Shown: in pieces, positions 1 to 64,000 of the stretch
Layout of the letters: the number at the start of each line of letters is the position of its first letter
How positions within the stretch are numbered: the stretch's first letter is position 1
From: Bugula neritina
Lineage: Eukaryota > Bryozoa > Gymnolaemata > Cheilostomatida > Bugulidae
Reading direction: 5' to 3'
DNA length: 64,000 bases
Assembly: GCA_964035545.1 (NCBI GenBank)
Contig: OZ037773.1
Location: 994,251 to 1,058,250, forward strand
The notes under the pieces: model-generated
The model's database searches: none
What the model was told of the DNA's origin: nothing
Seen by the model: the letters and a program-made list of their open reading frames with translations, nothing else
Made by a program: the position numbers and the translations under genes

Positions 1-2
1 AG

Positions 3-3000
3 ACACCCCCTCGACACCCTACTCAGGGACGAGGGGCAGTCCCAACACATCTCCGGGAGTTATATGAAACAGCCTGTGGCGGCTGCGCGAGCAACATGGA
101 ACGCCAAGCGATGGCGAAGTTGCTACGCGACTACGGTGATGTGTTCAGCAGCGGAGATCATGACGTGGGGCTGACTGGAGTTGTCAGAGACGAAATACCG
201 CTGACTGCAGGGACAGTCCCTGTCCGGCAACCCACACGCAGGCTGGGGCCGAAAAAAGAGAAGGAGGTTAGCCGACAAGTACGGGATCTTCTGGACCGCG
301 GCCTCATAGAGCCCGCCCATAGCGCGTGGAGCTCACCGGTCGTACTGGTCCGGAAGAAAGACGGCAGTTGGAGGTTCTGTGTGGATTACCGCAAACTCAA
401 TACCGTAACCATACAGGACGCTTACCCTCTACCTCGTATTGACGAGTCATTGGACGCCCGAGCCGGCAGCAAGTACTTCAGTATGTTAGACTTGCTGAGT
501 GGCTATTGGCAAGTCCCTCTGAGTCCCGACGCCCAAGAGAAAGCGGCGTTTATCACACGGGACGGGTTGTGGAAGTGGAAGGTGCTGCCCTTCGGGTTAA
601 CCTCCGCCCCAGCCACCTTCCAGAGGCTGATGGAGCAAGTCCTTAGCGGGCTCCATTGGAAGACACTGCTGATCTACCTCGATGATGTCATCGTGATCTT
701 CCCAGACTTCGAGACGCATGTCAGTCGTCTGCAGGAAGTTTTCGAGAGACTCCGAGGTGCCGGTCTTAAGCTCAAACCTTCCAAGTGCGCTCTATTGCAG
801 CCGGAGGTCAAGTACCTGGGGCACGTTGTCGGGCAAAACGGCGTGGCAACGGATCCCGAAAAGGTACGGGCGGTAGAAGACTGGGTCACCCCCCAAGACT
901 TGACCGGACTCCGGGCTTTTTTGGGGCTGGTAGGGTATTACAGGCAATACATACCGGACTTTGCGGGCATAGCACAGCCGTTAAACCGGCTCACCGCAAA
1001 GGGAGTGACGTGGCAGTGGACCCCAGTCGAACAAGGAGCGTTCGACCGCCTCAAGGGCTGCCTGCTAACGGCGCCCATCTTGGCCTACTCAGACCCCACT
1101 CTGGAGTACATCCTCGACACGGATGCCAGTGACCAAAATGTTGGCGCTGTGCTGTCTCAAGTGCAGGAAGGCCGAGAGGTAGTAGTAGCCTACTACAGCA
1201 AGTCTCTCTCACCCGCTGAACGAAATTACTGCACTACCCGCAAGGAGCTGCTGGCAGTAATCAAGTCAGTGAAGCACTTCAGACCATACTTATACGGCAG
1301 GAAGTTCCGGCTGCGTACGGATCATGCCTCGCTGATCTGGTTGTGCAAGAGAGCAGAGCCCTCCAGTCAGGTCGCCGGTGGCTCGAAATCCTAGCTGAAT
1401 TCTCCTACCGGATCGAACATCGACCGGGCAGGAGACACAGCAATGCGGATGGTTTGAGCCGCCGACCTGATGGAGGTTGCAAACAGTGTCTCAACATCGA
1501 GAGGAGGGACGGAGGTCCCCCGCGATGTGAGTTGGAGACGCTGGCTCGCCATGGAGCACTGTTTGACTGGGACCAGGGTCAACCCAGACAGGAGGTTGAC
1601 GAGTCCCCGGAGGTTGTACAAAACCTCCGCGCCAACCCTGTACTGGCCGATAGTGTACGAGAGCTGAAGAAGCTCCAAGAAGAGCTGCCTGGAGTAGTGG
1701 CAGACATATATCGGGCCAAAAAGGAAGGGCGACGACCCAGCGAGGAACGCATAAGACAGGGATGCGCCGAGTTCCGGCTATACTGTCAGCGTTGGGACTC
1801 GCTGCGGATCGGGCAGGATGGTCTACTGACCATTTCTCTAGCTGCCAGCGGCAGACACCCGGAGAGGAAGAGGGTGGTCTGTCCCACTGCCATCCGCCGT
1901 GAGCTGATTTGGGACACTCACAAACAGGCCCACGCAGGGGTCAAGAGAGTGATCTCCAAATTACGGCTCCGGTGGTATTGGCCACAAATGGAGCGTGACG
2001 TCCGACTCAGAGTCAAACAGTGTGAGATCTGCCAGGCCAGTAAGCATAGCCGTTCCCCTGATGAAGCGGGACGGCAGAGGCTATATGCTGGAAGGCCCTG
2101 GCAAGTAGTCGCTGTAGACCTGGTCGGACCCATGCCCCTGACCCCCAGAGGCAATAGTTGGATCTTAGTACTGACCGACCACTTTACTAGGTGGGCGGAT
2201 GCTCTGGCTATCCCAGATGCGTCAGCCCCAACAGTGGCCAGGGCATTAGACCAACATGTATTCTGTTATTTTGGTCTCCCCGAACAGATACACTCTGATC
2301 AAGGCGCTCAATTCCAGTCTCAACTGATGAGCGACCTTTGCTGCCTCTTGGGAGTAAATCAGAGCCGGACCACACCCTACCACCCTCAAGGTAACGGGGT
2401 GGTAGAGCGCAACAACCGGATGCTAGGTGATGCGCTCCGGAGCCTCCTCCTTGGACGCGGCCAAAAGGAATGGGATACGGTGTTGCCGCAAGTCATGCGT
2501 CCATACCGTAACACCCAACACACCAGTACTGGTGAGACCCCAAACCTCTTGATGCTCGGGAGAGAGACTCGTGTCCCTGACCATCTTACCTACCACGTTC
2601 CAGAGCAAGACAACTCGGTTCACGAGTATGCCAGTGAACTAGTGGAACGGATGAAGGCCGCACACGATATACTGCGCGAACAGCAGTGGAAGGTGCGGCA
2701 CGAAGATTCCGAGGAACCACCTCTCTACCAAACGGGAGATAAGGTGTGGATGGTCAATCACCGTAGGCGTCGCGGGCAGGCTGACAAATTAAAGCCTAAG
2801 TTTGTGGGACCCTACGTGATCGTCGAGGCTATGCCCAACCATACGTACAAGATTGAGCGCTCAGGACAGGTGTCTATCCAGAATGAGTCTCGCTTGAAGC
2901 CGTATTGGGCTAGCCCCGACGCAGTGGGAGAAGCCCCCCCGTTGTTGGAGCCCAGGAGGCAGACAACAACACGCGGGTGACGGCGGCATGGACCTGAATA

Positions 3001-3304
3001 CGAAGTGGTCATACCGCGGGAAGAAAACTTGGTGAGAGAGGAGCGACAGCTTCTGTCAACAGAAGCGTGTCCGCCACCGCCAAGTCTAATTCCATCACTT
3101 CCAGAAACCGAGCCGGTTCCGGAAGTGCAAACCCCCACGGAGGGAGGGGCTCCATCCGGAGAACAAGAAGAGGTGACCGCTAACGGTGAAGTAGAGACGC
3201 CATTAGAGGCCCCTACTAATAAACCGGCGAGCGTGTCACCCCCCCTAGAACGGGGACAGCGTACGAGGAAACCCCCACCATATTCTAAAAGACTTCGTAT
3301 GTGA
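3..3304 (+). pseudogene. pol: E1 pol (RT, RNase H, integrase, tail), 5' partial and broken
   Basis: Open from the window edge. The RT core has the VDYRKLN and LSGYWQVPL motifs and the catalytic YLDD (about 675-690). RNase H has DTDASD and the RKELLAV and RTDHASL segments. Integrase has a zinc-binding H-x3-H...C-x2-C, then a D,D-35-E triad in VDLVG, SDQG and NGVVER, all intact, then a GPY/F module. Compared with E7 there is a 1-nt deletion near 1374 (CCC to CC), which ends the first frame at 1394. The second frame (from 1343) ends at a TGA at 2978-2980 where the sister copy has CGA. The tail continues in the same frame to about 3283, where one extra base shifts it to a stop at 3304. It encodes the replication enzymes of the element; this copy could make only fragments. 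Confidence 0.93.
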
Positions 3305-3545
3305 CTGCATTGAAAGCGGCACGCATGAAAGTCTAGGGGAAAACCGTACGATAAAATGTTGGAATTGTGAAACCCACGCAAATATCAACTTTTGCGAGGG
3401 CGGAATAGTGGGAGGAATTAATGCGCGTAAAGCAAATAGTTCCGACCTCGTGCCTCAGAAACGATGCTCAGCCTTTTCTTACGCTGACATCGCCAAAGGC
3501 AGACGTATCTCACAACCAGCTCCAATCTTACCAAGAACGTTGAGT

Positions 3546-4675
3546 ATGGACATTAATACCGAGTTCACAGGTAATCCAGTATGAGTCTTGTATTCCTATC
3601 CATGGAAACGGGCTCGATGCCAGTAAATTCTGAACTAATTCAACAGATTGAATCAGAATTACTGGGAACCACATTTCACGTGAATGACGATGAAGACACT
3701 GTAATGGCCGACGGTCTGTTAGACCTGGAGCTAGACACTGTTCTTGGTCAGTCCACACATGATTCACTGGTTCCTCGAGTGCATTCTAAAAGTTGTGACT
3801 CTCAGGCTAGTAACAGTCGACAGTCACTAGAATTATGTTGTAAAGATCCACCGCGATCTAACAATAATTCTACTTTTGTAGACACACTCGCGCCCGTCTC
3901 TCCGGGCATGCCTTCTCTAGAGATGGCGTGGGATCCAGAGCCGGCCCCACCCACTTCCACAACCAGACAACTACCACCCCAGTTGGAAGCAACCTCTAAC
4001 TGGACTACCCGTGCCACAGAGAGAGAGATTAAGACTCATAGAGGAGATGACAGTAACCGCGAATGCCGCCTATGTCAGCAGCGGTTTACAACCCATCGTA
4101 GGCTGAGAGTCCACTTGCCACAGCATTACATCACAACGTTCTGCCCATGCGGAGAATATAGTTACAATCGTGATTATCTACTGCGTCACCAACGCATTAT
4201 GCAGTGCTTTCAAGGACACGTCTATGAAGTAGACAAATCATCATATCCCGCATTCCTTAACGCCATCAGACCCCTCATCACCGACTCGGCTTGGCTGTCT
4301 CGCCTAGAGCAAGGCTTTCCCTCCCCTCGACCCATCATCTCTGAAACCATGGATAAGCCTACAAAATCAGCTAACTCCCCACCTCTCAGTCCTATACGCC
4401 AACCGCATACACTCCCCCGTGTCGTACTACAGAGGGTAGACACGAAGGCGTATACACTCCCTCCCCCACTTCCATCTTCAGAACGAAAAAGGCACAGACA
4501 GCAGACTTTCTCTCGTTCTTCCCCTCTGGCCCGCAACTTACGTGAAGTAGAAGCTAGGGCACACGACCTGGAGCAAGAAGTGTATAGACTGGCCCCGCGC
4601 GTGCATGCTGCATCCAGTGAACTCAAGTATCTACAGGAGTCTATTAAACGCATGAAGCGGGCGGCCAACGATTAA
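3546..4675 (+). CDS. E1 ORF3: spliced two-zinc-finger, coiled-coil protein
   Basis: Proposed as two exons: 3546-3570 (ATG plus 7 codons plus one G, donor GTAATC) and 3882-4675 (acceptor TTTTGTAG, branch-like CTAAC at 3858-3862). The intron is 3571-3881, 311 bp. The G left by exon 1 completes the first codon of exon 2, giving an open frame of 272 aa. Visible parts are a proline-rich N-terminus; a C2H2 finger with C70, C73, H86, H90 (C-x2-C-x12-H-x3-H); a second motif C96-x-C98-x12-H111-x5-C117; and a C-terminal heptad-rich segment ending in basic residues. No signal peptide or membrane segment is seen, so it is not env-like. Function unknown; a nucleic-acid-binding or targeting role is inference. 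An unspliced frame begins at 3581, so an intron-retained form cannot be excluded. Confidence 0.75.
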
Positions 4676-4921
4676 CATGAGTCCATCTCCAACTCCATAC
4701 TACTCTTCCCCTACCTCTCTGTGGCATTCCCTCCCGTTACGGTGGCACGTACTCTACATGTAAATAGGACTTTCTTTTACATACTTGCATCATTCATTGT
4801 GCATATTTTTTTATATATACCTGTATCTCTAATCAGTTGGCTCTTGTATATTATACTTTTGTACTGTTCTCTATCTGCCCACCGATGTATACGTTTTTTT
4901 TATGTGAATTATATTTTTTTA
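4676..4921 (+). other. E1 3' untranslated spacer
   Basis: AT-rich sequence between the ORF3 stop and the polypurine tract. I see no conserved gene; short hydrophobic frames here are probably chance products of T-rich sequence. Confidence 0.6.
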
Positions 4922-4953
4922 TCAGAAAAAGGGCTTTCTGCTGGAGGGGGCAG
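4922..4953 (+). promoter_or_regulatory. E1 polypurine tract with upstream stem-loop
   Basis: CTGGAGGGGGCAG directly precedes the LTR TG and is the expected plus-strand primer. Just upstream, CAGAAA and TTTCTG form an inverted repeat. The same stem plus tract occurs in E2, E4 and E6, where the stem is a perfect 7 bp. Confidence 0.8.
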
Positions 4954-5259
4954 TGTGGTGGCTCGTAGAGCTACCAGCAACACAATACGCAAGGTTGCGT
5001 ATTGACCCGGAACGATGTATTAGCCAATTAGCTAAGCTGCTTATGAATAATAGTAGCAGCTTCGAGCTACTAGCCCAGTTGAGGATAGTGCTGTAAATTA
5101 AATAGACGTGTGTATTATTAACTGTTGTATATTAGATTTTATTATGTATTCTTGTATTCAAATATAACGATATCTACTCGACTTATCACGGTGAAGTTTT
5201 TCTAGTAATAAATAGACTCTCTTGGTTGCACATCGACCCTAATTCTGAAAATCATAACA
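4954..5259 (+). repeat. E1 3' LTR, 306 bp (family I)
   Basis: Begins TGTGGTGGCTCG and ends ATCATAACA. It has the same length and ends as the E7 5' LTR (57305-57610), with scattered substitutions. Confidence 0.93.
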
Positions 5260-5262
5260 ATA

Positions 5263-6890
5263 TGTATATAAATCTAGTGTCAATTACAGACAAAAATAAT
5301 CCAGCATTCATCAACAGTCATTATAATACCTATAAAATAACATGACTCTTTGTATGAGAAGAACAAGATGTAGTGTTGTCTTTAGTAAAATCAAATCTTT
5401 ATTGTGAGTAGAATGGGTAGTCTGTATCAGGTGAGCTCCAGTGGCAGACTGAATCTACACTGAGAGCTCATCTGCTTTTATACACAAAAATTCACACTCC
5501 GGAAAAGGGATGGGCAAATGTTTTTGAAGTGGGGCCGGTGACCGGGCAATTGTGGGTGGGCCGGCCAGGTCTTTTTTGTTGGCTGCCTGGTAGTCCGGGA
5601 TCATTGCCTCACCATGCCAAAGCTATCTGTATAGGCCGGGCAATAGTTGGTTCGATTGGGGTCGAGGTAGCGCTAGCTCTGATCAGCTGGGTAGATGGCA
5701 GGGTCGTAGCTTCATCTTTCGTCTCCTGAGTTAGGTCCAAGCAGTTCATTGATATGGGGTATTGCCGCATACTTCGGTCAACACGACCCGAAAAAGCTGG
5801 GTGACTGTTGGCCATGTGACTGTGCCGGTCTGAGGGTTGTGCTTCTGGAGTCGTCAGGACCATTCCGGATCCGAGGCTCAAAGTTTTTACCTGTATTGGG
5901 TGTACCACTCCTCTGTGGGGACATCTCCAGGTGTCCCTCGTGGTAGTCGGCCAAATATATAGGTGGCCTCCTACTCCTCTGGATTCTTTCAAAGGTGGCT
6001 GATCCTGTACCCTTGGTGGCTCCATAGGTGTTGTGGGTGGGGGCCCCCACTGCCACCCGCGTCAGGGGTGGGAATGTCCTCCACTGGTGAGGGTGCTGGT
6101 TTTGGGGCCCACTGCAATGGATGGTCTGGTCGCGGGGGTGGCTCCAGCTCAGAGTCAGGTTCTGGCCTCTTACGAAGATCACCACATTTCGGGTTGGGTC
6201 ACTTTCCCTCAAACGTTGAGTTGACGAAGCTTGTTTTACTGCGTCTAGACTATCCTGGTGTGGTATCAGGGGCTGCTCACTCTGAACTGATACTTGCCCT
6301 AGCATTCCAAACAATACATGTGGTTGGGTAGCCCCTCCACCACACAGTAGGAACCCAATATTTTGGGCTAAAGCTTAGCCGGTTGTCCACATAGCCTACA
6401 ATAGGTCACCATCCAAACCCAGTCCTCTGCCTGGTATAGGGGGAGCTACTCGAAGTGTTCCGTCCGCATCTGCCATTGCTTCTTCCGCAAAGCAGCATGG
6501 GCCTTGCCCTTGATCTTTACCAGCTTCTCCATGTACTAATATACTGAGGACTCGGGAGCTGGAACACGGTATTTCAGGTGATCCGGAACCCGTGTTTGCC
6601 GGCAAAGCATCATCAAGTTTGAGGTCCCCTCCGTGCTGGATTGTGGTGTGCTACGGTAAGCTCGCATGATCTGAGGCAGCACCACGTCCCCAGGAGGTAA
6701 GTTGCAAGGGGCAGACAGGATGATCCCACGATCGGAGAGCCCGCCTGTCGGCCTGGTCGCTTTGCAACTCGGTCACCGTAGCCTGCAGGCCCTTCACCAT
6801 GTTCATCAACATGGTGAGCTGCGATGGCTCCGGCGATTTAGTAGTCCGTGACACTAGTAAAACTGAATGTATTTTCAATGTGTCTGTTGG
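5263..6890 (-). mobile_element. D1: deletion derivative of a family II gypsy element, copy 1
   Basis: Read on the minus strand: a gag remnant (6651-6878) whose QLTMLM segment and following heptads match the E6 gag, then a direct jump into the integrase C-terminus (LPQIMRAYRSTP at about 6660-6700), then decayed GPY/F-region sequence to about 5800, and an LTR remnant at the left end (5263-5538). Everything from nucleocapsid to the integrase core is missing. The same gag-integrase junction is in copy 2, so the deletion predates the duplication. Frames are broken repeatedly; no product is expected. Confidence 0.8.
5506..5538. mobile_element. Relic left end of a hAT-like element
   Basis: AGGGATGGGCAAATG matches the left terminus of the complete hAT-like insertion in copy 2 (43193). 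The rest is lost in a deletion whose junction carries GCCGG, present at both deletion edges in copy 2. Confidence 0.7.
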
Positions 6891-7071
6891 AGCACATTAG
6901 TTGTAACTGCAAGAGTGATTATTATTAAATTATTATTATTAGCTACTTTATCAGCAATACTCTGTTATAATTTAAATAATAATGCTATAGCTCAATCACA
7001 ATTGTATGTGTTAATTGAGTAAAAATAATTGCAGTATTTTCACGAGGAGTCCTGCGTTTCTGTTTGAGAGG

Positions 7072-7320
7072 CTAAAGGCCAAGCTGAGAACATGGCTCGG
7101 TAACACTTTCTCGTCCCTTTAATCCAGCAATAAAGCTTACTGCCTTGTGCTCTAACATTTCCAGAAACTCAGTGTCTTTAGCTAATGCTGGATCCCATAC
7201 GATATCTACGTACTCAAAAATAGGACGGATTAGTGTAGGCCAGTAGCTTACCTTCTCTGGGGGCATCATGTAGAACATATTTAATTGCTCCCAGAATTTT
7301 TGAGGCCTTTTCCTTTTCAA
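7072..7320 (-). pseudogene. LINE-type reverse transcriptase C-terminal fragment
   Basis: An 82-aa stretch has the pattern Y-x-T-L-x-R-P-x-x-E-Y followed by VWDP, LE-x-x-x-x-A and SVTE...LGL. This is the typical end of non-LTR retrotransposon RTs after the catalytic core. The catalytic motifs are not present here, so this is a relic. In copy 2 only the first half survives (46425-46588). Clade not determinable from this piece. Confidence 0.7.
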
Positions 7321-7706
7321 ATGTAATATGATTGCTGTAGTGGTAATTTAATAATTACATTCAGTGGCTAGCTTTGGCCGGCATACGATATTGGCTGTCT
7401 GCATAATATGGAATATTATTGTTATCTGTATAAACTTCAGACTGCCATTGTCCTACCAGCAGACAGTCCATATCAATAAGGTGAATAGATGAATAGACAC
7501 ATTGCCGTTTAGTATTGCAACAGCTTGACTTTACTCCTTATGATTTGGATTACATAATCCTCAATGACTAAGATCATAAATACTTTCAATTCATAACACT
7601 GCTGTCTAGAAACCAGAGTTTGACGACCTGCAGTAATATAGTTATATTGGTGAGTGTGGTGTATGTGTGGCTTGAATGAAAATGAAAAGTATAAACGGGA
7701 GTGTGT

Positions 7707-7961
7707 ATGAGAGAACGAGAGGAAAGAGAGAGGAGAGATAGAGTGAATGAAGAGATTGAAGATTGTGCAGAATGCATTAAGCTATATGAGCGAGTGCTAG
7801 CCCACTTGAGACTTGACAATACCCCTACAAACAAATACCTCTACAGACTGATGGGAGCTGGAGTCACCTCGCAGCCAAGCCAAGCGACCTGTGCCTGTAT
7901 GCTGGACTCGAGCTCACCTGAAGGCTACAACCCAATTATATTATTCGGTGAGATGCAATAG
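7707..7961 (+). CDS. Small duplicated ORF, possibly an exon
   Basis: About 85 aa from the first in-frame ATG; not recognised. The N-terminus is charged and low-complexity, the C-terminal 65 residues are not. Aligning it by eye with 47011-47229, I count five synonymous and two non-synonymous differences, with no amino-acid change in the last 65 or so codons. That pattern suggests coding constraint. GGTGAGA near 7948 could be a splice donor, so the true product may continue elsewhere. A TATAAA at 7690-7695 lies too close to the first ATG to be its promoter. In copy 2 the upstream part of the frame is interrupted. Confidence 0.35.
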   Translation: MREREERERRDRVNEEIEDCAECIKLYERVLAHLRLDNTPTNKYLYRLMGAGVTSQPSQATCACMLDSSSPEGYNPIILFGEMQ

Positions 7962-9632
7962 CTGAAAACTCCATATCCCGATATAACATGATGATCCGAT
8001 TTAAAGTTTGACTGCATTAAAATTCCCAAGTATGTTGTTGAGTCTCCCTAATTTATCTTTACTTTACTTAGCTTGTACAGGGGTTTGTAATTTCGATAGG
8101 AATACGAAATTGAATATGAATAACTATACCTAACTATAACTATAACTATAAGTCAATAACTATTAGCACTACTACTGGAATTGTGATTGTATTTATAATA
8201 ATTATCACCATCACAATCAATATTATTACCACAATGAACATCTTAATCAAAAATATAACATCATTACTACAGTTTTAGTTTATTATTATCTCAGTTGGGG
8301 TAGCACTTCCGCAGCAACTGAAATGCCTATAGAGAGGGAAGCCTCTTGTGACAACTTATATTAATATTACACCAGAGTTAGCACTTGTAGTTGTACTTGT
8401 TACATTTACAGCAATTGCTGTTTGATCAGTAATCATAATGAGTAATTGCAATCAGTTATTCATATATCATATATGATATAATGATTCATTACTATTCAAA
8501 TGTTGATCATAATATTAATCATAATGACAATCATATGGATAATAAATATAAACTTCAATATGATAATGATTGAAATTTAAATGTGAAATTCAAAAAGAAA
8601 AGGAAAATCAAATAATATCATTATTAAATTTAAATCAAAATGTCGTTTGTCCTTGAAATTGAATTTGACGAAAAATATTTAAACTCATATTCAAATTTAA
8701 AGTAGTAATAAATTTGTATACGTTTACGTATTTTATGACAGCTTCCACGCACTACTATACTAGTGCAACACACCAATCGACAACTAAACATAGTCACTAA
8801 CTGTAAAGTGAGCACTTAACATAATTAATTAAAGTAGTAAAAATAGCATAGTGTAATGAATACCTAATAGTTGGTCGAGAATTCAGTGTTGCGTTTAGTA
8901 TAACGTTTCATTTAAATAAGTTATCGCATCGCTTGATTCCCGCCTACGCAACGACTGCTAGTTGTATTAATTAGATAGCAGCACGCCCTCGCCCATTGGC
9001 TGTGGTTTTACGCTTTGGTAGCCCGGATGTTCGTTGCAGACTGAACCTACAGCTAGTAGAATAGTAGCGCTCTAGCAATGCAAGTTTCATCGCATCAATA
9101 ACAATCAAATTTAACATGATATAATTATTAAAATGTAAATCAATTTGAATTGTGCATCAACAGCACACGCGAATCTGCTTCTTCTAGCTCACTGTCACAC
9201 GGTGCAACTGCTGTAACCAATCACATTACTCTCAGACTGTGTCAGAGCCAGTCTTATTGCACTTACCATTACATCAACAAACAAATTTCTGGATACAAAT
9301 ACATAATAGAGCATCAACCAATTAAATTAAGAGCTACAACTAGAAAGAGCTGAAAAGTTGACCTTAAAAATATCAGCACCACTGTCAGATCAGAGAATAT
9401 ACAATATTTTATATTTTTGCAGAGTAGATACTGCACAGTAACTTGATGTATTTGCACCTTACAGAATGATATGCTAATAGTAATGGTGATTATGATTGGA
9501 ACTAATGGTTTTAATATATATATGTATAGCTTGAAAGTTTGTAGTAAAGTAGTGGAGAAGAAATTCAAACTTCATCATGGCCTTGCAAAATAATTCACTA
9601 GGTCATACTCCATCATGGCCTTGTAAAAATAT
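7962..9632. other. AT-rich intergenic sequence, no gene seen
   Basis: Up to 9057 this is shared with copy 2 of the segmental duplication, with short indels. From 9058 to 9632 it is unique in the window. I find no convincing coding frame, RNA gene or mobile element end. Confidence 0.5.
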
Positions 9633-9883
9633 TTACCAGGTAGATACAACTGGTTTTTTCTAGCTAGAAAATGATTATTTTATTGATGAAAATAGAAGTG
9701 TCAAAACAGTTACATCCTCATGAAGACAGACATCAAGATTGAAACTATTTGCTAATGTAAACAATAAAAATGCCAAATAGTCTCATTACTATGAAGCTTG
9801 CAAAGATTGTGGGAAATATTTTACAATGAAGTTAGAAGTAGAATTTCTATAAAAATATGTCATGAGTGATTAAACTAAAGTAT

Positions 9884-9917
<34 letters not shown>
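9633..9917 (+). repeat. Dispersed repeat ending in (TA)n, copy 1
   Basis: From TTACCAGGTAGAT through CATGAGTGATTAAAC to a short (TA)n run this matches 56938-57178 closely. Copy 1 lacks the TIR element that borders copy 2, so 9625-9635 serves as a paralogous empty site for that insertion. Confidence 0.75.
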
Positions 9918-9919
<2 letters not shown>

Positions 9920-10012
9920 CCATTATTCTCAAAAAAAATTCTTAAAAAGGCTATATTTTCAGTAGGATGCATGACTGTACATATACTGTTTACTTATGTT
10001 AATTCTTACTTC

Positions 10013-10766
10013 CACAGGATAGTTAAGGGCAACCTTTTAGCTGCAACTGCCTTGCTGAGGTTTGCATTGTAATCATATAAGAATTCAGTACCAGTAAAAT
10101 AAAATCTCACCTAATTGTGCTAGAGTCAAAATTTAAAAACTATGTTGTAGATCTTTTTTTTCTCCAGTGTAAGTTTTTTGGAAATTTCAATTTTCATTTT
10201 TTTCGCGAAGTTATAGACAAAAAACTGCCGAATTTTGGCCAATTTTGTCTGAAAAGCTGACTTTTCAGTACCAGTAAAATATCTCAGCAGCAAAGCATGA
10301 TATCTGAATAAAAATTGCACTGCTGGAATCCTGAGATATTTCTCCAGTGTAAATTTTTTTCTTTTTTCAATAACTCTGCTAGATTTCTCATAAATTGGTG
10401 ATTTATACACTGAAAATGCCATATTTTCTCATAAGAAACTAGCAGCGCGCAGCACTTCACGCTTCACTGAGCACGTAGGGATGAGAAGATATTGGCGCCT
10501 ACATAATAATTACAGGCTAGCTAGCTGGCAGGCTATAATGAATAGCTCGCTTTGTACTTTGTTTATGTAGCACCCATAATGGAATGTTGATAGATAACGC
10601 AGCCCTAACGAAGGTTGCTGCTTATTGGTTGTAGTTTAATCTTAGGCTAAACAATTACAAGTAGGCAACACGCATGCCACCCGCAGAGCAATATTATTCA
10701 AGAACCTGAACTACATTTTGTGAGAAATTTATGATATTCTTAGTGAGGATGCCCAACTATCCTGTG
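10013..10766 (+). mobile_element. TIR element, CACAGGATAG family, copy a (754 bp)
   Basis: Starts CACAGGATAGTTAAGGGCA and ends with a near-perfect inverted copy (GCCCAACTATCCTGTG). Copies b (20680-21829) and c (56171-56935) share both ends and the interior. No transposase frame is visible, so it is non-autonomous. I could not define a clear target duplication. Confidence 0.82.
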
Positions 10767-11628
10767 CACCTGTACTTCACAAGTTATGTTTCTGAGATTT
10801 TCTGCCAGCTCACTAAAATATGGTTTCGGCGATGCTGAGGTTTGCCTGAGACTTCCAGTAAGATAGTAGCTGCAGCAGGTTGATGCAATTATAAATTATT
10901 ATATCTGCTCCCTCACCGTATGTAGACTACAGTTTATCTATAACATTCAAGAGAGAATATAAAGTACATTCAAAAAGTAATAGGATGCATGAGGCCCAAT
11001 AATTAAGTAAAGATAAAGTTTAAATGTACAAGTTTGAAGTAAGTTAGATATTTTGGTCTGGCATAGAAATTGCTCTAAACGAAGAATGCAATAATATATG
11101 TATACATATATATATGTATATGACACATGATTTTATAACTTCTTTGGACAATGCAAATAGGATTACTTAGTAGTGTGGCTTTTAAATAAGTAATTGCGAT
11201 GTTGATAGTACTACATGCCATGATCACGTGTCTAAAAATTTGTAATATTGACTTTTGAAATAAAACGCTAATTGATGAAGAAATGGGAATGAATAAAGAA
11301 GCCGAAAGATAGAACAGATTTTGTTCATTAATGGAGATATACATATGTATATGTGTGAATATTTCTTCCTGTAAACATATAGATGATATATACAATATTT
11401 TAAATGCTTAATAAATTATTTAACCTTAATATAGCCCGTTACAAAGATCAACACGTGAGCATAGGCTGATATATTTTATCATATTATAGTTTAAAAAAAT
11501 TATTCTGTAGATCATAGACTGAAGTACAATTATTGATGATATAACTTACAAAATACAAAAATGAGCCAACAACAACAGACCCTTCTTACGTCAATCCCTA
11601 TCTTGGCTGTAAGCTGACAACATACCTA
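10767..11628. other. Intergenic sequence, nothing recognised
   Basis: AT-rich with a small TA-rich patch near 11095-11120. No supported gene or repeat end. Confidence 0.5.
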
Positions 11629-11937
11629 TGTTAATGTTTTCCAGAATTAGGGTTGATATGCAATCCAGAGAGTCTAATTACTTGCTATAGAACTGCACCA
11701 GGATAAGTCGAGTGAACGAGTATATATTTTAAACACAATAATACATTACAAAAACGATACAAATACATTTGACAATTCTACACATCTAGGCTATTCAGCA
11801 CTCTAACTTCGACTAACTAACAGCAGGAAAACTAATACTGCTGCTAACTATCAAAACCGCTAATTGGCTATCACTTGTTCCGGGTCAATTACACGACCCT
11901 GTATACTGTGCTGCTGGTAGCCCCACGAGCCACCACA
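11629..11937 (-). repeat. E2 3' LTR, 309 bp
   Basis: On the minus strand it begins TGTGGTGGCTCG and ends TAACA. It is preceded (11938-11970) by the polypurine tract CTGGTGGGGGCGG and a perfect CAGAAAG/CTTTCTG stem with a 4-nt loop. Confidence 0.93.
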
Positions 11938-12224
11938 CCGCCCCCACCAGCAGAAAGCCCTCTTTCTGATATAAAAAATATTTCTTCATTACCCACATAC
12001 ATCAGTAGACAAAATTGGAAAAAGACAATATCTAAGATATACAATAACAGACAGAGTCATTATAACAGCAGGCTACATACAATTGGCCAGCTATAGAGGA
12101 GAAATACCGGCTAGCTGTGGTATTGGGCAAAGGGTCGACCTGTCGAGCAGTCAAGCATTTACATGATAGTCTTGGGTCTCCCAAGAGGACGAAGTTGTGG
12201 ATTATTCCGGCAGCAGAACCAGAG

Positions 12225-13267
12225 TCAGTGTTGGGCACGCCGATGTTTGGCTTGGCACGTACGTAGCTTCCGTTTAATCCGGCCCACCGATCCTTTTAGT
12301 TGGAAGAGCCTCGTCGTGGTATTAAGCAAGTCCGGTGCTAACTGGGTAAATTCCTCTTGCAGGCGGAGGAGGCGTTCCTCCACTGTGGCCAGGCGAGCAG
12401 GGTCTGGGGACGGTGTCCGTCTGCGGCGCAGAGGGGGACTGGGAGACCTGGTTCGTCTCTTCGTCGGGGTAGGGGAGACCTCTCCTTCTTCAGGATAGGA
12501 AAACTCTTCGGGGGTGTACGCAATCTGAGGGCGGTCAGATACCAATGGAGATTGTTGCCTGGCATAGTTTAGTACACGCTGGAAACCTGAGGTCAGGACG
12601 GCTGACAACATCGCCTTCTTTACCAGGGGTCGTATCAGAGTGAGGAATTCTGGATAGAGCTTGGCATCCACCACGTAATTCTCTCCGGAGAAACAGCCCG
12701 TCGCTCGATGTCTGGTGACGGGGTAGGGGTAGACATCATTGTATCCACAGGGGCAGAATGTGAGTAAGAGATGGGCGTTGACATGTAGCTTCAAGGAGCG
12801 GTGAGAGGCACATTCTTCGTCACAAATCTGGCACCGCGTCCGTCCTCTGGACCCCCAGGCCGTTTCTATCTGCTCCTCTGTTTCTAGTGGCTCGGGCCGG
12901 TCACCATTGGCATACTCCTCAGGATGCGGAGCAGGAAGTGCTCTATCCCGTACCCTGGTTGTAACGGGTCGAGTGTAATCTGAAAAAGTTTCAACAGTGT
13001 TAGTATAGTACACTGTCGTGTTGTCAGCTTGAACAGTCTGGCAACTACTCTCTCAGTTACCTCGTAGAGATTTATGGTAGTGAATAGTCAGATAGAACAC
13101 GTATTGCAATGAGATTATAAAATCTCTAAGTCAACTGAGTTCTTACTACGGTAGTTCACTAACCTATCTCCAGCTCGTTTGACTCAGTGAGTCGGAGCTG
13201 AGCGATGCAATCTAGTTTCATATTAAGATATAGTTAACTCACCCCACGATCTGTTGTCGTAAGACAT
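12225..13267 (-). CDS. E2 ORF3: spliced two-zinc-finger, coiled-coil protein
   Basis: Exons 13267-13243 (25 nt, ATG) and 12979-12225, intron 12980-13242 (263 bp). The donor is GTGAGT, the acceptor TTTTTCAG, and a perfect TACTAAC branch site lies at 13005-12999, about 19 nt upstream of the acceptor. The phase-1 G completes the first codon of exon 2; the product is 259 aa and fully open. It has a C2H2 finger (C-x2-C-x12-H-x3-H), a second C-x-C-x12-H-x4-C motif and a C-terminal leucine-rich helix ending in a basic stretch. The sequence is much closer to E4 ORF3 than to E1 ORF3, although the pol next to it is E1-like. Function not known. Confidence 0.82.
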
Positions 13268-16200
13268 ACTGAATTTGTGAAATGGTTTGAACTAATGCTT
13301 AGAAACACATCTACTCTTGACTGCATCAGCGTATGAAAAGATCGAGCAACGTGGTTGGGGTGCGTGATTAAGACTTTGTGCACCCGGCGGATGAATTTTG
13401 TTTCTATTTCCGCCGATACAAAAGTTGATATTTCCGTGGTGTTGACAACTCCCACATTTGCTCGATACTTTTCTCGTACGGTTTTCCCCTAGACTTTCAT
13501 ACGCGCCGCTTTTAACGCAGTCGCATATGAAGTCCTTCAAGTATGCGGGGGGTTGCCTCGTTCGCTGTCCCCTTTCTAGGGGGGGTGACACGCTCGCCGG
13601 TTCGTTAGCAGGGGCCTCTAATGGCGTCTCTACTTCACCGTTGGCGGTCACCTCTTCTTGTTCTCCGGATGGAGCCCCTCCCTCCGTGGGGTTTGCACTT
13701 CCGGAACCGGCTCGGTTTATGGAAGTGATGGAAATAGACTTGGTGGCGGCGGACACGCTTCTGTTGGCAAAAGCTGTCGCTCTTCTCTCACCAAGTTTTC
13801 CTCCCGCGGTATGACCACTTCATATTCAGGTCCATGCCGCCGTCGCCCGCGTGTTGTTGTCTGCCTCCTGGGCTCCAACAACGGGGGGGCTTCTCCCACT
13901 GCGTCGGGGCTAGCCCAATACTGCTTCAAGCGAGACTCATTCTGGATAGACACCTGTCCTGAGCGCTCAATCTTGTACGTATGATTGGGCATAGCCTCGA
14001 CGATCACGTAGGGTCCTACGAACTTAGGCTTCAGTTTATCAGCCTGTCCGCGACGCCTACGGTAATTGACCATCCACACCTTATCCCCTGTTTGGTAGAG
14101 GGGTGGTTCCTCGGAATCTTCGTGTTGCACCTTCCACTGCTGTTCGCGCAGTATATCGTGTGCGGCCTTCATCCGTTCAACTAGCTCACTGGCATACTCG
14201 TGAATCGAGTTGTCTAGCTCTGGCACGTGGTAGGTGAGATGGTCAGGTGCCCGGGTCTCTTTCCCGAGCATCAAGAGGTTTGGGGTCTCACCAGTACTGG
14301 TGTGTGGGGTGCTACGGTATGCACACATGACCTGCGGCAACACCGTGTCCCATTCCTCTTGACTGCGTCCAAGGAGGAGACTCCGGAGCGCATCACCTAT
14401 CATCCGGTTGTTGCGCTTCACCACCCCATTACCTTGTGGGTGATAGGGGGTGGTCCTGCTCTGATTTACTCCCCAGAGGCGGCAAAGGTCGCTCATCAGT
14501 TGAGACTGGAATTGAGCGCCTTGATCAGAGTGTATCTGTTCGGGGAGACCGAAATAACAGAGTACATGTTGGTCCAGTACCCTGGCCACTGTTGAGGCTG
14601 ACGCGTCTGGGATGGCCAGAGTATCCGCCCACCTAGTGAAGTGGTCGGTTAATACTAAGATCCAACTATTGCCTCTGGGGGTCAGGGGCATGGGTCCGAC
14701 CAGGTCAACCGCTACCACTTGCCACGGCCTGCCAGCATATAGCCTTCGCCATCCTGCTTCACCAGGGAGACGGCCATGTTTGCTGGCCTGGCAGATTTCG
14801 CACTGCTTTACTCTGAGCCGGACATCCCGCCCCATTTTGGGCCAATACCACCGGAGTTGCAATTTGGAGATCACTCTCTTGACCCCTGCGTGGGCCTGTT
14901 TGCGAGTGTCCCAGATTAACTCACGGCGTATGGCACTGGGGCAGACCACCCTTTTCCTCTCCGGGTGTCTAGAGAGATGGTCAATAGACCATCCTGCCCG
15001 ATCCTCAGCGAGTCCCAACGCTGGCAGAGTAGCCGGAACTCGGCGCATCCCTGCCATATGCGTTCCTCGCTGGGTCGTCGCCCATCCTTTTTGGCCCGAT
15101 ATATGTCTGCCACTACCCCAGGCGACTCCTCTTGGAGCTTCTGCAGCTCCTGGACATTATCGGCCAGTACAGGATTGGCGCATAGGTTCTGTACAACCTC
15201 TGGGGACTCGTCAACCTCCTGCCTGAGTTGACCCTGGTCCCAGTCAAACGGTGCTCCGTGGTGAGCCAATGTCTCCAACTCGCATCGCGGGGGACCTCCG
15301 TCCCTCCTCTCGATGTTGAGACACTGTTTGCAACCTCCATCAGGTCGGCGGCTCAAACCATCCGCATTGCTGTGTCTCTTGCCCGGTCGATGTTCGATCC
15401 GGTACGAGAATTCAGCTAGGATTTCGAGCCACCGGGCGACCTGACTAGAGGGATCTGCTCTCTTGCACAACCAGATCAGCGAGGCATGATCCGTACGCAG
15501 CCGGATCTTCCTGCCATATAAGTATGCTCTGAAGTGCTTCACTGACTTGATTACTGCCAGCAGCTCCTTGCGGGTAGTGCAGTAATTTTGTTCAGTAGGC
15601 GAGAGAGACTTGCTGTAGTAGGCTACTACTACCTCTCGGCCTTCCTGCACCTGAGACAGCACAGCGCCAACATTTTGGTCACTGGCGTCAGTGTCGAGGA
15701 TGTACTCCAGAGTGGGGTTTGGGTAGGCCAAGATGGGCGCCGTAAGTAGGCGGCCCTTGAGGCGGTCGAACGCTCCTTGTTCGACTGGGGTCCACTGCCA
15801 CGTCACTCCCTTTGCGGTGAGCCGGTTTAACGGCTGTGCTATGCCCGCAAAGTCTGGTATGTATTGCCTGTAATACCCTACCAGCCCCAAGAAAGCCCGG
15901 AGTCCGGTCAAGTCTTGAGGAGTGACCCAGTCTTCTATCGCCCGTACCTTTTCGGGATCCGTTGCCACACCCTTTCGACCGACAACGTGCCCCAGGTACT
16001 TGACCTCCGGCTGCAATAGAGCGCACTTGGAAGGTTTGAGTTTAAGACCGGCACCTCGGAGTCTTTCGAAGACCTCCTGCAGACGACTGACATGCGTCTC
16101 GAAGTCTGGAGAGATCACGATGACATCATCGAGGTAGATCAGCAGTGTCTTCCAATGGAGCCCACTGAGGACTTGCTCCATCAGCCTCTGGAAGGTGGCT

Positions 16201-17909
16201 GGGGCGGAGGTTAACCCGAAAGGCAACACCTTCCACTTCCACAAACCGTCCCGTGTGATAAACGCCGCTTTCTCCTGGGCGTCGGGACTCAGAGGAACTT
16301 GCCAGTAGCCACTCAGCTAGTCTAACGTACTGAAGTACTTGCTGCCGGCTAGGGCATCCAATGACTCGTCAATACGAGGTAGAGGGTAGGCGTCTTGTAT
16401 GGTTATGCTATTGAGCTTGCGGTAATCTACACAGAACCTCCAACTGCCGTCTTTCTTCCGGACCAGTACGACCGGCGAGCTCCACGCACTATGGGCGGGC
16501 TCTATCAGTCCCCGGTTCAGAAGATCCCGTACTTGTCGGCTAACCTCCTTTTCTTTTTCCTGCCCCAGCCTACGTGTGGCTTGCCGGACAGGGACTGTCC
16601 CTGCAGTCAGCGGTATTTCGTGTCTGACAACTCCAGTCAGCCCCACGTCATGATCTCCGCTGCTGAACACATCACCGTAGTTGCGTAGTAACTTCGCCAT
16701 AGCCTGGCGTTCTTTGTTACTCGCGCAGCCGCTACAGGCTGTGTCATACAACTCCCGGAGATGTGCTGGGACTGTCCCTCGCCCTTGAGTAGGGCACCGA
16801 GGGAATGCCTCCGTCGCATCACCCAGCAACGGGCCCACGTCTTCCTCCCGAACAGAGTGAAAACGGCCCAGCATAGACCCAGCCGGAAGCTTGACAGACT
16901 CGGTAAAGGGGTTGACGCACTGCACTAAGTTCTCCCCTTGCTCAGTCAGCTGATTCAGACTGCTGGCAAGTTGGATCTTTTCGTGCGCGCCTTCAACTAC
17001 CCCGAGTCCAGAGATCTGGCTATTGTTCACCCTGCAGTGAATGGTAGCCCGGGAGCGGCCTGGTATGGTACGGTTGCGTACCACCTGCACACCTCCCACT
17101 AAATGGCGGCCGAACTTGTCGACGCAGGCGAGTTCTCGCCCGGACATCACCATCGCAGATTTACTAAAATCTATGTGACATCCGTGCCGTTTTAGGAATG
17201 GCATCCCGAGGATGGCGTCCTTCTTGAGCTGACTGACGATGAACTTCTCTTGGATCGTTTTATCACGGACTCGTCCCGTCAGCTCAATTATACCATAGAA
17301 GGGAAGGCACGACCCGTCAGCTAGGGTGCCATACTCCCCCTCATATGGTTCCATCTCGCCTCTGACCCTAGCACTGAGGGTGTCGAAGAGTTGGCGGCTT
17401 AAGAGGTTCGTGGTACAGCCCGAATCAATGAGGAAAGTAACAGCTTTGCCTTCCAGTTTACCGGGCAAGAAATAGCTGTTCCCATGGGGCTGCACCTGAA
17501 CTCTCTCTTCAGGCCTTACTCTTGCAGGGAGTACCTCCCTCGCTTTGGGTCGCGAAGGAGGTCTCTTGGGATGGTGGTAAGTGGGCCTCGGAGGTGCTGA
17601 GGCTAGATTTCCGGCTACCTTTGTTGGCTCCCATCCAGATTCTTGGGCTGGTAGCCCTTCGAATCGATTGTGGAGGGGCATGGAAAAGGTAGCGGCGGGG
17701 CGGAGCCCCTTGCTGGTCCGTCGTGGCTGTTGCCACTGTTGGTTGCCAGTACGCGGTGCCCGTCTGGGTGACCTGCGTTTCTTCTTCCCTGGAGGTTTCA
17801 TCGTCGGCCCGCAGGAGGTGGGAACATCTGCGGGCCGCGGTAGTTTAACCCCGGAGTTAGGAAGGGACAGTACTTGCGAAAATGTCCTTGATTCCCGCAT
17901 ACCCAGCAA
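13268..17909 (-). pseudogene. pol: E2 pol (protease, RT, RNase H, integrase, tail), broken
   Basis: The frame lies -1 relative to gag and overlaps it by about 110 nt, so it is probably expressed by -1 frameshifting. The N-terminal linker is basic and proline-rich; the protease has the active-site DSG in FLIDSGCTTN. RT is complete apart from a TAG at 16317-16319 replacing the leucine codon of LDLLSGYW; the frame resumes unchanged. RNase H is intact. A 13-bp deletion near 14970 shifts the frame before the integrase zinc domain, and the catalytic glutamate of the D,D-35-E triad is lysine (NGVVKRNN). The tail has a nonsense codon and a C-run deletion near 13700, then continues to a C-x2-C-x2-H-x5-C motif (about 13430). 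The copy is dead in cis. Confidence 0.93.
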
Positions 17910-18751
17910 AAACTGACCGTTTCTCCCGGTGGCGGCGCCAGTGGCCGTACGGGCTCAGCGGCGGTGCCTACAGGGGTTTGTGGCGTCAGTGTTGCTATCA
18001 GTTTGGCCAGCATGTCTGTCAGTTGAGTGAGTTTCGATGCTGTCGCTAACTGAGCCACGGCAGCCGCGGCGGAGGTTTCCTCCTCTCGTCCCGCTGCCGT
18101 GTCCGCGCGGTCTACCTCCACTTGACGGGAGCTCCCGCGACTTTTATGCATTTGATTTGCTAGGAGGTAAGCTTCCCCCTCTGTCAGAGCGTCTTCAACG
18201 GTGGTGACTCCCCTAGCTAGAAACTGGTGGTGGAGACCCAGATCGTCGACAGATGCTATGAAAGCCTCGAGGGTATACCTCTCGTGGTTGACTGGGGGCA
18301 AGTCGCTGTATGCGATCTGTGCCAGCTTCATGACCGCCGCGGCATGTTCCCGCAGCGGGGTGCGTGGATCACGCCGCAACCTTTGCAATCGGGCCCGGGC
18401 ATCTGTAGCAGAGAGCCCGAAGCGGGCCCGCAGAGAAGCAAAGATATTATCAATGTCTACGCCCAGCCCATAAGGCTTGGCTTTGTCCATCAATGCCATT
18501 CTAAGCTTCAGCAGGGCCACCCTAGGGGGCCACTGGGCGACGTCCATTACGTCGCTAAACTCTTGGATGAACTGCTCCACCCCCTCTTCGCCCGTGAAGG
18601 TGGGCGCCTTTAACCGGTAGCGGTCTTCAGTTAGTTCTCGCGGAACCCTTCGCTCTTCTACTACATGGTTAACAGGCATTGTCTCTACAGCATTGTCTCT
18701 ACGCTCACCTTCTGCTGCCAGTGGTTGCGTTCCAGCATTTTCAGTCTCCAT
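17798..18751 (-). CDS. gag: E2 gag (capsid-nucleocapsid)
   Basis: An uninterrupted 317-aa frame starting 13 nt after the primer-binding site. The capsid-like region carries the APTFTGEEGVEQFIQEF block and a conserved RARFGL...LREHA segment typical of retrotransposon gag. One CCHC zinc knuckle (CWVCGNQGHFRKYC, C-x2-C-x4-H-x4-C) sits near residue 285. It would form the particle and bind the RNA genome. The homologous E7 gag lacks the knuckle. This gag looks intact and could in principle be supplied in trans. Confidence 0.92.
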   Translation of the reverse strand: METENAGTQPLAAEGERRDNAVETMPVNHVVEERRVPRELTEDRYRLKAPTFTGEEGVEQFIQEFSDVMDVAQWPPRVALLKLRMALMDKAKPYGLGVDIDNIFASLRARFGLSATDARARLQRLRRDPRTPLREHAAAVMKLAQIAYSDLPPVNHERYTLEAFIASVDDLGLHHQFLARGVTTVEDALTEGEAYLLANQMHKSRGSSRQVEVDRADTAAGREEETSAAAAVAQLATASKLTQLTDMLAKLIATLTPQTPVGTAAEPVRPLAPPPGETVSFCWVCGNQGHFRKYCPFLTPGLNYRGPQMFPPPAGRR

Positions 18752-18763
18752 CTTGGATGCACT

Positions 18764-18781
18764 ATCCCACTGCTGCCACCA
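18764..18781 (-). promoter_or_regulatory. E2 primer-binding site, tRNA-Leu
   Basis: On the minus strand TGGTGGCAGCAGTGGGAT follows the LTR after one spacer base. Its complement matches the 3' end, including CCA, of animal tRNA-Leu (AAG/TAG type), with one mismatch from the form I know (ATCCCACCGCTGCCA). Confidence 0.85.
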
Positions 18782-18782
18782 C

Positions 18783-19090
18783 TGTTATGTTTTCCAGAAT
18801 TAGGGTTGATATGCAATCCAGAGAGTCTAATTACTTGCTATAGAACTGCACCAGGATAAGTCGAGTGAACGAGTATATATTTTAAACACAATAATACATT
18901 ACAAAAACGATACAAATACATTTGACAATTCTAAACATCTAGGCTATTCAGCACTCTAACTTCGACTAACTAACAGCGGGAAAACTAATACTGCTGCTAA
19001 CTATCAAAACCGCTAATTGGCTATCACTTGTTCCGGGTCAATTACGCGACCCTGTATACTGTGCTGCTGGTAGCTCCACGAGCCACCACA
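18783..19090 (-). repeat. E2 5' LTR, 308 bp
   Basis: TG...CA ends; nearly identical to 11629-11937. It would carry the promoter, but no clear TATA position can be assigned by eye. Confidence 0.93.
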
Positions 19091-20252
19091 CCTAACCGAA
19101 TTCCGCTACAATTTCTGCTGCCAGTTTTCGTTAGCCAGTTTTCACCAGTTATTGCCGGTATCCTTAAATTTTGAACCACCGCCAAGAAGATCCAGCATGA
19201 AAGGAGACGCCAAATCTTTGAAAATCTTTGTTGATATTATGAAGAAGATAAAAGCAAATGAAGATAATGAAGACAGTTGCAGCACAGAAAATACAGCAGT
19301 AGTAGCAGCAGTAACAATAATATTAATGTTAGAAGGAATATCTAGAAAATTGACTAGTTGACACACATATCAGTAATATAGACTGGTTGCAGTGAGTAAC
19401 TTTACAATTTTATGTTAAGGAAATATTGACCTCTTTTTATTATTATTCTATTTGAACTAATAATGATGATGATGAACTCTTTATTTGATAGATCAATAGT
19501 ACAAGAAAAAATAAAATACTTCTATTTGCAGGCAAAGATGGAAGTTAATATTTTCGAATGTATAAAAATACAATCTGCAGTATATTTGCTTTCTGTATAA
19601 CAGTTTTTTTAAATATTATAAGGTACATATAATATTATTAAATACAGTATGATACTTGAAAATAGAAATTGTATACGAGTATTATATTGAGTACATGAGA
19701 GTTATAGCCTGGCCTTGATGGTCATCTGCTCTGGGTAATTAGAACAACAGTCTTCTAGTGAAGTTCAAGAAGGAAATGATTGATTTCCAGTTATCCATGG
19801 AGGGGTTAGTATGAGCTCTGGTGACATCATAGTGTAGTGAATTTACAGTTCACTATAAACTGTGAGTCCACTTATGCAAGGCCTTTCACCAGATTTCATA
19901 CAATTTGAATAGCCTTTATTATTGCGATAATTCACTCTGCCGCTACTGTTAACTGTTAACACTAGTCCGCACGATTACATAATAATAGAGTAACTTACAC
20001 ACAACTTTACAGTATTAGAACTCGATTCACTCTGCTGGCTACGCTGCCTAACTAGCTTCCACTACACATTTGTAGCCCCGCCTACTAATTAATTGTTAGC
20101 CACATCTCATTGGTCAACACGATGGTGCCATCCTGATGACACGATGTTGGCTGCATCATGTAACTGTCCGGGTGAGAAGTATCCTTTCGATATAATTAAT
20201 GCATTACTAAAAACTATTACAATAGTCCGCACACAAGTACATGTAGTGATAT
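19091..20252. other. Intergenic sequence, no supported gene
   Basis: A 69-codon lysine- and serine-rich frame at 19152-19361 resembles nothing I know. The rest is AT-rich without recognisable repeat ends. Confidence 0.45.
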
Positions 20253-20464
20253 TGTTGTAATTTGCACAATTACTATGCGTGAGTTTTTGCTTGCGTATTC
20301 AGTATGCTTTCTAACTAGTAATTACAAGGGTAGTAGCCAAATAATAATCTTTATTATCCACAATAAACACAGTATAAAACATTACATCAAATTACAGTAA
20401 TACAATAGCCATCTAACTATGTGCGTACGCTTCGAGTTCTCGCTCACAACAACGTGATAAGCTA
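20253..20464 (-). repeat. E3 3' LTR, truncated
   Basis: Matches 23256-23467 closely; similarity ends abruptly at GTGATAA, where intron sequence of ORF3 begins on the other side. Confidence 0.8.
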
Positions 20465-20679
20465 AGAGCTAACAGTGTTAAGGATTATACACTGAAGTAC
20501 CGCCGGCATGTACAGCCTGACAGGTGCTATGTTCAGTTAAACACTCGCGAGATTCAGGCTAATGAATAGTTGATCGAGAACACACTCGCTATGACAGATT
20601 ATTAGAATCTAAGTGGACGTGTGTTCCCACCACTGTGTTTCATTATCGAATCTTCAGCTTGCTAACTGGTATAGTTAGA

Positions 20680-21829
20680 CACAGGATAGTTAAGGGCATC
20701 CTCACTAAGAATATCATAAATTTCTCTCAAAATGTAGTTTAGGTTCTTGAATAATACTACTCTGCGGGTGGCATGTGTGTTGCCTACTTGCAATTGTTTA
20801 GCCTAAGATCAAACTACAACCAATAAGCAGCAACCTTCATTAGGGCTGCATTATCTATCAACATTCCATTATAGGCGCTACGAAAACAAAGTACCAAGCA
20901 AGCTATTCATTATAGCCTGCCAGCTAGCAAGCCTTTAATTAGCATGTACGCGCCAATATCTTCTCATCCCTACGTGCTCATTGAAGCGTGAAGCACTGCC
21001 CGCTGCTAATTGAGTCGGTTTACTTCATTTAGTACACACCAGCAACTTATGACCTAACATTAAAGTTTGCTCAAAATCAATTGAAATTTACTATACATGG
21101 CATTTTTATGTGCTGGGAGGGGATTCCCCAACATTAAAGCACAGGTCATTGTCATATGCACTTAATATTCTATATGTGCGACCGTTACGAAAAAACCGTA
21201 ACGGTCTGTAACCAAAACTAGCTGAATAATTAGGGAAAAACATGGGAAATGAAGCAAAATTAAAAAGAACTTTGATTATTTAGGTGTATTTATTGGTGTT
21301 TTACTAGTTTTGGCCAAAAAACCATGTTCATTACCAGCTAAATTGTGAAAAATAGCCAAAAACTGAAGATATCCAGTGTGTACTAAATTAAGTAAAATGA
21401 CCCAATTTACTATGAAAAAACATAGCATTTTCAGTGTATAAATCACCAATTTGTGGGCAATCTAGAAGAGTTATTGGAAAAAGAAAAAAATTACCCTGGA
21501 GAAATATCTCAGGATTCCAGCAGTGCAATTTCTAATTAGATATCATGCTTTGCTGCTGAGATATTTTACTGGTACTGAAAAGTCAGTTTTTCAGGCAAAA
21601 TTGGCCAAAATTAGGCAGTTTTTTGTCTATAACTTTGCAAAAAAAATTAAAATTGAAATTTCCAAAAAGTTACCCTGGAGGAAAAGAAGATCTACAGCAT
21701 AGTTTTTAAATTTTGACTCTAGCACAATTAGGTGAGATTTTATTTTACTGGTACTGAATTCTTATATGATTACAATGCAAACCTCAGCAAGGCAGTTGCA
21801 GCTAAAAGGTTGCCTTTAACTATCCTGTG
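20680..21829 (-). mobile_element. TIR element, CACAGGATAG family, copy b with nested insertion
   Basis: CACAGGATAGTTAAGGGCA at the left, inverted TTTAACTATCCTGTG at the right. The interior is inverted relative to copies a and c. Removing the nested 394-bp element leaves about 756 bp, matching the other copies. It sits inside the E3 ORF3 intron. Confidence 0.82.
21011..21404. mobile_element. Second TIR element (394 bp) nested in copy b
   Basis: Ends TGAGTCGGTTTACTTCATTT and an imperfect inverted copy (AATTAAGTAAAATGACCCA). A homologue lies at 38920-39345 in the Ig gene. Copy a of the host element has no insertion at the equivalent place (about 10440), giving an empty site. The interior has a small palindrome around ACCGTTACG. 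No coding capacity. Confidence 0.75.
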
Positions 21830-21868
21830 GAGCTTACTGATGTAGTCTAGTTCCCGTACCAAAAACAA

Positions 21869-23160
21869 CTAACTCACCCTTCGATCCAGAATATTAAAAC
21901 ATTTTGAATGAGAGTGGTACTGATTATTGTTTTGTGGCATGCTACTCTTGACTGCATCAAAGTAGGAAAAGACCGGGCAGCGTGGTTGTGAAGCGTGACT
22001 AGGACTTTTTGCTTCCGGCGAATGAATCTCATTTGTGATTCCGACAAGGCATAAGTTGATATTTTCGTGGTGTTCAAAACTCCCACGTTTCTTTGCCTGT
22101 CTTCCCATACGATACCTAGCTAGACTTTCATAACTGCCGCTTGTAGCGCGGTCATATACAAAGTCTCCGAGGTACGCTGGGGATTGCTTAGTGAGCGGTC
22201 CTGGAGATATCGTCACTGTGAGAGGCGGTGTGCTCACCCGTGGATTGTTATGTCTCACGGGTGGTGTTTCCAGCCTGTTTGTGACGGTTTTTCCTACGTT
22301 GGTGTCTCTGTACGGAGCCCCTCCCACGGGGGTTATTGCACTTCCGGACTCGTTTCTGGTTCCGAAAGTGGTGGTGGCAGGCCTGACGTTGGGGCGATGG
22401 GCGCGTTTCCAAAGACGGAAGTGGCTTTTCCTGCCTCGCCAAGTTTTCCTGGAGAGTCATGGGCGCGCTTCTGGCCAGGTCGACAGTCTTCGCTTGCCAA
22501 GACCTTCTAGCACAATGCGTCTGCCGCCCCGTTTCACCAGGGAGACGGCTATGCTTGTCGGTCTGGCAGATTTTGCACTGTCTCACTCTGCGCCGTATGT
22601 CCGGCTCCATGTTGGGCCGGTACCACCGGAGTTGTAACTTGGTGACCACTCCCTGGACTCCCGCCTGAGTCTGCTGGTGGATGTCCCGTATCAACTCCCG
22701 GCAGATGGCAGCGGGGCAGACTATCCTCTCCCTTTCTGGCTGTCTGTTGTTGGCGGCCAAAGTCATGGTCAGCAGGCCATCTGGCCCGATCCGCAGGGAG
22801 TTCCAATGTTGACAGTACAGCCGTAACTCGGCGCATCCTTGTCCCCGATGTCTACCACTGGGTCGTCGCCCATCCTGTTTTGCTCGGTACACGTCAGCTA
22901 CCACCCCGGAGAAGCGAAGATCCCGTCAATGTCAGGTCCCGCTCCGTAGGGCTTAGCCTTGTTCGTCAGCGCCATCCTGAGTTTGAGCATGCCACCCTTG
23001 GTGGCCACCGTGCAACTTCCATCACATCTTGAAATTCTTGGATAAATTGCTCTATGGCTTCTTCGCCCGTAAAGGTGTGCGCCTTCAGCCGGTATCTGTC
23101 CTCACTGGGTTCTCTGGGAACTCTCACTTCTTCCAACACTACTGGTTTCACAGGTATAAC
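21869..23160 (-). pseudogene. E3 gag-integrase-tail remnant
   Basis: Minus-strand order: gag N-terminus (22966-23151, with the TFTGEEAIEQFIQEF block), an abrupt junction near 22905 into the region before the integrase zinc finger (22904-22550, H-x3-H and C-x2-C visible), no catalytic core, then Pol tail (22327-21869) with a degraded HHENINLC motif. The mini-exon before the GTGAGT donor (21877) begins ATG but hits TAA two codons later. No functional product is expected. Confidence 0.75.
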
Positions 23161-23236
23161 AACATTGTCTTCCTCACCTTCATTTTAGTGGAATGGGTAG
23201 CTCCTACCTTCTTCTGCCCTCACTGTTGTACGCAAG

Positions 23237-23254
23237 ATCCCACCGCTGCCATCA
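23237..23254 (-). promoter_or_regulatory. E3 primer-binding site, tRNA-Leu
   Basis: Complement reads ATCCCACCGCTGCCATCA: the tRNA-Leu 3' end with one mismatch in CCA. One spacer base separates it from the LTR. Confidence 0.8.
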
Positions 23255-23255
23255 C

Positions 23256-23607
23256 TGTTGTAATTTGCACAATTACTATGCGTGGGTTTTTGCTTGCATA
23301 TTTAGTATGCTTTTCTAACTAGTAATTACTAGGGTAGTAGCCAAATAATAATCTTCATTATCTACAATAAACACAGTATAAAACATTACATCAAATTACA
23401 GTAATACAATAGCCATCTAACTATGTGCGTACACTTCGAGTCCTCGCTCACAACAACGTGATAATTGCCAACTACCCGGGAACTGTCACTGGGTCGGAAG
23501 TTCACCTTCCGGTTCTTCTTATTGGATTATAATACATGGGGGGCTTTTAGTATTCCCCGAACGGAGAGGAGATGATTTTACATTATGATACTGCGTGACC
23601 CACTACA
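23256..23607 (-). repeat. E3 5' LTR, 352 bp
   Basis: Minus strand begins TGTAGTGGG and ends TTACAACA; similar in layout to the 343-bp E4 LTR. Confidence 0.82.
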
Positions 23608-23635
23608 CCATGCTAATAAGTTTATTGGTTTTCTT

Positions 23636-23850
23636 TTAAAGCAGCACAAATTTATATGAAGAAAATTGTTTGAAATGATTTATTGATTTTGAAGCAGCAC
23701 AAATCTATTTGAAAAAAATATTTGAATTGAGAAATTTACTTCAAAGCTGCACAAATTTACATTGGAGAAAATATTTGAATTGAGAAATCTATTTCAAAGC
23801 TGCACAAGTTTATGTTGAAGGAAATGTTTTAAATGTTGATGTTAAACTGT
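23636..23850. repeat. 53-bp minisatellite, four units
   Basis: GCWGCACAA recurs at 23641, 23694, 23746 and 23799 with similar flanking sequence (ATTTGAATTGAGAAAT), a period of 52-53 bp. Confidence 0.8.
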
Positions 23851-24059
23851 AATTCTCTTGTGAGTTTAATCTAGATAGTTTGTCTATCTTGTTTGTCAGA
23901 CTATTTAATTTATGTTCGCTAGTATAATGTAAACAGAGCAAGATTTCAAAAGATCGCTAGGATAATCTTTATTTTGGTTTGGGTAATTTCTTGTAATATT
24001 TCATTAGTGTAATTTTGGTTGTTTCAATACTATCATCAAATAGATATACATATTATACA

Positions 24060-24178
<119 letters not shown>

Positions 24179-24210
24179 CTCAATATTATAAGGAAAATAA
24201 TTAATAATAA

Positions 24211-24700
24211 TTAGGCTTTCCTTAATATTTTCCAACTTTTATTGTGTTTAATGTTTTTGTTAGTTAGTTGCCAAATGTATTTGCTAAGTTCTGTTTGATT
24301 AATTTCTCTTTCCTTGTTTTTAAAGGATGGGTTGTGGTTTGCGTATTTTAGTTTGAACGGTCTATCACTCAAGCCAATGTATGTTGCAGGCTCGTTTTCG
24401 GTAGTTTCTACAGTTGCTTGGTATATTACTCTGCTCTCCTGACAGTTTCCTTTTTCTGTGGACAACTTTCTTTTTCTCTGCAGTTGCAGTTTTTTCTGGG
24501 GGTTTTGTTTTGTTGCTTCTGTTTTTCTAAAACTTTGTTATTGTGGAAGTTTATGGTCTGTTTTATGTTTGGCATGCAGCTGTAGCTAACTTTTATATTG
24601 TTCTTGTTGATTATTTTATAGAGTGGGTGTTGTTTTGGAAATTCCTCATTTATGAAACTATACAACACAATTATCAAAAGATGTAATTCATGCCTATATG
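24211..24700 (-). pseudogene. Penelope-like element C-terminus (linker and GIY-YIG endonuclease)
   Basis: The upstream frame (24426-24677) has FPKQHPLYKII...SYSCMPNIKQ followed by a cysteine cluster (CNCREKESCP), typical of the linker after the RT of Penelope-like retroelements. After a frameshift near 24465 the second frame (24211-24465) reads VIYQATV...YIGLSDRPFK...H..SF...TELSKYIW, a GIY-YIG-like endonuclease. RT is absent; it is a truncated relic. Confidence 0.75.
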
Positions 24701-25599
<899 letters not shown>

Positions 25600-25942
25600 T
25601 GTAATGGGATTACGTAGCATAATAATGCATTTGTCTCCTCCTGTTTGGGAATACTTATAACCATGTTCTACTATCCAATCAGAAGGACCGGAAGGCAAGG
25701 TTCCGGTCAAGTGACTGTTCGCGGGTTAGCTAGCAGAAACCACGTTGTTGAGAGCAGGGGCTCGTAGTAGCTAGACGTGTTTATAATTGATTGATGTATT
25801 GTGGTTTTGACTTACTGTTATAATTATGTTTATCGAATTAAATAAAGGTTATCGTACGCAAGCTCTGTTAGTAGTTGCTAGTTAAATTGAAACTAAATAC
25901 GCAGGCAATCCACGCTTGATAATTGTGCTAAAACTCACAACA
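25600..25942 (+). repeat. E4 5' LTR, 343 bp
   Basis: TGTAATGGG...CACAACA; a weak AATAAA occurs in the right half (AAATAAAGG, about 25842). It differs from the 3' LTR at CGTACGC versus CGTATGC. Confidence 0.95.
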
Positions 25943-25943
25943 G

Positions 25944-25961
25944 TGGTGGCAGCGGTGGGAT
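25944..25961 (+). promoter_or_regulatory. E4 primer-binding site, tRNA-Leu
   Basis: TGGTGGCAGCGGTGGGAT, an exact complement of ...ATCCCACCGCTGCCA plus CCA of animal tRNA-Leu (AAG/TAG type), after one spacer base. Confidence 0.88.
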
Positions 25962-25976
25962 AATGCGTATATCAGA

Positions 25977-27041
25977 ATGGCAAAAGAAAGAGCTACGGAA
26001 CTACTCATGCCACTAAGTGAAGAGGAGGAAGATGACATTGTTACACCTGTAGACCCCGCAGTTTGAGATATGGTGAGAGTTGTTATAGGATTCGAGGAGA
26101 CTATATATCGACTGAAGATACCCACCTTTACAGGTAAAGATTCAGTAGAACAATTCATTCAAACTTTTCAAAAGCTGCGGAATTTTGCACGGTGGCCACC
26201 AAGAATGGCGTTGCTCAAGCTTAGGACAGCGTTGGCGGACAAGGCCAAGCCATGCGGCGAGGGAACTGACGTGGCCAGTATCTTCGCTTCCCTGCGGGTC
26301 CGTTTTGGCATCTCCACCATGGACACGGAGCCCTCCACGGCCCCCGCACCCTGCGGGCCGGCGAAGAAGCCTCGAAGGGAAACTAGACCCAAGCCGCACC
26401 GCCGGGAGCCACTCCGAGGCGGACTCAATGAGCTGTCGACCTCAGACACTGCGAGGGAGAAGACGAAGATGCCGTACGGGGCGCCGTCTTCCCCTCCGCG
26501 GCAGGTCCATAGCCGTCCCCTAACGGGAGAAGAGCCGGTAGTACGTACTTGCACTATGCCTGGCCACTCCCGGGACACCGTCCACCGCAAGGTAGACGGT
26601 GGCCATACCTCCAGGCCGGGAGCTGTGGAGAGCGCGCACCCGAAAGTCCCACCTGTCCGCAGCTCTAACCAGCTGACACGGAAAGGAAAGACCTCGGTGC
26701 CATGCCTCCACTCCCCCTCTGAACCAGTGAGCCTACCACCCGCCTCTCCACCAAGCTGTACTCCTTCTGTTCAAGAAGACGACAGCAGGCCATCGCGGGA
26801 AACCGCGATGAAAAGTCCTCTAGAGAAGCCGCCCTTCGGGCGAAGGACTGCCTCACCCCACAGCCAGGAGACCCGTGGGACAACATCAGACGGTTGCGTG
26901 AATGACGAACAGCGCCCAGAGACGGCCACGTCACTACACAAAACCGAAGCTACACCTCACCTTGGGGATCCTGACATGCCCCCAGAAGTGGCACAGGACC
27001 CCACGCCGAACCTGTCTCAACCGATGGCGTCAAGGAGCTAG
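25977..27041 (+). pseudogene. E4 gag and pre-RT remnant
   Basis: ATG at 25977 opens a gag-like frame that meets a TGA near 26064 and then continues in the same frame from 26070 for 323 aa. The capsid block PTFTGKDSVEQFIQTF and RVRFGIS are recognisable. After that the frame holds short collinear remnants of the segment between protease and RT (VVRTCTMPGHSRDTVH corresponds to VVRSCTVPGRSRATIH in E7; QEDDSRPSRETAMKSP to EEDVGPSLGDATEAPP). The zinc knuckle and DSG protease motif are missing. The frame stays open across these deletions, which is notable. Confidence 0.7.
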
Positions 27042-27067
27042 GACACCTCCAGGAAATTATTCCGGGG

Positions 27068-28153
27068 GTGGTAGCCAACGTCTATCGGATGAAACGGGAA
27101 GGGCGACGACCCAGTGACACACAACGAAAGCAGGGCTGCCCTGAGTGGCAGCTGTACTGCCGACATTGGAACGCACTGCGGATCGGGCCGGATGGTCTAC
27201 TGACCATATCTTTGGCTGATAACCACCACCAGCCAGACCAGGAGAGGACCCTCTGTCCTGCCGCCATCCGCCAAGAATTGATAGAAGAGGTACACCAACA
27301 GGCTCATGGGGGAGCCCAACAGGTGTTCACCGAACTACAACTCTGGTGGTATTGGCCTCACATGGAGCGTGATGTACAACACAGTGTTGGGCAGTGCGGA
27401 GTCTGCCGGGTCAGTAAGCACGGCCCCCCTACTGGGGAGGTAGGGCGGCGAAGGCAAAGTGCAGAAAGACCCGGGCAGACGGAGACTGCTAACCTGGTCG
27501 ACGAACCGCCTAGGATGCAACCCAAAGCAGTGGCGAGGCAGGAAAAGCCACCCCCGTCCAGGGAAGTGCGCTCACCGCCGTTAGCGTGCAAGCCGCCACC
27601 GCCACTTCCTAGGTCAGGAACCGACCTGGAAGTGCAAAAACCCCCCAAGGGAGGGGCTCCGTGCGGAGGTACTAGGAAAGCTCCATCTGTTACAAATTGG
27701 CTGGAAGCACCACCCAAGAGACGTGATCGTCCACGGGTGCGTAAACCACCATGGCTGGAGACAACACTTCCCCAGGCTCCGAACGGAGATGCTAGGAAAG
27801 CTCCATTTGTCACAAACTGGCTGGAAGCACCACCCAAAAGACGTGACCGTCCACGGGTGCGTAAACCGCCTTGGTTAGTGACGACACCTTGGAAACGGTG
27901 TCCTAAGCCAGGCTCCGCGTATCGCAAGGACTTACCACGTTCCGTTCAGGGCGCGGTCAAACGTCCTACGAAACGCCGTGAGGGGAAGAGAGCAGAGCGT
28001 GGGAGTTGTGAGCACCACGAAAATATTAACTTTTGCCTCGGCGGAAATTCAAATAAGATTCATACGCCGGAGGTAATAAGTCATAGTCACGTTTCACAAC
28101 CACGCTGCTCGCTCTTTCATCACGTTAATACAGCTTTGAGTAGACGTACGTAG
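27068..28153 (+). CDS. E4 integrase zinc domain fused to Pol tail
   Basis: A 361-aa open frame. Residues 1 to about 130 match the segment before and including the integrase HHCC domain (H-x3-H in HQQAHGGAQQ, C-x2-C in CGVCRVSKHG). The catalytic core and GPY/F module are absent. The tail follows, with a 120-bp tandem duplication (units near 27671 and 27791) and the SCEHHENINFC motif near residue 315. It is distinct from a normal integrase and cannot catalyse strand transfer. Whether it is translated is unknown; the open frame could be chance given recent amplification. Confidence 0.6.
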   Translation: MVANVYRMKREGRRPSDTQRKQGCPEWQLYCRHWNALRIGPDGLLTISLADNHHQPDQERTLCPAAIRQELIEEVHQQAHGGAQQVFTELQLWWYWPHMERDVQHSVGQCGVCRVSKHGPPTGEVGRRRQSAERPGQTETANLVDEPPRMQPKAVARQEKPPPSREVRSPPLACKPPPPLPRSGTDLEVQKPPKGGAPCGGTRKAPSVTNWLEAPPKRRDRPRVRKPPWLETTLPQAPNGDARKAPFVTNWLEAPPKRRDRPRVRKPPWLVTTPWKRCPKPGSAYRKDLPRSVQGAVKRPTKRREGKRAERGSCEHHENINFCLGGNSNKIHTPEVISHSHVSQPRCSLFHHVNTALSRRT

Positions 28154-28182
28154 AATTCATAAACATACCACTCTCATTCACA

Positions 28183-29088
28183 ATGGCTTGCCAAGAATCG
28201 AGGGGTGAGTTAGTTATGTTTTTGGTACGAGGGCTAAACTGTATTAATCAGCTTAACTATAATAGAGTAAGCTGGAGACTCGGTAATGATTTTTAGTGGT
28301 GAGAATTCACACTGACTCTAAGACTTAACAGTCTGATACAGCAGTGCGTGTTTTCGATCAACTATTCATTAACTGAGTCTCACGAGTGTCTAATTGAGTT
28401 AAGTACCCACCAGGCTGTATACGCCGGTTGTACTCAGTGTACCCTCTTACACTGTTATACTCTTGCAGATCACACTCGATCGACCAACTCTGGGTCACAG
28501 GATCTACACTCTCTCTCCTCTTTGGATAACGGACCGGAAATGGACAACGGACTGCTCGCGGTGCTGCGTCGAAGACACAGATGGGTGTCGCGACGAACGG
28601 AGCGGCAGATTGAAGAAGTCTGGGGACCGAGTAGGTCACAAAACACCTGCCACGTGTGTTACGAAGAGCTTCCCTCACACCAAGGACTACGGCTGCATGT
28701 GAATGCACACTTCCTGCTACGGTTCTGTCCGTGTGGATTTCACGACGTGTACCCATACCCCGTCGTGGCTCATATGATGGACTGTTTCGCGGGCGAGGGC
28801 TATGTAGTAGACGCGGATAACTACGATAAATACCTAGAAGCGGTCAAACCAGTGGTTAAGAAGGCTTTAACCTGGGCCGCATTATCCTCCGGATTTTATA
28901 CATTGCTAACAGCCGCCCGTCAGAAGTCCCTTATGGTAAAAACGGTCGCCGCAATCATACCGCGGCTAGATAATACCCCTATGGAAGCATCAGACTCCCC
29001 AGAAGAGGCGATGCCAACTCCACCCAGACCGACCCGGCTAGCAACCGTTGAAGAAAGACTCTTACGGCTGCAGGATGAATTCACCTAG
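28183..29088 (+). CDS. E4 ORF3: spliced zinc-finger protein, C-terminus cut by a stop
   Basis: Exon 1 is 28183-28204 (22 nt, ATG), donor GTGAGT; intron 28205-28468 (264 bp); acceptor CTCTTGCAG. The phase-1 G completes the first codon of exon 2. The product is 213 aa with a C2H2 finger (CHVCYEEL...H..NAH) and a second C-x-C-x12-H-x3-C motif. A TAG at 29086-29088 replaces the glutamine codon seen in E2; beyond it the same frame continues 40 codons to TAG at 29209-29211 and contains the rest of the coiled coil and basic end. So this copy lacks the coiled-coil tail unless the stop is read through. Confidence 0.75.
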
Positions 29089-29455
29089 TTGGCTCCCGAC
29101 TTACTCAGCACTTCAGTGAGCCTTAATGAACTAAAGGGCTCAGTGGGACGCCTTAAGCGTAGACTACGTGCACGGCAAGCACGACACCAGATCCAGTCCC
29201 TACAAAAATAGGAGCTGACAGTTGGCGATTCCACCCCGCATATCCTCGGGGTACTACGTTGTGATCATGCAAATGCTTGACTGCTAAAGACCTACAATCC
29301 AGGACTCTCTCTTTATAGCTGGCCAGTTGTACGCTGGCCATCCGTTATCTTACTTATGTGTTTATATTATCATACATTTGGTATTTCTCTTCTTTCTCTT
29401 TGTGGATTTTCTTGACTTATGTTATTTTTGCATTATTATACTATTTCCGTTTTTA

Positions 29456-29488
29456 TCAGAAAGTATGGCTTTCTGCTGGTGGGGGCGG
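29456..29488 (+). promoter_or_regulatory. E4 polypurine tract with upstream stem-loop
   Basis: CAGAAAG and CTTTCTG form a 7-bp stem with a 5-nt loop, followed directly by CTGGTGGGGGCGG and the LTR. Confidence 0.8.
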
Positions 29489-30216
<728 letters not shown>

Positions 30217-30591
30217 TATCTTTACGAGCTAGCAATTTGATTATAAATAAGTATACGAGAAACATTGTTGATTTATTACTTTATTAGGCATGCAAAGTAA
30301 TTATACTGATATTTTGGGTACCACTGTACCCATCTTCAGAGTAGCAATGAATGAAATTCAAAAATTGTTACGTTACGTTAGACGTTATGCATGACACAAA
30401 GAATAGAGAGTGGCAGTTATTGTATATTATTGAAACTTAGGGAGATAATCTTATTTTATATATTACGCAGGTCAAAAATTATACTGATTTTTTTTTTGCA
30501 TAAAAATAAATTAGAGCTGACAAAAAAAAGATATCCAAGTATAAAAACAGCAAGAATTAGTGAAACTATGTGAGAGTTGAGTAGTGTGGAG

Positions 30592-30912
30592 CTATTGATA
30601 TAGTTTTAATGGTATGGAGTAATTTTGTTTATTGAGTTGCGGTTTTATTTGTTTAATGTAGAGAGCTTCGGTTACTTTTTGATGGTTGATTCCATTAAAT
30701 GAATGATTTAAAACTGTTGCATTGTCTATTGATATGTTTCCATGATTAGTGGTGGAGATGTGTTGATAAATTTTGGAATTAATGTCATGGCAGTGTTCAT
30801 GTATCCTATGTGACAGGCGGCGTCGGGTCTCGCCTACATATGTTTGTTGACAGGTAGTTTCAGGGCAGGTTATTTTATAGACTAGGTTGTGAATGTGTTC
30901 TTTATTGGTATA
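30592..30912 (-). pseudogene. Second Penelope-like element fragment (GIY-YIG endonuclease)
   Basis: Without a starting ATG, the minus strand is open for about 100 codons to a TAG at 30592-30594. It reads LVYKITCPE...QTYVGETRRRLSHRIHEH, the GIY-YIG pattern (VYK, then YVGET-R-x-L-x-x-R-x-x-EH) of Penelope-like retroelements, followed by a conserved-looking EALYIKQIKPQLN end. The RT is missing, so this is a 5'-truncated relic. Downstream sequence to about 30300 may be its 3' UTR. Confidence 0.75.
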
Positions 30913-32377
30913 ATTAATTATTATTATTATTTCAATGACAGCAATTTTAGTTGCTGTGATTTTTGCTAATTTTCAGTATGCTATATTGTTCAGAAGAATC
31001 CTCAAATATTCAACGCACTCCTTAGATATCGTTGGAAACCTTGTTTAATATGGATTTCAGTGATCAATTGTATGATTTCAGCTTTAAGTTTGGGAGGTAC
31101 GTTTCATGAGTTTTAAATAAAAGTATATGCATCAAGGTATGCATAAAACTGTTACCAATTTATTGATCATTTTTTGGTACAGAGTGTAAAACGATATTGT
31201 AGTCATTTTGAACAATACATGCAATGAAACAGGAAAAAAACATGAAGCAAATCACAATCTTAAAAAACAAAGAGTTTCAATAGCGAAATAATCTATAGAG
31301 TAAAAACTTCAAATTCCAAATGCATTTCATAGTATAGAGAAATTTGGCAGTCAAGAGAGAGAACGTCAACACACCCAATATCTATTTTGTTTCTTCAGTG
31401 AAAATGAGTGAGATTTTATCAACAGCTAATGGATCTGTAAAAAGACGGTGAAACTCTCATCTTATTCTTTTGGGGTCTCCTGTATTCTCATTATTTAGGA
31501 GTTTGTTTTCTGCAAATGACAATAATGTTATTTTAAACTAACGTAACACACACCAATCAGAAACAATTGCTTAATGATACATTTTGTGCACAGGCTCCAT
31601 AAAAAAATTTGCCAAGAGAAATAGTTGCATTGAATAAAACTCCAACTATAAGTTAATGCAAACCACAAATAATCCGGAAGGGCATTCATTCACTTAATGA
31701 GCAGTCATGGAAACGCAGTGTAGAGTTGAGCTGGTTGAAAAGTTTGAAGCCTAATGTTACATAGTTACATTTGAATGGAGCTAACTGTACCAGTGAGAAC
31801 AATACTGTTAAAAAGTTGATAAACACAAATTTAATTAACTAAAGATCATGATAATTTCAGTAAATAATTTGACTGTAATATCAATTGGTTTCATTTCAAA
31901 TTAATTACAAACATTGCACATAAAAATAGAATTGACCGAACTTAAAAGTTGCTGTCAAAAGTGGAGGAATACTTATGAAGAAGTTCAGTAGATATTAATA
32001 ATGAGGAAACTGTAATGAGATCAATGAGACAATGAAAGCTTGACAATCCGAAACTAAATGAGACAAAATAGGTTGGATTAAGGCCACACTAAAAAGATTT
32101 TCCAATTTTAAAATTATGCCACTTGATCGAAATGAGTGAAACTCAAGTGACCAATCACATTTGCCCAATTGCTGTGGTATAGATATTAATACATGTTTGA
32201 GCCTCGTTCACCTGCCTCAGTGATGCACCATTAATTTTTTGGACGATTAGGACAAAACTCAAAGGCAGGCTAGTTGAACGGTATAAGCCAAGTAGATGAT
32301 CTATGATGATAGGTAATTGAATATTGTTTGTTTTCAGCAGTTCGCCATCCTTCTATTGTTGCTGAGGTGTTATATAT
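30913..32377. other. AT-rich intergenic sequence, nothing recognised
   Basis: About 1.5 kb with no supported coding frame, RNA gene or repeat end. Confidence 0.5.
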
Positions 32378-32838
32378 TGTGGTGATTTATGATGTATCGG
32401 AAAGGCAACTCTTGTAATTACTCTACTACTCTGATGTGCATTGTCTAGAAAAAGATAAGCTACACTTGGCCTAGTACTACCTACATTGTTACGCTACCTC
32501 TCTGAACAATGAATGGGATCAACCAATTAGAAAGGAACTAATGATCATACTATCATACGATCATTAGCAACTTGAATCAGTAGCTGCAGCTAATGCTTTG
32601 GGATGGAGGTAATGGTGTAAGATCCCTAGCAGCGTGCATGAGCAGTTGGATAGTAGCGCTTGGTCAGTTAGGTTGCATGCTTAGTATTTGTCATGTTATG
32701 TACTTCTTCACAGTTATGTATTGTATTTCACTCATGTATAATTCGTATTGAAAAGACGCTATCAATACTTTACATCGGCAGTTATCAGCTTTAGTCTTAA
32801 ATACCCACAGAATTAGTGAATAGCAAAAATTTAGAACA
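32378..32838 (+). repeat. E5 5' LTR, about 461 bp
   Basis: TGTGGTGATTTATG...TTAGAACA. Followed by a decayed primer-binding site (AGTGGCACGGTGGAAAC) near 32842. Confidence 0.75.
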
Positions 32839-32894
32839 GCAGTGGCACGGTGGAAACTTTTGAAGGCTAATGCAACTGGTCAAAGAGTAAGAGT

Positions 32895-35800
32895 ATGGCC
32901 AGTGACGATGAAGGAGACATCATCTGTCTAGAGCAGATCGAACCGGCAGCTGTAGAGGATGTCATAGGTGGCCAGCGCCGTCTATGACCAAGAATTATTT
33001 GCGGGCTTTTACCATCTGCGGAGAAGATGTGGAGCAGTTTGTTGCTGAGTTTAGCAATGTGGCAGCCAGCTGCGGTCAAGCCCGACGAGATCGGCCAGAA
33101 TGGCGACAACATCTTTGAGGCGTTGAGAGCCTGATTTGGTCTCACCACTTGAGATGCGCGTGTACAACTCCAAGGGCTTAGAGGAGATCTCAAAACTCCC
33201 TTGCATGAGCACGCAACCAAAGTGGAATAGCTGGCGCAGAAGCTTGCCGGCAGAAAATTGGAGGGGTTTGGCACTAGAGGCGTTCTCCAGTAGGTCAACA
33301 ACGTCGGCTTGAAAAGGCACTTGCTGGTAGCCAAAGCTGATACGATGAAGTGAGCGCTTTGGCTTGGGAATGCCTATTTCCAAGCCGCCAGCACATGCCG
33401 CACTGGTGTGCATGCGCGGAATGTAAAAGTCAACGATGGGTTATTGCCGTCGTCAGCTGCTGCGGCAGCCCACGTAGCCACGACAGCAGCTGGAAAAACC
33501 GGCTTAACCGCGAGCCTGGTCCAAGAGCTGTTCGCCAAAATCTGGCGTCGGCTCCAACAACCATCAGCTGTGCGGCATGCTAGGCCGCTGACAGCTGCCA
33601 CCAGCAAACGCGTCCCTGTTTGTTGGGGTTGTGGTAGTAGAAGACATCTTTTGATGAGCTGTCCCCACTGTGGAAGAAAGCAGTTAAACCCAGATGGTCC
33701 ACTCTAGATTCCGCCAACCTTGGGCGTCAATTTAACCCTTCAGGACCAAGGCCAAGGCCCAACCCTATAGGGCGAGGAAGCCGCCTTCAAGGGAATGGCA
33801 AGCCCCAAGGAGTCAGCAGACGGCAAGGTATGCTGAAACCTCCAGCTTTGTCACTCAAAAGTTGGTTTGAGGGATTGCAGGAGGAAGAAGTATACGAGGA
33901 GTGGGAGCAGGAACGAGATTTCACTCGGCCTGCCACAAGACCTCGGAAACCCCTTCGCAATCGGAAAGCACAGGCGCATCCCAAACTAAATGCACATGAG
34001 GTTTAGCCTCCGAAGATGAGCTGCTCAGTGAGCGCTCAGCCATGTGGAAGCAGTTATTTCCTGCCCGGCAAACGTGCCGGCGAAGCTGAAACATTCCTGT
34101 TGGACACTGGGTATACTACTAATCTCCTGAGCCGAAAATGTTTGGACACACTCAATCCAAGAGACAGGGTTTACCTGGAGCCATATGAAGGGAACACCAC
34201 GTGTGGGCGGACGGGTTGTGTGTTCTATTCTCTGGCAAGAGTGAGCTGACAGGCCGAGTCTGTGATCAGGTGATCAGCGAGACCTTCATCGTCAGTCAGC
34301 TGACGGATGATGCCACGAAACACAACTGCTATATTGCCCTCAACAAGTTGGCGGTAATGTTGGACAGGCGTGAGCTTGCAGGCAGGCGTTCAGCAGACCC
34401 TTGGTGGGGTGAGTGCAGCTAGTGCGGCGTTGCACCATTCCTGGGGGCTTCAAGGCTACAGTTTGCTGCAGAGTGAACTGTAGGAAAACCTCTGACTTAG
34501 GAGTGGTGGAGGGGCACTTGGAGGTGTCCAGCTCGGGAGCAGCTTGGATCAGCTGAACAAGCGTGGGGAGTTTCTGATGCAGTATGTGAATCCTTTCGCA
34601 CAGCCGGTGGAGTTGCCGGCTAGTTCGTTTGTGAGGAAGTTCCACTCCGTGCAGGAGGAGGATGTCAGGACCCACACAGAGACAACGGAGGCAACCTGTA
34701 GGGTACCCACTATGAACCGCAGGCGGCAGGTTCCTAAACACTTGGTAGTTCTGTACGGGAATGCTGGCGATGACCGCAGGAACAACAGTGAACGTCGTGT
34801 AGTGGCACAATTACTCTCTGAGTACAAAGATGTGTTCAGTCATGGCGATAACGACATGGGCCTTACTAAAGCTGTCTGTCTTGAGATACGCTTGGCGGCA
34901 AAGACGGGGCCAATTCAATGGCCGACCCGCCGGTTAGGTTCTGAGAAGAAAAAGGAAGCGAGTCGTCAGGTGCAAGACCTTCTCAGCCAGGAGCTGATGG
35001 AGCCACCCCATAGTGCTTGGAGCTGTCCAGTTGTCCTTATTTAGAAAAAGGATGGCAGCTGGAGGCTTTACGTGGATTATTGCAAACTAAACAGTGTAGC
35101 CATGATGCTTACTCTCTTCCGAGGATTGATGAGTCGCTGTATGCTTTAGCTGGTAGCAAGTTTTTCAGTACGTTAGATTTGCTGAGCGGATACTGGCAAG
35201 TGCCCCTAAGCCCTGATGCACAGGACAAAGCTGCATTTAAAACGCGGGACGGGTTCTGGAAATGGAAGGTGCTGTCGTTCGGACTTACATCCGCTCCAGC
35301 CACCTATCAGCGACTTATGGAGCAAGTTCGCAGTGAGCTACACTGGAGGTCTTTGTTCATCTACTTCAATGATGTCATCGTCATCTCTCCCACATTTGAC
35401 ACTAATGTCAGTCAGCTTAGAGAGGTGTGCGACAGGCTCGGGGTTGCCAGTCTAAAGCTCAAGCCCTTTAAGTGTGCATTGTTGCAGCAAGAGGTTAACT
35501 ACCTAGATCATGTAGTTGGCCGGGGCAAGGTCGCTACAGACCCTGAGAAGGTCTGAGCTGTGAAAGACTAGGTTGTCCTTCTGAACCTCACTAAATTTCA
35601 AGCATTTTTGGGGTTGATAACGTACAACAGGAAGTGCATACCCGACTTTACAGAAATTGCTAAGCCGTTGAATCGGCTGACAGCAAAGCGGGTTCGCTGG
35701 CAGTGGACGTATGCAGAGCAGCAGGCATTAGAGCACCTCAAGAATTGCTGGATGGTGGCACCTATCTTGGCTAACGAGGTTTTGTGTGAGCAGCAATGGC

Positions 35801-35988
35801 GGTATCCTTTTTTGTATAAGGAAGGGGACTGGGTCTGGATAATCAGTCACTACCAGCGGTGTGGACAGGCGGCTAAGTTACTACCAAAGTTCGTGGGTCG
35901 CAATTGCATGACTGAGGTCATGCTCAATCACACGTATAAAGCGAATCGATTGGGTCAAGTGTCGATCCGGAACAAGGCTCGCCTGTAG
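32895..35988 (+). pseudogene. E5 gag-pol remnant
   Basis: gag starts at ATG 32895 and is soon broken. A CCHC knuckle survives (CWGCGSRRHLLMSC, about 33627-33668). Protease keeps LLDTGYTTNLLS (about 34105). RT (35100-35556) retains LSGYWQVPLSPDAQ, but the catalytic YLDD has become YFND, which removes one of the two aspartates, and several stops occur. Near 35770 the RT connection region is joined directly to the integrase C-terminal GPY/F region (35775-35988), deleting RNase H and the integrase core. Gag resembles the E6 (family II) type. Confidence 0.85.
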
Positions 35989-36595
35989 CCATATTGGGTG
36001 AGACCTAATGCAGCAGGGCAGAATCCTCCACTCCTAAAACCTACGTGCCATCTGACCACGAGGGGATAGGCTAGACCACACAGGACATTAAAAGTTATGG
36101 TGCAGAATCTGGAAGAGGCGACCGAAGAGCCGGCAGACCGGCTACAACATTAGTAGAGCCGGCCGACGCACCTGTGGTCTCCAATAAAATTGATACTCCT
36201 CAAATTGATGACGATAACAGAACTGGCAAGAAACCACCCGTACCGGTAAACCCTCTGCTGCGAAAAACCTCAGTACCGTTAGAACGTAATTAGTGTACTG
36301 GGGCTCCTCCATCTTATCTTCAATACTTCCTTCGTGATTTGATTGACATGTATAATATATTATAAATCGTCAGTTAGTACAAAAAAAGTCTGGGGGCAGT
36401 AATTGAGCATTGTTTTCCCCAGTGGTGTATGCACTAATTTAGCTGGGGTGCTCAGCAGAGGCGAAGCCAACTCACAGGCTGAAGGAGGTGTTATGTAATC
36501 ACTCTTGCTGTGTAGAGTACCCTATTCAATTGTAACTGTTGAAGTGACAGCACGTCTTCGTGACCATTGGCAGCTACGAGCTTTAAACAGACAGT

Positions 36596-37545
36596 ATGAC
36601 TGACACTGTGACTTATTTGGAGGGTAAGTCCATTAAGGAAATTCTGTTATTTAGTTAGAATTTAGCCTAGTATCCGAATTCAGTCTCACTTCAGCATAAT
36701 GATCAAGTTGGTCTCCTGGCGACTTGGAGTTGACTGATCACTGAGATGGTTTATGGATACCAGGAGATTCTTGATTATCCAACTCAGTCGAAGTGTGGTA
36801 CTGACAAGATGAAGCCTCCTACAAGAAAGTGTGTGATTTAGTACCGCTTACAGTTGAATCCATGTACTCTGTTGCAGGTGAGGCTCCGCCTGCATCCCCG
36901 GGTTGCAGGCTTTGCTAGATGCCCGACCCCGAACTGGGAAATGCATTTTTTTCCACCATGAAGCAGGAGAGCGTGCACGTGCTACAGCATTTCACAGTGA
37001 CCTTTTGCCCCTGTAGCGTCCACAATTTTTATAGACGCTATCCTCTGTCATCAAAGGAATCAGCAGTGCCATGTCGGCCACTTAGTGGAGGTAGATCAAG
37101 ACTCCTATGCGCAATTCCAAGACTTGATTCTCCCCATGTATCCTCCCCATTGAGACGTGAGTCATTGCTGCAGGGGTTTCCCAGTTCCTGGCCGGTGATA
37201 CCAAGTGACTCAGATGCCACTGGTTCCAACTATGACCCTGTAGTCTATGTGTTTGATGAAGTACAGACGTGTTCTCTTTGCGTGATGGTAACCTGTGCTG
37301 GTCGGTCAGCAGAAGAGTCTACTCAGCCACTTCCCTCTCAGTCCTCCCTTACCCTTGCATTGCGCCGGAAGAGAAGGAAGAGATCAAAAACTACTACAGT
37401 CCCTAATGACACAATAGATGCTGAGATATGTACTAACTTAGAGAAACTACAACGATGCTGCACACAACCGTGTAAGGAGCAGCGAAGGACGACATCGGAA
37501 CTAGCTAGGTTGCAGAAGCTCTTCAACAGAGGGACTGCTAACTGA
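36596..37545 (+). pseudogene. E5 ORF3 relic with the same exon structure
   Basis: Mini-exon 36596-36623 (ATG plus 8 codons plus G), strong donor GTAAGT, intron 36624-36877 (254 bp), acceptor CTGTTGCAG. Exon 2 runs into a TAG after 13 codons, then a frame from 36919 keeps VLQHFTVTFCPC, the second-finger start, and a C-terminal leucine-rich basic segment (to 37545). The first finger is largely lost. It shows that the two-exon structure is old in this group. Confidence 0.65.
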
Positions 37546-37822
37546 ACAAAACGTACCTAGTGATTGTTTCGGCTTGTGGGTGAATTCTTACATTATTGCA
37601 GAATGCTGATTTTCATTTCAGGTTGTGAGGCAGTGCATTAATTGTAAAAATGTATCATTATACCCTCACTATGGTGGTGCTAGTGCCATGCTTTTATATG
37701 CTTATTCTTCTGTGTGTTTCATAATATTTTAGTTTCATATTTTTGTGTGTGTTTGTCACTATCGTTTCTAATGTCTCGTGGCTTAGTTCTCGGTAACCAT
37801 GCCTTCTGATAGGTCAGAACAG

Positions 37823-37957
37823 TGTAGTGATTTATGGTATATTGGAAAGGCAACTCTTATAATTACTCTGCTATTCTCATGTGCATCGTCCAGAATACGC
37901 TAAGCTACACTAGGCCTTGTACTGCCTGCATGGTTATGTTATCTCTCTGGACATAAA
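37823..37957 (+). repeat. E5 3' LTR, truncated
   Basis: About 135 bp similar to the start of 32378-32838, then similarity stops. Confidence 0.75.
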
Positions 37958-38296
37958 TTCACTACAATATGTCAGTTTTGTGTTAGTATTTATTATTGAT
38001 TTTCCGGTGGATCAGCCTATACAAAAAGTGATAAATAACTATTTCTTGCTACTATTCGCAGCAAAGACTGCTAGTGATGCTAAGAAAGGTATCCAGTCAC
38101 AATTGCCATTTAGCAACGCTACGCAAGAAAACGAGTCCAATTAGCCTGTTTAAACGCCCTTCACTTTACGCAGTGGCAGTTTGTATTTGCTGCAACTACA
38201 TATAATGCAATGTATGACTCGGTTTCTTAGTACCGATTACATTTTATAATAATCTATTATAATTCTAGCAATGGATAACAAAAGCATACCTTTTGA
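37958..38296. other. Short intergenic stretch, possible 3' UTR of the Ig gene
   Basis: On the minus strand an AATAAA-type signal occurs at 37994-37989. Nothing else is recognisable. Confidence 0.35.
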
Positions 38297-41200
38297 TTAT
38301 CTAATCACTCCTGAGACTACTACTGCAACCATCACTGCAATGAAAGTAGAAACCATGCCACCTATCAGACCTCCCTTGTTCACACCAGTTGTAGTGGGGG
38401 TTGTAGGGGGTATTCTGGCAGTATCTTTCCACATTATTTCCCATTTGATAGTCACCGTCTTTGCTGAAACCGATTTAAAGACATTTTGAAGAAAAAATAA
38501 GTTTAAACTTAAAAAACATCTACCACTAACATTAGCAAATTAGAAAAAACATTTACAATTCTTATTCATTTATATAAGTGCTAATTCTTACATAAGCCAT
38601 TTTCAGCTGTACATTCAGCTGTTTCTGTTACACCGTTTGTCCGAGGAACTAGAGTCAGCTCATTGGATGATTCAGTTGTCACAACTCTATTATATGTCCA
38701 AGTGAACGTAGAGGGCGGTGGGTTGGCATCCACATGTTGGCTACAATCTAGTCTAACATCAGGTTGTCCAGGGTTAAATTCTTTCACAATTGGATCTGGA
38801 TCATCAGCCTTTCTATCCAAGTCTACAAAAATAAAATTCATAGCACAGGGCTGTCTAACAGGAGGCCTTAGGACCGGTTGTGGCCCCCAGCCTACATTTA
38901 TGCGGCTCTCAAAGGCATAAGGGTTATTTTACTTAATTTAGTACACACTCGAAATCTCCACTTTTAGCTATTTTTCTCAATTTAGCTGCTAATATATATA
39001 TAGGTTTTTTGCTTCAAACTAATAGCATATCAATAAATACAACTAAATAGTCAAGGTTGTTTTGGATTTTGCTTAATTTCCCATGTTTTTCTTAATTATT
39101 TAGCTAATTTGGACTTGCAGACCGTTACGGTTTTTTCGTAATGGTCCGTGCATATAGAATATTAAGTGCATATGACAATGTCATGTGCTTTAATGTTGGG
39201 GAATCCCCTCCTAACCTTTTCTGTTATGCCTAGTTAAAACCAGCACATAAAAATACCATGTATAGTAAATTGCATTGGATTTTGAGCAAACTTTAATGTT
39301 AGGTCATAATTTCCTGGTGTGTTCTAAATGAAGTAAACTGACTCATAACAAATAAAATTATTTTTCACACATACATGAATTTGAGAGAAAAACCACCTTT
39401 TGAATGTATTATTTATATAAATGCTACAAAATGTAGTATGCACTAACTATTGGGACTTTATTTTGTATTGATAAATAAGACTTTAGAATAAAAGATTTGA
39501 AAATTACGGACGCTGCGGTACCCAGTTCAAACTAAAGTTTAAAATATGGCTCTTGCAACTGGAATATTCTCCTTCAGTGCCACTCCCTTTGAAAGGTTGG
39601 ACACCCCTGGTCTAGCACCTTACATGTCAACTAGAAATTTCACATTCAAAGAGTAGGTATAACTAGAAAAATACTGATGGTGCTTACTTACACTGTGGTG
39701 TGATGGCAACAGTTTGTTCAGTATTCCCTCTCTTCCAGTTAGGATGTTTTGTATCTGTACAGGATAAAGTTATTCCAGCTCTGTCTGTTTCTGTGGCAGT
39801 ATATTTTCCAGCCACTGTGTTACCATTTACCTCTGATAAACAAAACATGTTCATGTATGCAAATTCTTCAAAGACTCCCTGCACACTTCACTCATGCAGT
39901 ACTGAAAGATTCTTATAATAATATGTTAGTTTTCATTTACATACTCTTTTAAGGTTGGGTGGTAAAGGTAAAGGCGACTGAAATTTTGATTTCCATGCAA
40001 TCAGAAATCCTAAAACATTTTAGCATATACTTGAACAAAATTCATTTTAAAACAGAATGCAAATGAAAAGTAACATAATTTTATATAAGAATATTTTAAT
40101 ACTGCATAAGTGAAGTGTGTCAGGGCAAGAAAACTACCAGAGAAGAAGCAAAAAGTATAAATACAGTCTACAAGCACAATTATATGGTAAATTTGCTCAG
40201 GACTCATTTATGCACATTTTCTACTTTCCTGCAATACTTAAAAAAATAAATTGAAAAGATTGTTCTGTAACAGTTGCTAAATCAGCCTTTAACTTTCTTT
40301 CAGCAAAAAAAATTTAGTTCCAGCTTAATTTTAATAAAAATTTTACGATGTAACAGGCGAGTTAGTTTGTGGTTGACGAATATTATTAGTTATTTAATTG
40401 AGACTGAAAAAAAAGACTGTAGACACTTTTTTTCGAATCATCTAACTTCTTACATTTCAATCTATTATAGCAAACTGATTTATAAACTATTGTAAACTCA
40501 TTAGATAATATTCTTAGAGTTTTACAACATTCAAATATTTATATAATTAAATAGGAATACAGTGCTCCCTCGAAACCTACTGGTCCGATACCCTTATCTG
40601 TGACATAGCAGAATACCAGATTTAACTCACAGAACAGTTAAATACCGACATTTTGTCTCTATATACACACATATACATAAGTTACAAAAAGAAAATTCAA
40701 GTTTTTCTCATGTTCTATGTTACTTTGTCAGGAATGGAGAGTTCTGAGATATGAAGGAAGCACTGCATATTACATCACTTGTATAAAATAATTAGCTAAA
40801 CTAAAACCTGGTTTGTTGTTCACTAAATTTAAAATTTAATTTGCTTCTAGTTTTTTAGATAGAAATCTGGGGAAGCTTGTTGCACAACATTTAGACAGGT
40901 ATATACTTACTGTATTCATAGACTGACACAGGATCTGCTCCTGTAGAGTTACAATCACAGGTAAATTCTTCCCCTTCTATAATAGTTGCTGGTTTATTAA
41001 GTGATATGCCAGTTGGTGCAACTGTAGAATGAAAGAGTGCACAATATACATTTTCAAATACAGGTGCATTGATGTATTGTAAAATAGGTTAGGACTGCAG
41101 TAAAGGCCATGTGCTATATTCTGGGTGAATTGTGCCAATAAAAAGTGTAAATTTAAATAGCAAAACTGCAACATTCCAAGTCTGCCTATGATAACAGTTA

Positions 41201-42333
41201 TCTGAAACTACATGCCAACCAGATATCCTTATGTGATCCTGACCAGAAAATTTCCAACAAAGGTATAATAAACTAAAATTTGTCCTCAACCCAACAAAGA
41301 TAGCAAATATATTATTTTGATTTAACTAACCACCACCATCATGGGAAAAGTTAAAGTTTATCGCTAGATCTTTCCATGAGATACTGGACATAATTTTTCA
41401 ACAAAGGCCTAATATAACAAATATTATCCACTATCCATAGAGTGCATATCAATCATACTATTTCAATACCAATAATACCAATCTTGGGAACAGTTAGATT
41501 TGTCTATGAGGAGGAAGGAGTAAGTTAGTTAAAAACTATGAGAGGTTGTATTAGAAATGGCTAAAGTGGTATATAAAGGCTATCAGTGACCAAAGAAATT
41601 AGTTTGAAGTGTTCACCTTTGACTTCCATTGAAACTTCTGAGGAGAGAACTTCTCCCACACCTCCTTCCTCAAACCCTCTACAGTAGAACTTCCCTTTGA
41701 GTGATGAATCAGTTGCAGTGAGCTGTACAGAAAGAGTGAACCCTTCAGGTTTACCAACTGAGTTACAGTCTGCATTACTGACTCCAGGTCCTTCTATTCC
41801 AGAGACAGTAATAATTTCTGGAGATGAGAAGCTCACCCACACTGTCTCATCCTCAGGATTTGGAATACATCCACTTCTGTAGTTTGTACTGTCTCCATCA
41901 GGTTCATAATGTAACCGTAAGGTTATCAGATCAGTAAAGCCAGATGCTTCACATGTGAAAATTATATTATCACCTTTATAGAAGTCAGGTGAGCTTGGAG
42001 TAATGTAGTTCATCTCTGTAGATGGTTGACCTAAACATTCGTAATTTTAATAGCTTAGCTCAATACTAATCCAATTGTGGAAATGAAAAGAAGAATTTTT
42101 GCCAACTCATTCAGACTTTTATGTGACACTGCCATCACAAGAAAGGAACATCTACAAGTTGTGTGAGCATAAAAATCATATGTAAAAGGAATAGAAATGT
42201 GGTTACCAACATTCATTTAAAAGTAAGAACCAGACTTATCAATCACTGAAAATTTATTCAGAAATATTCACTTACCAAGTGTGTAGCTAAATAGTATTAA
42301 TACTTTGAAAATGGTTATCCAGGGAAGTTTCAT
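38297..42333 (-). CDS. Ig-domain single-pass membrane protein, six exons
   Basis: Assembled by hand from splice signals. Coding exons (minus): 42333-42276, 42030-41617, 41021-40911, 39832-39692, 38822-38592, 38463-38297. All five junctions are GT-AG and all fall in phase 1; the total is 1122 nt, 373 aa plus TAA. Exon 1 encodes a signal peptide (MKLPWITIFKVLILFSYTLG). Exon 2 is one Ig-like domain (FTCEAS to KFYCRG). Exons 3 and 4 together form a second (TCDC to LSCTD). Exon 5 is a third (RLDCSQ, FTWTY, AECTAE). Exon 6 has a Thr/Pro stalk and a transmembrane helix (STFIAVMVAVVVSGVI) ending one residue before the stop. It is probably a cell-surface receptor or adhesion protein; ligand unknown. 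The near-absent cytoplasmic tail could mean a missed further exon. Intron 4 contains a TIR element. Confidence 0.78.
38920..39345. mobile_element. TIR element (426 bp) in intron 4 of the Ig gene
   Basis: Homologue of the nested element 21011-21404, in inverted orientation. Ends TTTTACTTAATTTAGTACAC and the inverted AAATGAAGTAAACTGACTCA, flanked by TA on both sides (38918-38919, 39346-39347). Confidence 0.72.
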
Positions 42334-42951
42334 ATTCCTGAAAATAACAAATAACAATAAATAGTATAAATACTGGCCTGCATACCTAAATATATATTAG
42401 CTATAAAAACCAGCTAAGAAAAAATACTGGATAAAGAAATGTTAAAATTAAAGAAATTCATAAAAGCAAATGCCATCATTATAATGAATGAAGTTAGCAG
42501 CTGGAAATGTAGAAACTGCCTACAAATGAGAACCAGTGAATTACTATGTACAACAGACAGCAGGGTGGCCAGAGTCATGTTGAGGTAACAGCAAATCAAA
42601 GCAAGCCAAGTCACTGGCTAACCAAGTTAGATTTAGAGAATTGAAAACAACGACTGGAAAGAAAAAACTTAAATATACTTACATTATTTTATCGAGTCAA
42701 CATATATAATGCCTACTTAAAGAGTTACGTACAACTAGCAGAAAGTAGAGGTTGGTTGATTAGATTTCAAAGTTGGATAAGTTAGTTTTAATTTCAACTA
42801 TTTTGAAATTTATGTCTATCTACATAAATAGATTTACTGAAAACAATGATAAAGGTAAATATGTCATGCAATGCATTTCTCTACATGAATATTCTAAAGA
42901 GAAAAAGTTTTATTACAAGTAATTCAGACCTGCAAGCCTAATAAAGTGATA
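42334..42951. other. Upstream region of the Ig gene
   Basis: AT-rich; no promoter motif stands out and no other gene is visible. Confidence 0.4.
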
Positions 42952-44257
42952 TGTATATAAATCTAGTGTCAATTACAGACAAAAATAATCCAGCATCTAT
43001 CAACAGTCATTATAATATTTATAAAATAACATAACTCTTTGTATGAGAAGAACAAGATGTAGTGTTGTCTTTAGTAAAATCAATCTTTATTGTAAGTAGA
43101 ATAGGTGGTCTGTATCAGGCGAGCTCCAGTGGCAGACTGAATCTACACCGAGAGCTCATCTGCTTTTATACACAAAAATTCACACTCCAGATCAGGGATG
43201 GGCAAATGTTTTTGAAATGAAGCCGGATCTCTAGATTTAAGGCTTACGAAGGGCCAGGTTTGTTCTTTGTAAATTCAAGGTACAATGCTGCATTACCAGA
43301 TAGAAATATAAAATGCTTTTTTATGTTTCCTGGGCTGTAAGTATAAATTGCAGAATGTGGATGCAGAATACAAAACATATGACAGTTTAATAATCTAACA
43401 ACAAGTTGTATATATGTAGTTCACTAAGCAAGAAAACAGCAAAAAATTGATTGGGTACACTTATAGTACTACAATTAGTGAGAAATATGAAAAAGACTTT
43501 CAGTAGCCACAATAGAACGAATGTCACATCTAGTAATGGGTTCATATGTGGCTACTCCAAACAAATCTTGCAGATGCTCATTTTGGGCTGTGTCTTACTA
43601 CTATTTGTTATATGGTTTACGCTAGAAGACATGCATTCAAATTTATAAGTATTATTACCAAATATGCTTCGTGCTCTTAGTCTAAGTTTAGCTAGTGTAG
43701 GGTACTTCTTACTGGTTACCGGTGAAGTGTAGAAGCTAACTGTTGTTACATCAACATCACACGACTCAAGTTATAATGCTGCTATACTTATGGCTATGCT
43801 CATTGAAATGTGATTATTAGTTTCAACAACTATGCATTGGCCAGAATCTTTTCATGAGTCATGTTCATGATTGGCCAGTGTTACTTAGTGCACACTTTCT
43901 GTGAATGATTGAGAAACCAATGACATTATTAAAATTACTAGTAATTGTCTGAGGGCCGAACTAAAACAGTGGGAGGACCTGATGTGGCCTGTGGGCTACC
44001 ATTTGCCTGTCTCTGCTCTAGAATGTTCCAACAGACAAAAGGAACTTGAGCTCCCCAGAAACAAAAAAAAAGTAGACAAAAAAGAATGAATAATTCAATA
44101 GGCCAAGAGCTTAGCTATAACAACCTTTTGAAAGCATTCATACAAGCTACACAAAGAGTAAAATCATAATAATGATGCAATAATTAATAATTATCACCCA
44201 ATGCATTCTAGAACCTTTCAGAACAACAGGGGATGACAACTCTCAAAATCCATTACA
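42952..44257 (-). repeat. D2 3' LTR (family II), interrupted by a hAT-like element
   Basis: Minus strand starts TGTAATGG and ends TATACA; about 475 bp without the insertion. GAGCTC-rich repeats and a TATA-like TGTATAAAAG (about 43175-43162) lie in it, as in E6. Confidence 0.7.
43193..44015. mobile_element. hAT-like non-autonomous DNA transposon, 823 bp
   Basis: Left end CAGGGATGGGCAAATG and right end (inverted) CAGAGACAGGCAAATG match at most positions. The 8-bp flanks CTCCAGAT and CTCTAGAA agree at six positions and fit the CTAG-centred hAT target preference. No transposase frame is seen. Confidence 0.78.
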
Positions 44258-46424
44258 TTCTCCTCCTATTGAAAAGCATCCCCTCTCGATAACAGAAAAA
44301 CAATCAGTTCACAAAACAAAACATTTCAAAAATAAAACACACAAAAGAGAAGAAACATGTAGTTAAACAGAACAGTGCATCATGATTGTTCTTAAATAAA
44401 CACACGTGTTACAATAATAAAAACAATGATAGTAGCACACACAATACACATAGTCCGGCTGGCTAATGCCGGCGGCTTCTATCCGTTCGAATCAGCTATT
44501 GGAGGCGGTTCTCCAGGCCTTCTATCTCTTCTCTACTTTGGTCAAGGTTATAGGACTATGCCTGGATTACATTATTTAAGACGCACTCTCGGTAAGGAGG
44601 CGCCCTACTTTGCCGGTGACGGGGCAATTGTGGGTGGGCCGGCTGGGTCTTCTTTTTTATCTGGCTGCCTGGTAGTCCGGGATCATTGCCTCACCATGCC
44701 AAAGCTATCCGTATAGGCCAGGCGATAGTTGGTTCGATCACGGTTGCGGTAGCGCTAGCTCTGATCAGCTGGGTAGATAGCAGGGTCGTAGCTTCATCTT
44801 TCGTCTCCTGAGTTAGATCCAAGCAGTCCATGGATATGGGGTATCGCCGCATACCTCAGCCAACACGACCTGTTGGCCATGTGACTGTGCCGGCCTGAGG
44901 GTTGTTGCTTCTGGAGTCGTCCTGTACTGTCAGGGCCATTCCGGATCCGAGGCTCAAAGTTTTTACCCGTATTGGGTGTACCACTCCTCTGTGGGGACAT
45001 CTCCAAGTGTCCCTCATGGTAGTCGGCCAAATATCTAGGTGGCCTTCTACTCCTCTGGCTATTTTCAAAGGTGGCTGATCCTGTACCCTTGGTGGCTCCT
45101 TAGGTGTTGTGGGTGGAGGCCCTCACTGCCACCTGCATCAGGGGTGGGGATGTCCTCCACTGGTGAGGGTGCTGATTTTGGGGCCCGCTGCAATGGCTCC
45201 AGCTCAGAGTCAGGCTCCGGCCTCTTACAAAGATCACTACCTTTCGGGTTGGGTCACTTTCCCTCCAACGTTGGGTTGACGATTGGGCTTCAAGAGGGGT
45301 GAAGCTTGTCTTACTGCGTCTGGACTATCCTGGTATGATATCAGGTGCTGCTCGCTTTGAACTGATACTTGCCCTAGCATTCCAAACAATACGTGTGGTT
45401 GGGTAGCCCCTCCACCACACGGTAGGAACCCAATATCTTGGGCTAAAACTTAGCTGATTGTCCACATCGCCTACAATAACTCACCATCCAGACCCAGTCC
45501 CCTACCTGGTATAGGGGGAGCTACTCGGAGTGTTCCATCCGCATCTGCCATTGCTTCTTCCGCAGAGCAGCATGGGCCCTGCCCATGATCTTTACCAGCT
45601 TCCCCATGTACTAATGTACTGGGGACTTGGGAGCTAGAACACGGTATTTCAGGTGATCCGGAACCCGTGTTTGCCGGCAAAGCATCGTGAAGCTTGAAGT
45701 CCTCTGCGTGCTGGATTGTGGTGTGCTACGGTAAGCTCGCATGATCTGAGGCAGCACCGCGTTCACAGGAGATAAGTTGTGAGGCGCAGACAGGATGGTC
45801 CCACGATCGGGGAGCCAGCCTGTCGGCCTGGTCGTGTTGCAACTCGGTCACCGTAGCCTGCAGGCCCTTCACTATGTTCATCAACATGGTGAGCTGCGAT
45901 GGCTCCGGCGATTTAGTAGTCCGTGACACCAGTAAAACTAAATGTATTTTCAATGTGTCTGTTGGAGCACATGAGTTGTAACTGCAAGGGTGATTATTAA
46001 TAAATTATTATTAGCTACTTTATCAGCAATACTCTGTTATAATTTAAATAGTAATGCTATAGCTCAATCACAATTGTATTTGTTAAATGAGCAAAAATAA
46101 TAACATAAGTACGAGTAAAATTAAGTATTAGTATTACTATTACTAATGGTATATCATTACTATTAGTGTAACAATTAGACCTACTACTAGTATAACTGTA
46201 TTATTAATAAATAGAAATGTTTGTACTATAATTAATATTATTATATCACAATTATTATATGGGTTACTGTCTATACAAAATGGTTGTTTCGTACACAACT
46301 GCTGAACACAAAGTGAATAATAAAATAAACCCAAACCTCAAACCCTGTACCCTAAATCTAAATAACAAAAAAATGGGGAACTATGTATTTTAGTTGATTT
46401 AATGTAATATTGATGTGTAGCTGA

Positions 46425-46588
46425 ATTTCCAGAAACTCAGTGTCTTTAGCTACTGTTGGATCCCATACGGTATCTACGCACTCAAAAATGGGACGGATTA
46501 GTGTAGGCCAGTAGCTTACCTTCTCTGGGGGCATCATGTAGAACATGTTTAATTGCTCCCAGAATTTTTGAGGCCTTTTCCTTTTCAA
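46425..46588 (-). pseudogene. LINE RT fragment, copy 2
   Basis: Matches 7155-7320 (KVSYWPTLIRPIFE, VWDP); beyond 46425 unrelated AT-rich sequence replaces the rest. Confidence 0.65.
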
Positions 46589-47010
46589 ATGTAATATGAT
46601 TGCTGTAGTGGTAATTTAATAATTACATTCAGTGGCTAGCTTTGGCTGGCATATGATATTGGCTGTCTTCATAATATGCAATATTATTGTTATCTGTATA
46701 AACTTCAGACTGCCATTGTCCTACCAGCAGACAGTCCATATCAATAAGGTATATAGATGAATAGACACATTGCCGTTTAGTATTGCAACAGCTTGACTTT
46801 ACTCCTTATGATTTGGATTACATAATCCTCAATGACTAAGATCATAAATACTTTCAATTCATAACTCTGCTGTCTAGAAACCAGAGTTTGACGACCTGCA
46901 GTAATATAGTTATATTGGTGAGTGTGGTGTATGTGTGGCTTGAATGAAAATGAAAAGTATAAAAGGGCGTGTGTATGAGAGAATGAGAGGAAAGAGAGAG
47001 GAGAGATAGA

Positions 47011-47229
47011 GTGAATAAAGAGATTGAAGATTATGCAGAATGCATTAAGCTATATGAGCGAGTGCTAGCCCACTTGAGACTTGACAATACCCCTACAAAC
47101 AAGTACCTCTACAGACTGATGGGAGCTGGAGTCACCTCGCAGCCAAGCCAAGCAACCTGCGCTTGTATGCTGGACTCGAGCTCACCTGAAGGCTACAACC
47201 CAATTATATTGTTCGGTGAGATGCAATAG
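47011..47229 (+). CDS. Small duplicated ORF, copy 2
   Basis: Seventy-two codons matching the C-terminal part of 7707-7961. No in-frame ATG upstream survives (a TGA interrupts it near 46985), so if functional it would be an internal exon. The last 65 or so codons differ from copy 1 only at synonymous sites by eye. Confidence 0.3.
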   Translation: MNKEIEDYAECIKLYERVLAHLRLDNTPTNKYLYRLMGAGVTSQPSQATCACMLDSSSPEGYNPIILFGEMQ

Positions 47230-48363
47230 CTGAAAACTCCATATCCTGATATAACATGATCAGACTTAAGGTTTGACTGCATTAAAACTCCCAATAATGT
47301 TGTTGAGTCTCCCTAATTTATCTTTACTTTACCTAGCTTGTACAGAGGTTTGTAATTTCGATAGGAATACGAAATTGAATATGAATAACTATACATAACT
47401 ATAACTATAACTATAAGTCAATAACTATTAGCACTACTACTGGAATTGTGATTGTATTTATCATAATTAGCACCATCACAATCAATATTATTACCACATT
47501 GAACATCTTAATCATGGTCATTATTGACAATCACCCAGTTAATTGTAACGATAACAAAACTATAACATCATTACTACAGTTTTAGTTTATTATTATCTCA
47601 GTTGAGGTAGCACTTCCGCAGCAACTGAAATGCCTTTAGACTTAGAGAGGGAAGCCTCTTGTGACAACTTATATTAATATTACACCAGAGTTAGCACTTG
47701 TAGTTGTACTTGTTACATTTACAGCAATTGCTGTTTGATCAGTAATCATAATGAGTAATTGTAATCAGTTATTCATATATGATATAATGATTCATTACTA
47801 TTCAAATGATGATCATAATATTAATCATAATGACAATCATAATGGATAATAAATATAAACTTTAATATGATAATGATTGAAATTTAAATGTGAAATTCGA
47901 AGAGAAAATGAAAATCAAATAATATTATTATTAAATTTAAATCAAAATGTCGTTTGTGCTTGAAATTGAATTTGACGAAAAATATTTAAACTCGTATTCA
48001 AATTTAAAGTAGTAATAAATTTGTATACGTTTACGTATTTTATGACAGCTTCTACGCACTACTATACTAGTGCAACACACCAATCGACAACTAAACATAG
48101 CCACTAACTGTAAAGTGAGCACTTAACATAATTAATTCAAGTAGTAAAAGTAGCTTAGTGTAATGAATACTAATAGTTGGTCGAGAATTCAGTGTTGCGT
48201 TTAGCATAACGTTTTATTTAAATAAGTTATCGAATCGCTTGATTCCCGCCTACGCAACGACTGCTAGTTGTATTAATTAGATAGCAGCACGCCCTCGCCC
48301 ATTGGCTGTGGCTTTACGCTTTGGCAGCCCGGATGTTCGTTGCAGACTGAACCTACAGCCAGT

Positions 48364-48796
48364 GTGGTATATTAAGAGTGTTGCCATTAGCAAATCTTAC
48401 GGAATCATATGGGCGCCATTATGCCGAGATTGGTACCGCGAGTTTATATAAGTTATAAGGGAAAAATTTTGCCACTTTTGTTATTTTATTTTTTTTCTAT
48501 TTTATGTGTACATTTTTTTTAATTTTTTTTATTGATAAAGTTTTTAAACACATTTTTAATGCACATAAAATTAAAAGAAAAATTAAAACTCAATCATGCA
48601 CATAAATACAAAGCTATAAAGTTCAAGCTTCGCTGTGATTTCAATGTGAATATGAATTGAATAATGCTTGCAATAACCATAATACACAAAATACGTTACA
48701 GTTGCTATAAATGTAAGACTAGTTAATTGGATGCAAATAAGCACGGTAATACTACTTAATTTATGCTATTTTTGAATTTTGTAGTAAATATTTGGC

Positions 48797-48799
<3 letters not shown>
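48364..48799. other. AT-rich intergenic sequence, nothing recognised
   Basis: T-rich and A-rich stretches only. Confidence 0.5.

Positions 48800-48872
<73 letters not shown>
48800..48872. repeat. (TA)n microsatellite abutting E6
   Basis: A TA run of about 73 bp that stops exactly at the outer end of the E6 3' LTR. Confidence 0.97.
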
Positions 48873-48876
<4 letters not shown>

Positions 48877-49177
48877 ATAATTTTCAGTTTTAGGGTTGAT
48901 GTGCCACCAAGAGAGTCTATTTATCACTAGAGAAACTTCACCAGTTAAGTCGAGTAGATATCGTTATATTTAATACAAGAATACATAATAAAAGTCCAAT
49001 GTACAAGAGTAATGATACGCACGTCTATTTAATTTACAGCACTATCCTCAACTGAGCTAGTAGCGCGAAGCGGCTACTATTACTTATCAAACAGCTTAGC
49101 TAATTGGCTAATACATTGTTCCGGGTCAATACGCAACCTTGCGTATTGTGTTGCTGGTAGCTCCACGAGCCACCACA
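48873..49177 (-). repeat. E6 3' LTR, 305 bp (family I)
   Basis: Minus strand TGTGGTGGCTCG...TTATAACA, matching the E1 and E7 LTRs. Preceded (49178-49211) by CTGGAGGGGGGCAG and the CAGAAAG/CTTTCTG stem. Confidence 0.93.
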
Positions 49178-49444
49178 CTGCCCCCTCCAGCAGAAAGCCC
49201 ACTTTCTGATAAAATAAGATTCACATAAAAAAAACGTATACTTCGTTGTGGGGGGTAAGAGAACAGTATAAAAGTATATAAAAAAACAACAACTGGTAAA
49301 AAAATATACAGGTATATATAACGTGCACTAAGTAATAAGCAAGAGAAGGTCCTATCTACATGTAGAGTACGTGCCACCATTACGGTAGGGAATGCCACAG
49401 AGAGGTAGGGGAATGAGTAGTATGGAGTTGTAGGTAGACTCGAG

Positions 49445-50574
49445 TTAACTGCGGGCCGCACGCTTCATGCGTTTAATAGACTCCTGTAAATATTTGAGTT
49501 CACTGGATGCTGCCTGTACCCGTGGGGCCAGCCTGTACACTTCTTGCTCCAAGTCGTGCGCCCTAGCTTCTACCTCACGTAGGTTACGGGCCCAGGGGGA
49601 CGAGCGAGAGGAAGTTGGCTGTCTGTGTCTTTTCCGCTCTGAGGATGGAAGGGGAGGAGGGAGTGTATACGCATTTGTGTCTACTCTCTGTAGTACGACA
49701 TGAGGAAAGGTATGCGGTATGCGTAGAGGACTGTGAGGTGGAGAGTTAGTAGACTGTGTAGGTTTATCTGCGGCTCCAGAGATGATGGGTCGCGGGGAAG
49801 GGAAGCCTTGCTCCAGGCGAGATAGCCGAGCTGAGTCAGTGATGAGTGGTTTGATGGCGTTGAGAAAGGCAGGATAGGATGATTCGTCTACTTCATAGAC
49901 ATGCCCTTGATAACACTGCATAGTACGTTGGTGCCGCAGTAGGTAATCACGATTGTAGCTATATTCTCCGCAAGGGCAGAAAGTGGTGATGTAGTGCTGT
50001 GGCAAGTGTACTTTTAGTCTGCGGTGGGTTGTGAATCGCTGCTGGCAGAGGTTGCATTCACGATTACTCTCACCTCCTTGATGGGTCCTGATTTCTCTCT
50101 CTGTGGCAGGGGTAATCCAGTTGGAGGTTGCTTCCAACTGGGGTGGCAGTTGCCTGGTTGTAGGAGTTGTTGGGGCCGGCTCTGGGTCCCACGCCATCTC
50201 TAGAGAAGGCATGCCCGTAGAGACGGGCGCGAGTGTGTCTACAAAAGTAGAATTATTGTTAGATCGCGGTGGATCTTTACAACATAATTCTAGTGACTGT
50301 CGACCGTTGCTAGCCTGAGAGTCACAGCTTTTGGAATGCACTCGAGGAACTGATGAATCATGTGTGGACTGACCAAGAACAGTGTCTAGCTCCAGGTCTA
50401 ATAGACCGTCGGCCATTACAGTGTCTTCATCGTCATTCACATGAAACGTGGTTCCCAGTAATTCTGATTCAATCTGCTGAATTAGTTCAGAATTTACTGG
50501 CATCGAGCCCGTTTCCATGAATAGGAATACAAGACTTATACTGGCTTACCTGGGAACTCGGTATTAATGTCCAT
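49445..50574 (-). CDS. E6 ORF3: spliced two-zinc-finger, coiled-coil protein
   Basis: Exons 50574-50550 (25 nt, ATG) and 50238-49445; intron 50239-50549 (311 bp) with donor GTAAGC, acceptor TTTTGTAG and branch-like CTAAC about 20 nt upstream. The phase-1 junction gives an open 272-aa product with the same fingers as E1 (C-x2-C-x12-H-x3-H, C-x-C-x12-H-x5-C) and a coiled coil near the C-terminus. In this copy the preceding Pol-tail frame (51177 to 50536) is in frame with the mini-exon, so splicing would also join the tail to the fingers. Intact. Confidence 0.78.
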
Positions 50575-51180
50575 ACTCAACGTTCTTGGTAAGGTTGGAG
50601 CTGGTTGTGAGATACGTCTGCCTTTGGCGATGTCAGCATAAGAAAAGGCTGAGCATCGTTTCTGAGGCACGAGGTCGGAACTATTTGCTTTACGCGCATT
50701 AATTCCTCCCACTATTCCGCCCTCGCAAAAGTTGATATTTGCGTGGGGTTCACAACTCCAACATTTTATCGTACGGTTTTCCCCTAGACTTTCATGTGTG
50801 CCGCTTCTAATGCAGTCACATACGAAGTCTTTCAAATACGGTGGGGGTTTCCTCGTACGCTGTCCCCTTTCTAAGGGGGGTGACACGCTTGCCGGTTCGT
50901 TAGTAGGGGCCTCTAAAGGTGTCTCTACTTCACCGTTAGCGGTCACCTCTTCTTGTTCTCCGGATGGAGCCCCTCCCTCCGTGGGGGTTTGCACTTCCGG
51001 AACCGGTTCGGTTTCTGGAAGTGATGGACTTAGACTTGGCGGCGGCGGACACGCTTCTGTTGACAAAAGCTGCCGCTCCTCTCTCACCAAGTTTTCTTCC
51101 CGCGGTATGACCACTTCGTACTCAGGTCCCTGCCGCCGTCGCCCGCGCGTCGTTGTTTGCCTCCTGGGCTCTAACAACGG
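50536..51180 (-). CDS. E6 Pol tail (separate frame)
   Basis: A 213-aa proline- and glutamate-rich frame following integrase. In E2 the equivalent sequence is continuous with pol; here a one-base loss in a C run (six Cs, seven in E1) puts it out of frame. It contains CWSCEPHANINFC, a C-x2-C-x2-H-x5-C motif conserved among the elements, then an FSYAD block. Role unknown. Confidence 0.6.
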   Translation of the reverse strand, partial: PLLEPRRQTTTRGRRRQGPEYEVVIPREENLVREERQLLSTEACPPPPSLSPSLPETEPVPEVQTPTEGGAPSGEQEEVTANGEVETPLEAPTNEPASVSPPLERGQRTRKPPPYLKDFVCDCIRSGTHESLGENRTIKCWSCEPHANINFCEGGIVGGINARKANSSDLVPQKRCSAFSYADIAKGRRISQPAPTLPRTLSMDINTEFPGKPV

Positions 51181-54100
51181 GGGGCTTCTCCCACTCCGTC
51201 AGGGCTAGCCCAATACGGTTTCAAGCGAGACTCATTCTGGATAGACACCTGTCCTGAGCGCTCGATCTTGTACGTATGATTGGGCATAGCCTCGACGACC
51301 ACGTAGGGGCCTACGAACTTAGGCTTCAGTTTGTCAGCCTGTCCGCGACGCCTACGGTAATTGACCATCCACACCTTATCTCCCGTTTGATAGAGAGGTG
51401 GTTCATCGGAATCTTCGTGCCGCACCTTCCACTGCTGTTGACGCAGTATATCGTGTGCGGCCTTCATCCGTTCCACTAGTTCACTGGCATACTCGTGAAC
51501 CGAGTTGTCTTGCTCTGGAACGTGATAGGTGAGATGGTCAGGGACACGAGTCTCTCTCCCGAGCATCAAGAGGTTTGGGGTCTCACCAGTACTGGTGTGT
51601 GGGGTGCTACGGTATGCACGCATGACTTGCGGCAACACCGTATCCCATTCCTCTTGACCTCGTCCAAGGAGGAGACTCCGGAGCGCATCACCTAGCATCC
51701 GGTTGTTGCGCTCCACCACCCCGTTACCTTGAGGGTGGTAGGGGGTGGTCCTGCTCTGATTTACTCCCCAGAGGTGGCAAAGGTCGCTCATCAGTTGAGA
51801 CTGGAATTGAGCGCCTTGATCAGAGTGTATCTGTTCGGGAAGCCCAAAATAACAGAATACATGTTGGTCTAGTGCCCTGGCCACTGTTGGGGCTGATGCA
51901 TCTGGGATAGCCAGAGCATCCGCCCACCGAGTAAAGTGGTCGGTTAGTACTAGGATCCAATTATTGCCTCTGGGGGTCAGGGGCATGGGTCCGACCAGGT
52001 CTACAGCGACTACTTGCCAGGGCCTACCAGCATATAGCCTCCGCCGTCCTGCTTCACCAGGGGAGCGGCTATGCTTACTGGCCTGGCAGATCTCACACTG
52101 TTTGACTCTGAGCCGGACGTCACGCTCCATCTGCGGCCAATACCACCGGAGTCGTAATTTGGATATCACTCGCTTGACCCCTGCGTGGGCCTGCTTGTGA
52201 GTATCCCAAATCAACTCACGGCGGATGGCTGTGGGGCAGACTACCCTCTTCCTTTCCGGGTGTCTACCGCTGGCAGCTAGAGAGATGGTTAGCAACCCAT
52301 CCTGCCCGATCCGCAGCGAGTCCCAACGCTGACAGTATAGCCGGAACTCGGCGCATCCCTGTCGTATGCGTTCCTCGTTGGGTCGTCGCCCTTCCCTTTT
52401 GGCCCGGTATATGTCTGCCACGACTCCAGGCAGCTCTTCTTGGAGCTTCTTCAGCTCTCGAACATTACCGGCCAGTACAGGGTTGGCGCGGAGGTTTTGT
52501 ACATCCTCCGGGGACTCATCAACTCTTTGCCTGAGTTGACCTTGATCCCAGTCAAACGGTGCTCCGTGATGAGCCAGCGTCTCCAACTCGCATCGTGGGG
52601 GACCTCCATCCCTCCTCTCGATGTTGAGACACTGTTTGCAACCTCCGTCAGGTCGGCGACTCAACCCATCCGCATTGCTGTGTCTCTTGCCCGGTCGGTG
52701 TTCGATCCGGTACGAGAATTCAGCTAGGATTTCGAGCCACCGGGCGACCTGACTAGAGGGCTCTGCTCTCCTGCACAACCAGATCAGCGAGGCATGATCC
52801 GTACGCAGCCGGAACTTCCTGCCATATAGGTATGGTCTGAAGTGCTTCACTGACTTGATTACTGCCAGCAGCTCCTTGCGGGTAGTGCAGTAATTTCGTT
52901 CAGCGGGAGAGAGAGACTTGCTGTAGTAGGCTACTACTACCTCTCGGCCTTCCTGCACTTGTGACAGCACAGCGCCAACATTCTGGTCACTGGCGTCCGT
53001 GTCTAGGATGTACTCCAGAGTGGGGTCTGGGTAGGCCAAGATGGGCGCCGTTAGGAGGCAGCCCTTGAGGCGGTCGAACGCTTCTTGTTCGACTGGAGTC
53101 CACTGCCACGTCACTCCCTTTGCGGTAAGCCGGTTTAACGGCTGGGCTATGCCCGCAAAGTCTGGTATGTATTGTCTGTAATACCCTACCAGCCCCAAGA
53201 AAGCCCGGAGTCCGGTCAAGTCTTGGGGGGTGACCCAGTCTTCTACTGCCCGTACCTTTTCGGGATCCGTTGCCACGCCGTTTCGACCGACAACGTGCCC
53301 CAGGTACTTGACCTCCGGCTGCAATAGAGCGCACTTGGAAGGCTTGAGCTTAAGACCGGCACCTCGGAGTCTCTCGAAAACCTCCTGTAGACGACTGACA
53401 TGTGTCTCGAAGTCTGGAGAGATTACGATGACATCATCGAGGTAGACCAGCAGTGTCTTCCAATGGAGTCCGCTAAGGACTTGCTCCATCAGCCTCTGGA
53501 AGGTGGCTGGGGCGGAGGTTAACCCGAAGGGCAGCACCTTCCACTTCCACAAACCGTCCCGTGTGATAAACGCCGCTTTCTCTTGGGCGTCGGGACTCAG
53601 AGGAACCTGCCAATAGCCGCTTAACAAGTCTAACGTACTGAAGTACTTGCTGCCGGCTAGGGCGTCCAATGACTCGTCAATACGAGGTAGAGGGTAGGCG
53701 TCCTGTATGGTTACGCTATTGAGTTTGCGGTAGTCCACACAGAACCGCCAACTGCCGTCTTTCTTCCGGACCAGTACGACTGGCGAGCTCCACGCACTAT
53801 GGGCGGGCTCTATCAGTCCCCGGTCCAGAAGATCCCGTACTTGTCGGCTAACCTCCTTCTCTTTCTCCGGCCCCAGCCTGCGCGTGGGCTGCCGGACAGG
53901 GACTGTCCCTGCAGTCAGCGGTATTTCGTGTCTGACGATTTTAGTCAGTCCCACGTCATGCTCTCCGCTGCTGAACACATCACCGTAGTCGCGTAGTAAC
54001 TTGGCCATAGCTTGGCGTTCTCTGTTACTCGCGCAGCCGCCACTGGCTGTTTCGTATAACTCCCGGAGATGTGTTGGGACTGCCCCTCGTCCCTGAATAG

Positions 54101-54192
54101 GGTGTCGAGGGGGTGCCTCCGTCGCGTCACCCAGCGACGGGCCCACGTCCTCTTCCTGGACGGAATGGAACCGGCCCAGCATTGACCCAGCT
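51171..54192 (-). CDS. pol: E6 pol: RT, RNase H, integrase (protease deleted)
   Basis: A long uninterrupted frame. From the N-terminus: the segment upstream of RT (from AGSMLGRF), RT with YLDD, RNase H with DTDASD, integrase with HHCC, D,D-35-E (VDLVG, SDQG, NGVVER; 35 residues between second D and E) and the GPY/F module. It ends with APRC and a stop at the shifted C run. All catalytic residues are present. The protease is missing and the gag frame is not joined correctly, so the polyprotein could not be released normally; the enzymes could still act if expressed another way. About seven residues differ from E7 across roughly 940 by eye. Confidence 0.92.
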
Positions 54193-54640
54193 GCTTCCAT
54201 ACGGCTGGGTGCTCCTGGAGCGGTCAGTCTCTGGGGGAGACACAACTTGGGTCTGCACAGCGGGCCTCCGCTTCGTCTTAGAGACAACGGGGGTTTTCTG
54301 AGGTCGGGAGGGTAGCTTGGGGTACTCTTGCGAGTAAGCTGAATCCTCCTCCACAACCTCCTCGGGCAACCCCGCGAACCGGTTACGGAGTGGCCAGGCT
54401 GGAGGATCGGGTAGACCTTGCGGTCTCCGAGATCTCCGAGGTGCCTGCCATCCTGCTTCTTCTAGCTGCATCCGGGTCTCGAGTGACACGGCCGGAGGAT
54501 CGGGTAGACCTTGCGGTCTCCGAGGTCTCCGTGGCCTCTGCCACTCGGTATCGGCAGACCCTGTGGAGGTCTCTTCTTCTCCTCTTCGAGTCCTATCCCG
54601 GATGGGATTGGCGTGAGGCCCACGGTTGGCGGAAGTTACC
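54193..54640 (-). other. E6 family II gag-pol linker with a 93-bp tandem repeat
   Basis: A proline/arginine-rich linker frame (54489 downward) with the NRFAGLPEE block also seen as NRFEGLPAQE in E2. GGAGGATCGGGTAGACC recurs at 54401 and 54494, a 93-bp (31-codon) period. Confidence 0.65.
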
Positions 54641-55541
54641 GTGAGCCTTGGGTGTTTAAAGGCCCTTGGCCTCTAGGGCAGTGCCTCCTCACGTGCCCTT
54701 GCGCCCCGCACCCCCAACAGGTTAGCAGAGATGGGCGGACAGGGTTGTCCCGTGATCGGGGACCCCGCCTATCCGCCTGTTCGCTCTGCAACTTCGTCAC
54801 CGTAGCCTGCAGGCCTTTCATCATGTCCATTAACATGGTGAGCTGCGTCTGCTCGGGTGATTTAGTTGCAGCTGCTGCTACCTGTGGAGTTGGAAGTGGG
54901 GTGGTCTCCTCATGCTCCTCGACCACTTGGCGGGCTGTATAGCTCGGTCGCCTAGGCTCTTCCACCTGGAAGTAAGCCTTCCCCATTTCCAGCGCTTCCT
55001 CTATACTGTTGACCTTGGCGGCCAGCCAGTATCGCTGCAGGTCCGGGTGATTCACGCTCCGGAAGAACGCGTTGTAAACGAGGCGCTTCCGGTCATTGCC
55101 AGTGGCGTGACCGAAAGCAGCCTGAGCCAGGCGCTCTACCTCGTTTGCGTGGTCTTTCAGGGGAGTCCTCCGGTCCCTCCTCATAATCTGCAAACGATCA
55201 GCTGCTTCTTCGGTTGTTAGGCCGAACCGGGCTCTGAGAGCCCGCATGATGTGCTCTTCATCAGGCCCAAGAGCGAAGCTCTTGGCCCGGCCTGTCAGAC
55301 AGGCCCGAAGTTGGAGGATGCGCACCGGTACTGGCCATTCAGCGATGGTGGCCACATCCTGGAACTCCCTGATGAATTGCTCTACGTCTCCTTCTCCTCC
55401 GAAATTCGGGGGCTGGAGGCGATACCTGTCACCAGGTGATGCCTGTCCTTGCCCCCGCAATCCCTGGAGGGCTGTGACCAGCGCCTCAACAGTGAGGGCT
55501 GGTGGTGTTGCTGCCTCAGGGGCTGTGTCCCCTGAGGCCAT
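54636..55541 (-). CDS. gag: E6 gag (family II)
   Basis: An uninterrupted 301-aa frame beginning 31 nt after the primer-binding site. It has a capsid-like region (PPNFGGEGDVEQFIREF, RARFGLT, PLKDHA), then a heptad segment (QLTMLMDMMKGLQATVTKL) and one CCHC knuckle (CWGCGAQGHVRRHC, C-x2-C-x4-H-x4-C). Its closest relatives in the window are the gag remnants of D1, D2 and E5, not E2 or E7. It would form particles and bind RNA; it looks intact. Confidence 0.92.
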   Translation of the reverse strand: MASGDTAPEAATPPALTVEALVTALQGLRGQGQASPGDRYRLQPPNFGGEGDVEQFIREFQDVATIAEWPVPVRILQLRACLTGRAKSFALGPDEEHIMRALRARFGLTTEEAADRLQIMRRDRRTPLKDHANEVERLAQAAFGHATGNDRKRLVYNAFFRSVNHPDLQRYWLAAKVNSIEEALEMGKAYFQVEEPRRPSYTARQVVEEHEETTPLPTPQVAAAATKSPEQTQLTMLMDMMKGLQATVTKLQSEQADRRGPRSRDNPVRPSLLTCWGCGAQGHVRRHCPRGQGPLNTQGSR

Positions 55542-55572
55542 TGCGTGCCGCTCGGCAACTAGTTATTCGAAA

Positions 55573-55590
55573 ATCCCACCGCTGCCACCA
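55573..55590 (-). promoter_or_regulatory. E6 primer-binding site, tRNA-Leu
   Basis: Complement ATCCCACCGCTGCCACCA is the exact tRNA-Leu 3' end; one spacer base to the LTR. Confidence 0.88.
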
Positions 55591-55591
55591 A

Positions 55592-56150
55592 TGTAGTAAA
55601 CTTGTGGGTTTTGAATGCAACTAGTGCCTACATGCTCTAGAAAGAATAAGCCAAGTATTCTGAATACGAATGAAGATAACTTTATTAGCATCCAATACAG
55701 CTTATGTGGTCCTACTACCAGCGAGCTCCAGTAGTAGTCTGAACTACACTGGAACTCGCTGGCTTTTATATACAAGCGAGACAAAGACATTCCTTTGTTG
55801 CCGAGATCGGGGCTCCGAAATGCCGAATATCGGCATTTCGGGACTCCGAAATGCCGAAACGCCGATTTTCGGCATATCGGCATTTCGGAAGACCGAAATG
55901 CCGATCTCAGCAACAAAGGACACACACAAAAGAAAGCAACATTAGTAAAAGAAATATTACATAACTTCAGAATGCGTATTTCAGTAAAATTACATTATGT
56001 TGAGCTTTAACAGTAATTACCATACTTAGGCATTAGCAAGCTAACTTACTTAACTATAATTACAGAATTAAGAATGATACGCAACAGTATTTATAATATA
56101 CTGTTGCACGCTGTTATTTCGAAACTAAAAGAGGGTGAAAATCCATTACA
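55592..56150 (-). repeat. E6 5' LTR, 559 bp (family II)
   Basis: Minus strand starts TGTAATGGATTTTC and ends TTTACTACA. The start matches the D2 LTR start. A TATA-like TTGTATATAAAAG lies at about 55775-55763. It includes the 130-bp hairpin, so the uninterrupted LTR is about 429 bp. Confidence 0.8.
55791..55920. repeat. 130-bp hairpin insertion with CCGAAATGCCGA units
   Basis: The outer arms TCCTTTGTTGCCGAGATCGG and CCGATCTCAGCAACAAAGGA are inverted copies with one mismatch; between them CCGAAATGCCGA and its complement TCGGCATTTCGG alternate. No such sequence is seen in the D2 LTR, so it is probably a small foldback element. Confidence 0.85.
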
Positions 56151-56170
56151 ATAGCCGTGTAAAAGGATTT

Positions 56171-56935
56171 CACAGGATAGTTAAGGGCAACCTTTTAGCT
56201 GCAACTGCCTTGCTGAGATTTGCATTGTAATCATATAAGAACTCAGTACCAGTAAAATAAAATCTCACCTAATTGTGCTGGAGTCAAAATTTAAAAACTA
56301 TGTTGTAGATCTTCTTTTTCCCTAGTGTAATTTTTTGGAAATTTCAATTTTCAATTTTTTTGCAACGTTATAGACAAAAAACTGCCCAATTTTGGCCAAT
56401 TTTGCCAGAAAAGCTGACTTTTCAGTACCAGTAAAATATCTCAGCAGCAAAACATGATATCTGAATAAAAATTGCACTGCTGGAATCCTAAGATATTTCT
56501 CCAGTGCAAGTTTTTATCTTTTTCCAATAACTCTGCTAGATTGCTCATAAATTGGTGATTTATACACTGAAAATGCCATATTTTTTCATAAGAAACTAGC
56601 AGCGCGCAGCACTTTGCGCTTCAATGAGCACGTAGGGATGAGAAGATATTGGCGCGTACATGCTAATTACAGGCTTGCTAGCTGGCAGTCTATAATGAAT
56701 AGCCTGCTTTGTACTTTGTTTATGTAGCACCCATAATGGAATGTTGATAGATAACGCAGCCCTAATGAAGGTTGCTGCTTATTGGTTGTAGTTTAATCTT
56801 AGGCTAAACAATTGCAAGTAGGCAACACGCATGCCACCCGCAGAGCAATATTATTCAAGAACCTGAACTACATTTTGAGAGAAATTTATGATAATTTTGC
56901 TGAGGATGCCCTTAACTATCCTGTGTTACCAGGTA
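56171..56935 (+). mobile_element. TIR element, CACAGGATAG family, copy c (765 bp)
   Basis: CACAGGATAGTTAAGGGCA and inverted TGCCCTTAACTATCCTGTG are nearly perfect TIRs. It interrupts sequence that is uninterrupted at 9620-9640; comparison with that empty site suggests at most a TT duplication. Confidence 0.85.
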
Positions 56936-56937
56936 GA

Positions 56938-57304
<367 letters not shown>

Positions 57305-57610
57305 TGTGGTGGCTCGTGGAGCTACCAGCAACACAATACGCAAGGTTGCGTATTGACCCGGAACAATGTATTAGCCAATTAGCTAGGTTGTTTTATGAGT
57401 AATAGTAGCAGCTTCGCGCTACTAGCTCAGTTGAGGATAGTGCTGTAAATTAAATAGACGTGCGTATCATTACTGTTGTACATTAGATTTTGTTATGTAT
57501 TCTTGTATTAAAATATAACGATATCTACTCGACTTGACTCGGTGAAGTTTCTCTAGTGATAAATAGACTCTCTTGGTGGCACATCAACCCTAAATCTGAA
57601 AATCATAACA
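57305..57610 (+). repeat. E7 5' LTR, 306 bp (family I)
   Basis: TGTGGTGGCTCG...ATCATAACA, same length and ends as the E1 3' LTR. Confidence 0.95.
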
Positions 57611-57611
57611 G

Positions 57612-57629
57612 TGGTGGCAGCAGTGGGAT
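57612..57629 (+). promoter_or_regulatory. E7 primer-binding site, tRNA-Leu
   Basis: TGGTGGCAGCAGTGGGAT after one spacer base, identical to the E2 site. Confidence 0.87.
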
Positions 57630-57643
57630 AGTGTATATCAAAG

Positions 57644-58510
57644 ATGGAGACTGAGAATGCTAGAATGCAACCACCCCCAGTAGAAGGTGAGCGTAGAAAT
57701 GCTGTTAATCCTGTGAATCGTGAGGGAGAAGAAGCTTATAGACATTGCTTGAAAGCTCCCACCTTTACTGGGTCGGAAGATGTCGAACAATTTATACAAG
57801 AATTTAGAGAGGTAATGGAGGTTGCTCAATGGCCGCATAGAGTGGCCCTTATTCAATTGCGGAGAGCGGTGACGGAGCAAGCCAAGCCGTACGGAGTGGG
57901 AACGGACGTAGACGGAATACTGGCTGCGCTGCGGGCCCGTTTTGGCATCTCCGTAATAGACGCTAGGACCAAGCTAGAGAGATTGTGCCGCACCCCGCGG
58001 ACCTCACTGCAAGAACATGCTGCGACGGTGAAGAAGCTGGCGCAGATTGCATATAGCGATCTGCCAGCACAACACCAAGAGCGTTACACCTATGACGCCT
58101 TTGTCCAGTCACTAAACAACCTGGGCCTAGACCATCACCTACGAGCTAAAGGGATAACCAGAATAGAGGATGCCCTGAAGGCTGGAGAAGCTTACCTGTT
58201 GGCTACCCAAATGCATCGAGCACAAAGGAACCCACCAGTAGTTGGAGTCAGCGCTGCCAGGGCTACGACAGGTCCCGAAGCCCTCCCGCTGGAAGCCGAA
58301 GTGGACCGTATGGTAGATATGCTGGGACAACTGGTAACCATTCTGGCCGGTGCTGGCCCCGGTCAGGCCCTGCGGGTGCCCCCAACGCCTGTGGGGCAGG
58401 GCTGGAGCAGCGCTGATCAGGACCAGGGACAGAAAAGACGACCCCAATACCAGGGGGCGTTAAACTGTCACGGCCCGCGGACACTCTCCCTCCCCGCGGG
58501 CCGCAACTGA
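57644..58510 (+). CDS. gag: E7 gag, without zinc knuckle
   Basis: A 288-aa open frame starting 14 nt after the primer-binding site. The capsid region aligns with E2 gag (APTFTGSEDVEQFIQEF, RARFGIS, LQEHA, TYDAFVQSL). At the place of the E2 CCHC knuckle the alignment shows no gap, but all four zinc ligands are replaced (positions reading G, S, Q, R), leaving a Gln/Arg-rich basic segment (DQGQKRRPQYQG). RNA binding would have to use the basic segment, or this gag is defective. Otherwise intact. Confidence 0.88.
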   Translation: METENARMQPPPVEGERRNAVNPVNREGEEAYRHCLKAPTFTGSEDVEQFIQEFREVMEVAQWPHRVALIQLRRAVTEQAKPYGVGTDVDGILAALRARFGISVIDARTKLERLCRTPRTSLQEHAATVKKLAQIAYSDLPAQHQERYTYDAFVQSLNNLGLDHHLRAKGITRIEDALKAGEAYLLATQMHRAQRNPPVVGVSAARATTGPEALPLEAEVDRMVDMLGQLVTILAGAGPGQALRVPPTPVGQGWSSADQDQGQKRRPQYQGALNCHGPRTLSLPAGRN

Positions 58511-58683
58511 AGGAGTATGGTGGAACACGCCGTCGTCTGTCCGTACGGACACGACGGAACACTCCACCCGAGTGGCAGGTACCACGCAGGACTAGTAGGC
58601 CCGCACAACGGCCAAGTACCTTCTCCCTGCCACTTGCTAACCGGTTTCACCGGTTACCTCGGGAAGAGGAGCCCGCCACTGAA

Positions 58684-61600
58684 ATGGAGCCAGAAGGCCC
58701 AGTGGAGAGGCCCAAACCCCGCCGGCACCAACCTCGCCGCCGGAAGCCCCGTAAACCACGGGTGAAACCCCCGCCGTCCTGTCAAACCAGGACAGCACAT
58801 GCGGGGGGGGGTGAAAGTACAACCACATGGAGAGAGCTATTTCCTACCCGGAAAGGTGGCCGGCAACGCCGTCACTTTCCTGCTCGACTCCGGTTGTACT
58901 ACCAACCTTCTCAGCCGTAGAGTCTTTGAGGCACTGCCCCGCCGGGACAGGGATAGAGTACGACCGTATACTGGGGAACATGGCACCCTGGCAGATGGGT
59001 CATGTATTCCCTTTTATGGTATTATCGAGCTCCCTGGGCGTGTCCGAGATCAGGCTGTACAGGAGACCTTTATCATAGGTCAACTGGAGGAAGATGCTAT
59101 CCTCGGAATGCCCTTCTTGAAGCAACACCAGTGCCGAATAGACTTTAGTAAGTCGGTGGTGCTGATGGGCGGGCGAGAACTCGCCTGTGTGGATAAGTTT
59201 GGGCGTCCTCTGGTGGGCGGTGTTCAGGTAGTTCGAAGCTGCACCGTACCCGGACGCTCCAGAGCTACTATCCACTGCCGAGTGAACAGCAACCGGATAG
59301 CCAGGCTCGGGGTCGTTGAAGGCGCACCTGAAAGGATCCAACTTGCCAGTAGTTTAAACCGACTAACTGAGCGAGGGGAGGTCTTAGTGCAGTGTGTCAA
59401 CCCCTTTACCGAGCCCATTGAGCTCTCAGCTGGGTCAATGCTGGGCCGGTTCCACTCCGTCCAGGAAGAGGACGTGGGCCCGTCGCTGGGTGACGCGACG
59501 GAGGCACCCCCTCGACACCCTATTTAGGGACGAGGGGCAGTCCCAACACATCTCCGGGAGTTATACGAAACAGCCAGTAGCGGCTGCGCGAGTCCCAGAG
59601 AACGCCAAGCTATGGCTAAGTTACTACGCGACTACGGTGATCTGTTCAGCAGCGGAGAGCATGACGTGGGACTGACTGGAATTGTCAGACACGAAATACC
59701 GCTGACTGCAGGGACAGTCCCTGTCCGGCAGCCCACACGCAGGCTGGGGCCGGAGAAAGAGAAGGAGGTTAGCCGACAAGTACGGGATCTTCTGGACCGG
59801 GGACTGATAGAGCCCGCCCATAGTGCGTGGAGCTCGCCAGTCGTACTGGTCCGGAAGAAAGACGGCAGTTGGCGGTTCTGTGTGGACTACCGCAAACTCA
59901 ATAGCGTAACCATACAGGACGCCTACCCTCTACCTCGTATTGACGAGTCATTGGACGCCCTAGCCGGCAGCAAGTACTTCAGTACGTTAGACTTGTTAAG
60001 CGGCTATTGGCAGGTTCCTCTGAGTCCCGACGCCCAAGAGAAAGCGGCGTTTATCACACGGGACGGTTTGTGGAAGTGGAAGGTGCTGCCCTTCGGGTTA
60101 ACCTCCGCCCCAGCCACCTTCCAGAGGCTGATGGAGCAAGTCCTTAGCGGACTCCATTGGAAGACACTGCTGGTCTACCTCGATGATGTCATCGTAATCT
60201 CTCCAGACTTCGAGACACATGTCAGTCGTCTACAGGAGGTTTTCGAGAGACTCCGAGGTGCCGGTCTTAAGCTCAAGCCTTCCAAGTGCGCTCTATTGCA
60301 GCCGGAGGTCAAGTACCTGGGGCACGTTGTCGGTCGAAACGGCGTGGCAACGGATCCCGAAAAGGTACGGGCAGTAGAAGACTGGGTCACCCCCCAAGAC
60401 TTGACCGGACTCCGGGCTTTCTTGGGGCTGGTAGGGTATTACAGGCAATACATACCGGACTTTGCGGGCATAGCCCAGCCGTTAAACCGGCTCACCGCAA
60501 AGGGAGTGACGTGGCAGTGGACCCCAGTCGAACAGGAAGCGTTCGACCGCCTCAAGGGCTGCCTACTAACGGCGCCCATCTTGGCCTACCCAGACCCCAC
60601 TCTGGAGTACATCCTCGACACGGACGCCAGTGACCAAAATGTTGGCGCTGTGCTGTCACAAGTGCAGGAAGGCCGAGAGGTAGTAGTAGCCTACTACAGC
60701 AAGTCTCTCTCACCCGCTGAACGAAATTACTGCACTACCCGCAAGGAGCTGCTGGCAGTAATCAAGTCAGTGAAGCACTTCAGACCATACTTATACGGCA
60801 GGAAGTTCCGGCTGCGTACGGATCATGCCTCGCTGATCTGGCTGTGCAAGAGAGCAGAGCCCTCTAGTCAGGTCGCCCGGTGGCTCGAAATCCTAGCTGA
60901 ATTCTCATACCGGATCGAACATCGACCGGGCAAGAGACACAGCAATGCGGATGGGTTGAGTCGCCGACCTGACGGAGGTTGCAAACAGTGTCTCAACATC
61001 GAGAGGAGGGATGGAGGTCCCCCGCGATGCGAGTTGGAGACGCTGGCTCATCACGGAGCACCGTTTGACTGGGACCAAGGTCAACTCAGGCAAAGAGTTG
61101 ATGAGTCCCCGGAGGATGTACAAAACCTCCGCGCCAACCCTGTACTGGCCGGTAATGTTCGAGAGCTGAAGAAGCTCCAAGAAGAGCTGCCTGGAGTCGT
61201 GGCAGACATATACCGGGCCAAAAGGGAAGGGCGACGACCCAGCGAAGAACGCATACGACAGGGATGCGTCGAGTTCCGGCTATACTGTCAGCGTTGGGAC
61301 TCGCTGCGGATCGGGCAGGATGGGTTACTCACCATCTCCCTAGCTGCCAGCGGCAGACACCCGGAAAGGAAGAGGGTAGTCTGCCCCACGGCCATCCGCC
61401 GTGAGTTGATTTGGGATACTCACAAACAGGCCCACGCAGGGGTCAAGAGAGTGATATCCAAATTACGACTCCGGTGGTATTGGCCACAAATGGAGCGTGA
61501 CGTCCGGCTCAGAGTCAAACAGTGTGAGATCTGCCAGGCCAGTAAGCATAGCCGCCCCCCTGGTGAAGCAGGAAGGCGGAGGCTATATGCTGGTAGGCCC

Positions 61601-62810
61601 TGGCAAGTAGTCGCTGTAGACCTGGTCGGACCCATGCCCCTGACCCCCAGAGGCAATAATTGGATCCTAGTACTAACCGACCACTTTACTCGGTGGGCGG
61701 ATGCTCTGGCTATCCCAGATGCATCAGCCCCAACAGTGGCCAGGGCACTAGACCAACATGTATTCTGTTATTTTGGGCTTCCCGAACAGATACACTCTGA
61801 TCAAGGCGCTCAATTCCAGTCTCAACTGATGAGCGACCTTTGCCACCTCTGGGGAGTGAATCAGAGCAGGACCACCCCCTACCACCCTCAAGGTAACGGG
61901 GTGGTGGAACGCAACAACCGGATGCTAGGTGATGCACTCCGGAGTCTCCTCCTTGGACGAGGTCAAGAGGAATGGGATACGGTGTTGCCGCAAGTCATGC
62001 GTGCCTACCGTAGCACCCCACACACCAGTACTGGTGAGACCCCAAACCTCTTGATGCTCGGGAGAGAGACTCGTGTCCCTGACCATCTCACCTATCACGT
62101 TCCAGAGCAAGACAACTCGGTCCACGAGTATGCCAGTGAACTAGTGGAACGGATGAAGGCCGCACACGATATACTGCGCCAACAGCAGTGGAAGGTGCGG
62201 CACGAAGATTCCGATGAACCACCTCTCTATCAAACGGGAGATAAGGTGTGGAAGGTCAATTACCGTAGGCGTCGCGGACAGGCTGACAAACTGAAGCCTA
62301 AGTTCGTAGGCCCCTACGTGGTCGTCGAGGCTATGCCCAATCATACGTACAAGATCGAGCGCTCAGGACAGGTGTCTATCCAGAATGAGTCTCGCTTGAA
62401 ACCGTATTGGGCTAGCCCCGACGGAGTGGGAGAAGCCCCTCCCCCCGTTGTTGGAGCCCAGGAGGCAGACAACGACGCGCGGGCGACGGCGGCATGGACC
62501 TGAATACGAAGTGGTCATACCGCGGGAAGAAAACTTGGTGAGAGAGGAGCGGCAGCTTTTGTCAACAGAAGCGTGTCCGCCACCACCAAGTCTAATTCCA
62601 TCACTTCCAGAAACCGAGCCGGTTCCGGAAGTGCAAACCCCCACGGAGGGAGGGGCTCCATCCGGAGAACAAGAAGAGGTGACCGCTAACGGTGAAGTAG
62701 AGACACCATTAGAGGCCCCTACTAACGAACCGGCAAGCGTGTCACCCCCCCCTAGAAAGGGGACAGCGTACGAGGAAACCCCCACCATATTTAAAAGACT
62801 TCGTATGTGA
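58684..62810 (+). pseudogene. pol: E7 pol (protease, RT, RNase H, integrase, tail), nearly intact
   Basis: The linker frame from 58684 is -1 relative to gag, then shifts at a nine-G run (58803-58811) into the frame of the protease (LLDSGCTTNLLS, active-site DSG, about 58885). A TAG at 59525-59527 stands where E6 has CAG; the same frame then continues without a break to 62503. It contains RT (YLDD), RNase H (DTDASD), integrase (HHCC, D,D-35-E intact) and GPY/F. After the integrase a C-rich run with four extra bases compared with E1 shifts the tail into another frame (62448-62810), which is broken again near 62780. The catalytic core looks functional; expression as one polyprotein does not. Confidence 0.93.
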
Positions 62811-63051
62811 CTGCATTAGAAGCGGCGCACATGAAAGTCTAGGGGATAACCGTACGATAAAATGTTGGAGTTGTGAACCCCACGCAAATATCAACTTTTG
62901 CGAGGGCGGAATAGTGGGAGGAATTAATGCGCGTAAAGCAAATAGTTCCGACCTCGTGCCTCAGAAACGATGCTCAGCCTTTTCTTATGCTGACATCGCC
63001 AAAGGCAGACGTATCTCACGACCAGCTCCAATCTTACCAAGAACGTTGAGT

Positions 63052-64000
63052 ATGGACATTAATACCGAGTTCCCAGGTAAGCCAGTATAAGTCTTGTATT
63101 CCTATTCATGGAAACGGGCTCGATGCCAGTAAATTCTGAACTAATTCAGCAGATTGAATCAGAATTACTGGGAACCACGTTTCATGTGAATGACGATGAA
63201 GACACTGTAATGGCCGACGGTCTGTTAGACCTGGAGCTAGACACTGTTCTTGGTCAGTCCACACATGATCCATCGGTTCCTCGAGTGCATTCCAAAAGCT
63301 GTGACTCTCAGGCTAGCAACGGTCGACAGTCACTAGAATTATGTTGTAAAGATCCACCGCGATCTTACAATAATTCTACTTTTGTAGACACACTCGCGCC
63401 GTCTCTCCGGGCATGCCTTCTCTAGAGATGGCGTGGGACCCAGAGCCGGCCCCAACAACTTCTACAACCAGGCAACTGCCACCCCAGTTGGAAGCAACCT
63501 CCAACTGGATTACCCCTGCCACAGAGAGAGAGATGAGGACCCATCAAGGAGGTGAGAGTAATCGTGAATGCAACCTCTGCCAGCAGCGATTCACAACCCA
63601 CCGCAGACTGAAAGTACACTTGCCGCAACACTACATCACCACTTTCTGCCCTTGCGGAGAATATAGCTACAATCGTGATTACCTACTGCGGCACCAACGT
63701 ACTATGCAGTGTTATCAAGGGCATGTCTATGAAGTAGACGAATCATCCTATCCTGCCTTTCTCAACGCCATCAAACCACTCATCACTGACTCAGCTCGGC
63801 TATCTCGCCTGGAGCAAGGCTTCCCTTCCCCGCGACCCATCATCTCTGGAGCCGCAGATAAACCTACACAGTCTACTAACTCTCCACCTCACAGTCCTCT
63901 ACGCATACCGCATACCTTTCCTCGTGTCGTACTACAGAGAGTAGACACAAATGCGTATACACTCCCTCCTCCCCTTCCATCCTCAGAGCAGAAAAGACAT
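63052..64000 (+). pseudogene. E7 ORF3, frameshifted and cut by the window edge
   Basis: Mini-exon 63052-63076 and donor GTAAGC as in E6; intron 63077-63387 (311 bp). The branch-like CTAAC of E1/E6 is CTTAC here. One C is missing in GCGCC(C) near 63400, which sends exon 2 out of frame to a stop at 63425. Beyond that the finger and following regions are preserved in another frame to the window end, very similar to E6. Confidence 0.8.

Follow-up and report, generated by a model that had tools for sequence, protein, structure and literature searches.

Exact intron loss and a gag-to-ORF3 retrocopy point to a spliced third open reading frame in two families of Ty3/gypsy-type retrotransposons

Two families of Ty3/gypsy-type elements, represented by E2 and E4 in a 64,000-nt stretch of contig C9 (the window), carry a genuine intron immediately upstream of a third open reading frame (ORF3) behind pol. 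The evidence consists of genomic copies that have lost exactly this intron, found in a search of the 215.8-Mb genome (295 contigs), and of purifying selection on the downstream exon. A single retrocopy further indicates that ORF3 is most likely started at the gag AUG, by way of a subgenomic mRNA. We consider it moderately probable, judging from sequence, that this gag-donor mRNA starts ORF3, that the donor of the short mini-exon upstream of the intron is a decoy, and that ORF3 is a nucleic-acid-binding regulator. The original prediction had placed an intron after an ATG exon of 22–28 nt in six elements; all six introns are present in the sequence as predicted, with GT...AG boundaries and in phase 1. 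The splicing itself is borne out in two of four families, and the family of E1, on which the prediction was centred, is the doubtful one.

Elements and families in the window

Six genetic codes were tried on the mitochondrial COX1 (L081), and code 13 (AGA/AGG = Gly) puts glycine at its conserved positions, which suggests that the host is probably an ascidian. The element layout was taken from self-comparison of the window. LTR pairs flank E2 (minus strand; 5′ LTR 18783–19092, 3′ LTR 11629–11939, 98.4% identical) and E4 (plus strand, 25600–29831; LTRs 25600–25942 and 29489–29831, 99.7% identical). Pfam domains follow one another in E7 and E6 in the order asp protease, RVT_1, RNase H, H2C2 and rve. 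By their LTR pairs and domain order, the elements are Ty3/gypsy-type LTR retrotransposons. E1, E6 and E7 constitute a single family with 92–98% mutual identity: E1 (plus strand) has lost its start at the window edge and ends in a 3′ LTR at 4953–5259, E7 (plus strand) begins with a 5′ LTR at 57305–57610 and extends past the window end, and E6 (minus strand) has a truncated pol, with resemblance to E7 stopping near 54193. E4 is a non-autonomous element of 4.2 kb in which only gag-, protease- and integrase-like fragments are left, and no reverse transcriptase match was found in it at E ≤ 1e-3. The post-pol layout shared by the six predicted elements holds for coordinates, splice dinucleotides and phase, but represents only four families and not six independent cases. 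E1 and E2 are 92% identical across pol up to position 3405 and divergent beyond it, so the 3′ cassette was probably exchanged between the two backbones.

The window also contains an E4-like element absent from the original prediction, E3 (20454–22904, minus strand). It is interrupted by another repeat (20679–21829), which splits it between the pol tail and the intron and is found again at 10010–10766 and 56168–56925. Beside the truncated E6 pol, a minus-strand ORF of 301 aa (54639–55541) follows a leader-like stretch; it is a gag-like start of a different type and probably belongs to a different element.

Intron-less copies of E2 and E4

In E2 (minus strand) the mini-exon occupies 13243–13267, the intron 12980–13242 and ORF3 exon 2 12225–12979; the corresponding features of E4 (plus strand) lie at 28183–28204, 28205–28468 and 28469–29088, the last of which stops at 205 codons in the window copy, compared with 246 in the copy L040. 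Seven genomic copies are devoid of exactly the predicted intron, four of them E2-type and three E4-type. The E4-type copies (L069, L070 and L071) and one E2-type copy (L072) were found among the genome matches, and a search with the junction pattern recovered L072 together with three more E2-type copies showing the same exact join (L087, L088 and L089). The latter three have flanking variants in common, so that the seven copies may correspond to only two or three events. We interpret the intron-less copies as reverse transcripts of spliced RNA, and on this evidence the E2 and E4 introns are real; the possibility that the mini-exon and intron are a chance pattern in these families is refuted by the same copies. 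Pol-derived sequence is contiguous upstream of L069 and L071, and the splice therefore took place on a long RNA. Two further candidates, L082 and L083, were rejected as splice products, since pol joins them 11 and 14 nt inside the intron end and not at the acceptor. They represent two different deletions with nearly identical endpoints, both just short of the ORF3 acceptor of E2.

The splice sites are well preserved among intron-bearing copies (30 per family, chosen as the best matches to intron-bearing queries, which excludes intron-less ones): the donor GT is kept in 29/30 E2 and 29/30 E4 copies and the acceptor AG in all 30 of each. The mini-exon ATG is retained in 29 and 30 copies, respectively, and lies 24 nt after a pol-frame stop in 26/30 E2 copies and 29 nt after it, in a different frame, in 21/30 E4 copies. 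The perfect TACTAAC branch site predicted for E2 is found in 20 of the 30 E2 copies, but in none of the 30 E4 copies. In two elements the frame behind the acceptor is not intact: the E7 frame is broken by a 1-nt deletion right after the acceptor of its predicted intron (63077–63387, plus strand), and the spliced frame of E5 (predicted intron 36624–36877, plus strand) meets a stop before 36919. No exactly intron-less copy of E5 was found among the listed matches.

The ORF3 protein and selection on it

ORF3 matches in the genome number at least 40 for E1 (276 candidates, 40 scored), at least 41 for E2 (195 candidates, 40 scored), at least 44 for E4 (148 candidates, 40 scored) and at least 37 for E5 (30 candidates). 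The protein is 53% identical between E2 and E4, 30% between E2 and E1 and 27% between E2 and E5. Conserved Cys/His spacings around an FCPCG motif resemble two C2H2/C2HC fingers, E5 being without the cysteines of the first finger; in E1 (exon 2 at 3882–4675, plus strand) the C2H2-like fingers are accompanied by a C-terminal coiled-coil-like stretch. Pfam returns only sub-threshold matches for ORF3, zf-C2H2_4 among them, an AlphaFold2 model of the E2 protein reaches a mean pLDDT of 53 and is poor outside the C-terminal helix, and the best hit of a PDB fold search has an E value of 1.2; neither was informative. No env-type Pfam match was found in the elements, whose ORF3 has C2H2-like fingers and a C-terminal helix; by sequence, they would not be grouped with the env-bearing, errantivirus-like gypsy elements.

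The mean pairwise divergence of exon 2 at third versus first and second codon positions is 0.178 versus 0.044 in E2 and 0.148 versus 0.052 in E4 (30 copies each), and by this measure exon 2 is under purifying selection. The predicted spliced third ORF with a C2H2-like protein thus stands for E2 and E4, where intron-less copies and selection on exon 2 coincide, but not for the E1/E6/E7 family, whose intron is doubtful. An open frame spanning 90% or more of the reference exon 2 is found in 17/30 E2 and 16/30 E4 copies. Among 17 copies picked as collinear with E4 (13 of the 30 were left out, several of similar structure), the integrase remnant diverges evenly by codon position (0.061/0.064/0.068) and is open in 0/17, and ORF3 shows 0.066/0.038/0.155 and is open in 7/17 against a longer reference. 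ORF3 appears to be kept in E4-type copies where the integrase is not, a pattern that recombination with autonomous elements could mimic. The third positions of exon 2 (12225–12979 and its homologues) are more diverged than the neighbouring unselected sequence. Exchange with other lineages could be behind this divergence, and the same process could import the selection signal into E4. Divergence is low in the pol tail and intron of E2 (0.03–0.07 per 100-nt window, against 0.08–0.12 in the 3′ UTR and LTR, in windows of more than 100 pairs) and in the E4 intron (0.04–0.06, against 0.06–0.07 in the unselected integrase remnant); we do not rely on this difference, because it is clear in E2 and weak in E4.

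The doubtful intron of the E1 family

E1 has a "mini-exon" at 3546–3570 and a predicted intron at 3571–3881 (plus strand). The donor, predicted to be a consensus one, is a weak GTAATC in E1 itself; 16/17 other copies have GTAAGC, and L002 has GTAAGG. The E1 reading frame is open from an ATG at 3581, inside the predicted intron, through its end and across exon 2. We are evenly divided over whether this family, including E6 (predicted intron 50239–50549, exon 2 49445–50238, minus strand) and E7, has a functional intron at all, or whether its ORF3 is unbroken and begins inside the "intron" with an N-terminal extension. The ATG at 3581 occurs in E1 alone among 18 copies, and the likely start would be the in-frame ATG at 3602, kept in 17/18. 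By aligned codon, none of the 18 copies has a stop in the ORF3 frame of the "intron" (one of them, L077, with a 1-nt deletion). After the pol stop, the E6 intron contains no stop in this frame, and only 13 of 5000 shuffles are equally open. Differences between subfamilies within the E6 intron number 2/2/6 by codon position, affecting six codons synonymously and three non-synonymously. Likeness of the E1-type intron to those of E2 and E4 (49.6% and 47.8%) stays inside the shuffled range, with maxima of 52.1% and 52.0% in 20 shuffles. Two exact patterns, the halves of which fit 17/18 of the copies read as far as shown, found no intron-less E1-type copy genome-wide, although mutated copies could escape such a search. 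Against an unbroken ORF3 stand the donor and acceptor, which occupy positions homologous to those of E2 and E4 and are retained as GT in 18/18 and AG in 17/18 copies. The substitutions are also few, and across the 18 copies the polymorphic sites of the "intron" (22/11/22 by codon position) are without a clear third-position excess.

If the E1-type intron is spliced, its removal could delete the pol stop and yield a Pol-ORF3 fusion in place of a frameshift or readthrough. The phase fits, and the pol frame enters the mini-exon and is open across all 1500 nt examined upstream in 5 of 10 distinct copies (11 rows were compiled, E1 being entered twice, as E1 and L001); with the intron retained, pol stops 14 nt after the donor in every row except L002. 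Such a fusion is nevertheless ruled out in most E2 copies by the in-frame stop before the mini-exon ATG and in E4 copies by the difference of frame, and the exact patterns did not reveal the intron-less E1-type copy that would attest to it. We regard it as very improbable.

How ORF3 is reached

In the retrocopy L084, which was read together with L096 and L103, a 5′ LTR and leader are followed by the first 43 nt of gag, counted from its ATG, which are joined exactly to the start of ORF3 exon 2, so that a single reading frame connects the gag AUG with ORF3. Downstream, the copy continues through exon 2, the 3′ UTR and the 3′ LTR, the first 102 nt of which equal those of the 5′ LTR; a clean target-site duplication was not seen. 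The gag starts of E2 (18709–18751, minus strand) and E7 (57644–57686, plus strand) extend for the same 43 nt, in phase 1, to a donor-like site GAAG/GTGAGC. The six other E7-type copies that were read, picked from the 40 matches listed and all of one subfamily, have the identical site. Two relatives of E4, L046 and L064, have GAAG/GTGAGG and GAAG/GTGAAG at the same point, and the 43-nt spacing is shared by E2 and E7 although their first 14 gag residues differ from those of L046 and L064. L046 and L064 have intact gag starts and a different internal deletion structure.

These observations suggest that a gag donor located after 43 nt (14 codons plus one base) would be joined to the ORF3 acceptor, giving a subgenomic mRNA whose translation would begin at the gag AUG. 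Several findings count against this model. L084, with no clean target-site duplication, is the single gag-to-ORF3 retrocopy: exact patterns, including E2 and E1-type junctions, found no other genome-wide, one of these searches matching only L084 and the mini-exon copy L071. E4 itself and L090 have also lost the 43-nt donor-like site, yet ORF3 is under selection in their family. In E4 (gag-start remnant 25977–26016, plus strand) and L090, a weak phase-1 GT is found three bases earlier, after 40 nt; six E4-type regions were examined, of which L090 contained the gag start, L091 began just inside it and four missed it.

The loss of this site in E4 itself favours another reading, in which the mini-exon ATG is the true start of ORF3. 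Access to it would be given by an internal promoter, by splicing of a leader upstream, or by ribosomes that reinitiate behind the pol stop of spliced full-length RNA. E1, E2 and E4 share the ATG, the donor and the phase despite different mini-exon peptides, the pol-derived sequence upstream of the intron-less L069 and L071 agrees with splicing of full-length RNA, and the short distances from the pol-frame stop to the ATG in most E2 and E4 copies would suit reinitiation. However, the gag AUG is the simpler start and has L084 as its witness, the E1-type ATG falls within the pol frame, and no leader-to-mini-exon join occurs among the copies read; we find the mini-exon start somewhat unlikely. Spliced-leader trans-splicing, which ascidians use, could in principle supply the 5′ end of the ORF3 mRNA. 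A Ciona leader motif, perhaps not that of the host, gives 370/372 matches with up to two mismatches, compared with 297/348 when the pattern is reversed, and none of the matches listed is exact; moreover, L084 has the element's own leader. This origin seems to us extremely unlikely.

A structured stretch and the mini-exon donor

At 57.8% identity, against a mean of 46.9% and a maximum of 52.2% in 30 shuffles, the introns of E2 and E4 are homologous. A consensus fold of six E2 and six E4 sequences has an energy z-score of −5.0, reached by none of 200 column shuffles, with 54 pairs against 34, and the mini-exon donor is paired in it. Pairs changed on both sides remain within the column-shuffle range (10 against a null mean of 7.8, 58/200 shuffles as high). 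In a second shuffle test, applied to a fold derived from the same alignment, the number of paired cells and the covariation score lie above all 500 shuffles and all slid versions, two-sided pairs are reached by 28/500 shuffles (the slid versions give 0 or 1), and further pair types fall below all 500. Along the cassette (6 + 6 sequences, 100 column-shuffled alignments), the z-score is −5.4 in the pol tail, −4.6 in the intron, −2.8 in the 3′ UTR and −1.8 in the LTR, and exon 2 gives +0.6, −1.5 and −1.2. Single introns fold with z-scores of −2.9 (E4), −3.0 (E2) and −3.4 (E6); lower values than in the intron window occur in 3/19 other windows of E7 and 4/27 of E2. A hairpin CAGUGU...ACACUG precedes the acceptor in 27/30 E2 and 25/30 E4 copies, and the E2 TACTAAC falls within it.

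The position of the mini-exon donor and its structured context suggest a role as a decoy. As the sequences attest, the short intron behind the mini-exon can be removed from a long E2 or E4 RNA that still contains pol sequence, but the main effect of the mini-exon donor would be to compete for the ORF3 acceptor against the donor in gag. Situated in a structured stretch that would be present only in unspliced RNA, it could keep enough RNA unspliced for gag-pol and packaging, and the intron-less copies would be occasions on which the decoy was spliced. Conservation of the mini-exon ATG counts against this role, being needless for a decoy alone, though the copies are young. Under the gag-start model, ORF3 would be a nucleic-acid-binding regulator whose target is the RNA or DNA of the element itself, rather than an envelope protein. 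A stronger version, which we consider unlikely, makes ORF3 and the stretch of pol tail, mini-exon and intron a matched module resembling Rev and its response element: ORF3, produced from spliced RNA, would bind this stretch, present in unspliced RNA alone, and set export, packaging or splicing; families would swap the module as a cassette on a common pol backbone, and the non-autonomous family would keep its own ORF3 because it needs a partner that fits.

Comparison with known systems

In avian leukosis and Rous sarcoma viruses (RSV), env is spliced to the gag AUG. The elements described here would resemble them in that the 3′ gene obtains its start codon from gag, through a donor close behind the gag AUG, and differ in that this gene is not env; the likeness, for which a single retrocopy and the conservation of the donor-like site speak, is one of probable mechanism and not of descent. 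The ORF3s of bdelloid rotifer LTR retrotransposons are reportedly of env, esterase and exonuclease types. Work on these rotifers describes captured and varied ORF3s, typically expressed via spliced messages, and its main text contains neither "zinc finger" nor "C2H2" (PMC5408684). In RSV, the NRS acts as a decoy donor (PMC9143442), a 5′ splice site that balances spliced and unspliced RNA; in our elements this role is proposed by analogy, and the putative decoy differs in lying behind pol, ~260–310 nt before the acceptor, and in being spliceable itself. The CERV protein of Cer1 in C. elegans is cysteine-rich, with a possible C4-type zinc finger, and is needed for export of unspliced RNA (PMC10309623). 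We compare it with ORF3 by description and claim no homology; a counterpart of the mini-exon and intron was not seen in the available part of that paper. An export regulator of the CERV or Rev type would be made from spliced RNA, as ORF3 probably is, judging from one retrocopy. In the open-licence literature, no gypsy element from an ascidian was found to carry an ORF of this kind.

Retroelements that splice must keep part of their RNA unspliced. Here, in what is probably an invertebrate chordate, the genome itself preserves a record of splicing, in the form of intron-less and subgenomic retrocopies. The E2 and E4 cassettes, homologous yet diverged, permit comparison, and selection on ORF3 without selection on the integrase remnant raises the question of whether ORF3 serves its element in cis. 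As a minor observation on the assembly, COX1 matches besides the mitochondrial one are present on contigs C17, C196 and C65; the C17 match has no internal TGA and possibly derives from another organism within the assembly.
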